Source: Deltaproteobacteria bacterium (GTDB lineage: Bacteria > Myxococcota > Myxococcia > Myxococcales > SZAS-1). Taken from it: a stretch of 46,827 bases of DNA. The position numbers were made by a program, and so were the translations under genes. Position 1 is the first letter of the stretch. The number at the start of each line of letters is the position of its first letter. The stretch spans positions 1 through 46,827 of the forward strand of contig JAFEBB010000056.1 in assembly GCA_018266075.1 (NCBI GenBank), read 5' to 3'. The notes beneath the pieces were generated by a model. It was not told the origin of the DNA. It did not search any database and saw only the letters and a program-made list of their open reading frames with translations. Positions 1-46,827 of this stretch are shown here, one piece after another.

Positions 1-30
1 ATCAGGGCGGGGGTGACCGCCACCTCCTTT

Positions 31-279
31 TCAACAGCACGCGGGACTACGCCCGTCGTCACCCTCGCCGACGTAGACGGCGGTATCGAACGCCTGGTCC
101 TCCGAGGGCCCGACCAAGACGTAGATGCCGGTCCGCCGAACTTCGGAGCGCTTCCCCAGCCGTTCCAGCTCAGTCCGTGGCGCCACGAGTGCTTGGCCGG
201 TCCACATCCCGACCTCGGCGGTACGAAGGCCCTGGGCAGACCCATCGACCAAGAACAATCGAACCGATCGGCCTGGCAT
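31..279 (-). pseudogene. GIY-YIG nuclease-like protein, truncated after the N-terminal half
   Basis: An 82-residue frame opens with ATG inside the stop of the kinase gene (TGATG overlap), so it is translationally coupled as the last gene of the operon. Residues about 48-75 contain GIYVLVG followed by VYVGEGDD, the two conserved strands that name the GIY-YIG nuclease family. Directly after GEGDD the frame gives seven unrelated residues and stops. The family normally continues with the catalytic Arg and Glu, which are absent. The other two frames down to position 1 do not clearly restore the homology. The gene is therefore probably frameshifted or cut by a rearrangement, and the protein should lack nuclease activity. 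The alternative is a short stand-alone protein built on the N-terminal domain. Confidence 0.6.
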
Positions 280-1484
280 CACGGCTTCCCTTCGGAGAAC
301 TGGCCCACCACGCGCAGAAGGTCGTTCTTGAATTCGGCTACCGACGGGTAGCGACCGCCGGCAGGCGCGAGAGCCTTCGTGATCACCGCATCGATCGGCG
401 CGAGTGCGCCGTCGCGGTTGGCCAGTGCGTGGTAGTTGGCTCGGTCGGGCAGTTGCCCCGCGATGACCTCGTAGAGGATCACTCCGCACGAGTAGATGTC
501 GTGTCCCGGCGACCGCAGTTTTGGATTCGCGAGAACCTCGTGCGGGACATATGCGGCAGTTCCAACCCCGGCTGTCGTCAAACTCTCCTGAGTCGCGTCA
601 TCGAACACGTACGCCAGGCCAAAATCGACGACTACGGCTTGGCCATCGCTATCACGCACAAGGATGTTCGATGGCTTCAGATCACGATGAAGAACCTGAT
701 TGGCATGGGCATATTCGATGGCCCCGAGCACCTCAATCATGTGCCGCACCGCAAGTGCTGGGGACTGCCCAAACGTCGCCTCGCGGAGATTCTTCCCGCT
801 GATCAGCGCCATAACGAGAAATGGTCGGCCGTCGCCGTCCAGCCCGGCGTCGACATACGGGACTATTGCTCGATGCTGGAGCTTCCGCACGACAGCGACC
901 TCCCGCTCAAAGCGCTTGCGGGCCTTCTCGATGTCGGTAAGAGCGCTTGGCAGATGTAGCTTCACTGCAAATTCGAACGAGCCGAACGCAGACTCTCTTG
1001 TCGCTCGACGAACCTCTCCGAAACCGCCTCGCCCAAGGCACTCGCCAATGAGGTACGTCGGCGCTGAGCTGGAGGCTTCAGGTGATGTACTTGCTACTGA
1101 GCTGACAACCTCTCGAACCAGCTTTGGTGGCCGAATCGCGTACCCGATGCGGTGCTTTCTGAGGATGGCATTGACGTGTTCTGCGGTCGGCGTCCGTACT
1201 TCTTCGCCCACCGTTGTCATCGCGGTCCAGTAGGCATCGATGAACGCGGGGAGGTTTCGGTCTTGCCGGCCCATCGCATCGACCATGTCGCTGTGGGCCC
1301 AACTGGCGTTCGAACTGGTGTTCGAGTTACCGAACCGCCCTTTGAAGATCTCGTATACCGCCTGCTGGTCCTCGGCCTGAGCTGCCACCCTAGTTACGAG
1401 CTCAAGCAACTCATTCAGCGCCTCTTGGGGCATGTGCCCGAGCGTCGGGTCGAAGTACCAGTCCCGCGGGTAGTCGAGGCTCAT
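279..1484 (-). CDS. Ser/Thr protein kinase of the defence operon
   Basis: A 401-residue cytosolic protein. Residues 1-125 form a domain I do not recognise. A Ser/Ala-rich linker (about 126-142) leads into a Hanks-type kinase domain: glycine loop GRGGFGEV (151-158), catalytic-lysine strand AVKLH (Lys175), HRDLKPSN (266-273) and DFG (287-289). All residues needed for phosphotransfer appear present. The usual APE motif reads PHE (314-316). No membrane segment or sensor repeat follows. The ATG overlaps the methylase stop by four bases (ATGA), and its own stop overlaps the next start, so it belongs to the operon. By analogy with PglW kinases of BREX type 2, it may sense or regulate the methylase/helicase machinery. 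That role is inference; the kinase assignment is firm. Confidence 0.88.
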   Translation of the reverse strand: MSLDYPRDWYFDPTLGHMPQEALNELLELVTRVAAQAEDQQAVYEIFKGRFGNSNTSSNASWAHSDMVDAMGRQDRNLPAFIDAYWTAMTTVGEEVRTPTAEHVNAILRKHRIGYAIRPPKLVREVVSSVASTSPEASSSAPTYLIGECLGRGGFGEVRRATRESAFGSFEFAVKLHLPSALTDIEKARKRFEREVAVVRKLQHRAIVPYVDAGLDGDGRPFLVMALISGKNLREATFGQSPALAVRHMIEVLGAIEYAHANQVLHRDLKPSNILVRDSDGQAVVVDFGLAYVFDDATQESLTTAGVGTAAYVPHEVLANPKLRSPGHDIYSCGVILYEVIAGQLPDRANYHALANRDGALAPIDAVITKALAPAGGRYPSVAEFKNDLLRVVGQFSEGKP

Positions 1485-4400
1485 GCCGAGATCAGCCCTC
1501 CGCCACTGGCAGCCATCGCGTCATACTGTTCAAGCACCAGCTTTTTGGTCCGGTACTCGCCGTACCGCTTGGTCTCATTCTCCTTGAGGACACGAAAGGT
1601 CTCTGCGGGAGGCGGCGGGTCAAGGACGAACTCCACCTCACTGCGGTCGAGTCCGTAGAGGTGGAAGAACGCGGCGTCGAGCTCAGCGCGGATCCGAACC
1701 CGTCGCGCCTCGTCCCACTTGAAAGGCTTACCCTGATAGCCGCAATCGCGGGCGAAGGGCGTCATGTCGTTCGACACGTAGACCAGCTCTAGGACGCGCT
1801 CGGAGAACCACTTATACGCGGGTCTGTTCGAGTCCAAGTAGGGGATCACCTCTCGGAACCGATCAGGCGCTACGACCGGAAGCTGCCGCATTGTGAAGTA
1901 CTTGAGCGAGGTGCCGCCCACCTTTTGTCGAGCCGCGTAGTCGAAGACTAAGGACGCCATCATCGTGCCCAAGCACGAAACGAGGGCAGGCTCTTCGTTC
2001 GAAAGGCAGAGGAGGTACTTGTCACCAACACCTACTCTCGGGATGAAGGCGGCGATGACGGTCCGTTCATCGGTGTTCCGGGTGATGTCGCGCCAGCCGA
2101 GCAGCCAATCGCGATTCCAACCATCAGCCATCGCATCTGCGACCTCGGCGGCTGGGACCCAGAACCAGGGCTGCGCCACGAAGTCCGGGTCAGCCTTCTG
2201 CTCTGCTGTGGGCCTCGGCAGGATGCCCTGGTTGGCCTGCGCCTCAGTCTGGCCTTCGTACGTTCCGTACCGATGGTCGAAGTGGTGAACCATCTTCGCC
2301 TCGTAGAGCGGCAGGTACCTGTCCTTTCCCTTGGCGAAGGTGTTGCCGGTGCGCCTCCAGCCCTCCTTCTCCAACTGAGCCTGTTCGCGGAACAGACCGG
2401 AGTCGTTCGCCATGTGGAACATCGCTGAGAACTTCACCTGCCACGGGTTCGCCTTCGGTTCCTCCTCTCGTACGAGCACGGGAAGGCGGCCGTAGATCTT
2501 CTTGGCCAGAGCGGCGTCAGACGTCGTGCGGAAGATTGGGCACGTGCGCGTGTTCGGGTTGAGAAGTCGGATCTCATCTGCCGTGAGCGTGAACCGGCGC
2601 TTTGGATCGCTGACCTGCTCTACCTGCCGGGCGAAGAAGACGAACAGCGGCGCCGTTGGGCCCCGCTCTCGTGATGCCACCGTCAGGAGGGAGAACTTCA
2701 GAGCGTGATGGACTGCGGGGAAAAGGAACTCCTCATTCTCAAAGCTGAGGAGGCTGACGAGAGCTCGCCCGTCTACGAGGTCTTGGAAGAACTCCTTCGT
2801 CGTGTCATCAGTTGCGATGCCCGCGGGCACGATGCAACCAACTCTGCCGGTCCGTGCAATGAGAGCTCGATTCCACTCCGAAAACGCGGTGTAGGTATTC
2901 ACGTCGCCCTGACCGCAGAGCGGATAACGTCCGGAAGACCGGATGAAATGGCTTTCGGCTTCGGCCTGCCGCCGTGCATCCAGAAATGACGCGAAGAGAA
3001 CCGGGTCCTCGGTCTCCAGCTTTGCGATCATCTGCTTGCGCGTGGCCGCTTTACCGGCCGCCGCAATGTCCGGCCTGCGGACCGCAAACCACTCCTTCTC
3101 TTGGAGTTTCACTCGCTCCCACGGCGGGTTGCCGAGAACGACGTCGAATCCACCCTTCCACCCTGGTGCGGCCACTTCACCATTCGGATCCCCCGCGAAG
3201 ACCTCCGGGAACGCCAAGTGCCAGTGGAAGAACGCGAAGGAATCCGCAAGGCGTTGCACCTCGGTGGTCAGCTTGGGGGTCGCGTTGCTTGCGTCAGCAG
3301 CGAGTCGCCGGAACAGATCCTCGGTGATGGCGAAGGCCGCGTCAGTCTTTCGCCACGCGAAAGCGGCACACCATGCGTCCGCGATGAAGTTCGCGTGCCG
3401 GAAGGTTTCTGACTGGCGCAGCCCCTCCCAGGCCCGTTCCTTCTTGTGGACCCCCTCGATCGTCTCGTCTACGAGTGCTTCGAGAGCGACCGCGGCGTTG
3501 GTTAGGCCCTCGGTCGATGCGACTACCCGAGCGCCGCCAAAGAGGCTCCCCTGGCCAGTACGTTGCGCCCTGTTGTCCCTCTTCAAGGAAGACACGATCT
3601 TCCTGTCATCGCCCTCGATGGCCTCGAATGCTTCGTCGGGGATCCCTTTGGCGATGAGCGCCGGGGTTGCGCCGATGAGCGCATTGCCTTGCCGAATCTT
3701 CGAGTCGAGGAAGCTCAGCGGCCTTCCGGGCTCCAGTGCCTCCATCCAGAGGCTCACCTTGCAGAGCTCGACGGCCATCTCGTTCATGTCGACGCCGTAG
3801 ATGCAGTGGCCGATGACATCACGGAGCGCCCGGCGCACGTCGACGGGGCTCGGTTCCTCGTTGCCAGTGCGGATGAAGGCCAGGCGCTTGGCGATCCGAT
3901 GGGCGGCAGCGATGAGGAAGTGACCCGAGCCGCAGGCCGGGTCCACGACCTTCAGGGCCAGGATGGCCTTCTCCGGGTCGGAGTTCTTGGCGGCCTCATC
4001 TAGGACGGGGTCCAGTGCCGAGTCGAGGAGGCAGGTCACCAGGCTGGTCGGCGTGTAGTAGCTGCCGGTGGTCTTCCGCTCATTCCCACTGGCGCTCACG
4101 AGCTCAAACAGGGCCTCCTCGACGTTGACCTGCTTCGGTCGCAGCTCCAGGAGGGACTCGTAGATGCCTCCCAGTTCCTCGGCGCCGAGGTTGCGGTAGT
4201 CCACGTATCGGCGGACGCCGTTACCCTCTGTGACGGTGAGGGCTCGAATCGCATCGAGGAGATCCCGGTTGGCGATTGAGCAGCTTTTGAGCGCCGCGAC
4301 AGCGTTCTCGGACCACAAGAAGCTTCCGAGGGCGGGCAAGCCAAGATCAGGACAACCCTCATCGCGCCCCAGCTTCTCCATGACGACCCAGAGCGACTGC

Positions 4401-5431
4401 CACAGGTCGCCGTGCGGAGTGCCACGGACGGTCTTCGCCAGGCTTCGCAGCCGCTGTGCCGAGTAGAAGCGCCGATACCGAGTCTTGGAGTCGGCCGGTG
4501 CGTCCGGAGCGAGGAGGATCTCTCGATCTTCCGCCACGAAGAGGAAGATCAGCCGGTACACCAGCCGCAGGAGCTGGCGATAGTAGTCGTCCTTGGAGAG
4601 TCCGGTACCTTTCAGCGCTGCCTTGAGCTCCTTGTTGGACGGGTGCGCAATGAAGCCGCGTCCCAGTGTGAGGATCGCCTTCTCGACCCCATCCCTGAGT
4701 TGGTCGAGGGCCCGCGTGCCCTGCGCCTGTGCTGCCTTGGACCACTTCTCCAAGTAGCAGTCCTCGGGGCGCTCGGACCGAACACGGGTGGCGTGGCACA
4801 GCATCCAAAACAGCACGAAGTCCGGGTAGACCTCGTCTCGGAGCATGGCCTCCAGGTCGAACTCGACGAACGACTGCCTCGTCAAGGCGACGCTGTCGCG
4901 CAGGATCCGGAGCTTGAGGCCGTTGGAGACGAACGCCCAGAGGTGCCCCTTGGACCGGTTCAGGAACTCTTGAACCAGACCGTGCGGCGTCATCTTTGGG
5001 TGGTCGGGGCCCGCCTGGTGACGCACGTCGAGGTCGCACCGGAACCCGGGCAGGTGAATGGGGGTGTGCTCCCAGCCGTGGGAGATGGCGTAGACCTTCT
5101 CCTCGATTACGACGGGCTTCGCCGGCGCCAGCAGGCCGTAGTCGAGCTCCTTGAACAGAGGAAGAAGCCACTTCTCCTGGGTGACCTTCGCGCCCTCATT
5201 CCCCTCCGGAACCTTCGCCATCGCTTCGCGGAAGCCTGCCCAGAGGGCGCGAACCTTGTTCCACGAGCGGCTAATGGCCTCGTTTAGCTTCTCGCCGACG
5301 AGCGCGTAATCGCCAGGGGCGAGGCCCTCCAGCTCCTTGTCGTTGCCGGCGATGCGCCGGAGGAGGTCTGGGGGAAGAATCGCCCCTTCAATGTTGATCG
5401 TGCTGAACCGATCGTTCGTACCCGCGGCCAT
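1481..5431 (-). CDS. DrmMI-like class I N6-adenine DNA methyltransferase
   Basis: A 1,316-residue protein. The N-terminal part (about 85-185) has the WLLPLFKEL and LVQEFLNRS...LWAFVSNG blocks seen ahead of large type IIG/DISARM-type methylases. The SAM-binding motif is DPACGSGHF (497-505), preceded by TGSYYTP (455-461), and the catalytic motif is NPPW (768-771), of the N6-adenine (or N4-cytosine) class. The C-terminal third (about 900-1,316) is probably the target-recognition region. I see no obvious active nuclease motif in the N-terminal part, but cannot exclude one. Size and architecture match DrmMI of class 1 DISARM. The TAA of the SNF2 helicase gene lies two bases before its ATG, and it overlaps the kinase start, so all are co-transcribed. 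Expected role: marking host DNA as self. The modified site is unknown. Confidence 0.88.
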   Translation of the reverse strand: MAAGTNDRFSTINIEGAILPPDLLRRIAGNDKELEGLAPGDYALVGEKLNEAISRSWNKVRALWAGFREAMAKVPEGNEGAKVTQEKWLLPLFKELDYGLLAPAKPVVIEEKVYAISHGWEHTPIHLPGFRCDLDVRHQAGPDHPKMTPHGLVQEFLNRSKGHLWAFVSNGLKLRILRDSVALTRQSFVEFDLEAMLRDEVYPDFVLFWMLCHATRVRSERPEDCYLEKWSKAAQAQGTRALDQLRDGVEKAILTLGRGFIAHPSNKELKAALKGTGLSKDDYYRQLLRLVYRLIFLFVAEDREILLAPDAPADSKTRYRRFYSAQRLRSLAKTVRGTPHGDLWQSLWVVMEKLGRDEGCPDLGLPALGSFLWSENAVAALKSCSIANRDLLDAIRALTVTEGNGVRRYVDYRNLGAEELGGIYESLLELRPKQVNVEEALFELVSASGNERKTTGSYYTPTSLVTCLLDSALDPVLDEAAKNSDPEKAILALKVVDPACGSGHFLIAAAHRIAKRLAFIRTGNEEPSPVDVRRALRDVIGHCIYGVDMNEMAVELCKVSLWMEALEPGRPLSFLDSKIRQGNALIGATPALIAKGIPDEAFEAIEGDDRKIVSSLKRDNRAQRTGQGSLFGGARVVASTEGLTNAAVALEALVDETIEGVHKKERAWEGLRQSETFRHANFIADAWCAAFAWRKTDAAFAITEDLFRRLAADASNATPKLTTEVQRLADSFAFFHWHLAFPEVFAGDPNGEVAAPGWKGGFDVVLGNPPWERVKLQEKEWFAVRRPDIAAAGKAATRKQMIAKLETEDPVLFASFLDARRQAEAESHFIRSSGRYPLCGQGDVNTYTAFSEWNRALIARTGRVGCIVPAGIATDDTTKEFFQDLVDGRALVSLLSFENEEFLFPAVHHALKFSLLTVASRERGPTAPLFVFFARQVEQVSDPKRRFTLTADEIRLLNPNTRTCPIFRTTSDAALAKKIYGRLPVLVREEEPKANPWQVKFSAMFHMANDSGLFREQAQLEKEGWRRTGNTFAKGKDRYLPLYEAKMVHHFDHRYGTYEGQTEAQANQGILPRPTAEQKADPDFVAQPWFWVPAAEVADAMADGWNRDWLLGWRDITRNTDERTVIAAFIPRVGVGDKYLLCLSNEEPALVSCLGTMMASLVFDYAARQKVGGTSLKYFTMRQLPVVAPDRFREVIPYLDSNRPAYKWFSERVLELVYVSNDMTPFARDCGYQGKPFKWDEARRVRIRAELDAAFFHLYGLDRSEVEFVLDPPPPAETFRVLKENETKRYGEYRTKKLVLEQYDAMAASGGGLISA

Positions 5432-5433
5432 CT

Positions 5434-8268
5434 TTATGCCGCTCCGTTCGGAAGGAAGAGGAAGACGCCGAGTAGGTCAGGAGCACCGGCGGCCTGAATG
5501 CGGTGGCTGACCCCCTTAGCCTTGGAGGACTCGCGGACACGGCGGTGCGCATCGAGGAGTTCCTTGCCCCGCTCGTCGCCGGTTCGTGCGAGCTGAGGAC
5601 CGATGACGGCCATCCCCTCAGGATCGAGCACCTTCTCCAGAAAGGCTTTCGCCTTGTCTTCGAAGACGTTTCCACCAGGCTTGGCGAACAAGAGCTTCTC
5701 GGCCTCGCCCGGCGGAAGCCATTCGGCGCTCTGCGGTGCGCCACGGAAGCCGAGGAGCAGGCAGTCTTCGGCCAACAGCGGCCACTCCACGTTCCCCTGC
5801 TTCGTCAGGATGTGGAACCGGAACCGCGCCAGGAGCAGCGTCGTGCGGCGCTGTACGGCGTCGGTCTGGATGACGCCGCAACGCCTCGCGAGCGGCTGGC
5901 CCGCCTGGGCGTCGAGTGCAGTCGTCAGCACGTGGTTGGCCAACCGCTCGACAACCGGATGCGTACGCTGGAGGTAAGCCACTCCCTCCGGAACAGGCAG
6001 CTCAAATCTGGCGACAAAGGTCTTCTCTTCGCCGACGGCCTCACGGATTGCGGGTGCAGTCCCCTTGAGATCGACCTTGAGCGTGCCCTCGTTGTCCCCG
6101 ACGACCGCGTGCGCCGCTCGAAGCGTTTCGGATACGAATCGCTCGACGTCGACGGCTGCGCCGATCGCGCTCTGGATCGCCTGAAGTTCGCGGGCCACCT
6201 CGTCCACCTTGATGGGAATCTGGGCGTATACGGTTTGAGACTGCTTGAGCGCCGCTTCCTGCCAGTCCTTGTGCAGGGCGTCGCGCTGAGCCTTGACGAC
6301 GGCCTCCGGGAAGAGCTCGCCCTGCTCAGTCTTGTCCTGACGCTTGAGAAGTAGGCCCTCGAAGATCGCCTCCATCACCTTGTTCGGGTCGGTTGGCACC
6401 GGCACCGAGATACCCAGGTCGTTGCGAATCGACTTGTGCTTCTTGATGAGTACATCGAGGACGATGCCGTCGATGCGGTTGTCCTTGCCGTAGTAGGTGA
6501 TGACGCGGACCTTGTCCTTAACCTGTCCGTACCGGTCCACTCGGCCCTCGCGTTGCTCGTGGCGGGTCGGATTCCAGGCGAGGTCGTAGTGAACGACCGC
6601 GTCGAAGTGCTCCTGGAGGTTGATCCCCTCGCTCAAGCAGTCGGTGGCAACCAGAACGATGGGTCTCTTCTGCTTCTTGTGGGCTGCGAGCTCGGCAATT
6701 CGCGCCTCGCGATCCTCAGGCGGAAGTTGCCCCGTCACCGACATCACCTCGACTGACTTGAGCGCCTTTCGGACGTACTCGGCAACGTAGTCGGCGGTGG
6801 GGATGAATCGGCAGAAGACGATGGGGCTGAAGCCCTCCTCGATGAGCGGCTTGAGGAGCTGGAGCAGTCCCTGAAGCTTGGAGTCCTTCTTCCCGCCAAG
6901 CGCGTCTGCCTCCGCTGCGAGGCCTCGCAGGCGCTTGCTCGTCTCCGTTTCCGTTCCATTGTCCGTGAGCCCGCCAGGCGCGACGTCGATGCCTTCGGCG
7001 CTCTCATCACCGGCGGGGTCGAGGACCGTGATCCGGCCGAGCTCGTCGGCTGTCTCGATCGAATCGGTGTCCGCGACCGCCGCCCGGTTGCGAAGAGTCA
7101 TGGCTGCTGCCGCCGGGCTGCTGGCGAGAGCGCGAAGCAGGCCGAGGGCTGCCCACCATCGGATCCGCTGCCGGTAGGTCTTGTCGTCGGCGTCCTGGAC
7201 CGTCTCGCGGGCAAACTCCAGCACCTTGTCAAATAGGCGCCGGTAGTCAGGCGTAAGCAAATAGGTCGGATCTTCTTTGGGCGACTCACGCTTCGGAAAA
7301 GGCGTCTCCGCGTCCAAGAAGGCTTTGAGATCGCCGCGGCGCCGCTGGACGACGTACTTGGCGAGCTCTCGCTTCCGCTCGTCCGCCTCCTTGGGGCTCG
7401 CCGCCTCAGACAGCTTCTCAAATTCCGGCCGTAGCAAACCAAGCAGGGAACGGAACGCGCCCTCCTTGCCGCTGTGGGGAGTCGCGGTGACGAGCACGAG
7501 GTGGCGGCTCTCGTCTTTGGCCAGGCCCTTCAGGAGTTGATGCCGCTGATGGCGGCCTGTGTTGGCGCCGCCGTCGAAGGCGCACGAGTGCGCTTCATCG
7601 ACGATGACCAGCTCAGGGCAGCTCCGCAGGAAGTCATCGCGTCGCCGGTCGCTCTTGATGAAGTCCATCGAAACGACCACGAAGGGGTAATGCTCGAAGA
7701 GCGACTCACCCACGTCGAGCGACTTCTCCAGCCTGGAGGCTGTGCTCGCGAGGACCAGCTCCGCCTCGATGTGAAACTTCTGGAGAAGCTCGCGCTGCCA
7801 CTGCTCGGCCAGCGGCGGCGGACAGAGTACGCAGAGGCGCTTTACCTCGCCGCGATCCAGGAGCTCGCGGGCGATGAGACCCGCCTCCACTGTCTTTCCG
7901 ATGCCGACGTCGTCTGCGATGAGTAGCCGCACCGGATCGAGCTTGAGCGCCATCAGCAATGGGACGAGCTGATAGGGCCTCGGCTCAACCGCCAACCGGG
8001 CGAAGCTGCGAAACGGGCCGGCGCTGGAGCGGAACCCCAACCGGACGGCATCGCGCAGGAGCCGGCATGAGCTGTGATCCCCGAGCTGCTGGATTGATGG
8101 CGGGTCGAAGCTCGCCGACTTGACCGCTTCGAGTGGCAGGTACACGCCTGCGATTTCAGCGTCGCTGCCGCCCAAGGGCCGGAGGACGAGAAGGTTCTCG
8201 TCGGACTCCGGCAGCACCACCCAATCCCTACCCCTGGCCGTAACCAATGCCCCCGGTGCGTAGTTCAT
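5434..8268 (-). CDS. SNF2-family helicase, DrmD-like
   Basis: A 944-residue superfamily 2 ATPase. The Walker A motif is ADDVGIGKT (118-126), the DEAH box lies at 224-227, motif III follows as TATPHSG, and the C-terminal helicase lobe carries QREGRVDRYGQ (motif VI). This is the HepA/DrmD type of SNF2 enzyme, which moves on double-stranded DNA rather than unwinding it. The ATG lies within the stop of the large upstream helicase (TGATG); a TTG one codon earlier is the alternative start. SNF2 helicase directly followed by a large adenine methylase is the hallmark gene pair of class 1 DISARM. The part after about residue 640 is unassigned and may contact the other subunits. Confidence 0.9.
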   Translation of the reverse strand: MNYAPGALVTARGRDWVVLPESDENLLVLRPLGGSDAEIAGVYLPLEAVKSASFDPPSIQQLGDHSSCRLLRDAVRLGFRSSAGPFRSFARLAVEPRPYQLVPLLMALKLDPVRLLIADDVGIGKTVEAGLIARELLDRGEVKRLCVLCPPPLAEQWQRELLQKFHIEAELVLASTASRLEKSLDVGESLFEHYPFVVVSMDFIKSDRRRDDFLRSCPELVIVDEAHSCAFDGGANTGRHQRHQLLKGLAKDESRHLVLVTATPHSGKEGAFRSLLGLLRPEFEKLSEAASPKEADERKRELAKYVVQRRRGDLKAFLDAETPFPKRESPKEDPTYLLTPDYRRLFDKVLEFARETVQDADDKTYRQRIRWWAALGLLRALASSPAAAAMTLRNRAAVADTDSIETADELGRITVLDPAGDESAEGIDVAPGGLTDNGTETETSKRLRGLAAEADALGGKKDSKLQGLLQLLKPLIEEGFSPIVFCRFIPTADYVAEYVRKALKSVEVMSVTGQLPPEDREARIAELAAHKKQKRPIVLVATDCLSEGINLQEHFDAVVHYDLAWNPTRHEQREGRVDRYGQVKDKVRVITYYGKDNRIDGIVLDVLIKKHKSIRNDLGISVPVPTDPNKVMEAIFEGLLLKRQDKTEQGELFPEAVVKAQRDALHKDWQEAALKQSQTVYAQIPIKVDEVARELQAIQSAIGAAVDVERFVSETLRAAHAVVGDNEGTLKVDLKGTAPAIREAVGEEKTFVARFELPVPEGVAYLQRTHPVVERLANHVLTTALDAQAGQPLARRCGVIQTDAVQRRTTLLLARFRFHILTKQGNVEWPLLAEDCLLLGFRGAPQSAEWLPPGEAEKLLFAKPGGNVFEDKAKAFLEKVLDPEGMAVIGPQLARTGDERGKELLDAHRRVRESSKAKGVSHRIQAAGAPDLLGVFLFLPNGAA

Positions 8269-11200
8269 CAATTCGTCTTTCCAAAGATGCGGGGGAACTT
8301 CGCCACGACGGCCGCCCAGTCATCGGTGTGAGCGAACCGGATGACCAGCCAGTTGTCGTCCTCCATGGCTTCCTCCGCGGCCTTGTCTCGGGTAGCTCGC
8401 TCGGGGAAGTCGTGCGGCGGGCCGTCGACGTACACGACTGCCCGCTCCTCGTCGTAGACGAAGTCCGGACGGGTCTTTGCGGCCTCGAAGAGGCGCTGGC
8501 CCGCCGACGGTAGTTTGAGGTTTTGCTTGTCGAGCATTCGGAGCCATCGCTTCTCCAGCTCGGAGTCGGCGAGGTTCATGAGTTGCTTAAGGTGCTCTGC
8601 CCTGGAGATTGGCCCGGGCGCGACCTTCACCGTCGCCTTCGCGAACGTAGCAAGTAGATCGCGGAGCAACTTCCGGTCGAGAAGCTCGTGATCGCCCTGA
8701 TTGGTGTAGCTCATCAGGCAGTCGTAGCAGGCGGCTTCGCAGTCTTCGCGAGCTCCCTCCGCCCGACGCTTGTCCGCACCCGTTTCCGGGTCGAAATGCA
8801 GGAGCGTGAGAGCACGCTTCGCCACAGCTCCGATGACGTCGGGGTCCTCGACGAGCCGGCGCAGAACTCCCGCGCCGCCTTCGGACGCCTCGAAGAGGAG
8901 AATCTGCCGCCGGTCCTGGAAGGTCGGAAGCGGCTCTGCTGCAAGCTCGTTCTCTTCGAGTTGAAACTCCACCTGAATGGCGTTCTTCAACGCAGCCTGC
9001 AGAGAGGCCATTGTGGCATCAGGCAACGCCAACTCCGGCTGGAACAGCAGGCAGTTCCGATGGTCCTCGACATAGGGGATCACGCGCTTCTTTTGGGACG
9101 ACATCGGATCGTCCTTGTCGTCCTCGTCGAGGTCGTTCTTGCTCCAGTAGCCGCGCTCTTCGTCGAGCCAGAAGCCCAGTTCTTCCTTCCGCTTGCGGCG
9201 CTTCCATCCGAGATTGATTCGCCAAATGGTCGCCGCGTGCCCGTACGTCAACGACGCGAGCTTGTTGCCGTCGGCGGCAACCACCTCGGCGGTCTTGGCC
9301 CGTACGACATTGTCGCGAGGCTCGAAGCGAACCGCCGTCCGTAGTTCATATCCAAGGCGAAGACGCTCCTCCTCGTCAGAACTGATCTTGTCGCGTCGCT
9401 TGGTAGAAACGTTCTGAAGCCGGAAGAGGCTGTCGATTGGCTGCGGTAGGACGGCCTTGCACCTCTCGCAGGTGTCCGGTCCGATCCCCTGGTGAATGGG
9501 GTGCAGATAGCCGCACGCGGTGCACTGCTTTGCCGAAACGGTGATGACGCCTCGGTCATCAACCGGGAGAATGACGCGGTTGATGAGATACCGGGAGCCC
9601 TCGTGGTAGACGATTGCCCGCGGACCGAACTCCGAGATGGCGAGGAATCGGGGGCGGGATAGATAGTTGTCTTTCGCCCCCTTGAGCGTGCGCATCTGGC
9701 GTCCGGGTAAGTATGCCGAGAGCGGCAGCCGAGGGAAGTTGTAACCGGGAAGAAAGCCCTCACTCGCGAAGTACCGGTAGCTGTAGAAGTCCGACTGCGA
9801 GATTGAGTCGGCCTCGGTCAGCAACTCGATTTGAGCTTCGGCCTCGCGCCGCAGCCGTTGCGCCTGCTGCTTGTCTTCATAAGACCGGCTGACGTCGTTG
9901 ATGATCGTGGTCTGGAGGTCTCGCTGGCGCACGGCGGAGGTGTAGAGGGTCCGCCAGCGACCGCAGGCACCATCAAACTGCTCCAGGGTGCGCCGAAGTG
10001 CGTCGTCGAGCCAGGTGGCCTCCCACCAATCTGCACTGGAAAGGTCCGACTGTAGCGTGGCGAGGACGTTCTCTGCCCGCTTCCGGGCTCGTTCCTGCGC
10101 CAGAGGGTAGCTCAGCGTCTGGCGCACGGAGGCGAGCAGCGGGAGCTCCGGCTTCCCGCTGGCGAGGTCGAGGAGATCCTTCAACGTCGCGCCGAGTGAC
10201 TGCTCCGTCTCGGCAAGCCAAATGGCATGGATGTGAGACCGGACGAGCTCCTCGTTCCCCAAATCCAATCTGGGCGGCGCGACAGAGCCGGCGACCATGT
10301 TGTCCGGGCGCCTAAAGAAGTACTGGTCGTGCTGCGAGTTGGTGGAGCAGTACGCAACGACGAGCGCCGGTTGACCACTTCGTCCTGCGCGTCCACTTCG
10401 CTGGGCGTAGTTGGCGGGCGTAGGCGGGACGTTGCGCAGATTGACGACGTTCAGCTCGGAGATGTCGACTCCGAGTTCCATGGTCGGAGAGCAGTAGAGG
10501 ATCGGCAGCTCACCTTCACGGAACAAGTTCTCTCGCTCTTCCCGCTTGTCCGACGGGACCTGGGCAGTGTGCTCGCGAGCCACAAGGCCGACGGCGTCCA
10601 GCGCCGCGGCTTTGTAGAACACAACGAAGAAGTCGTTGCTTCTGGCGCCGTCCCTCGGCGGGGAGGGAACCCGAATCGGATCCAACGCGACTTTGGTGCC
10701 GTCGCCAGCGAGCCATCGGAACGCCGAAGCAGGAACTTGATAGCCCGGCACGTCATCCTTGGGCTCGTCCACGCGCTCGACGAGGCCGGCAACACGGAGG
10801 GCCTCCAATAGTTGCCGAATGATGTCCTGCCGGTCGTCGAGCTTGAGCTTGCCTTGCGCCCACTCGGGGAACGAGTTGGGGCGGCCGAGAAACTGGCCGA
10901 AGCCGCCGCGGGCCGAGAGATAGACGTTGTCGGACCGGTCGTTCGGCTTTCCGCTCCTGGGGTACAGGATGGAGGCACGTTCCATCCGCTCCTGCTCGTC
11001 AATGCCCCAAGGCTCCTTCAGCTTTTGGCTGCTCTGTTGACGAATGCGATCGTGGGTGTCTTCGCGCAGGTACTCGACCTTGATGCAGAGTTCCCGCCGC
11101 ATGTAGTCGAGCAGCACCTTTGCAACCCGTGTCCTCGTGTCAGGCGAGGCCGTCTGGAGTACCGGGTGAACTGGCTCCTTCTTGTTTCCGCCCGGAAGAG

Positions 11201-13475
11201 GAATCTCCTTCCACACCTCCTCGTCGCGACAGACCTCATTGAGCGAATTGTAGGCAATCTCCAGAAGGCCGCACTGCTCCAGGTTCGGAGACGTGACGCG
11301 CCACCCTCGACGCAGGTCTCGATACAGGCGGTAGCCCAGCACGTCCCGAAGTGCCTTTTCGGTGTCGGCCTTCGCCTGGTACTTCACGCCCGGATCGATG
11401 GCGTATAGCGAGAGCGGCAAGTCGAGAGCGGCGAAGACCTTCTCTGTGAGCACCTCGTGGGTGATGCCGCCCGGAGACGCGACGCATGCCTTGAACAGAG
11501 CCGACCGAAGGAGCCCGACGTCAATGAAGTCGTTGAAGTGGCCCGCCTGTAGAGAGGCGTCTTGGCGGTTGTCGGTGAAGCTCAGGAGCTTCTTTGCCTT
11601 CGGTGAGAGCGTCTGGTCGCGCTTCAGATGGCGGATCGCAGACAGGCTGAGAATCGTCGTCGCCGTGCTGCGGCCTTCCGAACCGAGCGCGGTCAGCTTT
11701 CCGAACTCGGAGCGCTGTCTGGCGCTGTAGGAGACGCCGCAGGCGAGGCAGAAGCGGAACGTGCCCTCCAGGAAGCTGACCCTGTGGCCGTCCGTCTTGT
11801 CTTCCGTAGCCGCGGGGGACACGCGGCAGGGGATGGGCATGTCATTGCGGCGGGTGTCTTTGACGACGACCTTGCCCTTGCGCTCTTCGAGCCAGTCCTC
11901 TGGAACTCGCTGAAGCTGAGCGTCGATGGAGTCGGGCCAGGGGTTATCCGTGCTGAGGAAAAGGTATCCTGCCCCGTCCTCCATCTTTTCGAGCAACTCA
12001 CGCGGCTCGAATGACACCTGGCCAGTTGCCGCGTCGTAGTTCTTTTGGACGACGTAGTACTCTTGGCCGCACTCACGACAGAACGCGAGGGGCAGAAGCC
12101 GCCGGCTGCGGTCCCCAGGGACGAACTTTTGAACCTGAAAGGTGATGTGTCTTCGGTCCTCTGGCTCCACAGTGGCGTAGACGGTGTCTCCCTTGCTGAT
12201 GAACTGGTGCAGACGGAACGCGAAGATCGGGAAGCCCGTCTCTGGGTTCTGCACTCGGTAGCCTGCGAGCAGTGTGTCCTGGATGGCCGACACACATGTC
12301 TCGATGGGCGCCCCCGTCAGCTTGCTCACTTCGACCGCTGCCCCGTCTGCACCGCCGATGCGCCTTGGGGGACTACGAATCAGGCGTTTGCCCTCGTCCG
12401 CGGGCCGAACGCCAAACGTGCTCTCGATCCAGCTCGCCAGCGGGTCTTCAACGAATGCGGTTGCCGAATCGGGCGGCCGCGCTTTCGTGTCGTTGACGCG
12501 CTTGGTGAGTGCCGCCTTGGCAGAACCCGCCGCGAAGTCCAGCGCCGGGGTTGCCCTCTTCAAGGTCTCGCCGATGACCGACTCGGGCTTGACGGTGGTG
12601 CCGAAAAGCTGGGTCGCCACCCTGGCCACCTCGGCTCGCTGCTGGGTCTGCGTACCTTTGCTGGAAAGGGTGGCGGACGTTCCCACGCAGAGAAGGTTTT
12701 CGGCTCCGAGACGGTCTCGCACGCGCCGCATGAGCAGGGCGACGTCGGCGCCCTGACGGCCTCGGTACGTGTGGAGCTCGTCGAACACAAGGAACCGGAG
12801 TCCCTTGGCCTTATCAATGAGGTTCCGCTCTGCCGGGCGCGTGAGGATCAGCTCCAGCATCACGTAGTTCGTGAGCAGGATGTCCGGCGGATTGGCGATG
12901 ATGCGCTTCTTTTGCTCGTCGCTCTCCTGGCCCGTGTATCGCTCGAAGGTGACGGGGCCGAGACCTTCCGGGAAGCCGTCCTTGAGGAACTTGGTCAGCT
13001 CCTTGAACTGAGAGTTGGCCAGCGCGTTCATCGGGTAGACGACGATCGCCTGTATGCCGCGGCCACTCCCACGCTGAAGCACGTGGTCGACGATGGGAAC
13101 GATGTACGAGAGGCTCTTGCCCGAGCCTGTGCCAGTAGTCAGAACGTAGTTCTCGCCCTGCTTGGCCCGAAGGATTGCGTCGGCTTGATGTCGATGCAGG
13201 CGGAGGCGCTTCCCTCGGGGATCCGAATCGGACTTGTCCTTTCGGAAGACATCGTCGCAGCCCTTGTGGAGGACGCCCCTGGCGACCAGCTCGTCGACGT
13301 ACTCGCCTGGCTCGAAGGAGGGGTTCAGCTGGATCAGCGGTTCGGGCCAGAGCAGCCCACCGCTGAGCTCCGCGTTGACCGCGGTGGAGATGCGGGGATC
13401 CAGCACCCGAATGAAGCTGCGGACGTAGTCCGAGTAGTCGTCGACGATCCGGCGCCGAAGCTCAAAAACGTCCAT
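8268..13475 (-). CDS. Giant DEAD/DEAH helicase with DUF1998 and a C-terminal nuclease-like domain
   Basis: A 1,735-residue protein, first gene of the operon. The N-terminal helicase has Walker A TTGTGSGKS (113-121), a DELH box (232-235) and, near residue 1,000, PPTPANYAQRSGRAGRSGQ (motif VI of the YprA/MrfA-Lhr group). Cys pairs CRECG, CLACG and CTACG...CERC suggest zinc binding. The DUF1998 signature CEAACYDCLMSY follows. The last 95 residues contain RPDF (about 1,669-1,672) and VVYVDGPPHD (about 1,679-1,688), resembling the Vsr/DUF559 group of restriction-endonuclease-fold domains. In DISARM, helicase (DrmA), DUF1998 (DrmB) and nuclease (DrmC) are separate proteins; DruE of Druantia is a giant DUF1998 helicase. 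I chose ATG at 13475 because conserved-looking sequence starts there; a GTG at 13505 is possible. Confidence 0.85.
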   Translation of the reverse strand: MDVFELRRRIVDDYSDYVRSFIRVLDPRISTAVNAELSGGLLWPEPLIQLNPSFEPGEYVDELVARGVLHKGCDDVFRKDKSDSDPRGKRLRLHRHQADAILRAKQGENYVLTTGTGSGKSLSYIVPIVDHVLQRGSGRGIQAIVVYPMNALANSQFKELTKFLKDGFPEGLGPVTFERYTGQESDEQKKRIIANPPDILLTNYVMLELILTRPAERNLIDKAKGLRFLVFDELHTYRGRQGADVALLMRRVRDRLGAENLLCVGTSATLSSKGTQTQQRAEVARVATQLFGTTVKPESVIGETLKRATPALDFAAGSAKAALTKRVNDTKARPPDSATAFVEDPLASWIESTFGVRPADEGKRLIRSPPRRIGGADGAAVEVSKLTGAPIETCVSAIQDTLLAGYRVQNPETGFPIFAFRLHQFISKGDTVYATVEPEDRRHITFQVQKFVPGDRSRRLLPLAFCRECGQEYYVVQKNYDAATGQVSFEPRELLEKMEDGAGYLFLSTDNPWPDSIDAQLQRVPEDWLEERKGKVVVKDTRRNDMPIPCRVSPAATEDKTDGHRVSFLEGTFRFCLACGVSYSARQRSEFGKLTALGSEGRSTATTILSLSAIRHLKRDQTLSPKAKKLLSFTDNRQDASLQAGHFNDFIDVGLLRSALFKACVASPGGITHEVLTEKVFAALDLPLSLYAIDPGVKYQAKADTEKALRDVLGYRLYRDLRRGWRVTSPNLEQCGLLEIAYNSLNEVCRDEEVWKEIPLPGGNKKEPVHPVLQTASPDTRTRVAKVLLDYMRRELCIKVEYLREDTHDRIRQQSSQKLKEPWGIDEQERMERASILYPRSGKPNDRSDNVYLSARGGFGQFLGRPNSFPEWAQGKLKLDDRQDIIRQLLEALRVAGLVERVDEPKDDVPGYQVPASAFRWLAGDGTKVALDPIRVPSPPRDGARSNDFFVVFYKAAALDAVGLVAREHTAQVPSDKREERENLFREGELPILYCSPTMELGVDISELNVVNLRNVPPTPANYAQRSGRAGRSGQPALVVAYCSTNSQHDQYFFRRPDNMVAGSVAPPRLDLGNEELVRSHIHAIWLAETEQSLGATLKDLLDLASGKPELPLLASVRQTLSYPLAQERARKRAENVLATLQSDLSSADWWEATWLDDALRRTLEQFDGACGRWRTLYTSAVRQRDLQTTIINDVSRSYEDKQQAQRLRREAEAQIELLTEADSISQSDFYSYRYFASEGFLPGYNFPRLPLSAYLPGRQMRTLKGAKDNYLSRPRFLAISEFGPRAIVYHEGSRYLINRVILPVDDRGVITVSAKQCTACGYLHPIHQGIGPDTCERCKAVLPQPIDSLFRLQNVSTKRRDKISSDEEERLRLGYELRTAVRFEPRDNVVRAKTAEVVAADGNKLASLTYGHAATIWRINLGWKRRKRKEELGFWLDEERGYWSKNDLDEDDKDDPMSSQKKRVIPYVEDHRNCLLFQPELALPDATMASLQAALKNAIQVEFQLEENELAAEPLPTFQDRRQILLFEASEGGAGVLRRLVEDPDVIGAVAKRALTLLHFDPETGADKRRAEGAREDCEAACYDCLMSYTNQGDHELLDRKLLRDLLATFAKATVKVAPGPISRAEHLKQLMNLADSELEKRWLRMLDKQNLKLPSAGQRLFEAAKTRPDFVYDEERAVVYVDGPPHDFPERATRDKAAEEAMEDDNWLVIRFAHTDDWAAVVAKFPRIFGKTN

Positions 13476-13883
13476 GTCATGCGCTCGCTTGATGGGCGGA
13501 CGCACGCCTGTCCGCTCTCCCAGCAGCCGTGTTCCGGTTTTCCGGCGTTCAGCAGTCTACCTTCTAAGGACTCGGTCAGTGACTCTGAATTCTGACGAAG
13601 CGAACCCGGCGTCATCAAAGGAGAAACAGGGGCTTCGCGAGCAGCAGACGAGTGTTCAGATCGCAGTGCTTGGGCGCCCCTGAGGGTGGTCCAGCCGCTT
13701 TCTCGCGCACGCCAGGGCTTGGTCCGGCCCGATTCGCGTCAGCCCCGCACTTCGACGGCCCAAAGACCTTCGGCGAAGCAATTTGTTGCCCTCCGTGGGC
13801 ACAAGAACCGGGAGCGTGACTTCGCTCCGCGCCGTGGCCCTTGCCCGGCGCCCTTACCCAGAAGCGTCGGGCGGGAGGTTCTT
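13476..13883. promoter_or_regulatory. Divergent intergenic region between defence operon and recombination module
   Basis: About 400 bp with no convincing gene. It must hold the promoter of the minus-strand defence operon and that of the plus-strand gene at 13884. Open frames here are short and lack recognisable content. One extends the 13884 gene upstream by 66 codons from a GTG with no ribosome binding site, and I treat it as non-coding. No clear -35/-10 pair or inverted repeat could be defended by eye. Confidence 0.4.
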
Positions 13884-14759
13884 ATGTCGATGGAGAAGCT
13901 GAAGTCGGCGCTTGCCGCTGGTGGCGAGCACCTCGGAGACCTGTGCTGGTGGACGCTCACAGACGCCACCGTGGACCGCAACACGCTGGAGGAGAACTGG
14001 CTCGACTCGGGTCTGCCCGCCGAGTTCCTCCCCGAGCCGCCCACCGCCGAGCGGGCATTGAAGACGGCCACTCGCGAGGCGCTCATCGGCCAGTCGGAGC
14101 GGCTCATTCGGCTCGGGCTGGAGAGCGAGGCTGAGATCATCTACGCCGTGGTCCGCGAGCACCGGCACCCTGACGGCTCAGTGTCATTCACGCAGGAGGC
14201 CCGCATCACGCTGGACCGACTCACCAAGTCGTTCAGCTCGGATGCGCCAAGCCACGACTTGGTTCTGGCCACGAAGGCGGCGTTCGAGCGGCTGCTCTAC
14301 ACGCACACCACTGATGAGGTTCGCCGGGCCGTCGTCCGCGCTCTCCACGCCTTCGCAGCAATCACCCTTCGCGACCACGGCGGGGTTTACTGGATTCCCC
14401 GAACGTTCTCAGCCCAGGTGCGCCAGCTCCAGACGGCAGTGGAGAAGCTGGGCTCGTCGAGGTTCTACCTGGTGCCCGTCCACGACTCGGGCGACACCAA
14501 CCGATCTCTGGGCGAGGCCGCGCAGGGTGCCCTCGAAGAGGAGCTGGCCGGGCTGGAGAAGGAGATCGAGTCGTTCCTGAGCGCCCCCCCGGAGCGGGCC
14601 TCGACGCTGGTCCGCCGCTTCGACGCCTTCGAGGAACTGCGTGCGCGCGCGCAGCTCTACCGCGACATCCTCAAAGTGCGCGTTGATGACCTCGACGGCC
14701 GACTCGACGAACTGGGCGCCGCCGTAGAGAAGCTTCTGGTGGCCAAGACAGCAGCATAG
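13884..14759 (+). CDS. DUF6744-like protein of unknown function
   Basis: A 291-residue soluble, mainly helical protein. ATG at 13884 is chosen because GGGAGG lies about seven bases upstream; an open extension to 13686 has no such site. The start has a GDLCWWTL block, then the central part PPTAERALKTATRE and EARITLDRL, and a C-terminal coiled-coil-like half (about 180-291) rich in Glu, Leu and Arg. It resembles from memory the DUF6744 family found on plasmids and genomic islands; I am only moderately sure of that name and no function is known. It stands upstream of the XRE regulator and the RavA/ViaA-like pair and may be the third partner of that pair, although it has its own transcription start region and a convergent neighbour downstream. 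Confidence 0.65.
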   Translation: MSMEKLKSALAAGGEHLGDLCWWTLTDATVDRNTLEENWLDSGLPAEFLPEPPTAERALKTATREALIGQSERLIRLGLESEAEIIYAVVREHRHPDGSVSFTQEARITLDRLTKSFSSDAPSHDLVLATKAAFERLLYTHTTDEVRRAVVRALHAFAAITLRDHGGVYWIPRTFSAQVRQLQTAVEKLGSSRFYLVPVHDSGDTNRSLGEAAQGALEEELAGLEKEIESFLSAPPERASTLVRRFDAFEELRARAQLYRDILKVRVDDLDGRLDELGAAVEKLLVAKTAA

Positions 14760-14771
14760 CAGAGTGCCTCG

Positions 14772-14818
14772 CTTGTCGAGCGGACAAGTGAGAACCCGAG
14801 CCGATCCTCTCTGATCGG
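14772..14818. terminator. Two small hairpins between convergent genes
   Basis: CTTGTC (14772-14777) pairs with GACAAG (14783-14788), and CCGATC (14801-14806) pairs with GATCGG (14813-14818). They lie between convergent genes ending at 14759 and 14869. There is no strong T-tract, so termination is a guess from position and structure. Confidence 0.35.
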
Positions 14819-14868
14819 ACTCATGTAGACGGCGTGAAGAAGACCCGGCCAAGAGTTCAATGGCAAAG

Positions 14869-15531
14869 TCACCTCGTCGGATCGACGCGCTCGTAGCTCG
14901 CCGCTACAATCGATTCGTACTTGTCGTGCACCAGCTGCTTCTGGCTTTCGCTCGCGCGGATCAAGAGCGCCTGCGAATACCCGGCTGAAGGACCATCGAC
15001 AGGCCAAGACTGGAATGCGAGTTCCTTGATGCCCTTCCTCTTCAGCCAATCGCGGAGGGCGGCGAACTCTCGATCCCTGAGGGTCGGGTCTCCCTCGTAA
15101 GGATTGTTGTTGTAGATCGCAACGAGTTGTTCGTCGGGGTCAAGTGTGTAGATTCCCCGGCGAGAATCGAACAGGTTCTCGAAGGCATCTTGAGCCACAA
15201 GACCACCAAGCAATGAGTTGGTTTCGCGCTCGGAGAGCTTGCTGTCTTTGAGCTTCACCAACGACTCCGTATTCGCGGTCATTTTGTATCTCCGTTTGTG
15301 TTCGCGTGCCGTTGACGGCTTGAGGTTCTGCACGCCTGGGGAGATCTTCAATCCGAGCACTGCGGCCAGTCTGTCGAGGGTCTTCAACGTAAGACCGGCC
15401 TTGCCAGACATGAATCGACTCAGGGCCGATTCAGCGACACCAACCTCCCGGGCGATCTGGTAGCGGCTGGTGCCGCTCCCCAAGATCGCTTGCCGAATCG
15501 CATCCGAGAACGGACTGGCAGGCTTCTCCAT
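14869..15531 (-). CDS. XRE-family transcriptional regulator with a C-terminal ligand-like domain
   Basis: A 220-residue protein. Residues about 10-60 form a helix-turn-helix (SRYQIAREVGVAESALSRFM) of the Cro/C1 type. A basic linker follows and then a 130-residue C-terminal domain ending in a Gln/Lys-rich helix, which I cannot assign. ATG at 15531 is chosen because the helix-turn-helix starts ten residues later and upstream frames look random. It is divergent from the MoxR-vWA-Rad52 operon, with ACTTGC repeats between them. This layout fits an autoregulated repressor of that operon, like the regulators of mobile-element recombination genes. The ligand or inducing signal is unknown. Confidence 0.8.
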   Translation of the reverse strand: MEKPASPFSDAIRQAILGSGTSRYQIAREVGVAESALSRFMSGKAGLTLKTLDRLAAVLGLKISPGVQNLKPSTAREHKRRYKMTANTESLVKLKDSKLSERETNSLLGGLVAQDAFENLFDSRRGIYTLDPDEQLVAIYNNNPYEGDPTLRDREFAALRDWLKRKGIKELAFQSWPVDGPSAGYSQALLIRASESQKQLVHDKYESIVAASYERVDPTR

Positions 15532-15545
15532 GGTGAGAGCAAGAC

Positions 15546-15597
15546 TACTTGCCAACGCGCAAGGATGTAAACAGGATACTTGCTGCCAAGCAAGTAT
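15546..15597. promoter_or_regulatory. Operator-like inverted repeats (ACTTGC half-sites)
   Basis: The gap between the divergent XRE gene and RavA-like gene holds a perfect inverted repeat, ATACTTGCT (15576-15584) and AGCAAGTAT (15589-15597) with a 4-base spacer. A second, weaker copy has half-sites CTTGC (15548-15552) and GCAAG (15559-15563). The shared half-site and the two-operator arrangement suggest binding sites for a dimeric XRE repressor, most simply the product of 14869-15531. Confidence 0.65.
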
Positions 15598-15694
15598 TCG
15601 TTTGTCTTCGACATAAGAGCCTGGCGGGGAAACCTGCCGCCGTCCGGCCATTCCGGCTCGCGGCCCATCGAGCGTTCTGCTCGACGGAGATCCC

Positions 15695-16837
15695 ATGCAC
15701 CCCATGTTGAACAAGCTCCGCACGGAGCTCGATTCGTTGTTCCCCGAGCGCCGCCACGTCATCGACGGCGCGCTCGCCGCGGTCCTGGTCGGCGAGCACG
15801 TCCTCTTCCTCGGTCCGCCGGGGACCGCCAAGAGCGCCCTGGTGCGGACCATCGCCACGGCCTTCCGTGGCACCTACTTCGAGCGCTTGCTCACGAAGTT
15901 CTCGACGCCTGAGGAGCTCTACGGCCCCATCTCGCTGAGGGCGCTGGAGCAGGAGCGCTTCACCCGGGTGACCACGAGCAAGCTGCCCGACGTGCAATTC
16001 GCGTTCATCGACGAGGTGTTCAAAGCAAGCTCGGCCATCCTCAACACGCTGCTGACTTTGATGAACGAGCGCGTCTTCCACAACGATGGCCAGCCCGTGC
16101 AGGTGCCGCTGGTGTCGATGTTCGGCGCGTCGAATGAGCTCCCCGAGGGCAAAGAGCTGGAGGCGCTCTTCGACCGCTTCATGCTGCGCTTCGAGACGGG
16201 CTACTTGGTTCGGACCAACTCGCTGCGCTCGGTGCTCACCTCGCCCGAGCCGATGGTGACGGCCAAGCTGAGCATGGCCGATCTGAAGAAGGCCCAAACC
16301 GAGGTGGCCAAGATCGTCATCACCGACGCCACCGTAGATGCACTCATCGCTATCCGCGAGTCGTTGCGAACCGAGGGCATCGTGGCCTCGGACCGGCGCT
16401 GGAAGAAGTCGCTCGGGCTGGTGAAGGCCGCCGCCTACCTGGCCGACGAGTCTGAGACCACTCCCGAGGACCTCGTCATCCTTGTGGACGCGCTCTGGCG
16501 CGAACCCAAGGAACGCAACAAGGTGGCCCGTATGTTGGGGCAGGTCGCTGATCCTGTGGGTGCCCAGGCCGCCGAGATCCTCGACGCCGCCCGCGAGACT
16601 TCGACCAAGGTCCAGCAGCTCGCTAACGCCGACCGCAAGACGTACATCGCCCAGGCCGCACAGTCGCTGGAGCAGTTCAAGGAGCAGGAGAAGAGGCTCG
16701 TCCACCTGTCCAAGGGCGCTGGCAAGCGGGCCAAGGTGGTGATCGACGACGCGAAGTCGGAGATCACCTCGCTGCACGCCGAGCTGGCCCGAGCGGTGAG
16801 CACGGGCCTCGGGCTCGGGATGCGGCAGGTGAAGTGA
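15695..16837 (+). CDS. RavA-like MoxR AAA+ ATPase
   Basis: A 380-residue AAA+ protein. Walker A is GPPGTAKS (40-47), Walker B FIDEVFKA (104-111), followed by ILNTLLTLMNERVF (sensor/insert region) and the SNELPE block. The order LYGPISLRALEQERF, FIDEVFKAS, SNELPEG is that of E. coli RavA rather than of generic MoxR proteins; the C-terminal part is shorter than in RavA (about 498 residues). RavA works with the vWA protein ViaA, and here a vWA gene overlaps the stop codon. Expected role: ATP-driven remodelling of an unknown target together with the vWA partner. Its position in front of Rad52-like and Cas4-like genes recalls the cobS-like ATPase of SXT/R391 elements, close to bet and exo. Confidence 0.88.
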   Translation: MHPMLNKLRTELDSLFPERRHVIDGALAAVLVGEHVLFLGPPGTAKSALVRTIATAFRGTYFERLLTKFSTPEELYGPISLRALEQERFTRVTTSKLPDVQFAFIDEVFKASSAILNTLLTLMNERVFHNDGQPVQVPLVSMFGASNELPEGKELEALFDRFMLRFETGYLVRTNSLRSVLTSPEPMVTAKLSMADLKKAQTEVAKIVITDATVDALIAIRESLRTEGIVASDRRWKKSLGLVKAAAYLADESETTPEDLVILVDALWREPKERNKVARMLGQVADPVGAQAAEILDAARETSTKVQQLANADRKTYIAQAAQSLEQFKEQEKRLVHLSKGAGKRAKVVIDDAKSEITSLHAELARAVSTGLGLGMRQVK

Positions 16838-18075
16838 TGGACCGCATCATCTACGACGTGCCCCGGTGGTCCCTGTACCTCCATCGGGATGCTCGCGGCC
16901 TGCCGTCGGCTCTCACGAGTGACGCTCCGCTGCGCCAGCTTGAAGACGAGCTCTTCGAGCGTTTGTACGCGGGCGAGGCGGAGTCACTGGCCGAGAACAA
17001 GCAGCACAAGCAGCTCGGCCCTTGGGCTCGCGACCTCCACGCAGCCTGCGGTGCCCATCCCGACTTCGCCCGGCTCCAGAAAGAGGTCTGCGGCGACTCG
17101 TTCATGGCTGGTCTGGCCGTAGAGAAGATTCTGGAGCAGCTCAAGCCCGATCAGCCGCAGAACGTCCGGCGCCAGGTGGGCCACGGGTGCAGCGCTGCGG
17201 CGCGTGCTATCGACGGGGCTCGTGAGGCGCTGGAAGGCGTCGCTGGCGTCGGATGCGTCGGTTGGGGCAACTCGGTTGGTACGAACCAGCCGGGCAAGCC
17301 CCGGGCGGTGCTCCAGCGGCTCCACGCTGACCCGAGGCTGAGGCGGGTGGCGGCGATGGCCGGGCGGTTCAAGCGAATCGCTGCTGGGCGCCTGCGGCAG
17401 AAGGTGAAGCACGCTGTGGGCGAGGTCGCCGACATCGAGCGTGGCGATGCCTTGGAGCGCCTGCTCCCGTCGGATCTCGCCAGGTTCGTGCAGCCCAAGC
17501 TCAGGCTGGTCTTCCTACGCGACCTGCACGAGCGGTCGGCAATGCAGTACGCAATGCGGGGACAGGATCACGTCGGCAAGGGTCCACTGGTGGTCTGCCT
17601 CGACAAGAGCGGCTCGATGGACGGTCCCCGGGATGAGTGGGCGTCGGCCGTGGCGCTCGCGCTCTTGGACCTCGCCCACCGAGAGCGACGGCCGTTCGGG
17701 CTGCTCACCTTCGATGCTGGCGTGCGCACGAAGGACCTGGGGCAGGTTGGCCAGTCGCTGCCTTTCGATTCGCTGTTCCAGCAGTGCCATGGCGGCACGG
17801 ACCTGAGTGGCGTCGTCGCTGCCGCACTTGACGTGATCCGCTTCGAGCAAGAGTCGCTGAAGAAGAGCGACATCGTGCTCATCACCGACGGCCAGTCGGA
17901 CGCGAGCAAGTCGGCCTCGCTCCACGACCAAGCCAAGGTGCTCAACGTGGCCATCCTGGGAATGTCCATCGGGATGCCGGCGGAGCAGCTTCAACCGTGG
18001 TGTGACGAGGTGGTGGAGATTCGCGACCTCGATGCACTGCCGTTCGAGGCCACTGACCAGCTGGCCGGCGACTGA
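16837..18075 (+). CDS. ViaA/CoxE-like von Willebrand factor A protein
   Basis: A 412-residue protein. The helical N-terminal part (1-245) is followed by a vWA domain with an intact MIDAS metal site: DKSGS (256-260), Thr in GGTDLS (319-324) and Asp in ITDGQSD (about 349-355). No signal peptide or membrane helix is present, so it is cytosolic. The ATG shares one base with the MoxR stop (TGATG); a GTG three bases earlier is the alternative. MoxR/vWA pairs act as chaperone-like machines; here the partner is the RavA-like ATPase. vWA-MoxR pairs also form the core of computationally described ternary conflict systems (VMAP), where a third protein is the effector. Which third partner applies here is open. 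Confidence 0.87.
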   Translation: MDRIIYDVPRWSLYLHRDARGLPSALTSDAPLRQLEDELFERLYAGEAESLAENKQHKQLGPWARDLHAACGAHPDFARLQKEVCGDSFMAGLAVEKILEQLKPDQPQNVRRQVGHGCSAAARAIDGAREALEGVAGVGCVGWGNSVGTNQPGKPRAVLQRLHADPRLRRVAAMAGRFKRIAAGRLRQKVKHAVGEVADIERGDALERLLPSDLARFVQPKLRLVFLRDLHERSAMQYAMRGQDHVGKGPLVVCLDKSGSMDGPRDEWASAVALALLDLAHRERRPFGLLTFDAGVRTKDLGQVGQSLPFDSLFQQCHGGTDLSGVVAAALDVIRFEQESLKKSDIVLITDGQSDASKSASLHDQAKVLNVAILGMSIGMPAEQLQPWCDEVVEIRDLDALPFEATDQLAGD

Positions 18076-18145
18076 GGTTTCCTCGGCGCCGCGCTCCTCC
18101 GAGTTCATCAACCCTTGGAGGCCTCCGAGAAGGAGGAGCGTCGTC

Positions 18146-18271
18146 ATGCTTGGAGTGGTGATCGCTGTCGTGACCCACCCGCTCACGCGCAGAGCTGCGG
18201 CAGCCGCACTTGCGGTTGTCGTGGCCGAGCTCGCGGGCAGCACCAAGTCCCTACCGCCGAAGCGGCGCTGA
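18146..18271 (+). CDS. 41-residue hydrophobic small protein
   Basis: A short frame lies in the gap after the vWA gene. It starts at ATG 18146 with a strong AAGGAGGAG about nine bases upstream. The product (MLGVVIAVV at the start, PPKRR at the end) is mostly Ala/Val/Leu with a positively charged tail, and could form one membrane helix. No family recognised. The ribosome binding site is the main support, so it may also be chance. Confidence 0.4.
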   Translation: MLGVVIAVVTHPLTRRAAAAALAVVVAELAGSTKSLPPKRR

Positions 18272-18319
18272 GGAACGGCGGCATCCGGCGCTCGTGCCGG
18301 GCCGGGTGACCGCCGATTT

Positions 18320-18379
18320 GTTGAAGTTGCAGTTCAACCCGTCGAGGCCCTCGCACTCAATCCGAGCACGAGGGCTTCG
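18320..18379 (+). promoter_or_regulatory. Two hairpins in the leader of the Rad52-like gene
   Basis: GTTGAA (18320-18325) pairs with TTCAAC (18333-18338). CGAGGCCCTCG (18343-18353) pairs with CGAGGGCTTCG (18369-18379) with one G-U wobble and a 15-base loop. They lie in the 144-bp gap before the Rad52-like gene and could attenuate or stabilise its message. No T-tract follows. Confidence 0.35.
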
Positions 18380-18415
18380 TCGTTTCTGGGCACGAACGTG
18401 CCTGAGGAGAAGCAA

Positions 18416-19177
18416 ATGGATGACCGCAAGAAGTTGTACGCCCTGCTCTCGGCACCGTTTCCGCCCGAGGCCATTGAGCGCACACAGGGCAGCGTCACCG
18501 GCAAGGGCTACGACACGGCTGGCGTGCGCGCGCAGTACCTCATCAACCGCCTCAACGAGGTGCTCGGGGTCGGGTGCTTCCGCATCCACCGCACGGTCAG
18601 CGTGAAGCAGAGCACCTCGCCCAAGGGCCGGACCATCTACGAGGCCATCGTCGACATGACCTTGGAGATCGGTTGCTGGGAGAACGGCCAGTTCGTCGTC
18701 ATCGGCGAGGCGCTGGCGGATGGCGGCCACACCGCGTTCATCGAGTGCGACGCCAAGAAAGGCGCGACGACCAACGCGCTCAAACGGGCATGCGCCCAGT
18801 TCGGTATCGGAAAGGCTGCGTGGGAGGGCACCCTCGACGACGACAACGCGCCACTGGATGACCGCAGCGATCCGACGCATGCGACGCACCCGGCGCCGCC
18901 GGTCCAGCATCCGGCTGCTGCGCCGCCAATGCCGACGCGTGCGTCGAATGCGTCCGGAGGTCGCAATCGGCTCACCAGCAAGCAGCTCGGGGCCATCTTC
19001 GCGGCGGCGCGGAAGCTCGGGTTCGAGCAGGCCGCGCTGCGCGCCCAAGTGAAGTTGCTCTACGGCGCCATGCCGGAGTTCTTGACCAGCCAGCAGGCGT
19101 CGGAGCTCATCACCTCGCTCAACAGCGGCGCCATCAAACCGAACGGCCACGATCACTCCGCCGAGAAGGCGGGCTGA
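18416..19177 (+). CDS. Rad52/Rad22-like single-strand annealing protein
   Basis: A 253-residue protein. Residues about 8-145 look like the Rad52/22 annealing core found in phages and mobile elements: PFPPEAIERTQG near the start, the RAQYLINRLNEVLG helix, then GEALADGGH and the TNALKRACAQFGIGKAAW block that closes the core. A Pro/Ala-rich linker (about 160-185) precedes a C-terminal helical region (about 190-240), probably for protein contacts. ATG at 18416 is preferred over GTG at 18398 because GAGGAG lies seven bases upstream. Such proteins anneal complementary single strands during recombination, usually with a nuclease, and the next gene, three bases away, is one. Confidence 0.82.
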   Translation: MDDRKKLYALLSAPFPPEAIERTQGSVTGKGYDTAGVRAQYLINRLNEVLGVGCFRIHRTVSVKQSTSPKGRTIYEAIVDMTLEIGCWENGQFVVIGEALADGGHTAFIECDAKKGATTNALKRACAQFGIGKAAWEGTLDDDNAPLDDRSDPTHATHPAPPVQHPAAAPPMPTRASNASGGRNRLTSKQLGAIFAAARKLGFEQAALRAQVKLLYGAMPEFLTSQQASELITSLNSGAIKPNGHDHSAEKAG

Positions 19178-19180
19178 GCC

Positions 19181-19996
19181 ATGGCCATCGAGTCCATCTC
19201 CAGAGCCACGCTGGCCGTCAGCGTGAGCCAGGTGAAGGCTTACCTGCTCTGCCCCAGGCGCTATGAGCTCAAGTACGTTCGCGGTGAGCAGCCGGCCTTC
19301 GTCCCGGTGCCGCTCGCGTTCGGCTCGGCGTTTCACGAGGCTCTGGCCCTCTTCTACGGTCGGCAGATGACGCATCCGACGCCACCCTGCGTCGAGGAGC
19401 TGATCGAGGTCTTCGCGACGGCGTGGTCCAAGTTCGAGGATGGTGACCTCCCCCTCGGTGGCGAAGAGGACGACGTCGTCGCGGAAGACCATCTCGACAA
19501 AGGGGCGGCCATGCTTCGTGCCTTCCACGCCCACGCGGCAGCCCAACCACCCGAGAAGGTCATCGCCGTAGAGCTGCCGTTCTCGGTGTCGCTCCACGCC
19601 CCAGCCACCGGTGTCGTGCTGGAGGAGAAGCTCAACGGGGTCATTGACCTGGTGACCGAGAGCGACAGCAGGAAGGTCATCGTCGAGCACAAGAGCGCGG
19701 CCAAGAGGTGGACCCTCGACCAGCTCCGGTACGACCACCAGGTCACCGGCTACCAGCTCGCCGCTCGGGAGCTCGGCATGGGCGAGGTCGAGCTTAGGAT
19801 ACAGATCGTGACGAAGACGAAGACGCCTGCTGTGCAGGTCGAGCACCTGCGTCGTGACGAGCAGGATGAGGCGGACTTCATGGCCACGGTGGTGGGAGTG
19901 CTCAAGGCCATCGACGCTGGGGTGTCGTATCCAGTCCGAGGGTGGCAGTGCCGGAGCTGCCCCTACGCCCACGTCTGCATGTCGAGGGCGCCGTGA
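19181..19996 (+). CDS. Cas4/RecB-like PD-(D/E)XK nuclease with a likely 4Fe-4S site
   Basis: A 271-residue protein. The N-terminal LCPRRYELKY gives the first cysteine of a possible iron-sulphur site, and CRSCPYAHVC (CxxCx5C) near the C-terminus gives the other three, the arrangement of Cas4 and AddB. The nuclease core shows a histidine in AFHEAL, Asp in VIDLV and the EHK (E-x-K) pair. Expected activity: DNA end resection producing single strands for the Rad52-like annealing protein encoded just upstream. No cas genes or CRISPR array are near, so this is not an adaptation Cas4. It is translationally coupled to the next gene. Confidence 0.87.
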   Translation: MAIESISRATLAVSVSQVKAYLLCPRRYELKYVRGEQPAFVPVPLAFGSAFHEALALFYGRQMTHPTPPCVEELIEVFATAWSKFEDGDLPLGGEEDDVVAEDHLDKGAAMLRAFHAHAAAQPPEKVIAVELPFSVSLHAPATGVVLEEKLNGVIDLVTESDSRKVIVEHKSAAKRWTLDQLRYDHQVTGYQLAARELGMGEVELRIQIVTKTKTPAVQVEHLRRDEQDEADFMATVVGVLKAIDAGVSYPVRGWQCRSCPYAHVCMSRAP

Positions 19997-20196
19997 AAGG
20001 AATCGGATCGGACCAGCTCATCGCCGAGCTGGACACTCTCGCGTCGCTGGCGGCGGGTGCGGCCCTGCTGGCCGAGCGGACCGAAGTAGATGTCGAAGTA
20101 CGTCAGCAGGCGCAGCCCGCCATCCGGAAGATGATTGAACTCATCGCCAAGCGGCTCAACGAGCTGGCCCGTCGCATCGACGACGCCAGAACGTAG
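19993..20196 (+). CDS. 67-residue helical protein, end of the recombination operon
   Basis: GTG start overlapping the nuclease stop by four bases (GTGA). The product is one long, charged, helical stretch ending in LNELARRIDDART; no family recognised. Coupling suggests it helps the nuclease/annealing pair. A terminator-like hairpin follows at once. Confidence 0.55.
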   Translation: MKGIGSDQLIAELDTLASLAAGAALLAERTEVDVEVRQQAQPAIRKMIELIAKRLNELARRIDDART

Positions 20197-20200
20197 CCGC

Positions 20201-20227
20201 GGCGTCGGTCCCTTGACCGGCGCCTTT
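20201..20227 (+). terminator. Rho-independent-like terminator of the recombination operon
   Basis: GGCGTCGGTC (20201-20210) pairs with GACCGGCGCC (20215-20224) with one wobble, a 4-base loop and TTT after it. It sits between convergent genes ending at 20196 and 20243, as expected for a terminator. Confidence 0.55.
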
Positions 20228-20242
20228 AGCCCTCTGGCTGGG

Positions 20243-20581
20243 CTACTTCCCCTGCTGCTGGCGAATCTCACGCAGGATGCGAACTGCCGCGCGCTGCCAG
20301 GCCGGGCTCATACCATCGACCAGCTTCGCGGCCTCGCGCCCGAGCGAGGTCGGCTTGGGCTCCCCGGCATCAACGAGCACGCCAGGCTGAATGCCGAGGG
20401 CCTCGGCGAGTCGCACGAGGCTATCGAGCGACAAGCCGCGGCGGCCCGCCTCGATTGCGCGGATGGTGGGCTCTTCGAGGTCAAGGCGTCCGGCGAGCTC
20501 GGCCTGGGTGAGCTCCAGCCGCACACGAGCCTCCCTCACTCGACGTCCGATCTCTTTCCGTAGCGATTTCGCCGTGACCAT
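20243..20581 (-). CDS. XRE-family helix-turn-helix regulator
   Basis: A 112-residue protein. Residues about 20-70 are a Cro/C1-type DNA-binding domain (LELTQAELAGRLDLEEPTIR and the recognition-helix region after it). The C-terminal tail (about 80-112) is helical and may dimerise. The start codon lies inside a perfect palindrome (20572-20590), which suggests autorepression. It is divergent from the GTPase gene at 20674, so it may control that gene and the membrane-protein genes after it. Confidence 0.82.
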   Translation of the reverse strand: MVTAKSLRKEIGRRVREARVRLELTQAELAGRLDLEEPTIRAIEAGRRGLSLDSLVRLAEALGIQPGVLVDAGEPKPTSLGREAAKLVDGMSPAWQRAAVRILREIRQQQGK

Positions 20582-20590
20582 TGGTCACGG
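20572..20590. promoter_or_regulatory. Palindromic operator over the XRE start codon
   Basis: CCGTGACC and GGTCACGG form perfect 8-base arms around ATT. The ATG of the minus-strand XRE gene (20581-20579) falls in the centre. Binding here would block transcription or translation of the regulator itself. Confidence 0.6.
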
Positions 20591-20673
20591 ATGGTCGACG
20601 CGACCCTTGCGTGCCGGCGAGGCGTAGTAGTCTCGCTGCGACCGCAACTCTTAGTTACGTGGAGGGATGGGCA

Positions 20674-21573
20674 ATGGATGAGACGAGGCTGTCGCTGACT
20701 CCGCAGATGCAGGCTCAGCTCAACCGCTTGAAGGACATCGCCGTGGAGGCTGGCCGCCGCCGATTCGTGTTCCTACTGGTCGGGCGCACGGGCGTCGGGA
20801 AGTCCAGCACTGTCAATACGCTGATGGGGCAGGAAGTGGCGCCCGTGGGCCACTTCGAGCCGACCACGATGTCGGTCGAGCGATTCAAATCTGTGCTGCA
20901 CGGCATCAACTACGCAGTGGTCGACACGCCAGGGCTCTGCGACGACCTGCCCGAGGCCGGCAATGATGACCGCTATCTCGACGAGATCCGCGATGAGGTC
21001 TCGAAGCTCGACTGCCTCTGGTACGTGACGAGGCTCGACGAAACTCGGATCACGGGCGACGAGAAGCGGGGCATCAAGCTGATCACCCAGGCACTCGGCA
21101 AGGAAGTCTGGAAGCGCGCAATCATCGTCTTCACCTATGCCGGCAACGTGAAGGCAGCCGAGTACGAGACCCGGCTCGCCGAGCGCGCTCGCCTGGTGCG
21201 CGAGGAGATCGGCAAGGCGACCGAGCACGCGATTCGATCGATTCCTCACGTCGCCGTGGACAACACCTCCCCGACGACTCCCGATGGAAAGCCCTGGCTT
21301 GGAAACCTCTACGTCCAGGTGCTCAAGCGCCTGAACAAGGCGGGAGCGCTCCCTTTTCTACTCGCCACCGCCGAAGACATCCGGCCCAAAGAAGGTAGGG
21401 CTGCACGCATCCAGCTCTCGGCCGAGCAGAAGGCCGAGGTCAAGGAAGAGACCCGCGGGTACATCACTGAGCTGGTGACTGTCGGAGCTGGTGTGGGGTT
21501 CGAGATCGGCGGCCCGCTGGGCGCCGCAGTCGGTGGAGCCCTGGGCGCGCTCATTGGGTGGCTCTTCGAGTGA
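20674..21573 (+). CDS. GIMAP/AIG1-like GTPase with a hydrophobic C-terminus
   Basis: A 299-residue GTPase. The P-loop is GRTGVGKS (37-44), a Thr-rich switch follows (PTTMSVE, 63-69) and the G3 motif is DTPG (84-87). The G4 position is unusual, VFTYAGN, without the normal NKxD/TKxD. The last 30 residues are Gly/Ala-rich and hydrophobic (GGPLGAAVGGALGALIG), like a glycine zipper that inserts in a membrane. ATG at 20674 is chosen for GGAGGG eight bases upstream. Eukaryotic GIMAP proteins scaffold on membranes in immune cells; bacterial relatives are poorly known. It precedes two membrane-protein genes and follows a divergent regulator, so the group may be one small regulated cargo unit. Confidence 0.8.
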   Translation: MDETRLSLTPQMQAQLNRLKDIAVEAGRRRFVFLLVGRTGVGKSSTVNTLMGQEVAPVGHFEPTTMSVERFKSVLHGINYAVVDTPGLCDDLPEAGNDDRYLDEIRDEVSKLDCLWYVTRLDETRITGDEKRGIKLITQALGKEVWKRAIIVFTYAGNVKAAEYETRLAERARLVREEIGKATEHAIRSIPHVAVDNTSPTTPDGKPWLGNLYVQVLKRLNKAGALPFLLATAEDIRPKEGRAARIQLSAEQKAEVKEETRGYITELVTVGAGVGFEIGGPLGAAVGGALGALIGWLFE

Positions 21574-21721
21574 ATGTCGTCCGCCACGCGAGGGCGGGCA
21601 GCCGCGAGACGACCCGCGGCAAGAAGGCTTGGTGGAACGGCATAAGCGCGTGAGGACCAGCCCGTTCGGCTCGGTCCCCACGTCCAGCGGTTGCTGATCG
21701 ACCGCCAATCAGGAGGCAAAC

Positions 21722-23095
21722 ATGAGCACACCAACACCGACTCCCGAGGCGGGCAACGGGGCGTCGGAAGCAATGAAGGTCTGCCCCTACTGCGCAGAGA
21801 AGATCCGGGCCGCAGCCATCAAGTGCAAGCACTGCGGCGAGCGCCTTGACGGACCCCTCCCGAAGGTCCCGAGCACGTTGGTATCGCGAATCATCGGGCG
21901 CGAGCGGTGCTTCTCGACCGGAGCGGTGGCCGGCTTCTGGTTCGCCGCCATGCCGTTCCTGGTCTGGCTCTTCGTGGACGCTCTTCTCGGGCCCGCGAAC
22001 GCCATGACTGGCCGCGATGACATCACAAGCCAGATCATGCTCCGTTCGATCGGAGCATCGGCGATCTTCTCCGCCATCGTGATCATCCCCGGCGCCTTTG
22101 TGTTCGAGGCTCTTGTGCCGTGGACCAGCAAGAGACGGCTGGTTTGGCCGTGGGTTGCCGTGTTCGCCCTCGCGTACCACTTCGCGGTGTCCCTGGCGGC
22201 GCGCTATGTGCTGGTGTCGCTCGTGCACCTCAAGGCGCCTTCGGAGGGCTTCTTGCTCGCCGTCCCGAGCGCAGCGGGCATGCTGGCAGGGTGCGTGGTC
22301 GCCGCCTTCCTGAGCCCGGCGAGTACAAGTTCGACGTCGTGGTCGACTGTCGTGCCCGAAGGCAAAGGCATCCCGTTCGGATGGCGAATCGTCGTACCTG
22401 TGGCCGCGGTGCACGCGTTGATCTTCGGCCTCATCGGGTGGGCTCCAAATGAGGAAGGAGTCGCTAAGGTGAGCTTGGCTGCGGAAGACGCCTCTCGGGC
22501 GGTCCAGTTCCTATCCAATCGGTCCGACCTAGTTGCAGTCGTCACAACCTCCGACAAGGGCATCAAGATCGAAGTGGTTGGTGAAGGCGAGGCCCAAGAG
22601 ATTCAGAAGCGGCTGGAACACGAACGACAGGTGCTAGACGGGCCGACAGGCAGCCTCGACAGCTTTGCCATTGAACGTACGGTATTGCGTGCCTCCCGCG
22701 ACCCAAGCCTCACGACAAGCATCATCGACGCTGGCCATGTACGTGAACTCGAAAGGGCAAGAGATGAACTGACCCATCTCGCAGAAGAGGGCGAGCACGA
22801 CCTTGTCATCTTCCATGTGATCGAGTTGGGAGTCCCCGTCGTGTTCATTCTGTGGGGTGTCGTCGCGTTCTTCGTGGGCTCGCGGCGACCGAGCCGGAGC
22901 CTCGGAACGTCAATCCTCGGAGTCATCGGCGCCGCCACGTGCGCCGGATGGTTCATCTTCAGCGATTCTCTGCATCCACGTGAACTTGTGGGTATCGCGG
23001 TCGGCATCGCGTGCGTCTTGCTCTTGAGCCTTCGCGGCTTTCTCCTGGCACGCCGGCACGGGGGCGACGATGGCAACGTCGCGGCAACAGGATGA
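21722..23095 (+). CDS. Zinc-ribbon multi-pass membrane protein
   Basis: A 457-residue protein. Residues 21-38 form a zinc ribbon (CPYC...CKHC). Hydrophobic segments near 55-85, 105-128, 140-163, 180-200 and 220-238 suggest an N-terminal membrane half. A soluble charged part (about 250-370) holds an EIQKRLEHERQVL coiled-coil-like stretch. Three more membrane segments lie near 380-400, 408-425 and 428-447. AGGAGG seven bases before ATG supports the start. The soluble part could lie in the cytosol or periplasm. Function unknown; the architecture resembles zinc-ribbon membrane proteins whose ribbon binds a soluble partner. Confidence 0.75.
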   Translation: MSTPTPTPEAGNGASEAMKVCPYCAEKIRAAAIKCKHCGERLDGPLPKVPSTLVSRIIGRERCFSTGAVAGFWFAAMPFLVWLFVDALLGPANAMTGRDDITSQIMLRSIGASAIFSAIVIIPGAFVFEALVPWTSKRRLVWPWVAVFALAYHFAVSLAARYVLVSLVHLKAPSEGFLLAVPSAAGMLAGCVVAAFLSPASTSSTSWSTVVPEGKGIPFGWRIVVPVAAVHALIFGLIGWAPNEEGVAKVSLAAEDASRAVQFLSNRSDLVAVVTTSDKGIKIEVVGEGEAQEIQKRLEHERQVLDGPTGSLDSFAIERTVLRASRDPSLTTSIIDAGHVRELERARDELTHLAEEGEHDLVIFHVIELGVPVVFILWGVVAFFVGSRRPSRSLGTSILGVIGAATCAGWFIFSDSLHPRELVGIAVGIACVLLLSLRGFLLARRHGGDDGNVAATG

Positions 23096-23438
23096 GCACC
23101 GGCTTGGTCAAGGGTCCGTTGAGAGCGGTCACGAGGCAGATGACCTTCGGCGTCGCATCCATCGCTGGTGGCTTCTCGCACTCTTGATCACAGTGCCCAT
23201 CGTCGCGTTCGAGTGGATCATTTCCCGGCTCTCACGCGGACAGAGAAGAGTGGATTGGGACGCCTCATTTCGATTCGTGCGTACAGAGTTCGCGCACGGG
23301 GCCCGAGATAGTCTTGTTCGAGAGGGTCACGCTGTGAGGGTCGTCGACGCCGCCCTCGAAGCCGCACTACCCACGGCAGACCGAGACATGACCGACATCG
23401 AGATCATCGACTTGGGCGTGCGCCGTGGCCGCGGATGA
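23070..23438 (+). CDS. Small single-pass membrane protein
   Basis: A 122-residue frame starting inside the end of the previous gene (26-bp overlap), with a G-rich site before ATG. It has a charged N-terminal third, one membrane helix (WWLLALLITVPIVAFEW, about 33-49) and a soluble C-terminal part ending in RRGRG. No family recognised. The overlap suggests coupling to the zinc-ribbon membrane protein. Confidence 0.6.
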   Translation: MATSRQQDEHRLGQGSVESGHEADDLRRRIHRWWLLALLITVPIVAFEWIISRLSRGQRRVDWDASFRFVRTEFAHGARDSLVREGHAVRVVDAALEAALPTADRDMTDIEIIDLGVRRGRG

Positions 23439-24011
23439 GGGGGCGCACTTGCTGATTGGAGCGCCTGGCTTGGTCCCAGGCGAGGTGCAGCGCTGATCCT
23501 CCCGGGATCGGCATTGCACCTTTCTTTAGGACTGCTGGGGCGGCAAGCACGGAGGCGTCTTCGGAAACCTCCTGGACCGTTCCCTCTTCACACTGGGTCC
23601 CCAAAACTTTCGAGCGACGCCTAGCCCCCAGGGGGCCACTCCCGAAGGGGGGCCCTTTGTCCGAGAGGTCCCACGCCAGTTTGGAAACTGCCCAGCCCTC
23701 GGAACCCCCTCGTGCGAGGCCCAAGACTCACCACCCACTGGGGCCCTGTGCCCGGGGAGGCCAGTCGTCCTCCATACCCCTTCCAATAGGCACCCAACGG
23801 CCGCTTGACGGCGCCAAACACCGTGCGAAACGAACCCACTTCTCCACTCGCGACGTAGCCGCTCTTGGCTCCAGAATGTCACCAGTTCTTCGCCTAGATC
23901 AGACGCGCAGTTGGCCTACATTCGCGCCCGAGCGTGGAGCCACAGTCACGCATTGCTGGTGATGGCGCTCGTCCTTTCCAGTGGCTCCACGCTCGCTTCG
24001 GAAGGAGCACC
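23439..24011. other. 573-bp non-coding stretch with dense G/C runs and small palindromes
   Basis: No convincing gene. Several overlapping frames are open on both strands but have random-looking, Pro/Arg-rich products and no ribosome binding sites. From about 23580 to 23770 there are many short G or C runs and mirror-like palindromes, such as GCCCCCAGGGGGC (23625-23637) and AAGGG/CCCTT around GGG near 23650. The end holds a 15-bp inverted repeat. The texture differs from the flanking genes and would suit a structured RNA, a recombination or replication site, or a decayed repeat. Confidence 0.45.
23929..23995. repeat. Perfect 15-bp inverted repeat before an excisionase-like gene
   Basis: CGAGCGTGGAGCCAC (23929-23943) and its exact complement GTGGCTCCACGCTCG (23981-23995) are 37 bases apart, ending 16 bases before the ATG at 24012. 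It could be a binding site for the adjacent DNA-binding protein, a recombination site or a leader hairpin. Confidence 0.65.
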
Positions 24012-24311
24012 ATGACCGCAGTCGACGGAGAAGTGGTGACTCTCCTTCGTGCCATCGTCGAACGGTTGGATGTTCTTCTTGAGCGAGCCGGACCCGCGCG
24101 GAACCGACAGCGCACTACTCTCCCCGGACTGCTGACCGTCGAGGAGCTCGCTGAGACGCTCCGCGTTTCCCGGGCAGCAGCCTACAAGCTCATTGAGCGG
24201 CAACAAGTGCCAGGTATCGTCCGTCGAGGCAGGCGCGTGCTGATCAGTTCCAAGGCTCTTTCGGCGTGGTTGCAGCCGACACCGGCGCGGCGCCCAGAGA
24301 TCGGGCGGTAG
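24012..24311 (+). CDS. Excisionase-like (MerR/HTH_17) DNA-binding protein
   Basis: A 99-residue protein. Residues about 39-90 are an excisionase-type winged helix: LTVEELAETLRVSRAAAYKLIERQQ, then VRRGRRVLISSKALSAWL. The first 35 residues are a short helix that may dimerise. ATG at 24012 has AAGGAG seven bases upstream. Such proteins act as excision factors or as transcription factors in mobile elements. It is not next to the integrase, which has its own excisionase-like gene at 30758, so a regulatory role on the inverted repeat just upstream is equally likely. Confidence 0.75.
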   Translation: MTAVDGEVVTLLRAIVERLDVLLERAGPARNRQRTTLPGLLTVEELAETLRVSRAAAYKLIERQQVPGIVRRGRRVLISSKALSAWLQPTPARRPEIGR

Positions 24312-24342
24312 AACCAACTCACCCGCAGTGCATCCTGTCCAA

Positions 24343-25290
24343 TCAGCTTTGTCGCGAGCGCTGATCGCGCGCTCGCCTGTCGATGACGTCTTCGCGAAGG
24401 CGCTCTTCAACCCCCTCCAAGAACGCCACGACCACTTCTTCATCTTCCTGGTCGTTGCCCCAACCCTGGCGCTCCAAACACTCCAGCGGCCACATTCGAG
24501 TCCAGAGGGGACTGAGATCCCCAAACTGCCAAGCATGGTCGCGCGCGAGCCCGCCCACGCCGTCCACGAGCAGCGAGGCATCGAGATCTTGGAGTGGCTT
24601 GCGGATCAATTGATCGATGGGGTCGAGGGCGTCAGCGAGCACAATCGGCCAGTCGATGAGGTCATAGTCCTTCTCGTGCCCGCCGGTGACCGGGTACATC
24701 AATCTGAGGCACGTGAGCTCACTGTAGAGGAATGGCTGAAGCCACCGCTTCGCCAGGAAGAGGCGCGTGACGTCACCGGGGCGTTTCAAAGCGCCCTCAA
24801 CTGCTCGATGCGCCTCCTCCGCACACTCGAACAGGAAGTCGCGTGGCATCTCCTCGATGATGTACGAGCTCTCGAACCTCTCGCCCATTCGAGCCGACGC
24901 GATACGCGCCAGTTGATCGGTGATGATCTCGTTGAGATTGATCCTGGCGTAGGCAGGTGACTCGGTGAACTGAAGCCGGAACGACGGCACAATTTCCTGG
25001 ACCACCTTCAGGTTCTCTCTCTTGGCCCCGCGATTGGCGACCACGTGGAACAGCTCGTGCGCGAGGACGCACACCTCGATGTCACTTGCGAACGCTTCTG
25101 GCCCGAGCCGGACCTCGTCTCGACTGGCCATGCCCAACTCGGGCAGCGCCTCGTCGTAGTAGATCGCTGGGAATGGCTGCAGCCGCTGAGCGAAGAAGCC
25201 CCGAATGCGCTCGCTCCGGCCCCAGAAGTCCTCATCTTCTTCCGTCAAGAGGCGTCGCTCTTCGACACTACCCACACGGTGTGTTCCCAT
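24343..25290 (-). CDS. HExxH zinc metalloprotease-like protein
   Basis: A 315-residue soluble protein. HELFH (78-82, within VLAHELFHVV) is a complete zinc-binding HExxH site; a downstream acidic helix (NEIITDQLARI, about 120-130) could give the third ligand. No signal peptide is present, so it acts in the cytosol. It follows the uracil-DNA-glycosylase-like gene with a 4-bp gap and is surely co-transcribed. ATG at 25290 is preferred because the upstream extension is Arg-rich and random-looking. IrrE/ImmA-type proteases cleave repressors in mobile elements and stress responses, and the site context here resembles them only in the motif. Substrate unknown. Confidence 0.7.
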   Translation of the reverse strand: MGTHRVGSVEERRLLTEEDEDFWGRSERIRGFFAQRLQPFPAIYYDEALPELGMASRDEVRLGPEAFASDIEVCVLAHELFHVVANRGAKRENLKVVQEIVPSFRLQFTESPAYARINLNEIITDQLARIASARMGERFESSYIIEEMPRDFLFECAEEAHRAVEGALKRPGDVTRLFLAKRWLQPFLYSELTCLRLMYPVTGGHEKDYDLIDWPIVLADALDPIDQLIRKPLQDLDASLLVDGVGGLARDHAWQFGDLSPLWTRMWPLECLERQGWGNDQEDEEVVVAFLEGVEERLREDVIDRRARDQRSRQS

Positions 25291-25294
25291 TGCG

Positions 25295-26074
25295 TTACCC
25301 CACCCGCTTGGCCACCCAGCGTTCGTGAGTCGCCTGATACGATTTCGGCGCCGCCGGGTGCGCGAGTGGAAACCAGACCGCAGCCTTCCCATTGATCCGG
25401 ATCGAATGCGCTGCACCGTAAAGGTCAGTACGAGGGCTCAACTTGGACGGTGCCGAGGAACTGGTGGATGGAATGAGTTCGCGGAAGACGCGCAGCGCGG
25501 CGTTGCCGAGTGTGACGACAACGTCCGGCGTTGTCGCCACGAGCTCCGCACGCAAACGCTCGCGGTGCCCCTTCAACGCCTCGACGACGATCTCGTTCTC
25601 CGAGGGATGAGGTTCGAGAGCGGCCTCCGGAATGTGAAGACGCGCGGCGAAAGGGAGATATGTGTCGCCGATGCGCTTCTCCACGCCCGTGCTCGCCCGG
25701 TAGGTATTGAGGCAGTCTGTGATGCAGGCCTCGTTGCGTGTAACGCCAAGCGGACGGAGCACGTTCGCCTCGACCCACGCCCCAGACGAGCCATTCAGGC
25801 GTCCAGATGCTGAGATGCGGCCCCAGCCCTTCTCGTCGAACGAAACCTTCTTCTTCCACTCTGCGATGGCCTCTTCCTCGCCGGCTCCAGCCCAGAATGG
25901 TTCGGGCTCATTGTCCACGGCGAGCGCCTGGATACGCGCTCCTCCATCAGCCGGTTGCCATGACACATGTAGCGCGGACGGGTAAGCGCCGAGGACGTAC
26001 GCCTTGGACCGCGTCGTTCTCGAAGGAGGCCTCGGCAGGACTGGTGCACCAAATGGGAATCGCCAGCCGGTCAT
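25295..26074 (-). CDS. Uracil-DNA-glycosylase-superfamily-like protein
   Basis: A 259-residue protein. VLGAYPSA (about 27-34) stands where the superfamily has its catalytic G-x-x-P loop. The core strand TPDVVVTLGNAALRVF (about 185-200) is characteristic of these folds, and PLAHPAAPKSYQ (about 240-251) matches the C-terminal HP-S/A-P loop. The usual Asp or Asn of the first loop is replaced, so catalysis is uncertain. The middle part (ACITDCLNTYRAS) resembles the conserved Asn/Asp region. The enzyme family removes uracil or other damaged bases. In this operon with a metalloprotease-like gene, a role in defence against modified phage DNA is possible but inferred. ATG at 26074 precedes the first conserved residues. 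Confidence 0.6.
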   Translation of the reverse strand: MTGWRFPFGAPVLPRPPSRTTRSKAYVLGAYPSALHVSWQPADGGARIQALAVDNEPEPFWAGAGEEEAIAEWKKKVSFDEKGWGRISASGRLNGSSGAWVEANVLRPLGVTRNEACITDCLNTYRASTGVEKRIGDTYLPFAARLHIPEAALEPHPSENEIVVEALKGHRERLRAELVATTPDVVVTLGNAALRVFRELIPSTSSSAPSKLSPRTDLYGAAHSIRINGKAAVWFPLAHPAAPKSYQATHERWVAKRVG

Positions 26075-26132
26075 GTGCCCTCCCACTCGAAGTTGTCTAG
26101 GCGGCCGGGGCTTCACCGGAGCCATTCGGACA

Positions 26133-26981
26133 TTACCGAATGACTCGCAGCGTGACCTCGGCATCGCGCGCGCGGAGCAACGTGGGCGCCTTCGTCCTCG
26201 GGCTGCGCACGACCTTGCCCGCAAGCGCGAGCGTCTCCAGTTCGCGCTGCATCGACTCCTGGATTCCGCGCCGGTAGCGGCCGAGCTTCTTGAGCTCCTC
26301 GTCGTTGGGCAGCACCGTCTTGAGCAGTTCCTTCCGCTTTCGTTCCAGCTTGCGATGGACGCGGTCCGCACGTGCCGCGAGCGCCTTCCGCATCGAGCTC
26401 GCTGCGGTAGCGAACGTGCGCACGGGCTCGAACACCTGCGGCGCCCGACCCCCGGTCGCTGCTACCGCATCGAGAGTGCGCGCAAGATCCACCCGCTCTT
26501 GTTCGACATCGAGATTTTCGGGCAGCCGCTCGGTGAGCTTGAGTGCCTCGGTGGTGCCCACGACCAAAGCGTCAGGCGCGAAGCCTTCCGGCCGCGATAG
26601 GGCGCCCGACTGAACCAGGATCATGAGTCCATCGATCGCGCGAAGGCAGAGATGGACGACGGAGAGCGCCTTGGATTCCGGAAGCGAGCGCAGCTCCGCA
26701 TCTGCGGCGTCCTCGATCATCTTGCTCTCTGCGCGAGTGGCTCTCTCGAACTGCAGAGAGATATGCGCGAGACGATTCGCGGCCTGGAGTTCGACGATCT
26801 CTCGTGGACGAACGGCTGCAATCCAACTCGCGAGATGCTCGGCGTAGGTGTCGAGTTCTTCGCCGGGCAAGAGCACCGGTTTTCGTGCCGTGAGTCCGTG
26901 CCTCACGGAGTTCAGGCTGCTGGCAAGCTTGCCAAGCTCGGTCTTGGGACCACCAAGGGGTCGCCGGGGATGGTTCGCCAT
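26133..26981 (-). CDS. Helical protein of unknown function with an RHGLTA motif
   Basis: A 282-residue, soluble, mostly helical and charged protein. The start GPKTELGKLASSLNSVRHGLTA belongs to a widespread but uncharacterised group found in mobile elements. The middle is amphipathic (about 60-160), and a Lys/Arg-rich segment (about 205-235, RKLERKRKELLK) may bind nucleic acid. It lies downstream of the Rep-like operon on the same strand, separated by 115 bp with strong hairpins. Function unknown. Confidence 0.6.
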   Translation of the reverse strand: MANHPRRPLGGPKTELGKLASSLNSVRHGLTARKPVLLPGEELDTYAEHLASWIAAVRPREIVELQAANRLAHISLQFERATRAESKMIEDAADAELRSLPESKALSVVHLCLRAIDGLMILVQSGALSRPEGFAPDALVVGTTEALKLTERLPENLDVEQERVDLARTLDAVAATGGRAPQVFEPVRTFATAASSMRKALAARADRVHRKLERKRKELLKTVLPNDEELKKLGRYRRGIQESMQRELETLALAGKVVRSPRTKAPTLLRARDAEVTLRVIR

Positions 26982-27044
26982 CGTCGTAACCGGAGGTCAA
27001 TGTCGTTGGGCTGCTGCTCAATGATCAGATCGGGATTCGGCGTG

Positions 27045-27100
27045 TGGGAAGGGCGACTACGATGAATCAGTCGCCACCTTCCCAGTGACGGCGCCGTCAC
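27045..27100. repeat. Tandem hairpins between the Rep operon and the RHGLTA gene
   Basis: GGGAAGGGCGACT (27046-27058) pairs with AGTCGCCACCTTCCC (27069-27083) through 13 base pairs with a 2-base bulge and a 10-base loop. Right beside it GTGACGGCGCCGTCAC (27085-27100) is a perfect 16-bp palindrome containing the stop codon of the gene at 27097-28437. Without a T-tract, it may be a processing site, an operator or a replication origin near the Rep gene. Confidence 0.6.
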
Positions 27101-28437
27101 TCAATGGGACGCTGCGCGAACGGCGGCACAGGGCCGGTCCACCGAGTGGACTTGTTCGAGGTGGACGGGTCGGCATTTCCAATCGGTGCTGCTGAGGGCT
27201 GCTGCGCCCACGGAGGGATCGGACCGGTGTAGCCAGTCTCGGTAGTCGTCTGCGGCCGCAGTTGGCGCGGTTCCGGCAACGAGAGCACGGGCTCAGCGGA
27301 TGGCGCCGCGAGGGCACCGTGGCTGGCGGTCTCGGACTGATTCGGAGAGGAGGGCTGGTCGGGCGGGGGCCTGGTCCAGGGAGGCATCAGGTGGGCTGGG
27401 AAACGCGACCGCGAAGACGTGTCGGCGATGTCGGGCGGCGTCGCCCCGTACGCGGGTTCGAGCCGGTCCACTCCATCGGGCTCGACAGGCTGTGCGACGG
27501 GATCCGACGAGTTCGGAGGCGCGGACGCGGGTTCCGGGAGGACTGGCGGCAACTTGAAGACGATCGGCCCAATGGGCATTTGATTCCTCGCGCGTCGAGC
27601 GCGATCCGCGAGAACGCTGATCGCGCTCGATGCGCTCCAGATCACGTCGGAGACCTCGGACACGCTGGCCCGGTCTGCCGTGCTGACGGTGCTGGGCGCG
27701 ACGACTTCGATGGCATCAACGAGGCGGCGAGAATCGTTGACTGCCGCGACAAGGGTGTCCGTGACTCTTCTGATCTCGGTACTGGACGGCATGAGTCGAG
27801 CAGCCGGCGGAAAGATCGTGTCGGTCGAGTCAGACTCCTGAGCAGGCGTGGAGCCGGAGGCGCCCGCATCACGGTTCCCTTCTTGCTTGTTCGGGGCGAT
27901 GCAGTCAGTCGACCTGAGTGCTTTCCTGAGGTCCCGTTGCGAGAGCTCGTTGTAGACCACGAGTTTCACCCACTCCACGAACGTCAGTCCCGCCACCGTC
28001 TTCGCCGGGTCGTTATCGGTACCGTTGCGTGCAAACACAGCCGCGATCTCGTCGAAGTGCGTCCACGTGATTGCGAAGCCGCCCATGGACCTCAACCGCT
28101 TTGCCTCGGCGAACTCCTCGGGCGACAGGTGGCGGGCGACACGTGCACGGCGGTACAGCTTGTCGGACCCTCTCATGCCGATTCGCTTCGCGAGATCCTT
28201 GACAGTCTTGTAGCCGAAGGCGGCAGGATTCCTCTCTAGGGCAACCACGTCCCTCCCGATGAGGTAGTTGCCTTCAAGATCGACGGTGTTGGCGTTTTCG
28301 AGACGCGAGTTGGTTCGCTGCACGATCTCCATGAACGCCCGCTCCTCGGCGTAGCGGTCCCCAGGAGACGCGGCCACTGGCTTAGCAACAGCTGCGGCGG
28401 GGGGCGTCGTTTCGGTGTCGGTAGGCGGCTTTGTCAC
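27097..28437 (-). CDS. Rep-coupled protein with helical N-terminal and Pro-rich C-terminal halves
   Basis: A 446-residue protein. Residues about 25-170 form a charged helical domain (LEGNYLIGRDVVALERNP, AKRIGMRGSDKLYRRARVAR, SPEEFAEAKRL) that faintly recalls the DUF1016 N-terminal region or plasmid-encoded DNA-binding adaptors. The rest is low in structure and rich in Pro, Ala and Ser. It repeats a short motif: TGPIPPWAQQP near residue 410 and TGPVPPFAQRP at the end, with a related MPPWTRPPP near 355. Start is GTG, overlapping the Rep-like stop (GTGA), so the two are co-translated. It may assist replication or partition of the excised element; that is a guess from position. Confidence 0.6.
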   Translation of the reverse strand: MTKPPTDTETTPPAAAVAKPVAASPGDRYAEERAFMEIVQRTNSRLENANTVDLEGNYLIGRDVVALERNPAAFGYKTVKDLAKRIGMRGSDKLYRRARVARHLSPEEFAEAKRLRSMGGFAITWTHFDEIAAVFARNGTDNDPAKTVAGLTFVEWVKLVVYNELSQRDLRKALRSTDCIAPNKQEGNRDAGASGSTPAQESDSTDTIFPPAARLMPSSTEIRRVTDTLVAAVNDSRRLVDAIEVVAPSTVSTADRASVSEVSDVIWSASSAISVLADRARRARNQMPIGPIVFKLPPVLPEPASAPPNSSDPVAQPVEPDGVDRLEPAYGATPPDIADTSSRSRFPAHLMPPWTRPPPDQPSSPNQSETASHGALAAPSAEPVLSLPEPRQLRPQTTTETGYTGPIPPWAQQPSAAPIGNADPSTSNKSTRWTGPVPPFAQRPIE

Positions 28438-29534
28438 GAGTTCTCCTTGTTTGGAACGTCCAGCGGGTGGTGGGGAGCGGCGGGTTGGGAGGTGGAGAGC
28501 GCAGAGTCCGGGCCCCCGCTCCCGGAGACATCAAGCCAACTGCGAAGTGGTGCGGTGCTGGTCCGGGGCAGAGCGAAGTCGATCCGCGGGTCACGCCGCC
28601 GGGGGCGTCGGGGCGTCGGTAGCTCTTCCCGGGGCCCGCCGAGCCGGAAAGGGTTCGGTTTGCAGGGCGCCGAAGGGCGAAGAGAAGGTGGCGGCGGTTC
28701 GGAGGGGAGCGTCCGGCGGAAGGCGGGCTCGCTCTTGCCGTCGCCCGCGCTCGCCTCGTGCTCGGCATCACTCGCGGGTCCAGCTCTCCGACGACCGCGG
28801 GCTCTCGCAGCCGCAGAGCGGCTGCTCGTCGTCGTCGGCTGGCCCGCTCGTTCGCCTCCGCCGAGAGCTCGCCCGGCTCCGGCTTCCGCTCGCACCGGAC
28901 CGCCGGGTTCCTCCATGGGAGGGGCATTGGACAGCGATACAAGGTGCCCGGGAGGCGGTGGCCGAAACGCGACTACGCGCCGTCCAGGCCGGGAGAAGCG
29001 CGGATTCACTCCCACCTGAGCTGCGCAGTAGCTCACAGCGAGGGCCGGGAATGATGGGTCCCACGTCGCGTGGTGCGAGAAGCCCGCATCCCATGCGCTC
29101 CGAAGATCCCTGGCGGTATCTCCGTGAGCTCGGATGCAGAGCAGGTGGATGTGTGGCCGTGAGCCATGCTCGGCGAAGATGACGAGGCTGCAGAGCACTC
29201 GCCGCCAGACGGCGGTGTTCCGGTATCTACCCCACGCGGCCTTGAGATCGAGGAAGACCTCCTCGGATCCGGCGCGCATGCGCGAGGTGAGTGTGACGAA
29301 TGAAAGAGAGAGTCCGTGCCGACGTGCGAACGCGCACACCGTCGAGACCGGCGAGACCAATTGACGGGCGAATGGCCGATTGAACGGCCGCGGGTACGTT
29401 CGAGCGATCGCTGCTACGTCCTCGATGATCCCACCAGACGTGCGGAGCGATAGCGCGACCTTCCCAGGTCGGAGCAATGGCTGGGCACCGCAGCCGTGTT
29501 CGATTCGATCGATTCCGTTAGCGCGCTTCGCCAT
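28434..29534 (-). CDS. HUH-type replication initiator / relaxase-like protein
   Basis: A 366-residue protein. FVTLT (79-83) looks like motif 1, RPHIHLLCI (126-134) contains the H-x-H metal site of HUH endonucleases, and SYCAAQVGV (168-176) gives the likely catalytic Tyr169 of motif 3. This order and spacing fit rolling-circle Rep proteins and related nickases, which cut one strand at the origin. After about residue 190 the chain becomes Pro/Ser/Arg-rich and unstructured, an unusual 170-residue tail. ATG at 29534 is chosen; a GTG-like extension to 29576 would overlap the divergent gene. The element may therefore replicate or be mobilised when excised. Catalytic assignments are by eye. Confidence 0.65.
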   Translation of the reverse strand: MAKRANGIDRIEHGCGAQPLLRPGKVALSLRTSGGIIEDVAAIARTYPRPFNRPFARQLVSPVSTVCAFARRHGLSLSFVTLTSRMRAGSEEVFLDLKAAWGRYRNTAVWRRVLCSLVIFAEHGSRPHIHLLCIRAHGDTARDLRSAWDAGFSHHATWDPSFPALAVSYCAAQVGVNPRFSRPGRRVVAFRPPPPGHLVSLSNAPPMEEPGGPVRAEAGAGRALGGGERAGQPTTTSSRSAAARARGRRRAGPASDAEHEASAGDGKSEPAFRRTLPSEPPPPSLRPSAPCKPNPFRLGGPREELPTPRRPRRRDPRIDFALPRTSTAPLRSWLDVSGSGGPDSALSTSQPAAPHHPLDVPNKENS

Positions 29535-29574
29535 GAGCCGCGTTCTACGCGCAGCGGGGACAGGCAAACACGTC

Positions 29575-30726
29575 ATGAAACTGGTGCCGCTTCATACCCG
29601 CGCCAGAATGGCGGGAGGAGACGCCCGAGCCAGCGCATCTGCGATGCCTCCAAAACCGAAGAAGGCAAAGGCACTACCTGTTCAGGCTGTAGAGCTGACT
29701 CCAGAGCACATCCAGAGCTTGATCATCAATCTCGCGCGGATCGCATCGTGCACAACGCGTGACTTCAACAAGAGTGACCCCTCAGTCACGCGGGCGAGGG
29801 CGCTACTCGTAGCCATTCACAACCTGGTGGCCAAGCACTTCAAGTCGGTGCCGATCGCCCGCAAACAATCGACGTCGATAACGCATCTTCATCTGAAGTA
29901 TCTCTTCGGGCTGGACGCCATTGAAAGGGCAGTCGCCCTCTGGAAGAACCGCGCGAAGGTCGTTTCGCCGAGCGCGCTCCGGAAGGAGATGCCAGGGGAC
30001 TTGGAGAGAATCTATCGCTCCATTGGTATCGACCAGCCGGGGCGATCAGCCGAAGAGGATATCGAAGCACTCGCTACGACCGACAACGTGACTGGGCCGT
30101 GGTCAGATCGCCGAGGCATAGCGGCGAGTGCTGGTCGAGCTACCGTCTCACGGTGGCTCCTCGGGCGTCGGATGGGCATCGAAATCTACGGACGCCAGTA
30201 CGAAGCCAAGAGCATGGAGCGATTCGCAGCTGCCTTCGCCCCCGCTCTCCAGACGATGAGAGAGAGAGAGGCATCCGACGGAATGCTCATCGCCTTTCTC
30301 GCCTCTAGCCTTGGTATCCCGCGAGAACGTGTCCCTCTCGCCGCAGCATTGCTTGGCAACGAACTCCTGGCGCCGCAGCGACCAACCCGGCGCCCGAAGG
30401 GTCGGACGCGAAAGCAAGAGCAGATTGAGGCGAAGCTGGACGAAGATCTCAAAGCGGCCCGTCTTGCAAGTATCGGCGCATGGCTCTCAATCAGCTCGCC
30501 TCGCAGGGTGACTTCTCTCGCGCCGCTAGGCAAAGACGAGCGAAGAAGGGCCGACAAGCTGCTGCTCGAAGCCTTCCCGGGAGCAACCCGCCAAGACATC
30601 GGTGACCTGTACCGCTCGTTTGAGGGCATATTGGTGGGCCGTGATCAGCTTCCGGGTCTCGTGAAGGTCGAGGGTATGAATCGCGCTCGAAGTCATGGCG
30701 TGTCCCGCCGACCCAAGAAGCGTTGA
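29575..30726 (+). CDS. Conserved-looking helical protein of unknown function, divergent from Rep
   Basis: A 383-residue frame if started at ATG 29575, 40 bp from the divergent Rep-like start; ATG at 29608 and 29644 are alternatives and the true start is unclear. The body starts at PPKPKKAKALPVQ. It is Lys/Arg-rich and helical, with GRATVSRWLLGRRMG (about 188-202) as a possible DNA-binding helix-turn-helix and GATRQDIGDLYRS near the end. It does not match a family I know. Being divergent from Rep with a tiny gap, it may share a regulatory region with it. Confidence 0.55.
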   Translation: MKLVPLHTRARMAGGDARASASAMPPKPKKAKALPVQAVELTPEHIQSLIINLARIASCTTRDFNKSDPSVTRARALLVAIHNLVAKHFKSVPIARKQSTSITHLHLKYLFGLDAIERAVALWKNRAKVVSPSALRKEMPGDLERIYRSIGIDQPGRSAEEDIEALATTDNVTGPWSDRRGIAASAGRATVSRWLLGRRMGIEIYGRQYEAKSMERFAAAFAPALQTMREREASDGMLIAFLASSLGIPRERVPLAAALLGNELLAPQRPTRRPKGRTRKQEQIEAKLDEDLKAARLASIGAWLSISSPRRVTSLAPLGKDERRRADKLLLEAFPGATRQDIGDLYRSFEGILVGRDQLPGLVKVEGMNRARSHGVSRRPKKR

Positions 30727-30733
30727 ACATCGT

Positions 30734-30752
30734 CCCGCCTGAATGAGGCGGG
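30734..30752 (+). promoter_or_regulatory. Hairpin just upstream of the excisionase gene
   Basis: CCCGCCT (30734-30740) pairs perfectly with AGGCGGG (30746-30752) around a GAATG loop. It follows the stop of the previous gene by 7 bases and covers the GAGG that could serve as ribosome binding site for ATG 30758. It could limit excisionase translation. Confidence 0.45.
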
Positions 30753-30757
30753 CACCG

Positions 30758-31003
30758 ATGACGCCAAAGCACCCGATCACGAGGCCCATCGATGGCGGTG
30801 AGCTTGAGCTCCTGACGGTCGATGAAGTCGCTGCCCTCTTCAAGATGACTCGGCGTGCAGTGTACGCCGCAGTAGAGCGCGGCCACCTCCCTGGTGTCGT
30901 GAGGCTGGGCGGAGCACGTCGGAGCATCCGCTTCCGTCGGGCTCGATTGATAGAGTTCCTCCGGGAGAACAGCGTGGCATCGCCCGGAGAACCCGAGCGA
31001 TGA
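30758..31003 (+). CDS. Excisionase-like helix-turn-helix protein
   Basis: An 81-residue protein. LLTVDEVAALFKMTRRAVYA and RSIRFRRARLIEFLREN are the recognition helix and wing of excisionase/HTH_17 proteins. Its stop overlaps the integrase start (ATGA), so both are co-translated. This order is typical of the xis-int pairs of integrative elements; the protein likely directs excision or represses integration. I choose ATG 30758 over ATG 30743, which lies in a hairpin loop without a ribosome binding site. Confidence 0.85.
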   Translation: MTPKHPITRPIDGGELELLTVDEVAALFKMTRRAVYAAVERGHLPGVVRLGGARRSIRFRRARLIEFLRENSVASPGEPER

Positions 31004-32340
31004 GTCACGTGATTACGAGGGACGTCGTGCGCGTGAGCCATGTCGACGGCTGCAAGAGGAGTCGCTTCTGCAGCCCCGCGTGCGTTCGCGAGTACGGCGA
31101 TTGGCGGGTGGACTACCGCATCCAGCTTCCGCACGAACCCAAGCCACGGCGGAAGCGGGAGGTGATTCCGCCAGAATGGTCTGTCACGAAGACCAAGCGC
31201 GAGAGCTACGCGGAGCAGCGCGAGGTCTTCTGGCTCTCGAAGTGGCTTCAGGAGGCGAAGGACGGTCCAGCAGCGAAGCGCACCACGGTTGCCGAGCTGT
31301 CTCAGCAGTGGTTGGACCGGCGCAAGAAGAAGGGCATTCCGAACGTCGTGGTCGAGGAGCAGCGGCTCAAGGACCACATCCTGCCGCTGCTGGGCAGCAA
31401 GAAGGTCTCAGAGATCCGCACCCGGCACGCCATCGAGCTCATCGAGGCGCTCCAGGCCAAGGAGTCGGTGCGGGGCGGCAAGCTCGCGCCGCGCACGGTG
31501 CGGCAGATCTACTTCACCTTCCAGCAGATGGTCCGTTACGCGGTTCGCATCGAGATCCTTAACGGCAACCCCATCGAGCTGGAGCGCGGCGAGGTCCCCA
31601 AGATCGTCGATAAGGATCTGCTGTGGAGGCAGTCGGCCGTCTTCTCAGCCGGCGAGGTCGAGCAGCTCATCTCCGATACCCGCATCAGCGCCCACCGCCG
31701 CGTGGCATATGCGCTGGAGTTCCTCACCGGTCTCCGTACCGGCGAGACCTCGGCGTTGCGTTGGGGCGACTACGATCCCGACAAGCAGCCGCTCGGGCGA
31801 ATCGTGGCCGCTCGTTCCTGGGACTCGAAGCGGAAGCTATTCAAGCCGACCAAGACCGAGGTCGCGCACGAGGTCCCCGTCCATCCGGTGCTGGCCGCCG
31901 TGCTGGCAAGGTGGAGGATGGGCGGCTGGAGGGAGCGCATGAAGCGCGAGCCCACTGCCAACGACCTCATCGTCCCGACCATCAACGACACGCCCCGGGA
32001 CGTGCGCAAGGCGCTGGAGGACTTCCATGAAGACCTGGATCGCCTGGGCTTGCGGAGGCGGCGCCACTACGACTCCCGGAGGACGTTCATCTCCGTGGGC
32101 CTCGACAGCGGCGCCAGCAAGGACATCCTCCAGACCATCACCCACCCTCGCCCGGCGGACGCCTTCGACCTCTATCGAACCGCGTCGTGGGAGGCACGCT
32201 GTTCAGCGGTGTCGTGCATCAAGGTCGAGCTCCGCCAGGGCGCGGTGATCGACCTCGTCACGAGGAAACGCAGGGTTGCGGCTGGCACTATTGAGGCACC
32301 GACCTCTGCCTCAGGGGCCATGAAAGACAAAGCCCCGTAA
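31000..32340 (+). CDS. Tyrosine recombinase (integrase) targeting tRNA-Asp
   Basis: A 446-residue protein. The N-terminus has Cys18, Cys24 and Cys28 with basic residues, a possible small zinc-binding arm-site domain. A core-binding helical domain follows (about 85-200), then the catalytic domain: Arg in TGLRTGE (about 247-253), a Lys-containing beta hairpin ([16 protein letters not shown]), [16 protein letters not shown] and the likely nucleophile Tyr in DLYRT. The usual H-x-x-R box reads Y-D-S-R, with a His one residue earlier; the other boxes look intact. The stop codon lies inside a hairpin 26 bp from the tRNA-Asp gene. It should integrate and excise the element, with the gene just upstream. 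Confidence 0.92.
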
Positions 32341-32359
32341 CTCTCGCGAGTTACGGGGC
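32332..32359. terminator. Strong hairpin containing the integrase stop codon
   Basis: GCCCCGTAACTC (32332-32343) pairs perfectly with GAGTTACGGGGC (32348-32359) around TCGC. The TAA of the integrase is in the left arm. Read on the minus strand it follows the tRNA genes and is succeeded by a T-rich run (CTTTGTCTTT), so it probably terminates tRNA transcription, and may also end the integrase message. Confidence 0.7.
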
Positions 32360-32443
<84 letters not shown>

Positions 32444-32449
32444 ATGCTG

Positions 32450-32524
32450 TGGTGGGCGGAACAGGTTTCGAACCTGTGACCCTCGCCTTGTAAGGGCGAC
32501 GCTCTACCGCTGAGCTATCCGCCC
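32450..32524 (-). tRNA. tRNA-Val(UAC)
   Basis: On the minus strand: acceptor GGGCGGA/TCCGCCC, anticodon loop CTTACAA (TAC) on a TCGCC/GGCGA stem, T-loop GTTCGAAAC, encoded CCA at 32452-32450. Only 6 bases separate it from tRNA-Asp, so both are processed from one transcript. Confidence 0.95.
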
Positions 32525-32578
32525 GTCGGCGACCACGTGGGCGCGTGTTGTAGTCGCCGACCCCTACCCTGTCAAGGA

Positions 32579-33958
32579 TCACAAGAGCCCGCGAGCCTTG
32601 ATTCGCAAATACGCGTTGAGCGCTTCGGCCGTGAGCGCGTTGCTGGGAGCGCTCACCACCGTCGCCCCGACCTGACGGAGCCGCGCCATGGCCGCGCTCC
32701 GCTCGCGCAGGAGCCGCGTGGCCGCCGCGCGCGCGAACGCCGCTTCTTCGCTATGGGGAATCTCGTCCTGGATGCGGGTCAGCTCCGCGTCGACGAGCGT
32801 GACCAGCAGCGGCAAGTGCTTGGGCCGCAGCGCCGCCGTCCGCGCGACCAGCACGCGCGAGGCATCTTCGTCGACGAGATCCGTGAAGGTGCAAACCAGC
32901 GCGCGCCGCGTGGTCGCCTTGCCGAGCAGATCGAACGCGGCGCCGTAGTCGCTCTCCTCGAGCTCGGGCTGCAGCGCGTAGACGGCCTCCGTCAGCGTGC
33001 GCAGGTGCATGCGCCCCTTGGCCGGCGGCACGAACGCGCGCACCGACGCGCCGAACGCAATCAGCCCCACCGCGTCGCCGCGCTCGAGCGAGGTGCGCGC
33101 CAGCCGCAGCGCGGCCTCGATCGCAAAGTCCAGGCGACTGCGGCCGCGCTCCTGGGCCACGAAGAGCCGCCCACAATCCAGCAGCAGGATGAGCGCCTGG
33201 TTCTTCTCGGGCACGTACTCGCGGCTCACCAGGCTCGCGCGCCGCGCCGAGGCCTTCCAATCCACGCTGCGCAGATCGTCGCCCTCGCGATACGGCCGCA
33301 GCGCATCGAACTCGCGGCCTTCACCGAGCCGCCGCAGCCGCGCCAGCCCGCCGTCCTGTCGCGCACGCGCGAGCAGGAGCTCGTCGCCCGGCTCGCGGAG
33401 ATCGGGATAGCTCTTCGCCGAGCCCGAGGCTGCGAGCCGCGCGTGCCGCGCCGCGAGCTGCCACGGACCTTCGACGCGCACGTGCACATCTCCAAAATTG
33501 AGCAACCCGCGCGGCGGGGAGAGCTTCAGCGCGAGCACCAGGCGCTCGTTCGGCGCGAGAGCGAGCTCGCCGGTCGCATCGACGCCGCCCGGCTGCGCGT
33601 CGAGCCATGCGCCCGAGACGCGCGCGTCGCCCGCATTTTCCAGCTCGAGCGCGAGCGCGTTCTCGCTGAACGCGTGCAAGAGCTCGGGCACTGGCCGCGC
33701 GCCGCGGAGCTGCTGCCGGCGCAGCCGAAGCGCGTCGACGACGAACGCGATCGCGAGCAGCGCCACCAGGATCACCGCGGCCAACGCGATCTCCGGACGA
33801 ATCACGGCCAGCAATGCAGGCGACAGCGCGAACGCGAGCAGCCGCACGAAGCGCGACGTCGGCAGTGGCACGCGGTCGACGAGGCGCTCGGACCTCGCGG
33901 GCGCGAGCGTGCGCGCGGGCGGTCCCAGCTCCGGCTCGGGCTTTCTCAGCGCGACCAT
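32579..33958 (-). CDS. DUF58 domain protein, partner of MoxR
   Basis: A 459-residue protein. Two hydrophobic helices near residues 38-78 anchor it in the membrane. REFDALRPYREGDD and SVDWKASARR (about 218-243) are the DUF58 signature, followed by a vWA-like fold with LLLDCGR. The MoxR gene ends six bases upstream of its start, and MoxR/DUF58 pairs are common partners. It may prepare or insert other membrane or secreted proteins, which the sequence does not reveal. It ends 54 bp before tRNA-Val on the same strand. Confidence 0.88.
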   Translation of the reverse strand: MVALRKPEPELGPPARTLAPARSERLVDRVPLPTSRFVRLLAFALSPALLAVIRPEIALAAVILVALLAIAFVVDALRLRRQQLRGARPVPELLHAFSENALALELENAGDARVSGAWLDAQPGGVDATGELALAPNERLVLALKLSPPRGLLNFGDVHVRVEGPWQLAARHARLAASGSAKSYPDLREPGDELLLARARQDGGLARLRRLGEGREFDALRPYREGDDLRSVDWKASARRASLVSREYVPEKNQALILLLDCGRLFVAQERGRSRLDFAIEAALRLARTSLERGDAVGLIAFGASVRAFVPPAKGRMHLRTLTEAVYALQPELEESDYGAAFDLLGKATTRRALVCTFTDLVDEDASRVLVARTAALRPKHLPLLVTLVDAELTRIQDEIPHSEEAAFARAAATRLLRERSAAMARLRQVGATVVSAPSNALTAEALNAYLRIKARGLL

Positions 33959-33964
33959 TGGGGT

Positions 33965-34939
33965 CTACCGGGGCACCGGTACGTCAGAGAGCAGCGCGGC
34001 GATCACGGCGTCGGGCGTGAGGCCTTCGATCTCTGCTTCCGGCCGCAGCACCAGGCGATGCCGCAGCACCGGCGGGGCCATGGCCTTCACGTCGTCCGGC
34101 GTCACGAACGGCCGGCCAACCACCGCCGCATGCGCCTTCGACGCGCCGAGCAGCGCCACGGCAGCGCGAGGGCTGGCGCCCAGGCGAAGACGCGCGTGCT
34201 CGCGCGTGCGCCGACAGAGCGTGGCGATGTAGTCGAAGAGCGCGTCCTGAACCTGCACCGCCTGCGCGGTCGCGCGCAGCATCGTCAGTCCCTCGGCGTG
34301 GACCACGGTCTTCACGCCCGCGCCGTCGAGGTCGTGGCCGTCGAAGCCCTTGTGGTGCCGCTTGAGCACCTCGACCTCATCCGCCTGCGAGGGATACCCG
34401 AGCGCGAGCTTCATCAAGAAGCGGTCCGTCTGCGCCTCGGGGAGCGGATAGGTGCCCTCGAGCTCGAGCGGGTTCTGCGTGGCCAGGACGAAGAAGCGAT
34501 CGCCCAGCGGGTAGCGCGTACCGTCGATGGTGACCTGGCGCTCCTCCATCGCCTCGAGGAGCGCGGACTGCGTCTTGGGCGGCGTGCGGTTCAGCTCGTC
34601 GGCGAGCAGCACCTCGGTGAAGAGCGGCCCCTTCACGAGCTGGAAGGTGCCCGTCTCCTGCCGGAAGACGTTGGCACCGAGCAAATCCTGGGGCATGAGG
34701 TCGGGCGTGAACTGCACTCGGCGAAACTGGAGATCGAGCGCGCGGGCGAGCGCCTTGGCGAGGAGCGTCTTGGCCACGCCCGGCACGCCCTCCAGCAGCA
34801 CGTGCCCGCGAGCGACGAGCGCCACCAGCAGCGCCTCCACGGCCTCCGTCTGCCCCACGACCGCGCGGCCGAGCTCGGCCCGGAGCGCGTCGAGGAGCGG
34901 CAGGGCGGCAGAAGATTGGGCGGGGGTCCCCGTGTTCAT
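33965..34939 (-). CDS. MoxR-family AAA+ ATPase
   Basis: A 324-residue ATPase. Walker A is GVPGVAKT (51-58), Walker B LLADELNRTPPKTQ (about 112-125), sensor 1 TQNPLELEGTYPLPEAQ and a C-terminal lid (SPRAAVALLGASKA). This is the classic MoxR subfamily, about 320 residues long, and differs from the RavA-like ATPase on the element. ATG at 34939 is chosen because the family sequence starts there; the frame continues upstream without likely starts. It is the first gene of the MoxR-DUF58 pair and acts in the cytosol with the membrane-bound partner. Confidence 0.9.
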   Translation of the reverse strand: MNTGTPAQSSAALPLLDALRAELGRAVVGQTEAVEALLVALVARGHVLLEGVPGVAKTLLAKALARALDLQFRRVQFTPDLMPQDLLGANVFRQETGTFQLVKGPLFTEVLLADELNRTPPKTQSALLEAMEERQVTIDGTRYPLGDRFFVLATQNPLELEGTYPLPEAQTDRFLMKLALGYPSQADEVEVLKRHHKGFDGHDLDGAGVKTVVHAEGLTMLRATAQAVQVQDALFDYIATLCRRTREHARLRLGASPRAAVALLGASKAHAAVVGRPFVTPDDVKAMAPPVLRHRLVLRPEAEIEGLTPDAVIAALLSDVPVPR

Positions 34940-35062
34940 GGCGGCAGACTCTACAAGAGGCGGTGTCCAATCGCAGCGCACGCAACAGACCCGGGTTATT
35001 GTCGCTCCCTCGACGGCCTCGCTGAACCCCACTCCGACGCGCGCGAGCGCAGGCAGCCCTCC

Positions 35063-35503
35063 ATGAGCGGACTCTCGCCAGCCACCCTCCGCGTCGCGCG
35101 CTCGGTCGCTCGGACGCTCTTCGATCCCGGCACCGGCACGCCCGTCCCCGACGCGCGCCTCGACTGGACCACCACCGAGCTCGCCGACTACGCCACCAAG
35201 GCCGGCCCGCGCACGAGCAACGGGCTGCGGCTGATCTTCCTGGGCCTGCAGCTCTTGCCGCTCTTCGTCATCGGCAAGTTCGCGCGGTTCACGTCGCTCG
35301 GCTTCGAGGACCAGCTGCGCTACCTGCGCAAGGTGGAGCTCTCCCGGCTGCTCGCGCCGCTGCTGGCCACGGCGAAGATCGTGCTCTCCATCGTCTACTT
35401 CGAGCACCCGGACGTGCTCGCCGAGGCAGGCGTGCATCCCACCTGCATGCTGCCGTCGAACAACGAGCCCATCGCGTGGAAGCAGCCGGAGGTGTCGCGA
35501 TGA
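35063..35503 (+). CDS. Small partner subunit of the GMC oxidoreductase
   Basis: A 146-residue protein with a hydrophobic central helix (LIFLGLQLLPLFVIG, about 58-72), overlapping the oxidoreductase start by four bases (ATGA). Small proteins of this kind, often of the gluconate-2-dehydrogenase subunit 3 group, accompany FAD-dependent GMC enzymes and may anchor them or help mature them. The assignment to that group rests on context, since the sequence itself is only weakly suggestive. ATG 35063 is chosen because upstream sequence shows no coding signal. Confidence 0.65.
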   Translation: MSGLSPATLRVARSVARTLFDPGTGTPVPDARLDWTTTELADYATKAGPRTSNGLRLIFLGLQLLPLFVIGKFARFTSLGFEDQLRYLRKVELSRLLAPLLATAKIVLSIVYFEHPDVLAEAGVHPTCMLPSNNEPIAWKQPEVSR

Positions 35504-37056
35504 GCGGCGAGATCATCCAGGGCCGGAGCGTCGAGGGCGATCTCGAGCTACGCGCGCAGGTCTGCATCGTCGGCTCGGGCGCGGGCGGCGCGGTCGTCGC
35601 GAAGACGCTCTCGGAAGCCGGCCTCGACGTCATCGTCATTGAAGAAGGCGGCCACACCCCACCCGAGGTGTACGGCAAGTACCGGCCCACCGAGACGCTG
35701 CGAAACCTCGCCCGCGAGGGCGGCACCGCGGTGACCATGGCGCTCGGCGACTCGCCGTTGATCGCGATCCTGCAAGGTCGCACCGTCGGCGGCTCCAGCG
35801 TGCTCACCGGCGGCGTGTGCTTCCGCATCCCGGAATCCGTGACCCATCGCTGGGCCACCGAGCACGGGCTGCCGGGCTTCAGCGAGAAGGAGCTCGAGGC
35901 CTGCTACGCCGAGGTGGAGCGCGAGGTGCACGTGGAGACCGTGCCCGAGCACATGCGCTCGAAGTCGACGGTGCTCTTCGGCGAGGGCATGGAGAAGCTC
36001 GGCTACGGCATGAAGCCGCTCCGCCGGAACACCAAGGGCTGCTGCGGCTGCAGCCGGTGCAACTTCGGGTGTCCGCACCAGGCGAAGCTGTCGGTCGATC
36101 TCACCTACCTGCGCAAGGCGCTCCAGCACGGCACGCGCATCTACGCCGACTGCCGCGCGGACGAACTGCTCATCGAGAACGGCCGCGCTGCGGGCGTCGT
36201 GGGCCGGCTCGTGGATGGACCGACGGGCCACGTGCGCGGGAAGTTCCGCGTGCACGCGGACACGGTGGTCGTCTGCGCGGGCTCGCTGCACACCCCGCTG
36301 CTCTTGATGCGCTCCGGTCTGGGCAAGCGCTCTGAAGTGCTCGGCCGACGGCTGACGCTGCACCCCGCCTCGCGCGTGGCGGCGTTCTTCGACACCGAGG
36401 TGAAGGGCTGGCAGGGCGCGCTGCAGAGCACGTACTGCGACGACCTCGAGGACGAGGGCATTACCTTCACCAGCGTGTACGCGCCGCTGAACATCCTCGC
36501 GGCAGCGGTGCCCGGCGTGGGCAGCGCGCACCACGAGCGCATCCGCAAGATGGGTCAGCTCGCGGTCTTCGGCGTGATGGTCCACGACCAGGGCGGCGGC
36601 TCGATCTACAAAGGCTTCGGTCGCGAGCCGTTCGTCACGTACCGCATGGCCAAGGAGGACAAGCACAAGCTCTTCCGCGGCGTGAAGATCGCGGCGGAGG
36701 CCTTCTTCGCCGCGGGCGCGCGCGAGGTGCTGTTGCCCTTCTACGGCTTCGAGCCGGTGAAGAGCGTCGACGAATTGCGTGCGCTCGATCCGCGAACCGT
36801 TCCCGCGCGGCTCGGCGAGTGTGCGGCGTTCCATCCGCTGGGCTCGGCGCGCATGGGCTCCGACGCGTATCACGGCGTGGTGGATCCGAACGGCCAGAGC
36901 TACGACGTCGAAGGCCTGTACGTCGCCGACGGCTCGCTCTTCCCCACCTCGATCGGCGTGAACTCGCAGCTGCCGATCATGACCGTGGCCACGCGAATCG
37001 CCTGGGGCCTGCGCGAGAAGCTGGCGTCGAAGGCGCCGGTGAGCGTCGCGTCGTAG
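35500..37056 (+). CDS. GMC-family FAD-dependent oxidoreductase
   Basis: A 518-residue flavoenzyme. The FAD site is VGSGAGGAVVAKTL (24-37) with the ADP-ribose-binding VIVIEEGG further on; GGSSVLTGGVCFR is the second FAD block. A Cys cluster (GCCGCSRCNFGCPH) near residue 183 is typical of the cholesterol-oxidase/gluconate-type branch and might bind a metal or form disulphides. The C-terminal part has HPLGSARMG and the VADGSLFPTSIGVNSQ block of GMC_oxred_C. The substrate, probably an alcohol, sugar or sterol, cannot be told from sequence. It is co-translated with the small upstream protein. Confidence 0.92.
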   Translation: MSGEIIQGRSVEGDLELRAQVCIVGSGAGGAVVAKTLSEAGLDVIVIEEGGHTPPEVYGKYRPTETLRNLAREGGTAVTMALGDSPLIAILQGRTVGGSSVLTGGVCFRIPESVTHRWATEHGLPGFSEKELEACYAEVEREVHVETVPEHMRSKSTVLFGEGMEKLGYGMKPLRRNTKGCCGCSRCNFGCPHQAKLSVDLTYLRKALQHGTRIYADCRADELLIENGRAAGVVGRLVDGPTGHVRGKFRVHADTVVVCAGSLHTPLLLMRSGLGKRSEVLGRRLTLHPASRVAAFFDTEVKGWQGALQSTYCDDLEDEGITFTSVYAPLNILAAAVPGVGSAHHERIRKMGQLAVFGVMVHDQGGGSIYKGFGREPFVTYRMAKEDKHKLFRGVKIAAEAFFAAGAREVLLPFYGFEPVKSVDELRALDPRTVPARLGECAAFHPLGSARMGSDAYHGVVDPNGQSYDVEGLYVADGSLFPTSIGVNSQLPIMTVATRIAWGLREKLASKAPVSVAS

Positions 37057-37128
37057 GCAAGACGATGTGCTCGGTCTGAGCGTGAGCTTTCGCACGGACG
37101 ATCGACGTGTGGCGTGGTTCAATGCGCC

Positions 37129-39174
37129 ATGCGCACTCGACTGTCGCTCGCCCTCGCCCTGACCTTCACCGCCGCTGCGTGCTCCTCGGGCGGCTCCACG
37201 CCGGACGGCGGCTCGTCGACGACCACCACCACGGGCAGCACCAGCACGACGAGCGCGTCTTCGTCGAGCGCGTCGTCGTCCAGCGCATCGTCGTCCAGCA
37301 GCTCGGGCAGCACCACGTCCAGCTCGAGCAGCGGCACCAGCAGCAGCTCGGGTTCGACCAGCAGCTCCGCTTCGACGGGCAGCTCGGGCACGACGGGCAG
37401 CGGATCCAGCAGCGGCGGCAGCTCGGGCGGCACCACCGGCGTGCCGTTCACCTTCCACGACTTCTGCCAGCAGGTCGGCGCCGCCGCGTGCCCGTACCTC
37501 GAGCGCTGCGAGCTCGTGGATCCCGATGCTGGGAGCTGCGAGGCGGTGCTCGGCATCTCCGCGTTCGGCTGCAGCGCGCAGCCCGAGGCCGAGCTCAACG
37601 CCGGCCTGCGCGCGTTCGACCCGGACGCGGGTCACGCCTGCCTCGCGGCGATGTCGGCCGCGCCGGACTGCAGCGCGGGCACGCAAGCGAGCACGGCGAC
37701 GACCTGCGCGGGCGTGCTCCGAGCCGCCGTGGCCCAGGGCGGCATCTGCCACGCGGACGCCGACTGCATCCCGCCCACGCCCGGCGCTCAGCCCAGTCCG
37801 ACCTTCGGCTGTGACAGCGAGGACCTCAACGACCCCAACGGCTGCACGTATGTCTGTAGTTACGGCAAGCACCTCGGCGAGCAGTGCGGCTCGGGCCTCA
37901 ATGGCAGCGCGTGCGTGGAGGGCAACTGCGCGGCCGTGACCCTCGACGGCGGCGCCACCCAGTACCAGTGCATCGCCGTGGCGCCGATCGGCGGAGATTG
38001 CCAGCACGGCAGCGACTGCGCGGACGCGAACGCGTACTGCGATCCGTTCACCGCCACGTGTCAGCTGCTGCAGGGGCCCGGCGGCGCCTGCGAGCCGACG
38101 TACTGCGCCCAGGAGTTTGGTTGCCCGTGCGCGCCCGGCTCCTACTGCAACGCGGACCTCTCCGACGGCGGCGGCACCTGCACGCTGCCCGTCGACGGCG
38201 GCGACTGCAGCGTCCAGGGTTGCAACCCCAACCAGTTCGGCGACTGCCCGTGTACGCAGCTTCCGGGGACGTTCTGCCAGGCGCCCACCGACGGCGGCGA
38301 CGTGGGCGCGTGCGTGCCCACCTTGCCGGATGGCTCGAGCTGCACCGGCACCTGCGGCTACGGCGGCGGGCTTTGCGCATGCGGCTCCAACAGCCTCTGC
38401 ATCGACGATGACGGTGGCGGCGGCATTTGCACCGCCCGCGCGCCGGGCGGCGTCGGCGCGTTCTGCTATCCGGGCCAGTGTTTGAACTTCGGCGACCCGT
38501 CGTGCCGCTGCGATCTCGCGAACCACGCGTACTGCAACGAGACCACGCAGACCTGCGACATTCGCATCGGCGACGGCGGCGCCTGCGATCGCACCAGCGC
38601 CTTCGCCTGTGAGGAGGGCTTCACCTGCAGCCAGAGCGTGTGCGTGCCGTCCACGGGAGCGTTCGCGGGAGCGCCCTGCGATCTCAGCAACGGCGTCTGG
38701 TGCCAGCCGCCCCTCGTCTGCAGCGAGAGCTCCGGCCCGGGCAGCTGCGTCACGCCCGGCGGCCTCGGCGACCCCTGCTACGCCAACGCGGGCGATGGCT
38801 GCTTCGCGCCGTACGTCTGCACCGGCAACGACGGCGGCTTCGGCACCTGCACCGGCGCGCTCGCGGTAGGCGCGAATTGCCTCTTCCTCAACACGCCGTG
38901 CCGCGACCTGCTGACCTGCGATCTGCGCTTCCTGGGCGACGGCGGATTGGCGGCGAGCTGCGTCCCGCAGTCCGCGGTCGGCGGCCCGTGCGACCCGGGC
39001 GAGCCCTCCACCTGCGCCAATGGCTACTGCGACGGCACCACCTGTCAGGCCTTCGCGAGCTTCGGTGACCCATGCGATCCCAACGCACCGGTCTGCGCCG
39101 CCAACCTCACCTGCATCGACAACCAGGGCAACGGCAACTTCATCTGCTTGGATCAGTGCCCGTCGGCGGGCTGA
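37129..39174 (+). CDS. Cys-rich surface lipoprotein with a Ser/Thr/Gly linker
   Basis: A 681-residue protein. The signal peptide ends in a lipobox (FTAAAC, Cys18). Residues about 20-105 are almost only Ser, Thr and Gly, a flexible linker common in myxobacterial surface proteins. The rest has many evenly spaced cysteines in short repeats of the form C-x-P-G or DGGxC, resembling small disulphide-knotted modules, and is Asp/Gly-rich. It is probably exposed at the outer membrane. The repeat nucleotides in the linker make it a variable-length candidate. A second ATG just upstream in the same frame is less likely. Confidence 0.85.
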   Translation: MRTRLSLALALTFTAAACSSGGSTPDGGSSTTTTTGSTSTTSASSSSASSSSASSSSSSGSTTSSSSSGTSSSSGSTSSSASTGSSGTTGSGSSSGGSSGGTTGVPFTFHDFCQQVGAAACPYLERCELVDPDAGSCEAVLGISAFGCSAQPEAELNAGLRAFDPDAGHACLAAMSAAPDCSAGTQASTATTCAGVLRAAVAQGGICHADADCIPPTPGAQPSPTFGCDSEDLNDPNGCTYVCSYGKHLGEQCGSGLNGSACVEGNCAAVTLDGGATQYQCIAVAPIGGDCQHGSDCADANAYCDPFTATCQLLQGPGGACEPTYCAQEFGCPCAPGSYCNADLSDGGGTCTLPVDGGDCSVQGCNPNQFGDCPCTQLPGTFCQAPTDGGDVGACVPTLPDGSSCTGTCGYGGGLCACGSNSLCIDDDGGGGICTARAPGGVGAFCYPGQCLNFGDPSCRCDLANHAYCNETTQTCDIRIGDGGACDRTSAFACEEGFTCSQSVCVPSTGAFAGAPCDLSNGVWCQPPLVCSESSGPGSCVTPGGLGDPCYANAGDGCFAPYVCTGNDGGFGTCTGALAVGANCLFLNTPCRDLLTCDLRFLGDGGLAASCVPQSAVGGPCDPGEPSTCANGYCDGTTCQAFASFGDPCDPNAPVCAANLTCIDNQGNGNFICLDQCPSAG

Positions 39175-39266
39175 TCCGCGACGTCGACTTCTGGGCGCGG
39201 CTTCGGCCGAGCGGTTGCACGCTTGGTTTGGAGGGCGCACCTTCCCGCGTGGCCGGGGGAGGTCGC

Positions 39267-39548
39267 ATGGCGCTCGAACCGTGGATGCAGGAAGTGAACG
39301 CTGCGGGACTGGCGCGGGTGGCGGATGCCCTCGCCCTCCGCATCGACGGCGCCATCCTCTGCACCGACTGCGGCTGCGCGCTCGAGAGCGACTTCTGCGC
39401 CTGGCGCTGTGTCCGCTGTGAGGCCCGCGGCGACGCGCTCACCTACGCCGCCCAGGCCCTGCGCGGTCGGACCGATCGGCTCGCGCGCACCTGGCAGGCC
39501 GTCCGCGACGTGCTCGCGGCACGCGGGCTCTGTCGCCCCGCGGCCTGA
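39267..39548 (+). CDS. Small zinc-ribbon protein
   Basis: A 93-residue protein. CTDCGC (about 32-37) and CVRC (about 49-52) give a four-cysteine zinc ribbon, with further Cys residues in between. The N-terminal helix and the C-terminal helix (ARTWQAVRDVLAARG) are charged. GGAGG lies six bases before ATG 39267. No family recognised, but such proteins usually bind nucleic acid or a protein partner. Confidence 0.7.
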   Translation: MALEPWMQEVNAAGLARVADALALRIDGAILCTDCGCALESDFCAWRCVRCEARGDALTYAAQALRGRTDRLARTWQAVRDVLAARGLCRPAA

Positions 39549-39692
39549 TCCGCGCGCGCCGCTGCTGACAAAATGTCACGAGCGCCCCTCCCCGGGGCTG
39601 CTTTTGTCTGCCAGTGCCAGCCTCGACGCGAGCGAAGTGTGCGCCGCGACGAACACTTTCACGCCGGTCTGTTCCTTGCTATCCGTCCGCGC

Positions 39693-40946
39693 ATGTTCGT
39701 GATGCGCGGGAAGAGGTTGGCGTGGGCCGTGGGCGCCCTGCTGGCGCTGGCGGCGCCGGCGGCGCGTGCCCAGACGCTCACGGTAGGCTCGAGCGGCAAC
39801 ACCTTCGGGCCGTCGCAGTGCGGCGACGCCACCTGGGGCGGCGCAGCGGGTCACGTGGATACCGTGATTCCCATTCAGTACGCCGCCCAGCTCCCCACCA
39901 CCGGCACCATCGTGGGCACACCGACGCAGCAGCTCTTCGCCACCGAGCAGGCCTGCCCGGCGGTGGACACCACCAACAACTCCATCACCCTCCCCAGCGA
40001 CGCCATCACCCTGGTGCAGGCGGGCACGCAGATCACCAGCACCAACACCGTCACCTTGAGCACGCTGAAGGTGTCGGAGCTGGCAGCGCCGTCGGGCGGC
40101 TGCGCGACCTCGCAGACCTCGGTGTGGAACGTCTGCTACTTCGAGTTCTACACGACGCAGACCTTCGGCGGCATCACCACCACGACCACGAACGGCAGCC
40201 TGTTCAAGTCGATCACCGTCACCTACGACTCGCAGCCGCCGGGCGCGCCGGACCTCACCAGCGTCTCGCCGGGCGACAGCCACCTCTCCATCAACTTCGA
40301 TCCGCCGAGCGACTCGGACATCGGCAGCTTCCAGGTGCTGGTGGCGCCGGTGGGCGCCCAGGCCGCGCCCATCGCCCACATCGCCCCGTCCAGCTCCAGC
40401 ACGAGCGGCTCCAGCTCCGGCTCGACGGGCACCACCGGCACCACCGCCGCGGGCAGCGACTCCGGCTCCAGCGGCTCCACCGGCGCGGCGAGCGACTCGG
40501 GCTCGTCGGGCTCGAGCGGGTCCACCGGGTCGGGCAGCTCCAGCGGCAGCTCGGGCTCGAGCAGCGCGTCGAGCTCCGGCTCCTCCACCGGGGCCTCGGG
40601 CTTCACGGCCTACCCCTGCAACGCCAACGCACAGGTGGTGGCCACCCTCGGCCCGGGCGTGACCTCGGGCGTCATCCCCGACTCCACCACGCTCGTGAAC
40701 GGGACCACGTACAGCGTCCAGGTGCGGGCGATCGACCAGGCGGGCAACGTGGGCGCCTGCTCGAACGCCATGAATGGCACGCCGCAGGTGATCGACGACT
40801 TCTGGCGCCTCTACAAGGCCGCCGGCGGCTCGGGCGATGGCGGCTGCACCGCGGCCGGGGGCGCTGCGGGGCTTTTGGGCCTGCTCGGCGTGGCGCTCAC
40901 GCTCGGGGGACGAATCCGCAGGAGCCGTAGAAAGGACGGACGGTGA
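39693..40946 (+). CDS. MYXO-CTERM-anchored surface protein (MXAN_2561-like)
   Basis: A 417-residue secreted protein. Residues 1-26 are a signal peptide ending in ARA. A fibronectin type III-like domain (about 183-365) is interrupted at 232-302 by a Ser/Gly/Thr-rich insert. The C-terminus has GGC (383-385), a hydrophobic helix and RIRRSRR, the pattern of MYXO-CTERM sorting signals, which are processed by myxosortase and anchor proteins at the cell surface. The next gene overlaps its stop (TGATG) and encodes a beta-barrel of the MXAN_2562 kind; the two names appear as neighbours in Myxococcus. Start at 39693 or 39702 is open; both keep the signal peptide. Confidence 0.8.
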   Translation: MFVMRGKRLAWAVGALLALAAPAARAQTLTVGSSGNTFGPSQCGDATWGGAAGHVDTVIPIQYAAQLPTTGTIVGTPTQQLFATEQACPAVDTTNNSITLPSDAITLVQAGTQITSTNTVTLSTLKVSELAAPSGGCATSQTSVWNVCYFEFYTTQTFGGITTTTTNGSLFKSITVTYDSQPPGAPDLTSVSPGDSHLSINFDPPSDSDIGSFQVLVAPVGAQAAPIAHIAPSSSSTSGSSSGSTGTTGTTAAGSDSGSSGSTGAASDSGSSGSSGSTGSGSSSGSSGSSSASSSGSSTGASGFTAYPCNANAQVVATLGPGVTSGVIPDSTTLVNGTTYSVQVRAIDQAGNVGACSNAMNGTPQVIDDFWRLYKAAGGSGDGGCTAAGGAAGLLGLLGVALTLGGRIRRSRRKDGR

Positions 40947-41686
40947 TGGTCGCCCTCCCCGCTGCACTGCTCGCGCTCGCGCTGGGCGCCAATGACGCCG
41001 CCTTGTCGGTCACCGACAACTCCGGCGTGCACACCGAGTCGCCGATCACCGGCATGTGGTCGTTCTCGCTCGGCGGCTACACGCCGCAGGTGGACAGCGA
41101 GCCGGGCCTGACCGCGGCGCCCTACCAGCAGGCCTTCGACAACCACAGCATCCTGCTCTTCGAGGCCGAGTGGGACCGCGAGCTCTGGCAGCGCTTCGGC
41201 TCGCTGGCGCTGGGCGTGTCGGCGGGCTACGGCGAGATCTACGGCAAGGGCATGTTCGCCTCCAATGGCGCGACGTCCTCGGACAACACCGCGCTCAAGG
41301 TGGTGCCGCTCAAGCTGCTCGGCACCTACAACTTCAACGTGCTGGCGCGGCGCTACGGCGTGCCGCTGGTGCCGTTCGCGAAGGGCGGCATCGTCTGGGA
41401 GCTGTACCGCATCACCAACGGCGCCGGCGATACGGCAACGGCGGGTGGTGATACCGGCCAGGGCGGGCGCTGGGGCTGGGAAGGCGATCTGGGACTCGCC
41501 CTCATGCTCGACTGGTTCGACCCCACCCTGGCGAAGAACTTCGACATCGACGTGGGCGTGAACCACACCTACTTCTTCGCCGAGTTCCGGTACATGTCGC
41601 CGGTGCGGAACAACCCGTTCGCCGGACCGACGGGCATCTACCTGAACGATAAGTATTGGACCTTCGGGCTTGCGCTCGAGTACTGA
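40946..41686 (+). CDS. Outer-membrane beta-barrel protein (MXAN_2562-like)
   Basis: A 246-residue protein. A short signal peptide (VALPAALLALALGAN) is followed by alternating polar/hydrophobic strands ending in an aromatic-rich strand (YWTFGLALEY), as in small outer-membrane barrels with a C-terminal aromatic residue. DNSGVHTESP near the N-terminus matches the MXAN_2562 family as I remember it. ATG 40946 shares a base with the previous stop. The next gene starts within its last codons, so three genes form one operon for cell-surface components. Confidence 0.8.
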   Translation: MVALPAALLALALGANDAALSVTDNSGVHTESPITGMWSFSLGGYTPQVDSEPGLTAAPYQQAFDNHSILLFEAEWDRELWQRFGSLALGVSAGYGEIYGKGMFASNGATSSDNTALKVVPLKLLGTYNFNVLARRYGVPLVPFAKGGIVWELYRITNGAGDTATAGGDTGQGGRWGWEGDLGLALMLDWFDPTLAKNFDIDVGVNHTYFFAEFRYMSPVRNNPFAGPTGIYLNDKYWTFGLALEY

Positions 41687-43475
41687 GCCCGGGCTGCGTC
41701 GCGTTCTGCTGGCAGCCGCGCTCGCGCTGGCCGGCTGTGCCCATCGCTTTCCCCTCGCTTCCACCGAGCCCGTCCAGGCGCTGGCCGGCGTTCCGGTGGC
41801 GTTCGGGACCGCGGGCGCCGTCCCCGAGGGGACGACGGTGCGCTGGGACTTCGGCGACGGCACGCAGGCGTCAGGCGCGCGCGCGGTGCACGCGTTCATG
41901 CGCGCGGGGCACTTCACCGTCGCGGAGATCGTGACCGACAGCGACGGTGAGCGGCGCGCCCAGCTCGCGGTGGACGTGCAGCGACGCTCGCCGCTGATGG
42001 CCGTGCCCCCGGATGCGGAGACCGCGCTCGTGTTCGACCACGCCTTCGAGCGCGCGAGCGTGTACCGCGCGCTGCTGGCCAAGGGCTTCTCGCCCAATCA
42101 GCTCGAAGAGCTTCTGGAGCGGCTGAAGTTCGCGCTCGGCTTCGACGTGATGGATCCCAAGCAGGACGAGGCCGCGGGGCTCGCGCCCGACGAAGGCGCG
42201 GCCTGGGTGACCTTCGCCGAGGAGCCGCACGCCAGATACTTGATGCTGGGCGCGTCCGACGACCAGAAGCTCGACGCCGCGTTCCGCGCGGTGATGCTCC
42301 GCCAGGGCGCCACCTTCGCCGACGCGCCCCAGGGCTTCGTGCGCGCGCACACGCCCGACAGCCCGGACGACGTGCTCTTCGGACACGACCGCGGCTACCT
42401 CATCGTCCGCGTGCCGGGCGACGCGCCTGAGCCGCCGCTGGCGCTCGGTCGATTCGCGGCTGCCCCGGCGGACGGACTCGCGGGCGTCGCGGCCGTGCAG
42501 ACCGTCCAAGCCCAGCTGCCGGTCGGCGACGTGTGGGCCTATCGGGCCCGGAGCGCGCTGGTGTCGGCGAGCGTGACGGCGCAGGACGCGCCCGTGGCCG
42601 CGAGCGTGCAGCTCCTGCTCGCGAGCATGACCCTCGCGCCGGACGGCGTGACGGGTGAGGCGCTGGTGGCGGTGTCGCCGCTGGGTCGACCCGCGGTGAC
42701 CGCGTTCTTCCAGAGCAACGACCTGCCCACGCTGCCGCTCCGCGCCCCGCCTGGCGCGGCGCTGTACCTGGGCTTCTCGGGCGATCTGTCGCAGCTGCTG
42801 GGGCTCGCGACGCGGAGCGACTCGGGGCAGAAGTCGTCGTTCCAGCGCGATCTGGCGGACCAGGGAATCGATCTGCGCGAGCTGCTCGCTTCGCTCGGCG
42901 ACGAAGGCGCGGTGGCTGGCTACTTCGACGCCGCCGAGTTCTACCGCGCGCTGGCCGAGACCCAGATTCCGCTGCCGCGCGGCGATCTCCTCCTCCAGGC
43001 GCGCGTGCGCGACGCCAATGCGGCACTCTCGTTGGCGCAGCGGCTGTTGACGACGCGCGAGCAGAACCCGAGCGCTCGCAAGGTCGCTGGCGGCACGCGG
43101 CTGGAGGCCACGCTCGCCGGCCATCCTGCGGGCGCGTACGTCGCGGGCGATGGCCTCTTGCTCACCTGGGGCCTGCGACACCTCGACGACGCCATCGCGC
43201 CGAGCGGGCCGCGCCTGCAGCAGCAGCTCCAGAACGCGCTGCCCGCGGACGCGTTCAAGCCGGGGAGGCTGGTGCTCTACGTCGACGTGGCCACCGTGCT
43301 CGACCAGCTCGCCGCGCGCCAGCCGGTACCCGGGCTCTCGCCGGAGCTGTTGATGCGCGGGCAGCTCTACGCGCACGTGGCCACGCAGCCGCTCCAGCCG
43401 ATTCGCGATGGCTGGCTGGTGCTCGCGCCGGATCCGGCAGGGATGCGCGCGCGGTTTCAGATGCGGCTTCGGTAG
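41670..43475 (+). CDS. PKD-domain lipoprotein
   Basis: A 601-residue protein. The lipobox is ALAGC (Cys23), so the mature protein is a lipoprotein. A PKD-type domain follows (WDFGDGT, 59-65, about residues 35-110). The remaining 490 residues have no assigned domain; they alternate hydrophobic strands and helices and look like a large periplasmic or outer-membrane-attached fold. A TTG start overlaps the end of the barrel gene by 17 bases; no better start lies nearby. It is the third gene of the surface operon. Confidence 0.8.
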   Translation: MRSSTEPGLRRVLLAAALALAGCAHRFPLASTEPVQALAGVPVAFGTAGAVPEGTTVRWDFGDGTQASGARAVHAFMRAGHFTVAEIVTDSDGERRAQLAVDVQRRSPLMAVPPDAETALVFDHAFERASVYRALLAKGFSPNQLEELLERLKFALGFDVMDPKQDEAAGLAPDEGAAWVTFAEEPHARYLMLGASDDQKLDAAFRAVMLRQGATFADAPQGFVRAHTPDSPDDVLFGHDRGYLIVRVPGDAPEPPLALGRFAAAPADGLAGVAAVQTVQAQLPVGDVWAYRARSALVSASVTAQDAPVAASVQLLLASMTLAPDGVTGEALVAVSPLGRPAVTAFFQSNDLPTLPLRAPPGAALYLGFSGDLSQLLGLATRSDSGQKSSFQRDLADQGIDLRELLASLGDEGAVAGYFDAAEFYRALAETQIPLPRGDLLLQARVRDANAALSLAQRLLTTREQNPSARKVAGGTRLEATLAGHPAGAYVAGDGLLLTWGLRHLDDAIAPSGPRLQQQLQNALPADAFKPGRLVLYVDVATVLDQLAARQPVPGLSPELLMRGQLYAHVATQPLQPIRDGWLVLAPDPAGMRARFQMRLR

Positions 43476-43493
43476 CGCGCGCACCGAGCCGTG

Positions 43494-43537
43494 GAGCGTT
43501 GGAGGGCCCGCTCCAACGGTCTACCGCTCCAACGCTC
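43494..43537. repeat. Inverted repeat after the surface operon
   Basis: GAGCGTTGGAG (43494-43504) pairs with CTCCAACGCTC (43527-43537); an extra GCTCCAACG copy in the loop can form alternative pairs. It follows the lipoprotein stop by 18 bases and may act as a terminator or a message-stabilising hairpin. Confidence 0.5.
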
Positions 43538-43651
43538 GCCGGTTCTCCAGGCCTCCACGGTGCCCCTTGCCGGCTCCGCCAAACACTTCACCTTGGCGGC
43601 GGATCGTTCACTGGTATGCTCGCGCCTCTCGGGCGGGGGCCCGGACGAAGA

Positions 43652-45070
43652 ATGGTCGACGGCGAGCGCTTCGACGAGCTCAAGCCCCTCGACGACCTCG
43701 AGGTCGCGCTGGTCTCCAAGGTCTTGGCCCGCCCCAGCCTGGCGAGCGCCGAGCACGAGGCCGCGTTGCGCCAGGCCATCGCCGTGGCGCGCATGCACCG
43801 CATCGAGGGCCACGGCGGCACGGTCCTCGTCGACGACCTCACCCGCAAGCTGCGCAACGAGGTCCACACCCTCCTCGACGGCCAGCTCGGCCCCGGACGC
43901 ACGCCCGCCCCCGAGGCGCTCGGCGCCGCCGCCCCGCTCTTGCAGATGCGCGCCCGCCAGGTGCGCCGCGAGGTGATGGCCCGCGCCGAGGGCCGCATCG
44001 AGTCCGAGGCCGTGGACCGCGAGATCCACGAGAAGGCGCTGGTGGTCGTCACCGGCGGGGGCGGCGGCTCGGGCTACGTGCACGTGGGCGCGTACCAGCT
44101 CTTCGAGGAGCTCAACCTGCGCCCGCAGCTCTTGGTCGGCGCGAGCATGGGCGCGGTGATGGCCCTCTTCCGCGCGCGGCGCGAGACCTTCGATCCCGGC
44201 GAGATGGTGTCGGTGCTGCGGAGCATCAGCTACCGCAAGGTCTTCCGGATTCTTCAAATGGAGAGCCGCTACGGGCTGCCCGCGCCGCTGCGGCTCTACC
44301 TGCGCGCGGCCATTGGCCGTCACTTCGCGGCCGAGACGGGCGCCGTGCCGGAGCTGGGCGAGCTGCGCATCCCGCTCATCGTGGCGGTGTCGGCGGTGCG
44401 GCGCGGCTCGCTGCCCCACCCGGCCGAGTTCTATGAGCAGCTCATCAGCGTGCGCGGGATGAACCTGTTCTCACCGAACTTCTACCGCAAGCGCGTGGTG
44501 CAGGCGGCGAGCGCGATCATCGAGCTGGCGACGCTCTCGAACCTGGACGTGCTCCACCTCGGCGCGCACCCGGACACCCTCGGCTTCGACGCCATCGACG
44601 CGGTGGGCTTCTCCTGCGCGGTGCCGGGCGTCATCCACTACGACGTGCTGCGCGACGAGCCCCACATGCACCAGCTGTTGCAGCGGCTCTTCGCTGAGCG
44701 AGACCTGGCGCGGCTCGTCGACGGCGGGATCACCGACAACGTGCCCGCACGGGCGGCCTGGCGCGCGGTGCACCAGGGGCGGATTGGCACGCGCAACGCG
44801 TTCATCGTGGCCCTGGACGGCTTCGCGCCCAAGCTGCACCAGCCCATCTGGCTGCCGCTGCAGCAGGTGGCCAATCGCAGCGTGGAGCGGAACCTCCCCT
44901 ACGCGCACTTCGTGCACCGCTTCGCGCGGTCGCTCTCGCCGCTGGAGCTGGTGCCCACCGTGGACGCCACGCTGCACGCGTCGAAGCAGGCGCACGCGGA
45001 GCTCGCCCCGCACGCCACCTTCTTCAAGCGCATGATGGCCCGGCTTCCGCAGCTCGACGCAGCCGGCTGA
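43652..45070 (+). CDS. Patatin-like phospholipase
   Basis: A 472-residue protein. The catalytic dyad is visible: Ser in GASMG (163-167) and Asp in VDGG (356-359). The oxyanion loop is the Gly run TGGGGGSGYVHVG (134-146). An N-terminal helical domain (1-125) precedes the patatin core and may mediate membrane or protein contacts. No signal peptide is seen, so it acts in the cytosol or is exported by a non-Sec route. ATG 43652 is preferred because the protein body starts there; upstream in-frame starts at 43499 and 43616 give random-looking extensions. Expected to hydrolyse acyl chains of phospholipids; substrate unknown. Confidence 0.88.
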   Translation: MVDGERFDELKPLDDLEVALVSKVLARPSLASAEHEAALRQAIAVARMHRIEGHGGTVLVDDLTRKLRNEVHTLLDGQLGPGRTPAPEALGAAAPLLQMRARQVRREVMARAEGRIESEAVDREIHEKALVVVTGGGGGSGYVHVGAYQLFEELNLRPQLLVGASMGAVMALFRARRETFDPGEMVSVLRSISYRKVFRILQMESRYGLPAPLRLYLRAAIGRHFAAETGAVPELGELRIPLIVAVSAVRRGSLPHPAEFYEQLISVRGMNLFSPNFYRKRVVQAASAIIELATLSNLDVLHLGAHPDTLGFDAIDAVGFSCAVPGVIHYDVLRDEPHMHQLLQRLFAERDLARLVDGGITDNVPARAAWRAVHQGRIGTRNAFIVALDGFAPKLHQPIWLPLQQVANRSVERNLPYAHFVHRFARSLSPLELVPTVDATLHASKQAHAELAPHATFFKRMMARLPQLDAAG

Positions 45071-45190
45071 TCCAGCGTCCTGGCTGTCGGCCGAAAATTC
45101 CACGCTGCACGTCCCGCCGCTTGTCCCCTTCGCATCGGCCTCTGGCCGTGAAATGCTCTGTCCGGACCCGAGCCCGGGAGCATCGAGCGC

Positions 45191-46827
45191 ATGTCGCGCA
45201 AGCTGGGAGAGCTCCTCGTCGCGAAGCAGCTGATCACCTCCGACGAGCTGGAGGCCGCGCTGCGGCGCCAGTTCCAGGAGGGCCACCGCCTGGGCAGCAT
45301 GCTGGTGGCCCAGGGGCGGATCCGGCTGGAGGCCCTGACGGAGCTGCTGCACCACCAGCTCAACATCCGCGTGGTGGCCCCGGCCGAGCTCGCCGATGGC
45401 GCCACGCGCTGTCGCAACCTGCTCTCGCTGGAGCAGATCCAGCGCTACCAGGCGCTGCCGGTGCGCACCGAGCCAGGCAAGGCGCACGTGGCCTTCTGCA
45501 CGCCGCAGGACGCGGGCCTGGTGTCGGCGCTGCAGCAGGAGCTCGGCGTCACGGTCGTCCCTACCCTGGTGCCGCAGATCCTCCTGGTGGAGGCCGCGTA
45601 CCGGCTCTACGGCCTGGAGTTGGCGGGGCCGCGCGCTCCGGGGACGTCGCCGCGACCGACGAGCTCGCCCGCGCAACCGCCCGCACCCGCGCCCGAAGCG
45701 CCTTCGCAGTCCCACGACGACATCGTCGCCGCCCGGGCCGCGCTCTTTGGAGGTCCCGGCGTCCCCACGGATTCGCGGCCGCCGAGCAAGCCGACGGCGC
45801 CGATGGTCGCTGCGCCCTCCCGGCCGATGCCGCTTCCGCCCCCGATCGCGGCGGCTCCCAGGCCTGGCCAGCCGCCGGTGCTCACGCCTGCGGGTGCGCT
45901 CGCGGCGGCAGCGCGCGCTGCGGGCCCCGCCTTCACGCCGCCGAGCGTTCCGGTGCTCACCCCGGCCGCGGTGCAGCGGCCGCAGGTGCTGACGCCGCAG
46001 CTCACACCTTCGCAGGCGATCCCGAGCGCGCCGCCGATGCTCACGCCCGCCCAGGCGATTCCCGCGGCGCCGCGGCCGCCCGTCTCGCCACCCACGGTGG
46101 CCGTGAATCCGCCGGCCCCGACGCCATCGCTGGCTCCGATGCCGGTGAACGCGCTGCGCCCCAACGTGGTTGCGCCCATTCCGCTCACGCCGATCGCGCC
46201 GCCGCCGGTCGCGCCCACGCCCGTGGCCCCGCCCGAGGACGACTGGACGCGCGGCTCGGGGCTGGCCGCGCTGCTCAGCAACCGTCCGCCCGCGCCGCCT
46301 GTCGCCGCTCCACCCAAGCCCGCCAGCTCGGCGCCGCCCGTCGCGCCGACGCCGCCCATCCAGCTCGCCTCCACGGCGATCGTCGCCCCGGCCGCGCCGC
46401 CTCTTGCCGCGCCCGACGTGGATGTCGAGGTGGAGCTCGCCGAGCCGGAGGAGATTGTCCAGGCCGTGGAGGTGGAGCCCGACGTCACCCTCGACGCCGA
46501 GCCGCAGGTCAGCGCGCCCGTCGCTGCGAAGGAAGCGTCGAGCACCGCCGAGACCGACACAGACATGGTGGTCGTGGTGGACCTCGCGGAGGAGGAGCCA
46601 GCGCCCGCGAAGCCGGTCGAGATTGCTCCCCTCGCGGATCCCAGCTCGGCCCGGACGCTCCTCGTCACCAACGCGATCGACCTCAACCTCGAGATGCCCG
46701 AGGCGCCGGTCGAGGCGAAGCCGCCCGAGCCGGTCGTCGGGGCCAAGTCACCGGAGCCGGTCGTCGAAGTGGCGCCCGAGCCCGTCGTCCAGCTGACGCC
46801 CGAGCCGGTCGTCGAAGTGACGCCCGA
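45191..46827 (+). CDS. GspE/MshE N-terminal domain protein with long Pro/Ala-rich region (3' end outside window)
   Basis: The frame from ATG 45191 is open to the last base (545 codons). Residues about 1-135 match the MshEN/T2SSE N-terminal domain: LGELLVAKQLITSDELEAAL and LGSMLVAQGRIRLEALTELL. That domain binds cyclic-di-GMP in some secretion and pilus ATPases. The rest is Pro/Ala/Val-rich and unstructured, with short repeats such as PVLTP and, near the end, PEPVV four times. No ATPase domain is in view and it may lie beyond the window; myxobacteria also have stand-alone proteins of this type. Confidence 0.75.
   Translation, partial: MSRKLGELLVAKQLITSDELEAALRRQFQEGHRLGSMLVAQGRIRLEALTELLHHQLNIRVVAPAELADGATRCRNLLSLEQIQRYQALPVRTEPGKAHVAFCTPQDAGLVSALQQELGVTVVPTLVPQILLVEAAYRLYGLELAGPRAPGTSPRPTSSPAQPPAPAPEAPSQSHDDIVAARAALFGGPGVPTDSRPPSKPTAPMVAAPSRPMPLPPPIAAAPRPGQPPVLTPAGALAAAARAAGPAFTPPSVPVLTPAAVQRPQVLTPQLTPSQAIPSAPPMLTPAQAIPAAPRPPVSPPTVAVNPPAPTPSLAPMPVNALRPNVVAPIPLTPIAPPPVAPTPVAPPEDDWTRGSGLAALLSNRPPAPPVAAPPKPASSAPPVAPTPPIQLASTAIVAPAAPPLAAPDVDVEVELAEPEEIVQAVEVEPDVTLDAEPQVSAPVAAKEASSTAETDTDMVVVVDLAEEEPAPAKPVEIAPLADPSSARTLLVTNAIDLNLEMPEAPVEAKPPEPVVGAKSPEPVVEVAPEPVVQLTPEPVVEVTP

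Follow-up and report, generated by a model that had tools for sequence, protein, structure and literature searches.

Positions 1481–13475 of the window (the whole 46,827-nucleotide stretch analysed here, which is all of contig C56 of a 7.84-Mb genome) probably hold an ARMADA Type I system, carried as cargo by an integrative element in a tRNA-Asp gene of a Myxococcota-like genome; we put this reading at about 80%. ARMADA is an anti-phage family named in a preprint of September 2025 (Bell et al. 2025, PMC12458937), where Type I is defined by a Druantia-like YprA protein and two genes common to DISARM class 1, in the order YprA, BrxHII/SNF2-like helicase and PglX-like methylase. The window has this gene content in this order, and the three-gene core very likely belongs to Type I. 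The initial annotation had found no named system to fit, a statement that is not valid for the core because a helicase, a methylase and a fused YprA protein are the mix by which ARMADA is defined (PMC12458937).

ORF calls confirmed five co-directional reading frames, of which neighbours share 1–4 bp or sit 2 bp apart:

8268–13475, minus strand, YprA gene, ATG start at 13475
5434–8268, minus strand, SNF2 helicase gene, ~944 amino acids
1481–5431, minus strand, PglX-like methylase gene, 1,316 amino acids
279–1484, minus strand, Ser/Thr kinase gene, overlapping the methylase gene by 4 bp
54–279, minus strand, 5′ part of a GIY-YIG gene, overlapping the kinase gene by 1 bp

The YprA frame is open to 13505, beyond the ATG at 13475, which is most likely the start (MDVFELRR...) by comparison with homologues such as those of L158, L163 and L165. 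The packed operon initially described stands in its frames, strand and spacing, except that the fifth gene is incomplete and interrupted by an insertion sequence (IS). Only spacing supports a single unit of all five genes; at the other ARMADA I loci compared, the kinase and GIY-YIG genes are missing.

The YprA protein (1,735 amino acids) is ArmC-like and combines a DEAD/RecA core, an MZB/DUF1998 zinc domain and a C-terminal Vsr-like nuclease. Pfam matches are to DEAD, Helicase_C and MZB; the MZB/DUF1998 match (E = 1.1e-9) lies in the same protein as the helicase, and it is on this match that we count the OB-CON-DUF1998 fusion of ARMADA I as present. The YprA of ARMADA I is further characterized by a BrxA-like insertion and by zinc modules in RecA2. 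A tree of 30 YprA proteins, in which the Type I reference rows were assigned by operon order, places the window protein in an 18-row clade (support 100) with other such operons and apart from E. coli ARMADA II, Druantia III and DpdJ. The predicted fold of the last 100 residues aligns with the E. coli Vsr endonuclease (Z 9.3, rmsd 2.5, 91 residues), and that of the C-terminal domain with the homing endonuclease I-Bth0305I (Z 9.7). Foldseek alone returned no significant match for this domain, and VIA-align of its candidates led to Vsr. Fold and motifs (PDF and VDG) are those of the predicted active Vsr-type nuclease that is fused to the C terminus in ARMADA I. Most relatives keep both motifs; part of VDG is lost in L057, L059, L067, L068, L073 and L079.

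The second gene encodes an ArmA-like helicase of the SNF2/RapA/BrxHII type (Pfam SNF2 and Helicase_C). It matches the PADLOC model PDLC02853, labelled ‘DpdE’, over its full length with 907 bits, and stays below the NCBIfam cut-offs for DpdE (192 versus 500 bits) and DrmD (328 versus 610 bits). PDLC02853 may have been built on ARMADA-type proteins, mislabelling them DpdE. We rejected the Dpd label on the NCBIfam scores (for DpdJ, 77 versus 800 bits) and on the position of the window YprA apart from DpdJ in the tree; no 7-deazaguanine modification genes were found among the window proteins scanned. The third gene encodes an ArmB-like, PglX-like adenine methylase with DPACGSG and NPPW motifs and matches to Pfam Eco57I/N6_Mtase and PADLOC DrmMI. 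With Pkinase in the fourth protein, the Pfam matches bear out the domains initially assigned.

Also upheld is the initial description of a hybrid, in which a SNF2 helicase and methylase resembling those of DISARM class 1 (DrmD and DrmMI matches) accompany a DruE-like protein that fuses helicase, DUF1998 and nuclease and replaces DrmA, DrmB and DrmC (best PADLOC matches, DruE3/DruE1). These same matches could point to a divergent DISARM class 1 or Druantia system, a reading that we consider highly improbable. The window has relatives of DrmD and DrmMI (its SNF2 helicase and large adenine methylase) in common with DISARM class 1, but it has no separate drmA, drmB or drmC, its helicase and DUF1998 are fused, its SNF2 score falls short of the DrmD cut-off and its nuclease is Vsr-like rather than of the PLD kind present in DISARM and Druantia III. 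Its DruE-like YprA has the fused DUF1998 and C-terminal region of Druantia type III (DruH–DruE), but its partners are a SNF2 helicase and a methylase and include no DruH, E. coli DruE is missing the Vsr-like tail (PDF..VDG) and the tree separates the two. We retain neither DISARM nor Druantia membership, on account of gene content, curated cut-offs and the tree.

ARMADA Type II of E. coli (L128) has homologues of all three core proteins (ArmA, ArmB and ArmC) but in the order SNF2–methylase–YprA, together with ArmD (RelE–UvrD), of which the window operon contains no homologue. In the main text of the preprint, phage-resistance assays are of Type II alone and of no Type I system; Type II protects E. 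coli directly and without cell death, its defence is abolished by mutation of ArmA K136 or D236, ArmB N971 or ArmC K110 or D234, and what the methylase does is unproven even in Type II (PMC12458937). These residues have identical numbering in L128, a copy on an E. coli plasmid. Aligned with it, the window keeps every essential residue tested in the three shared proteins, including the Walker A lysine and Walker B aspartate of the SNF2 helicase (ArmA K136/D236) and Asn768 in the NPPW motif of the methylase (ArmB N971).

We lean slightly towards a mechanism of direct DNA degradation. The SNF2 and YprA helicases would engage invading phage DNA and remodel or unwind it, the Vsr-like tail of YprA would cut it and the methylase would supply discrimination, either by marking self or by sensing; as is the case for ARMADA II in E. 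coli, infected cells would live on instead of aborting. In Druantia III, the substrate of the DruE helicase is 3′ single-stranded DNA (PMC13192584), which supports a DNA structure as the target by analogy only.

On C56, the GIY-YIG gene is cut off after approximately 75 codons; its remainder lies on contig C53, beyond the opposite end of the IS:

1–53, end of the IS, which recurs at four other contig ends (five in total)
54–61, 8-bp target-site duplication, TGACGACG in gene sense
18341–19048 of L112 (contig C53), 3′ part of the GIY-YIG gene, PDC-S14 positions 95–313

Because bases 1–53 are the end of the IS, the stop near position 31 is not the gene's own; as C56 ends at this point, sequence further downstream was out of reach of the initial annotation. 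The end of C53 carries the C terminus of a transposase, the matching terminal inverted repeat and then the remainder of a GIY-YIG–DUF4357 gene, and the flanks of the IS on both contigs share the 8-bp duplication perfectly. The 320-position PADLOC profile PDC-S14 is matched over 16–96 on C56 and over 95–313 on C53, so that the parts of the interrupted gene on either side of the IS together match the whole profile; these parts are contiguous in L121, an intact relative. The two contigs were linked by the duplication, the continuity of the frame and the complementarity of the profile matches, and not by reads. The predicted GIY-YIG nuclease is inactivated by the IS at this locus. The interruption, with IS copies at several contig ends of the source genome, could be taken as the mark of lost selection on a decaying, non-functional island. 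However, the IS strikes the last gene only, and neither truncation nor loss of a catalytic motif is seen in the three core genes or the kinase; decay of this kind seems to us quite improbable.

The integrative element is delimited by the following features of the window:

32367–32443, minus strand, tRNA-Asp(gtc) gene (ARAGORN), the integration target
32367–32390, right attachment repeat, 3′ end of tRNA-Asp, identical at C53:35355–35378
31000–32340, plus strand, tyrosine integrase (Phage_integrase; phrog_1 integrase)
30743–31003, plus strand, excisionase-like HTH_17 protein
28434–29576, minus strand, Rep-like protein (REP_ORF2-G2P, E = 0.002, below cut-off; HIH (HxH) motif)

The ARMADA operon and part of C53 sit between the identical 24-bp repeats (TGGCGGGGTGTACGGGACTCGAAC), where G+C content is approximately 60–68%, versus mostly 68–75% outside. 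The element comprises 16,977 bp of C53, 32,390 bp of C56 and the unassembled interior of the IS, approximately 50 kb. ARMADA islands have been described as tRNA-integrated elements; the window element agrees with this and is integrated as ARMADA II islands are. Its other cargo includes a MoxR ATPase and vWA pair (15695–18075) and an AIG1/GIMAP-like GTPase with a weak LeoBC match (20581–21573).

Of the 54 genome loci, most of those long enough to show it have the YprA–SNF2–methylase block, which is also present on plasmids of Deinococcus, Nocardioides, Rhodococcus and Roseomonas. Neither the kinase nor the GIY-YIG gene was present in approximately 25 other ARMADA I loci where the sequence beyond the methylase could be read, or in nine more from Myxococcota, and the two do not appear in the main text of the preprint (PMC12458937). 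Among 193 Myxococcota genomes, an ARMADA-type SNF2 gene is found in 17 and a GIY-YIG (PDC-S14) gene in 13, the two together in the source genome only. The five-gene set had been presented as a unit, but a second case was found neither in the 54 genome loci nor in the plasmid records nor in the 193 Myxococcota genomes, and recurrence as a unit is not borne out among the loci and genomes compared. What follows the methylase varies between loci: McrBC in Nocardioides, an McrB-like AAA protein in Nocardia, and elsewhere GmrSD, TIR, Mrr_N, HNH_2 or metallo-beta-lactamase genes.

The kinase matches Pfam Pkinase (4.7e-36), PD-T4-6 (8.6e-48) and MADS6 (1.6e-46), and its HRDLKPSN and DFGL motifs are intact. 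PD-T4-6 is a single-gene system and MADS6 is part of another operon; the window kinase shares their Ser/Thr kinase domain and differs in its N-terminal domain. This modular domain (amino acids 1–125 of the product of 279–1484) matches no Pfam model and has invariant positions W9, F51, G52, S57, S58, W62, N105 and PP119–120; AlphaFold modelled the kinase alone poorly (pLDDT 41). Besides the window, its carriers are L097, L098, L099, L100, L105, L106 and L107, which comprise other Myxococcota kinases, one PNP_UDP_1 protein and short alphaproteobacterial plasmid proteins, two of which adjoin TIGR02391 genes. No ARMADA genes lie beside these other carriers, and the source genome is alone among genomes with the domain in having an entry in our SNF2 list. 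For the kinase domain, a second case of the set was found neither in 775 further genomes, in a weak domain-alignment search that had no positive control, nor in phage records, and the viral contigs contained no relatives of the kinase or of the SNF2 helicase. The domain, fused to kinases, to a PNP_UDP_1 phosphorylase or to a short C-terminal part, is swappable and possibly a sensor in defence or of infection.

We treat the kinase and GIY-YIG tail as accessory to the core because the kinase domain and PDC-S14 are unlinked to ARMADA elsewhere and the gene behind the methylase varies, and we consider this status likely; the kinase gene is probably a small, independent gene for defence or regulation that shares the expression of the operon. 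Alternatively, the kinase, and originally the GIY-YIG nuclease, could be true components of an ARMADA I subtype under kinase control, which would be switched on during infection by phosphorylation of its methylase or helicases. Methylase-based systems do include kinases, with analogues in BREX type 2 (PglW) and MADS (MAD6, against which the window kinase scores 157 bits); the kinase has its catalytic motifs, and the genes overlap by 4 bp (methylase and kinase, suggesting co-translation and in keeping with a functional link) and 1 bp (kinase and GIY-YIG). Nevertheless, none of the other ARMADA loci examined has the pair, kinases that share this N-terminal domain occur without ARMADA (L097–L099), the GIY-YIG gene is broken and the gene behind the methylase changes between loci, and we consider such a subtype unlikely. 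The specific version in which the kinase with its modular N-terminal domain is a required switch of the core, with the GIY-YIG nuclease as an additional effector before the IS inactivated it, is likewise doubtful. With the tail taken as accessory, the sequence describes a real defence locus in which the three-gene core is already named and the tail is, on present evidence, specific to the locus.

These results extend ARMADA Type I to an integrative element of a Myxococcota-like lineage, and indicate that the type of carrier known for ARMADA II islands (a tRNA site, an integrase, an excisionase and a Rep-like gene) also bears Type I. The combination of three constant core genes and a varying tail gene (McrBC or an McrB-like AAA protein, HNH, GmrSD, TIR, Mrr or a kinase) makes the roles of the tail genes easily testable.

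Several further observations concern ARMADA I loci elsewhere. At Myxococcales loci (L102, L160, L161, L163, L164 and L165), an HNH_2 endonuclease gene often lies behind the methylase, recognized by Pfam in three and by a similar N terminus in the others. A RelE–UvrD ArmD is the hallmark of ARMADA II; ArmD-like RelE–UvrD proteins, with 32–36% identity to E. coli ArmD over the full length, are encoded between the YprA and SNF2 genes of ARMADA I loci L101 (9892–11973), L054, L060 and L067. On plasmid MP1 of Deinococcus radiodurans (L108, 21967–26492), the ARMADA I methylase is in two frames and is followed by an IS630-type transposase, which suggests that this system is broken. Behind the GIY-YIG gene on C53 (L112, 11876–18201) lies a four-gene cassette of two unknown genes, a PLD/ZacB-like gene and an SNF2/ZacC-like gene. 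In G045 (L158/L167), which has the closest SNF2 match among the Myxococcota genomes, a highly divergent cassette with this layout comes immediately after the ARMADA I methylase.
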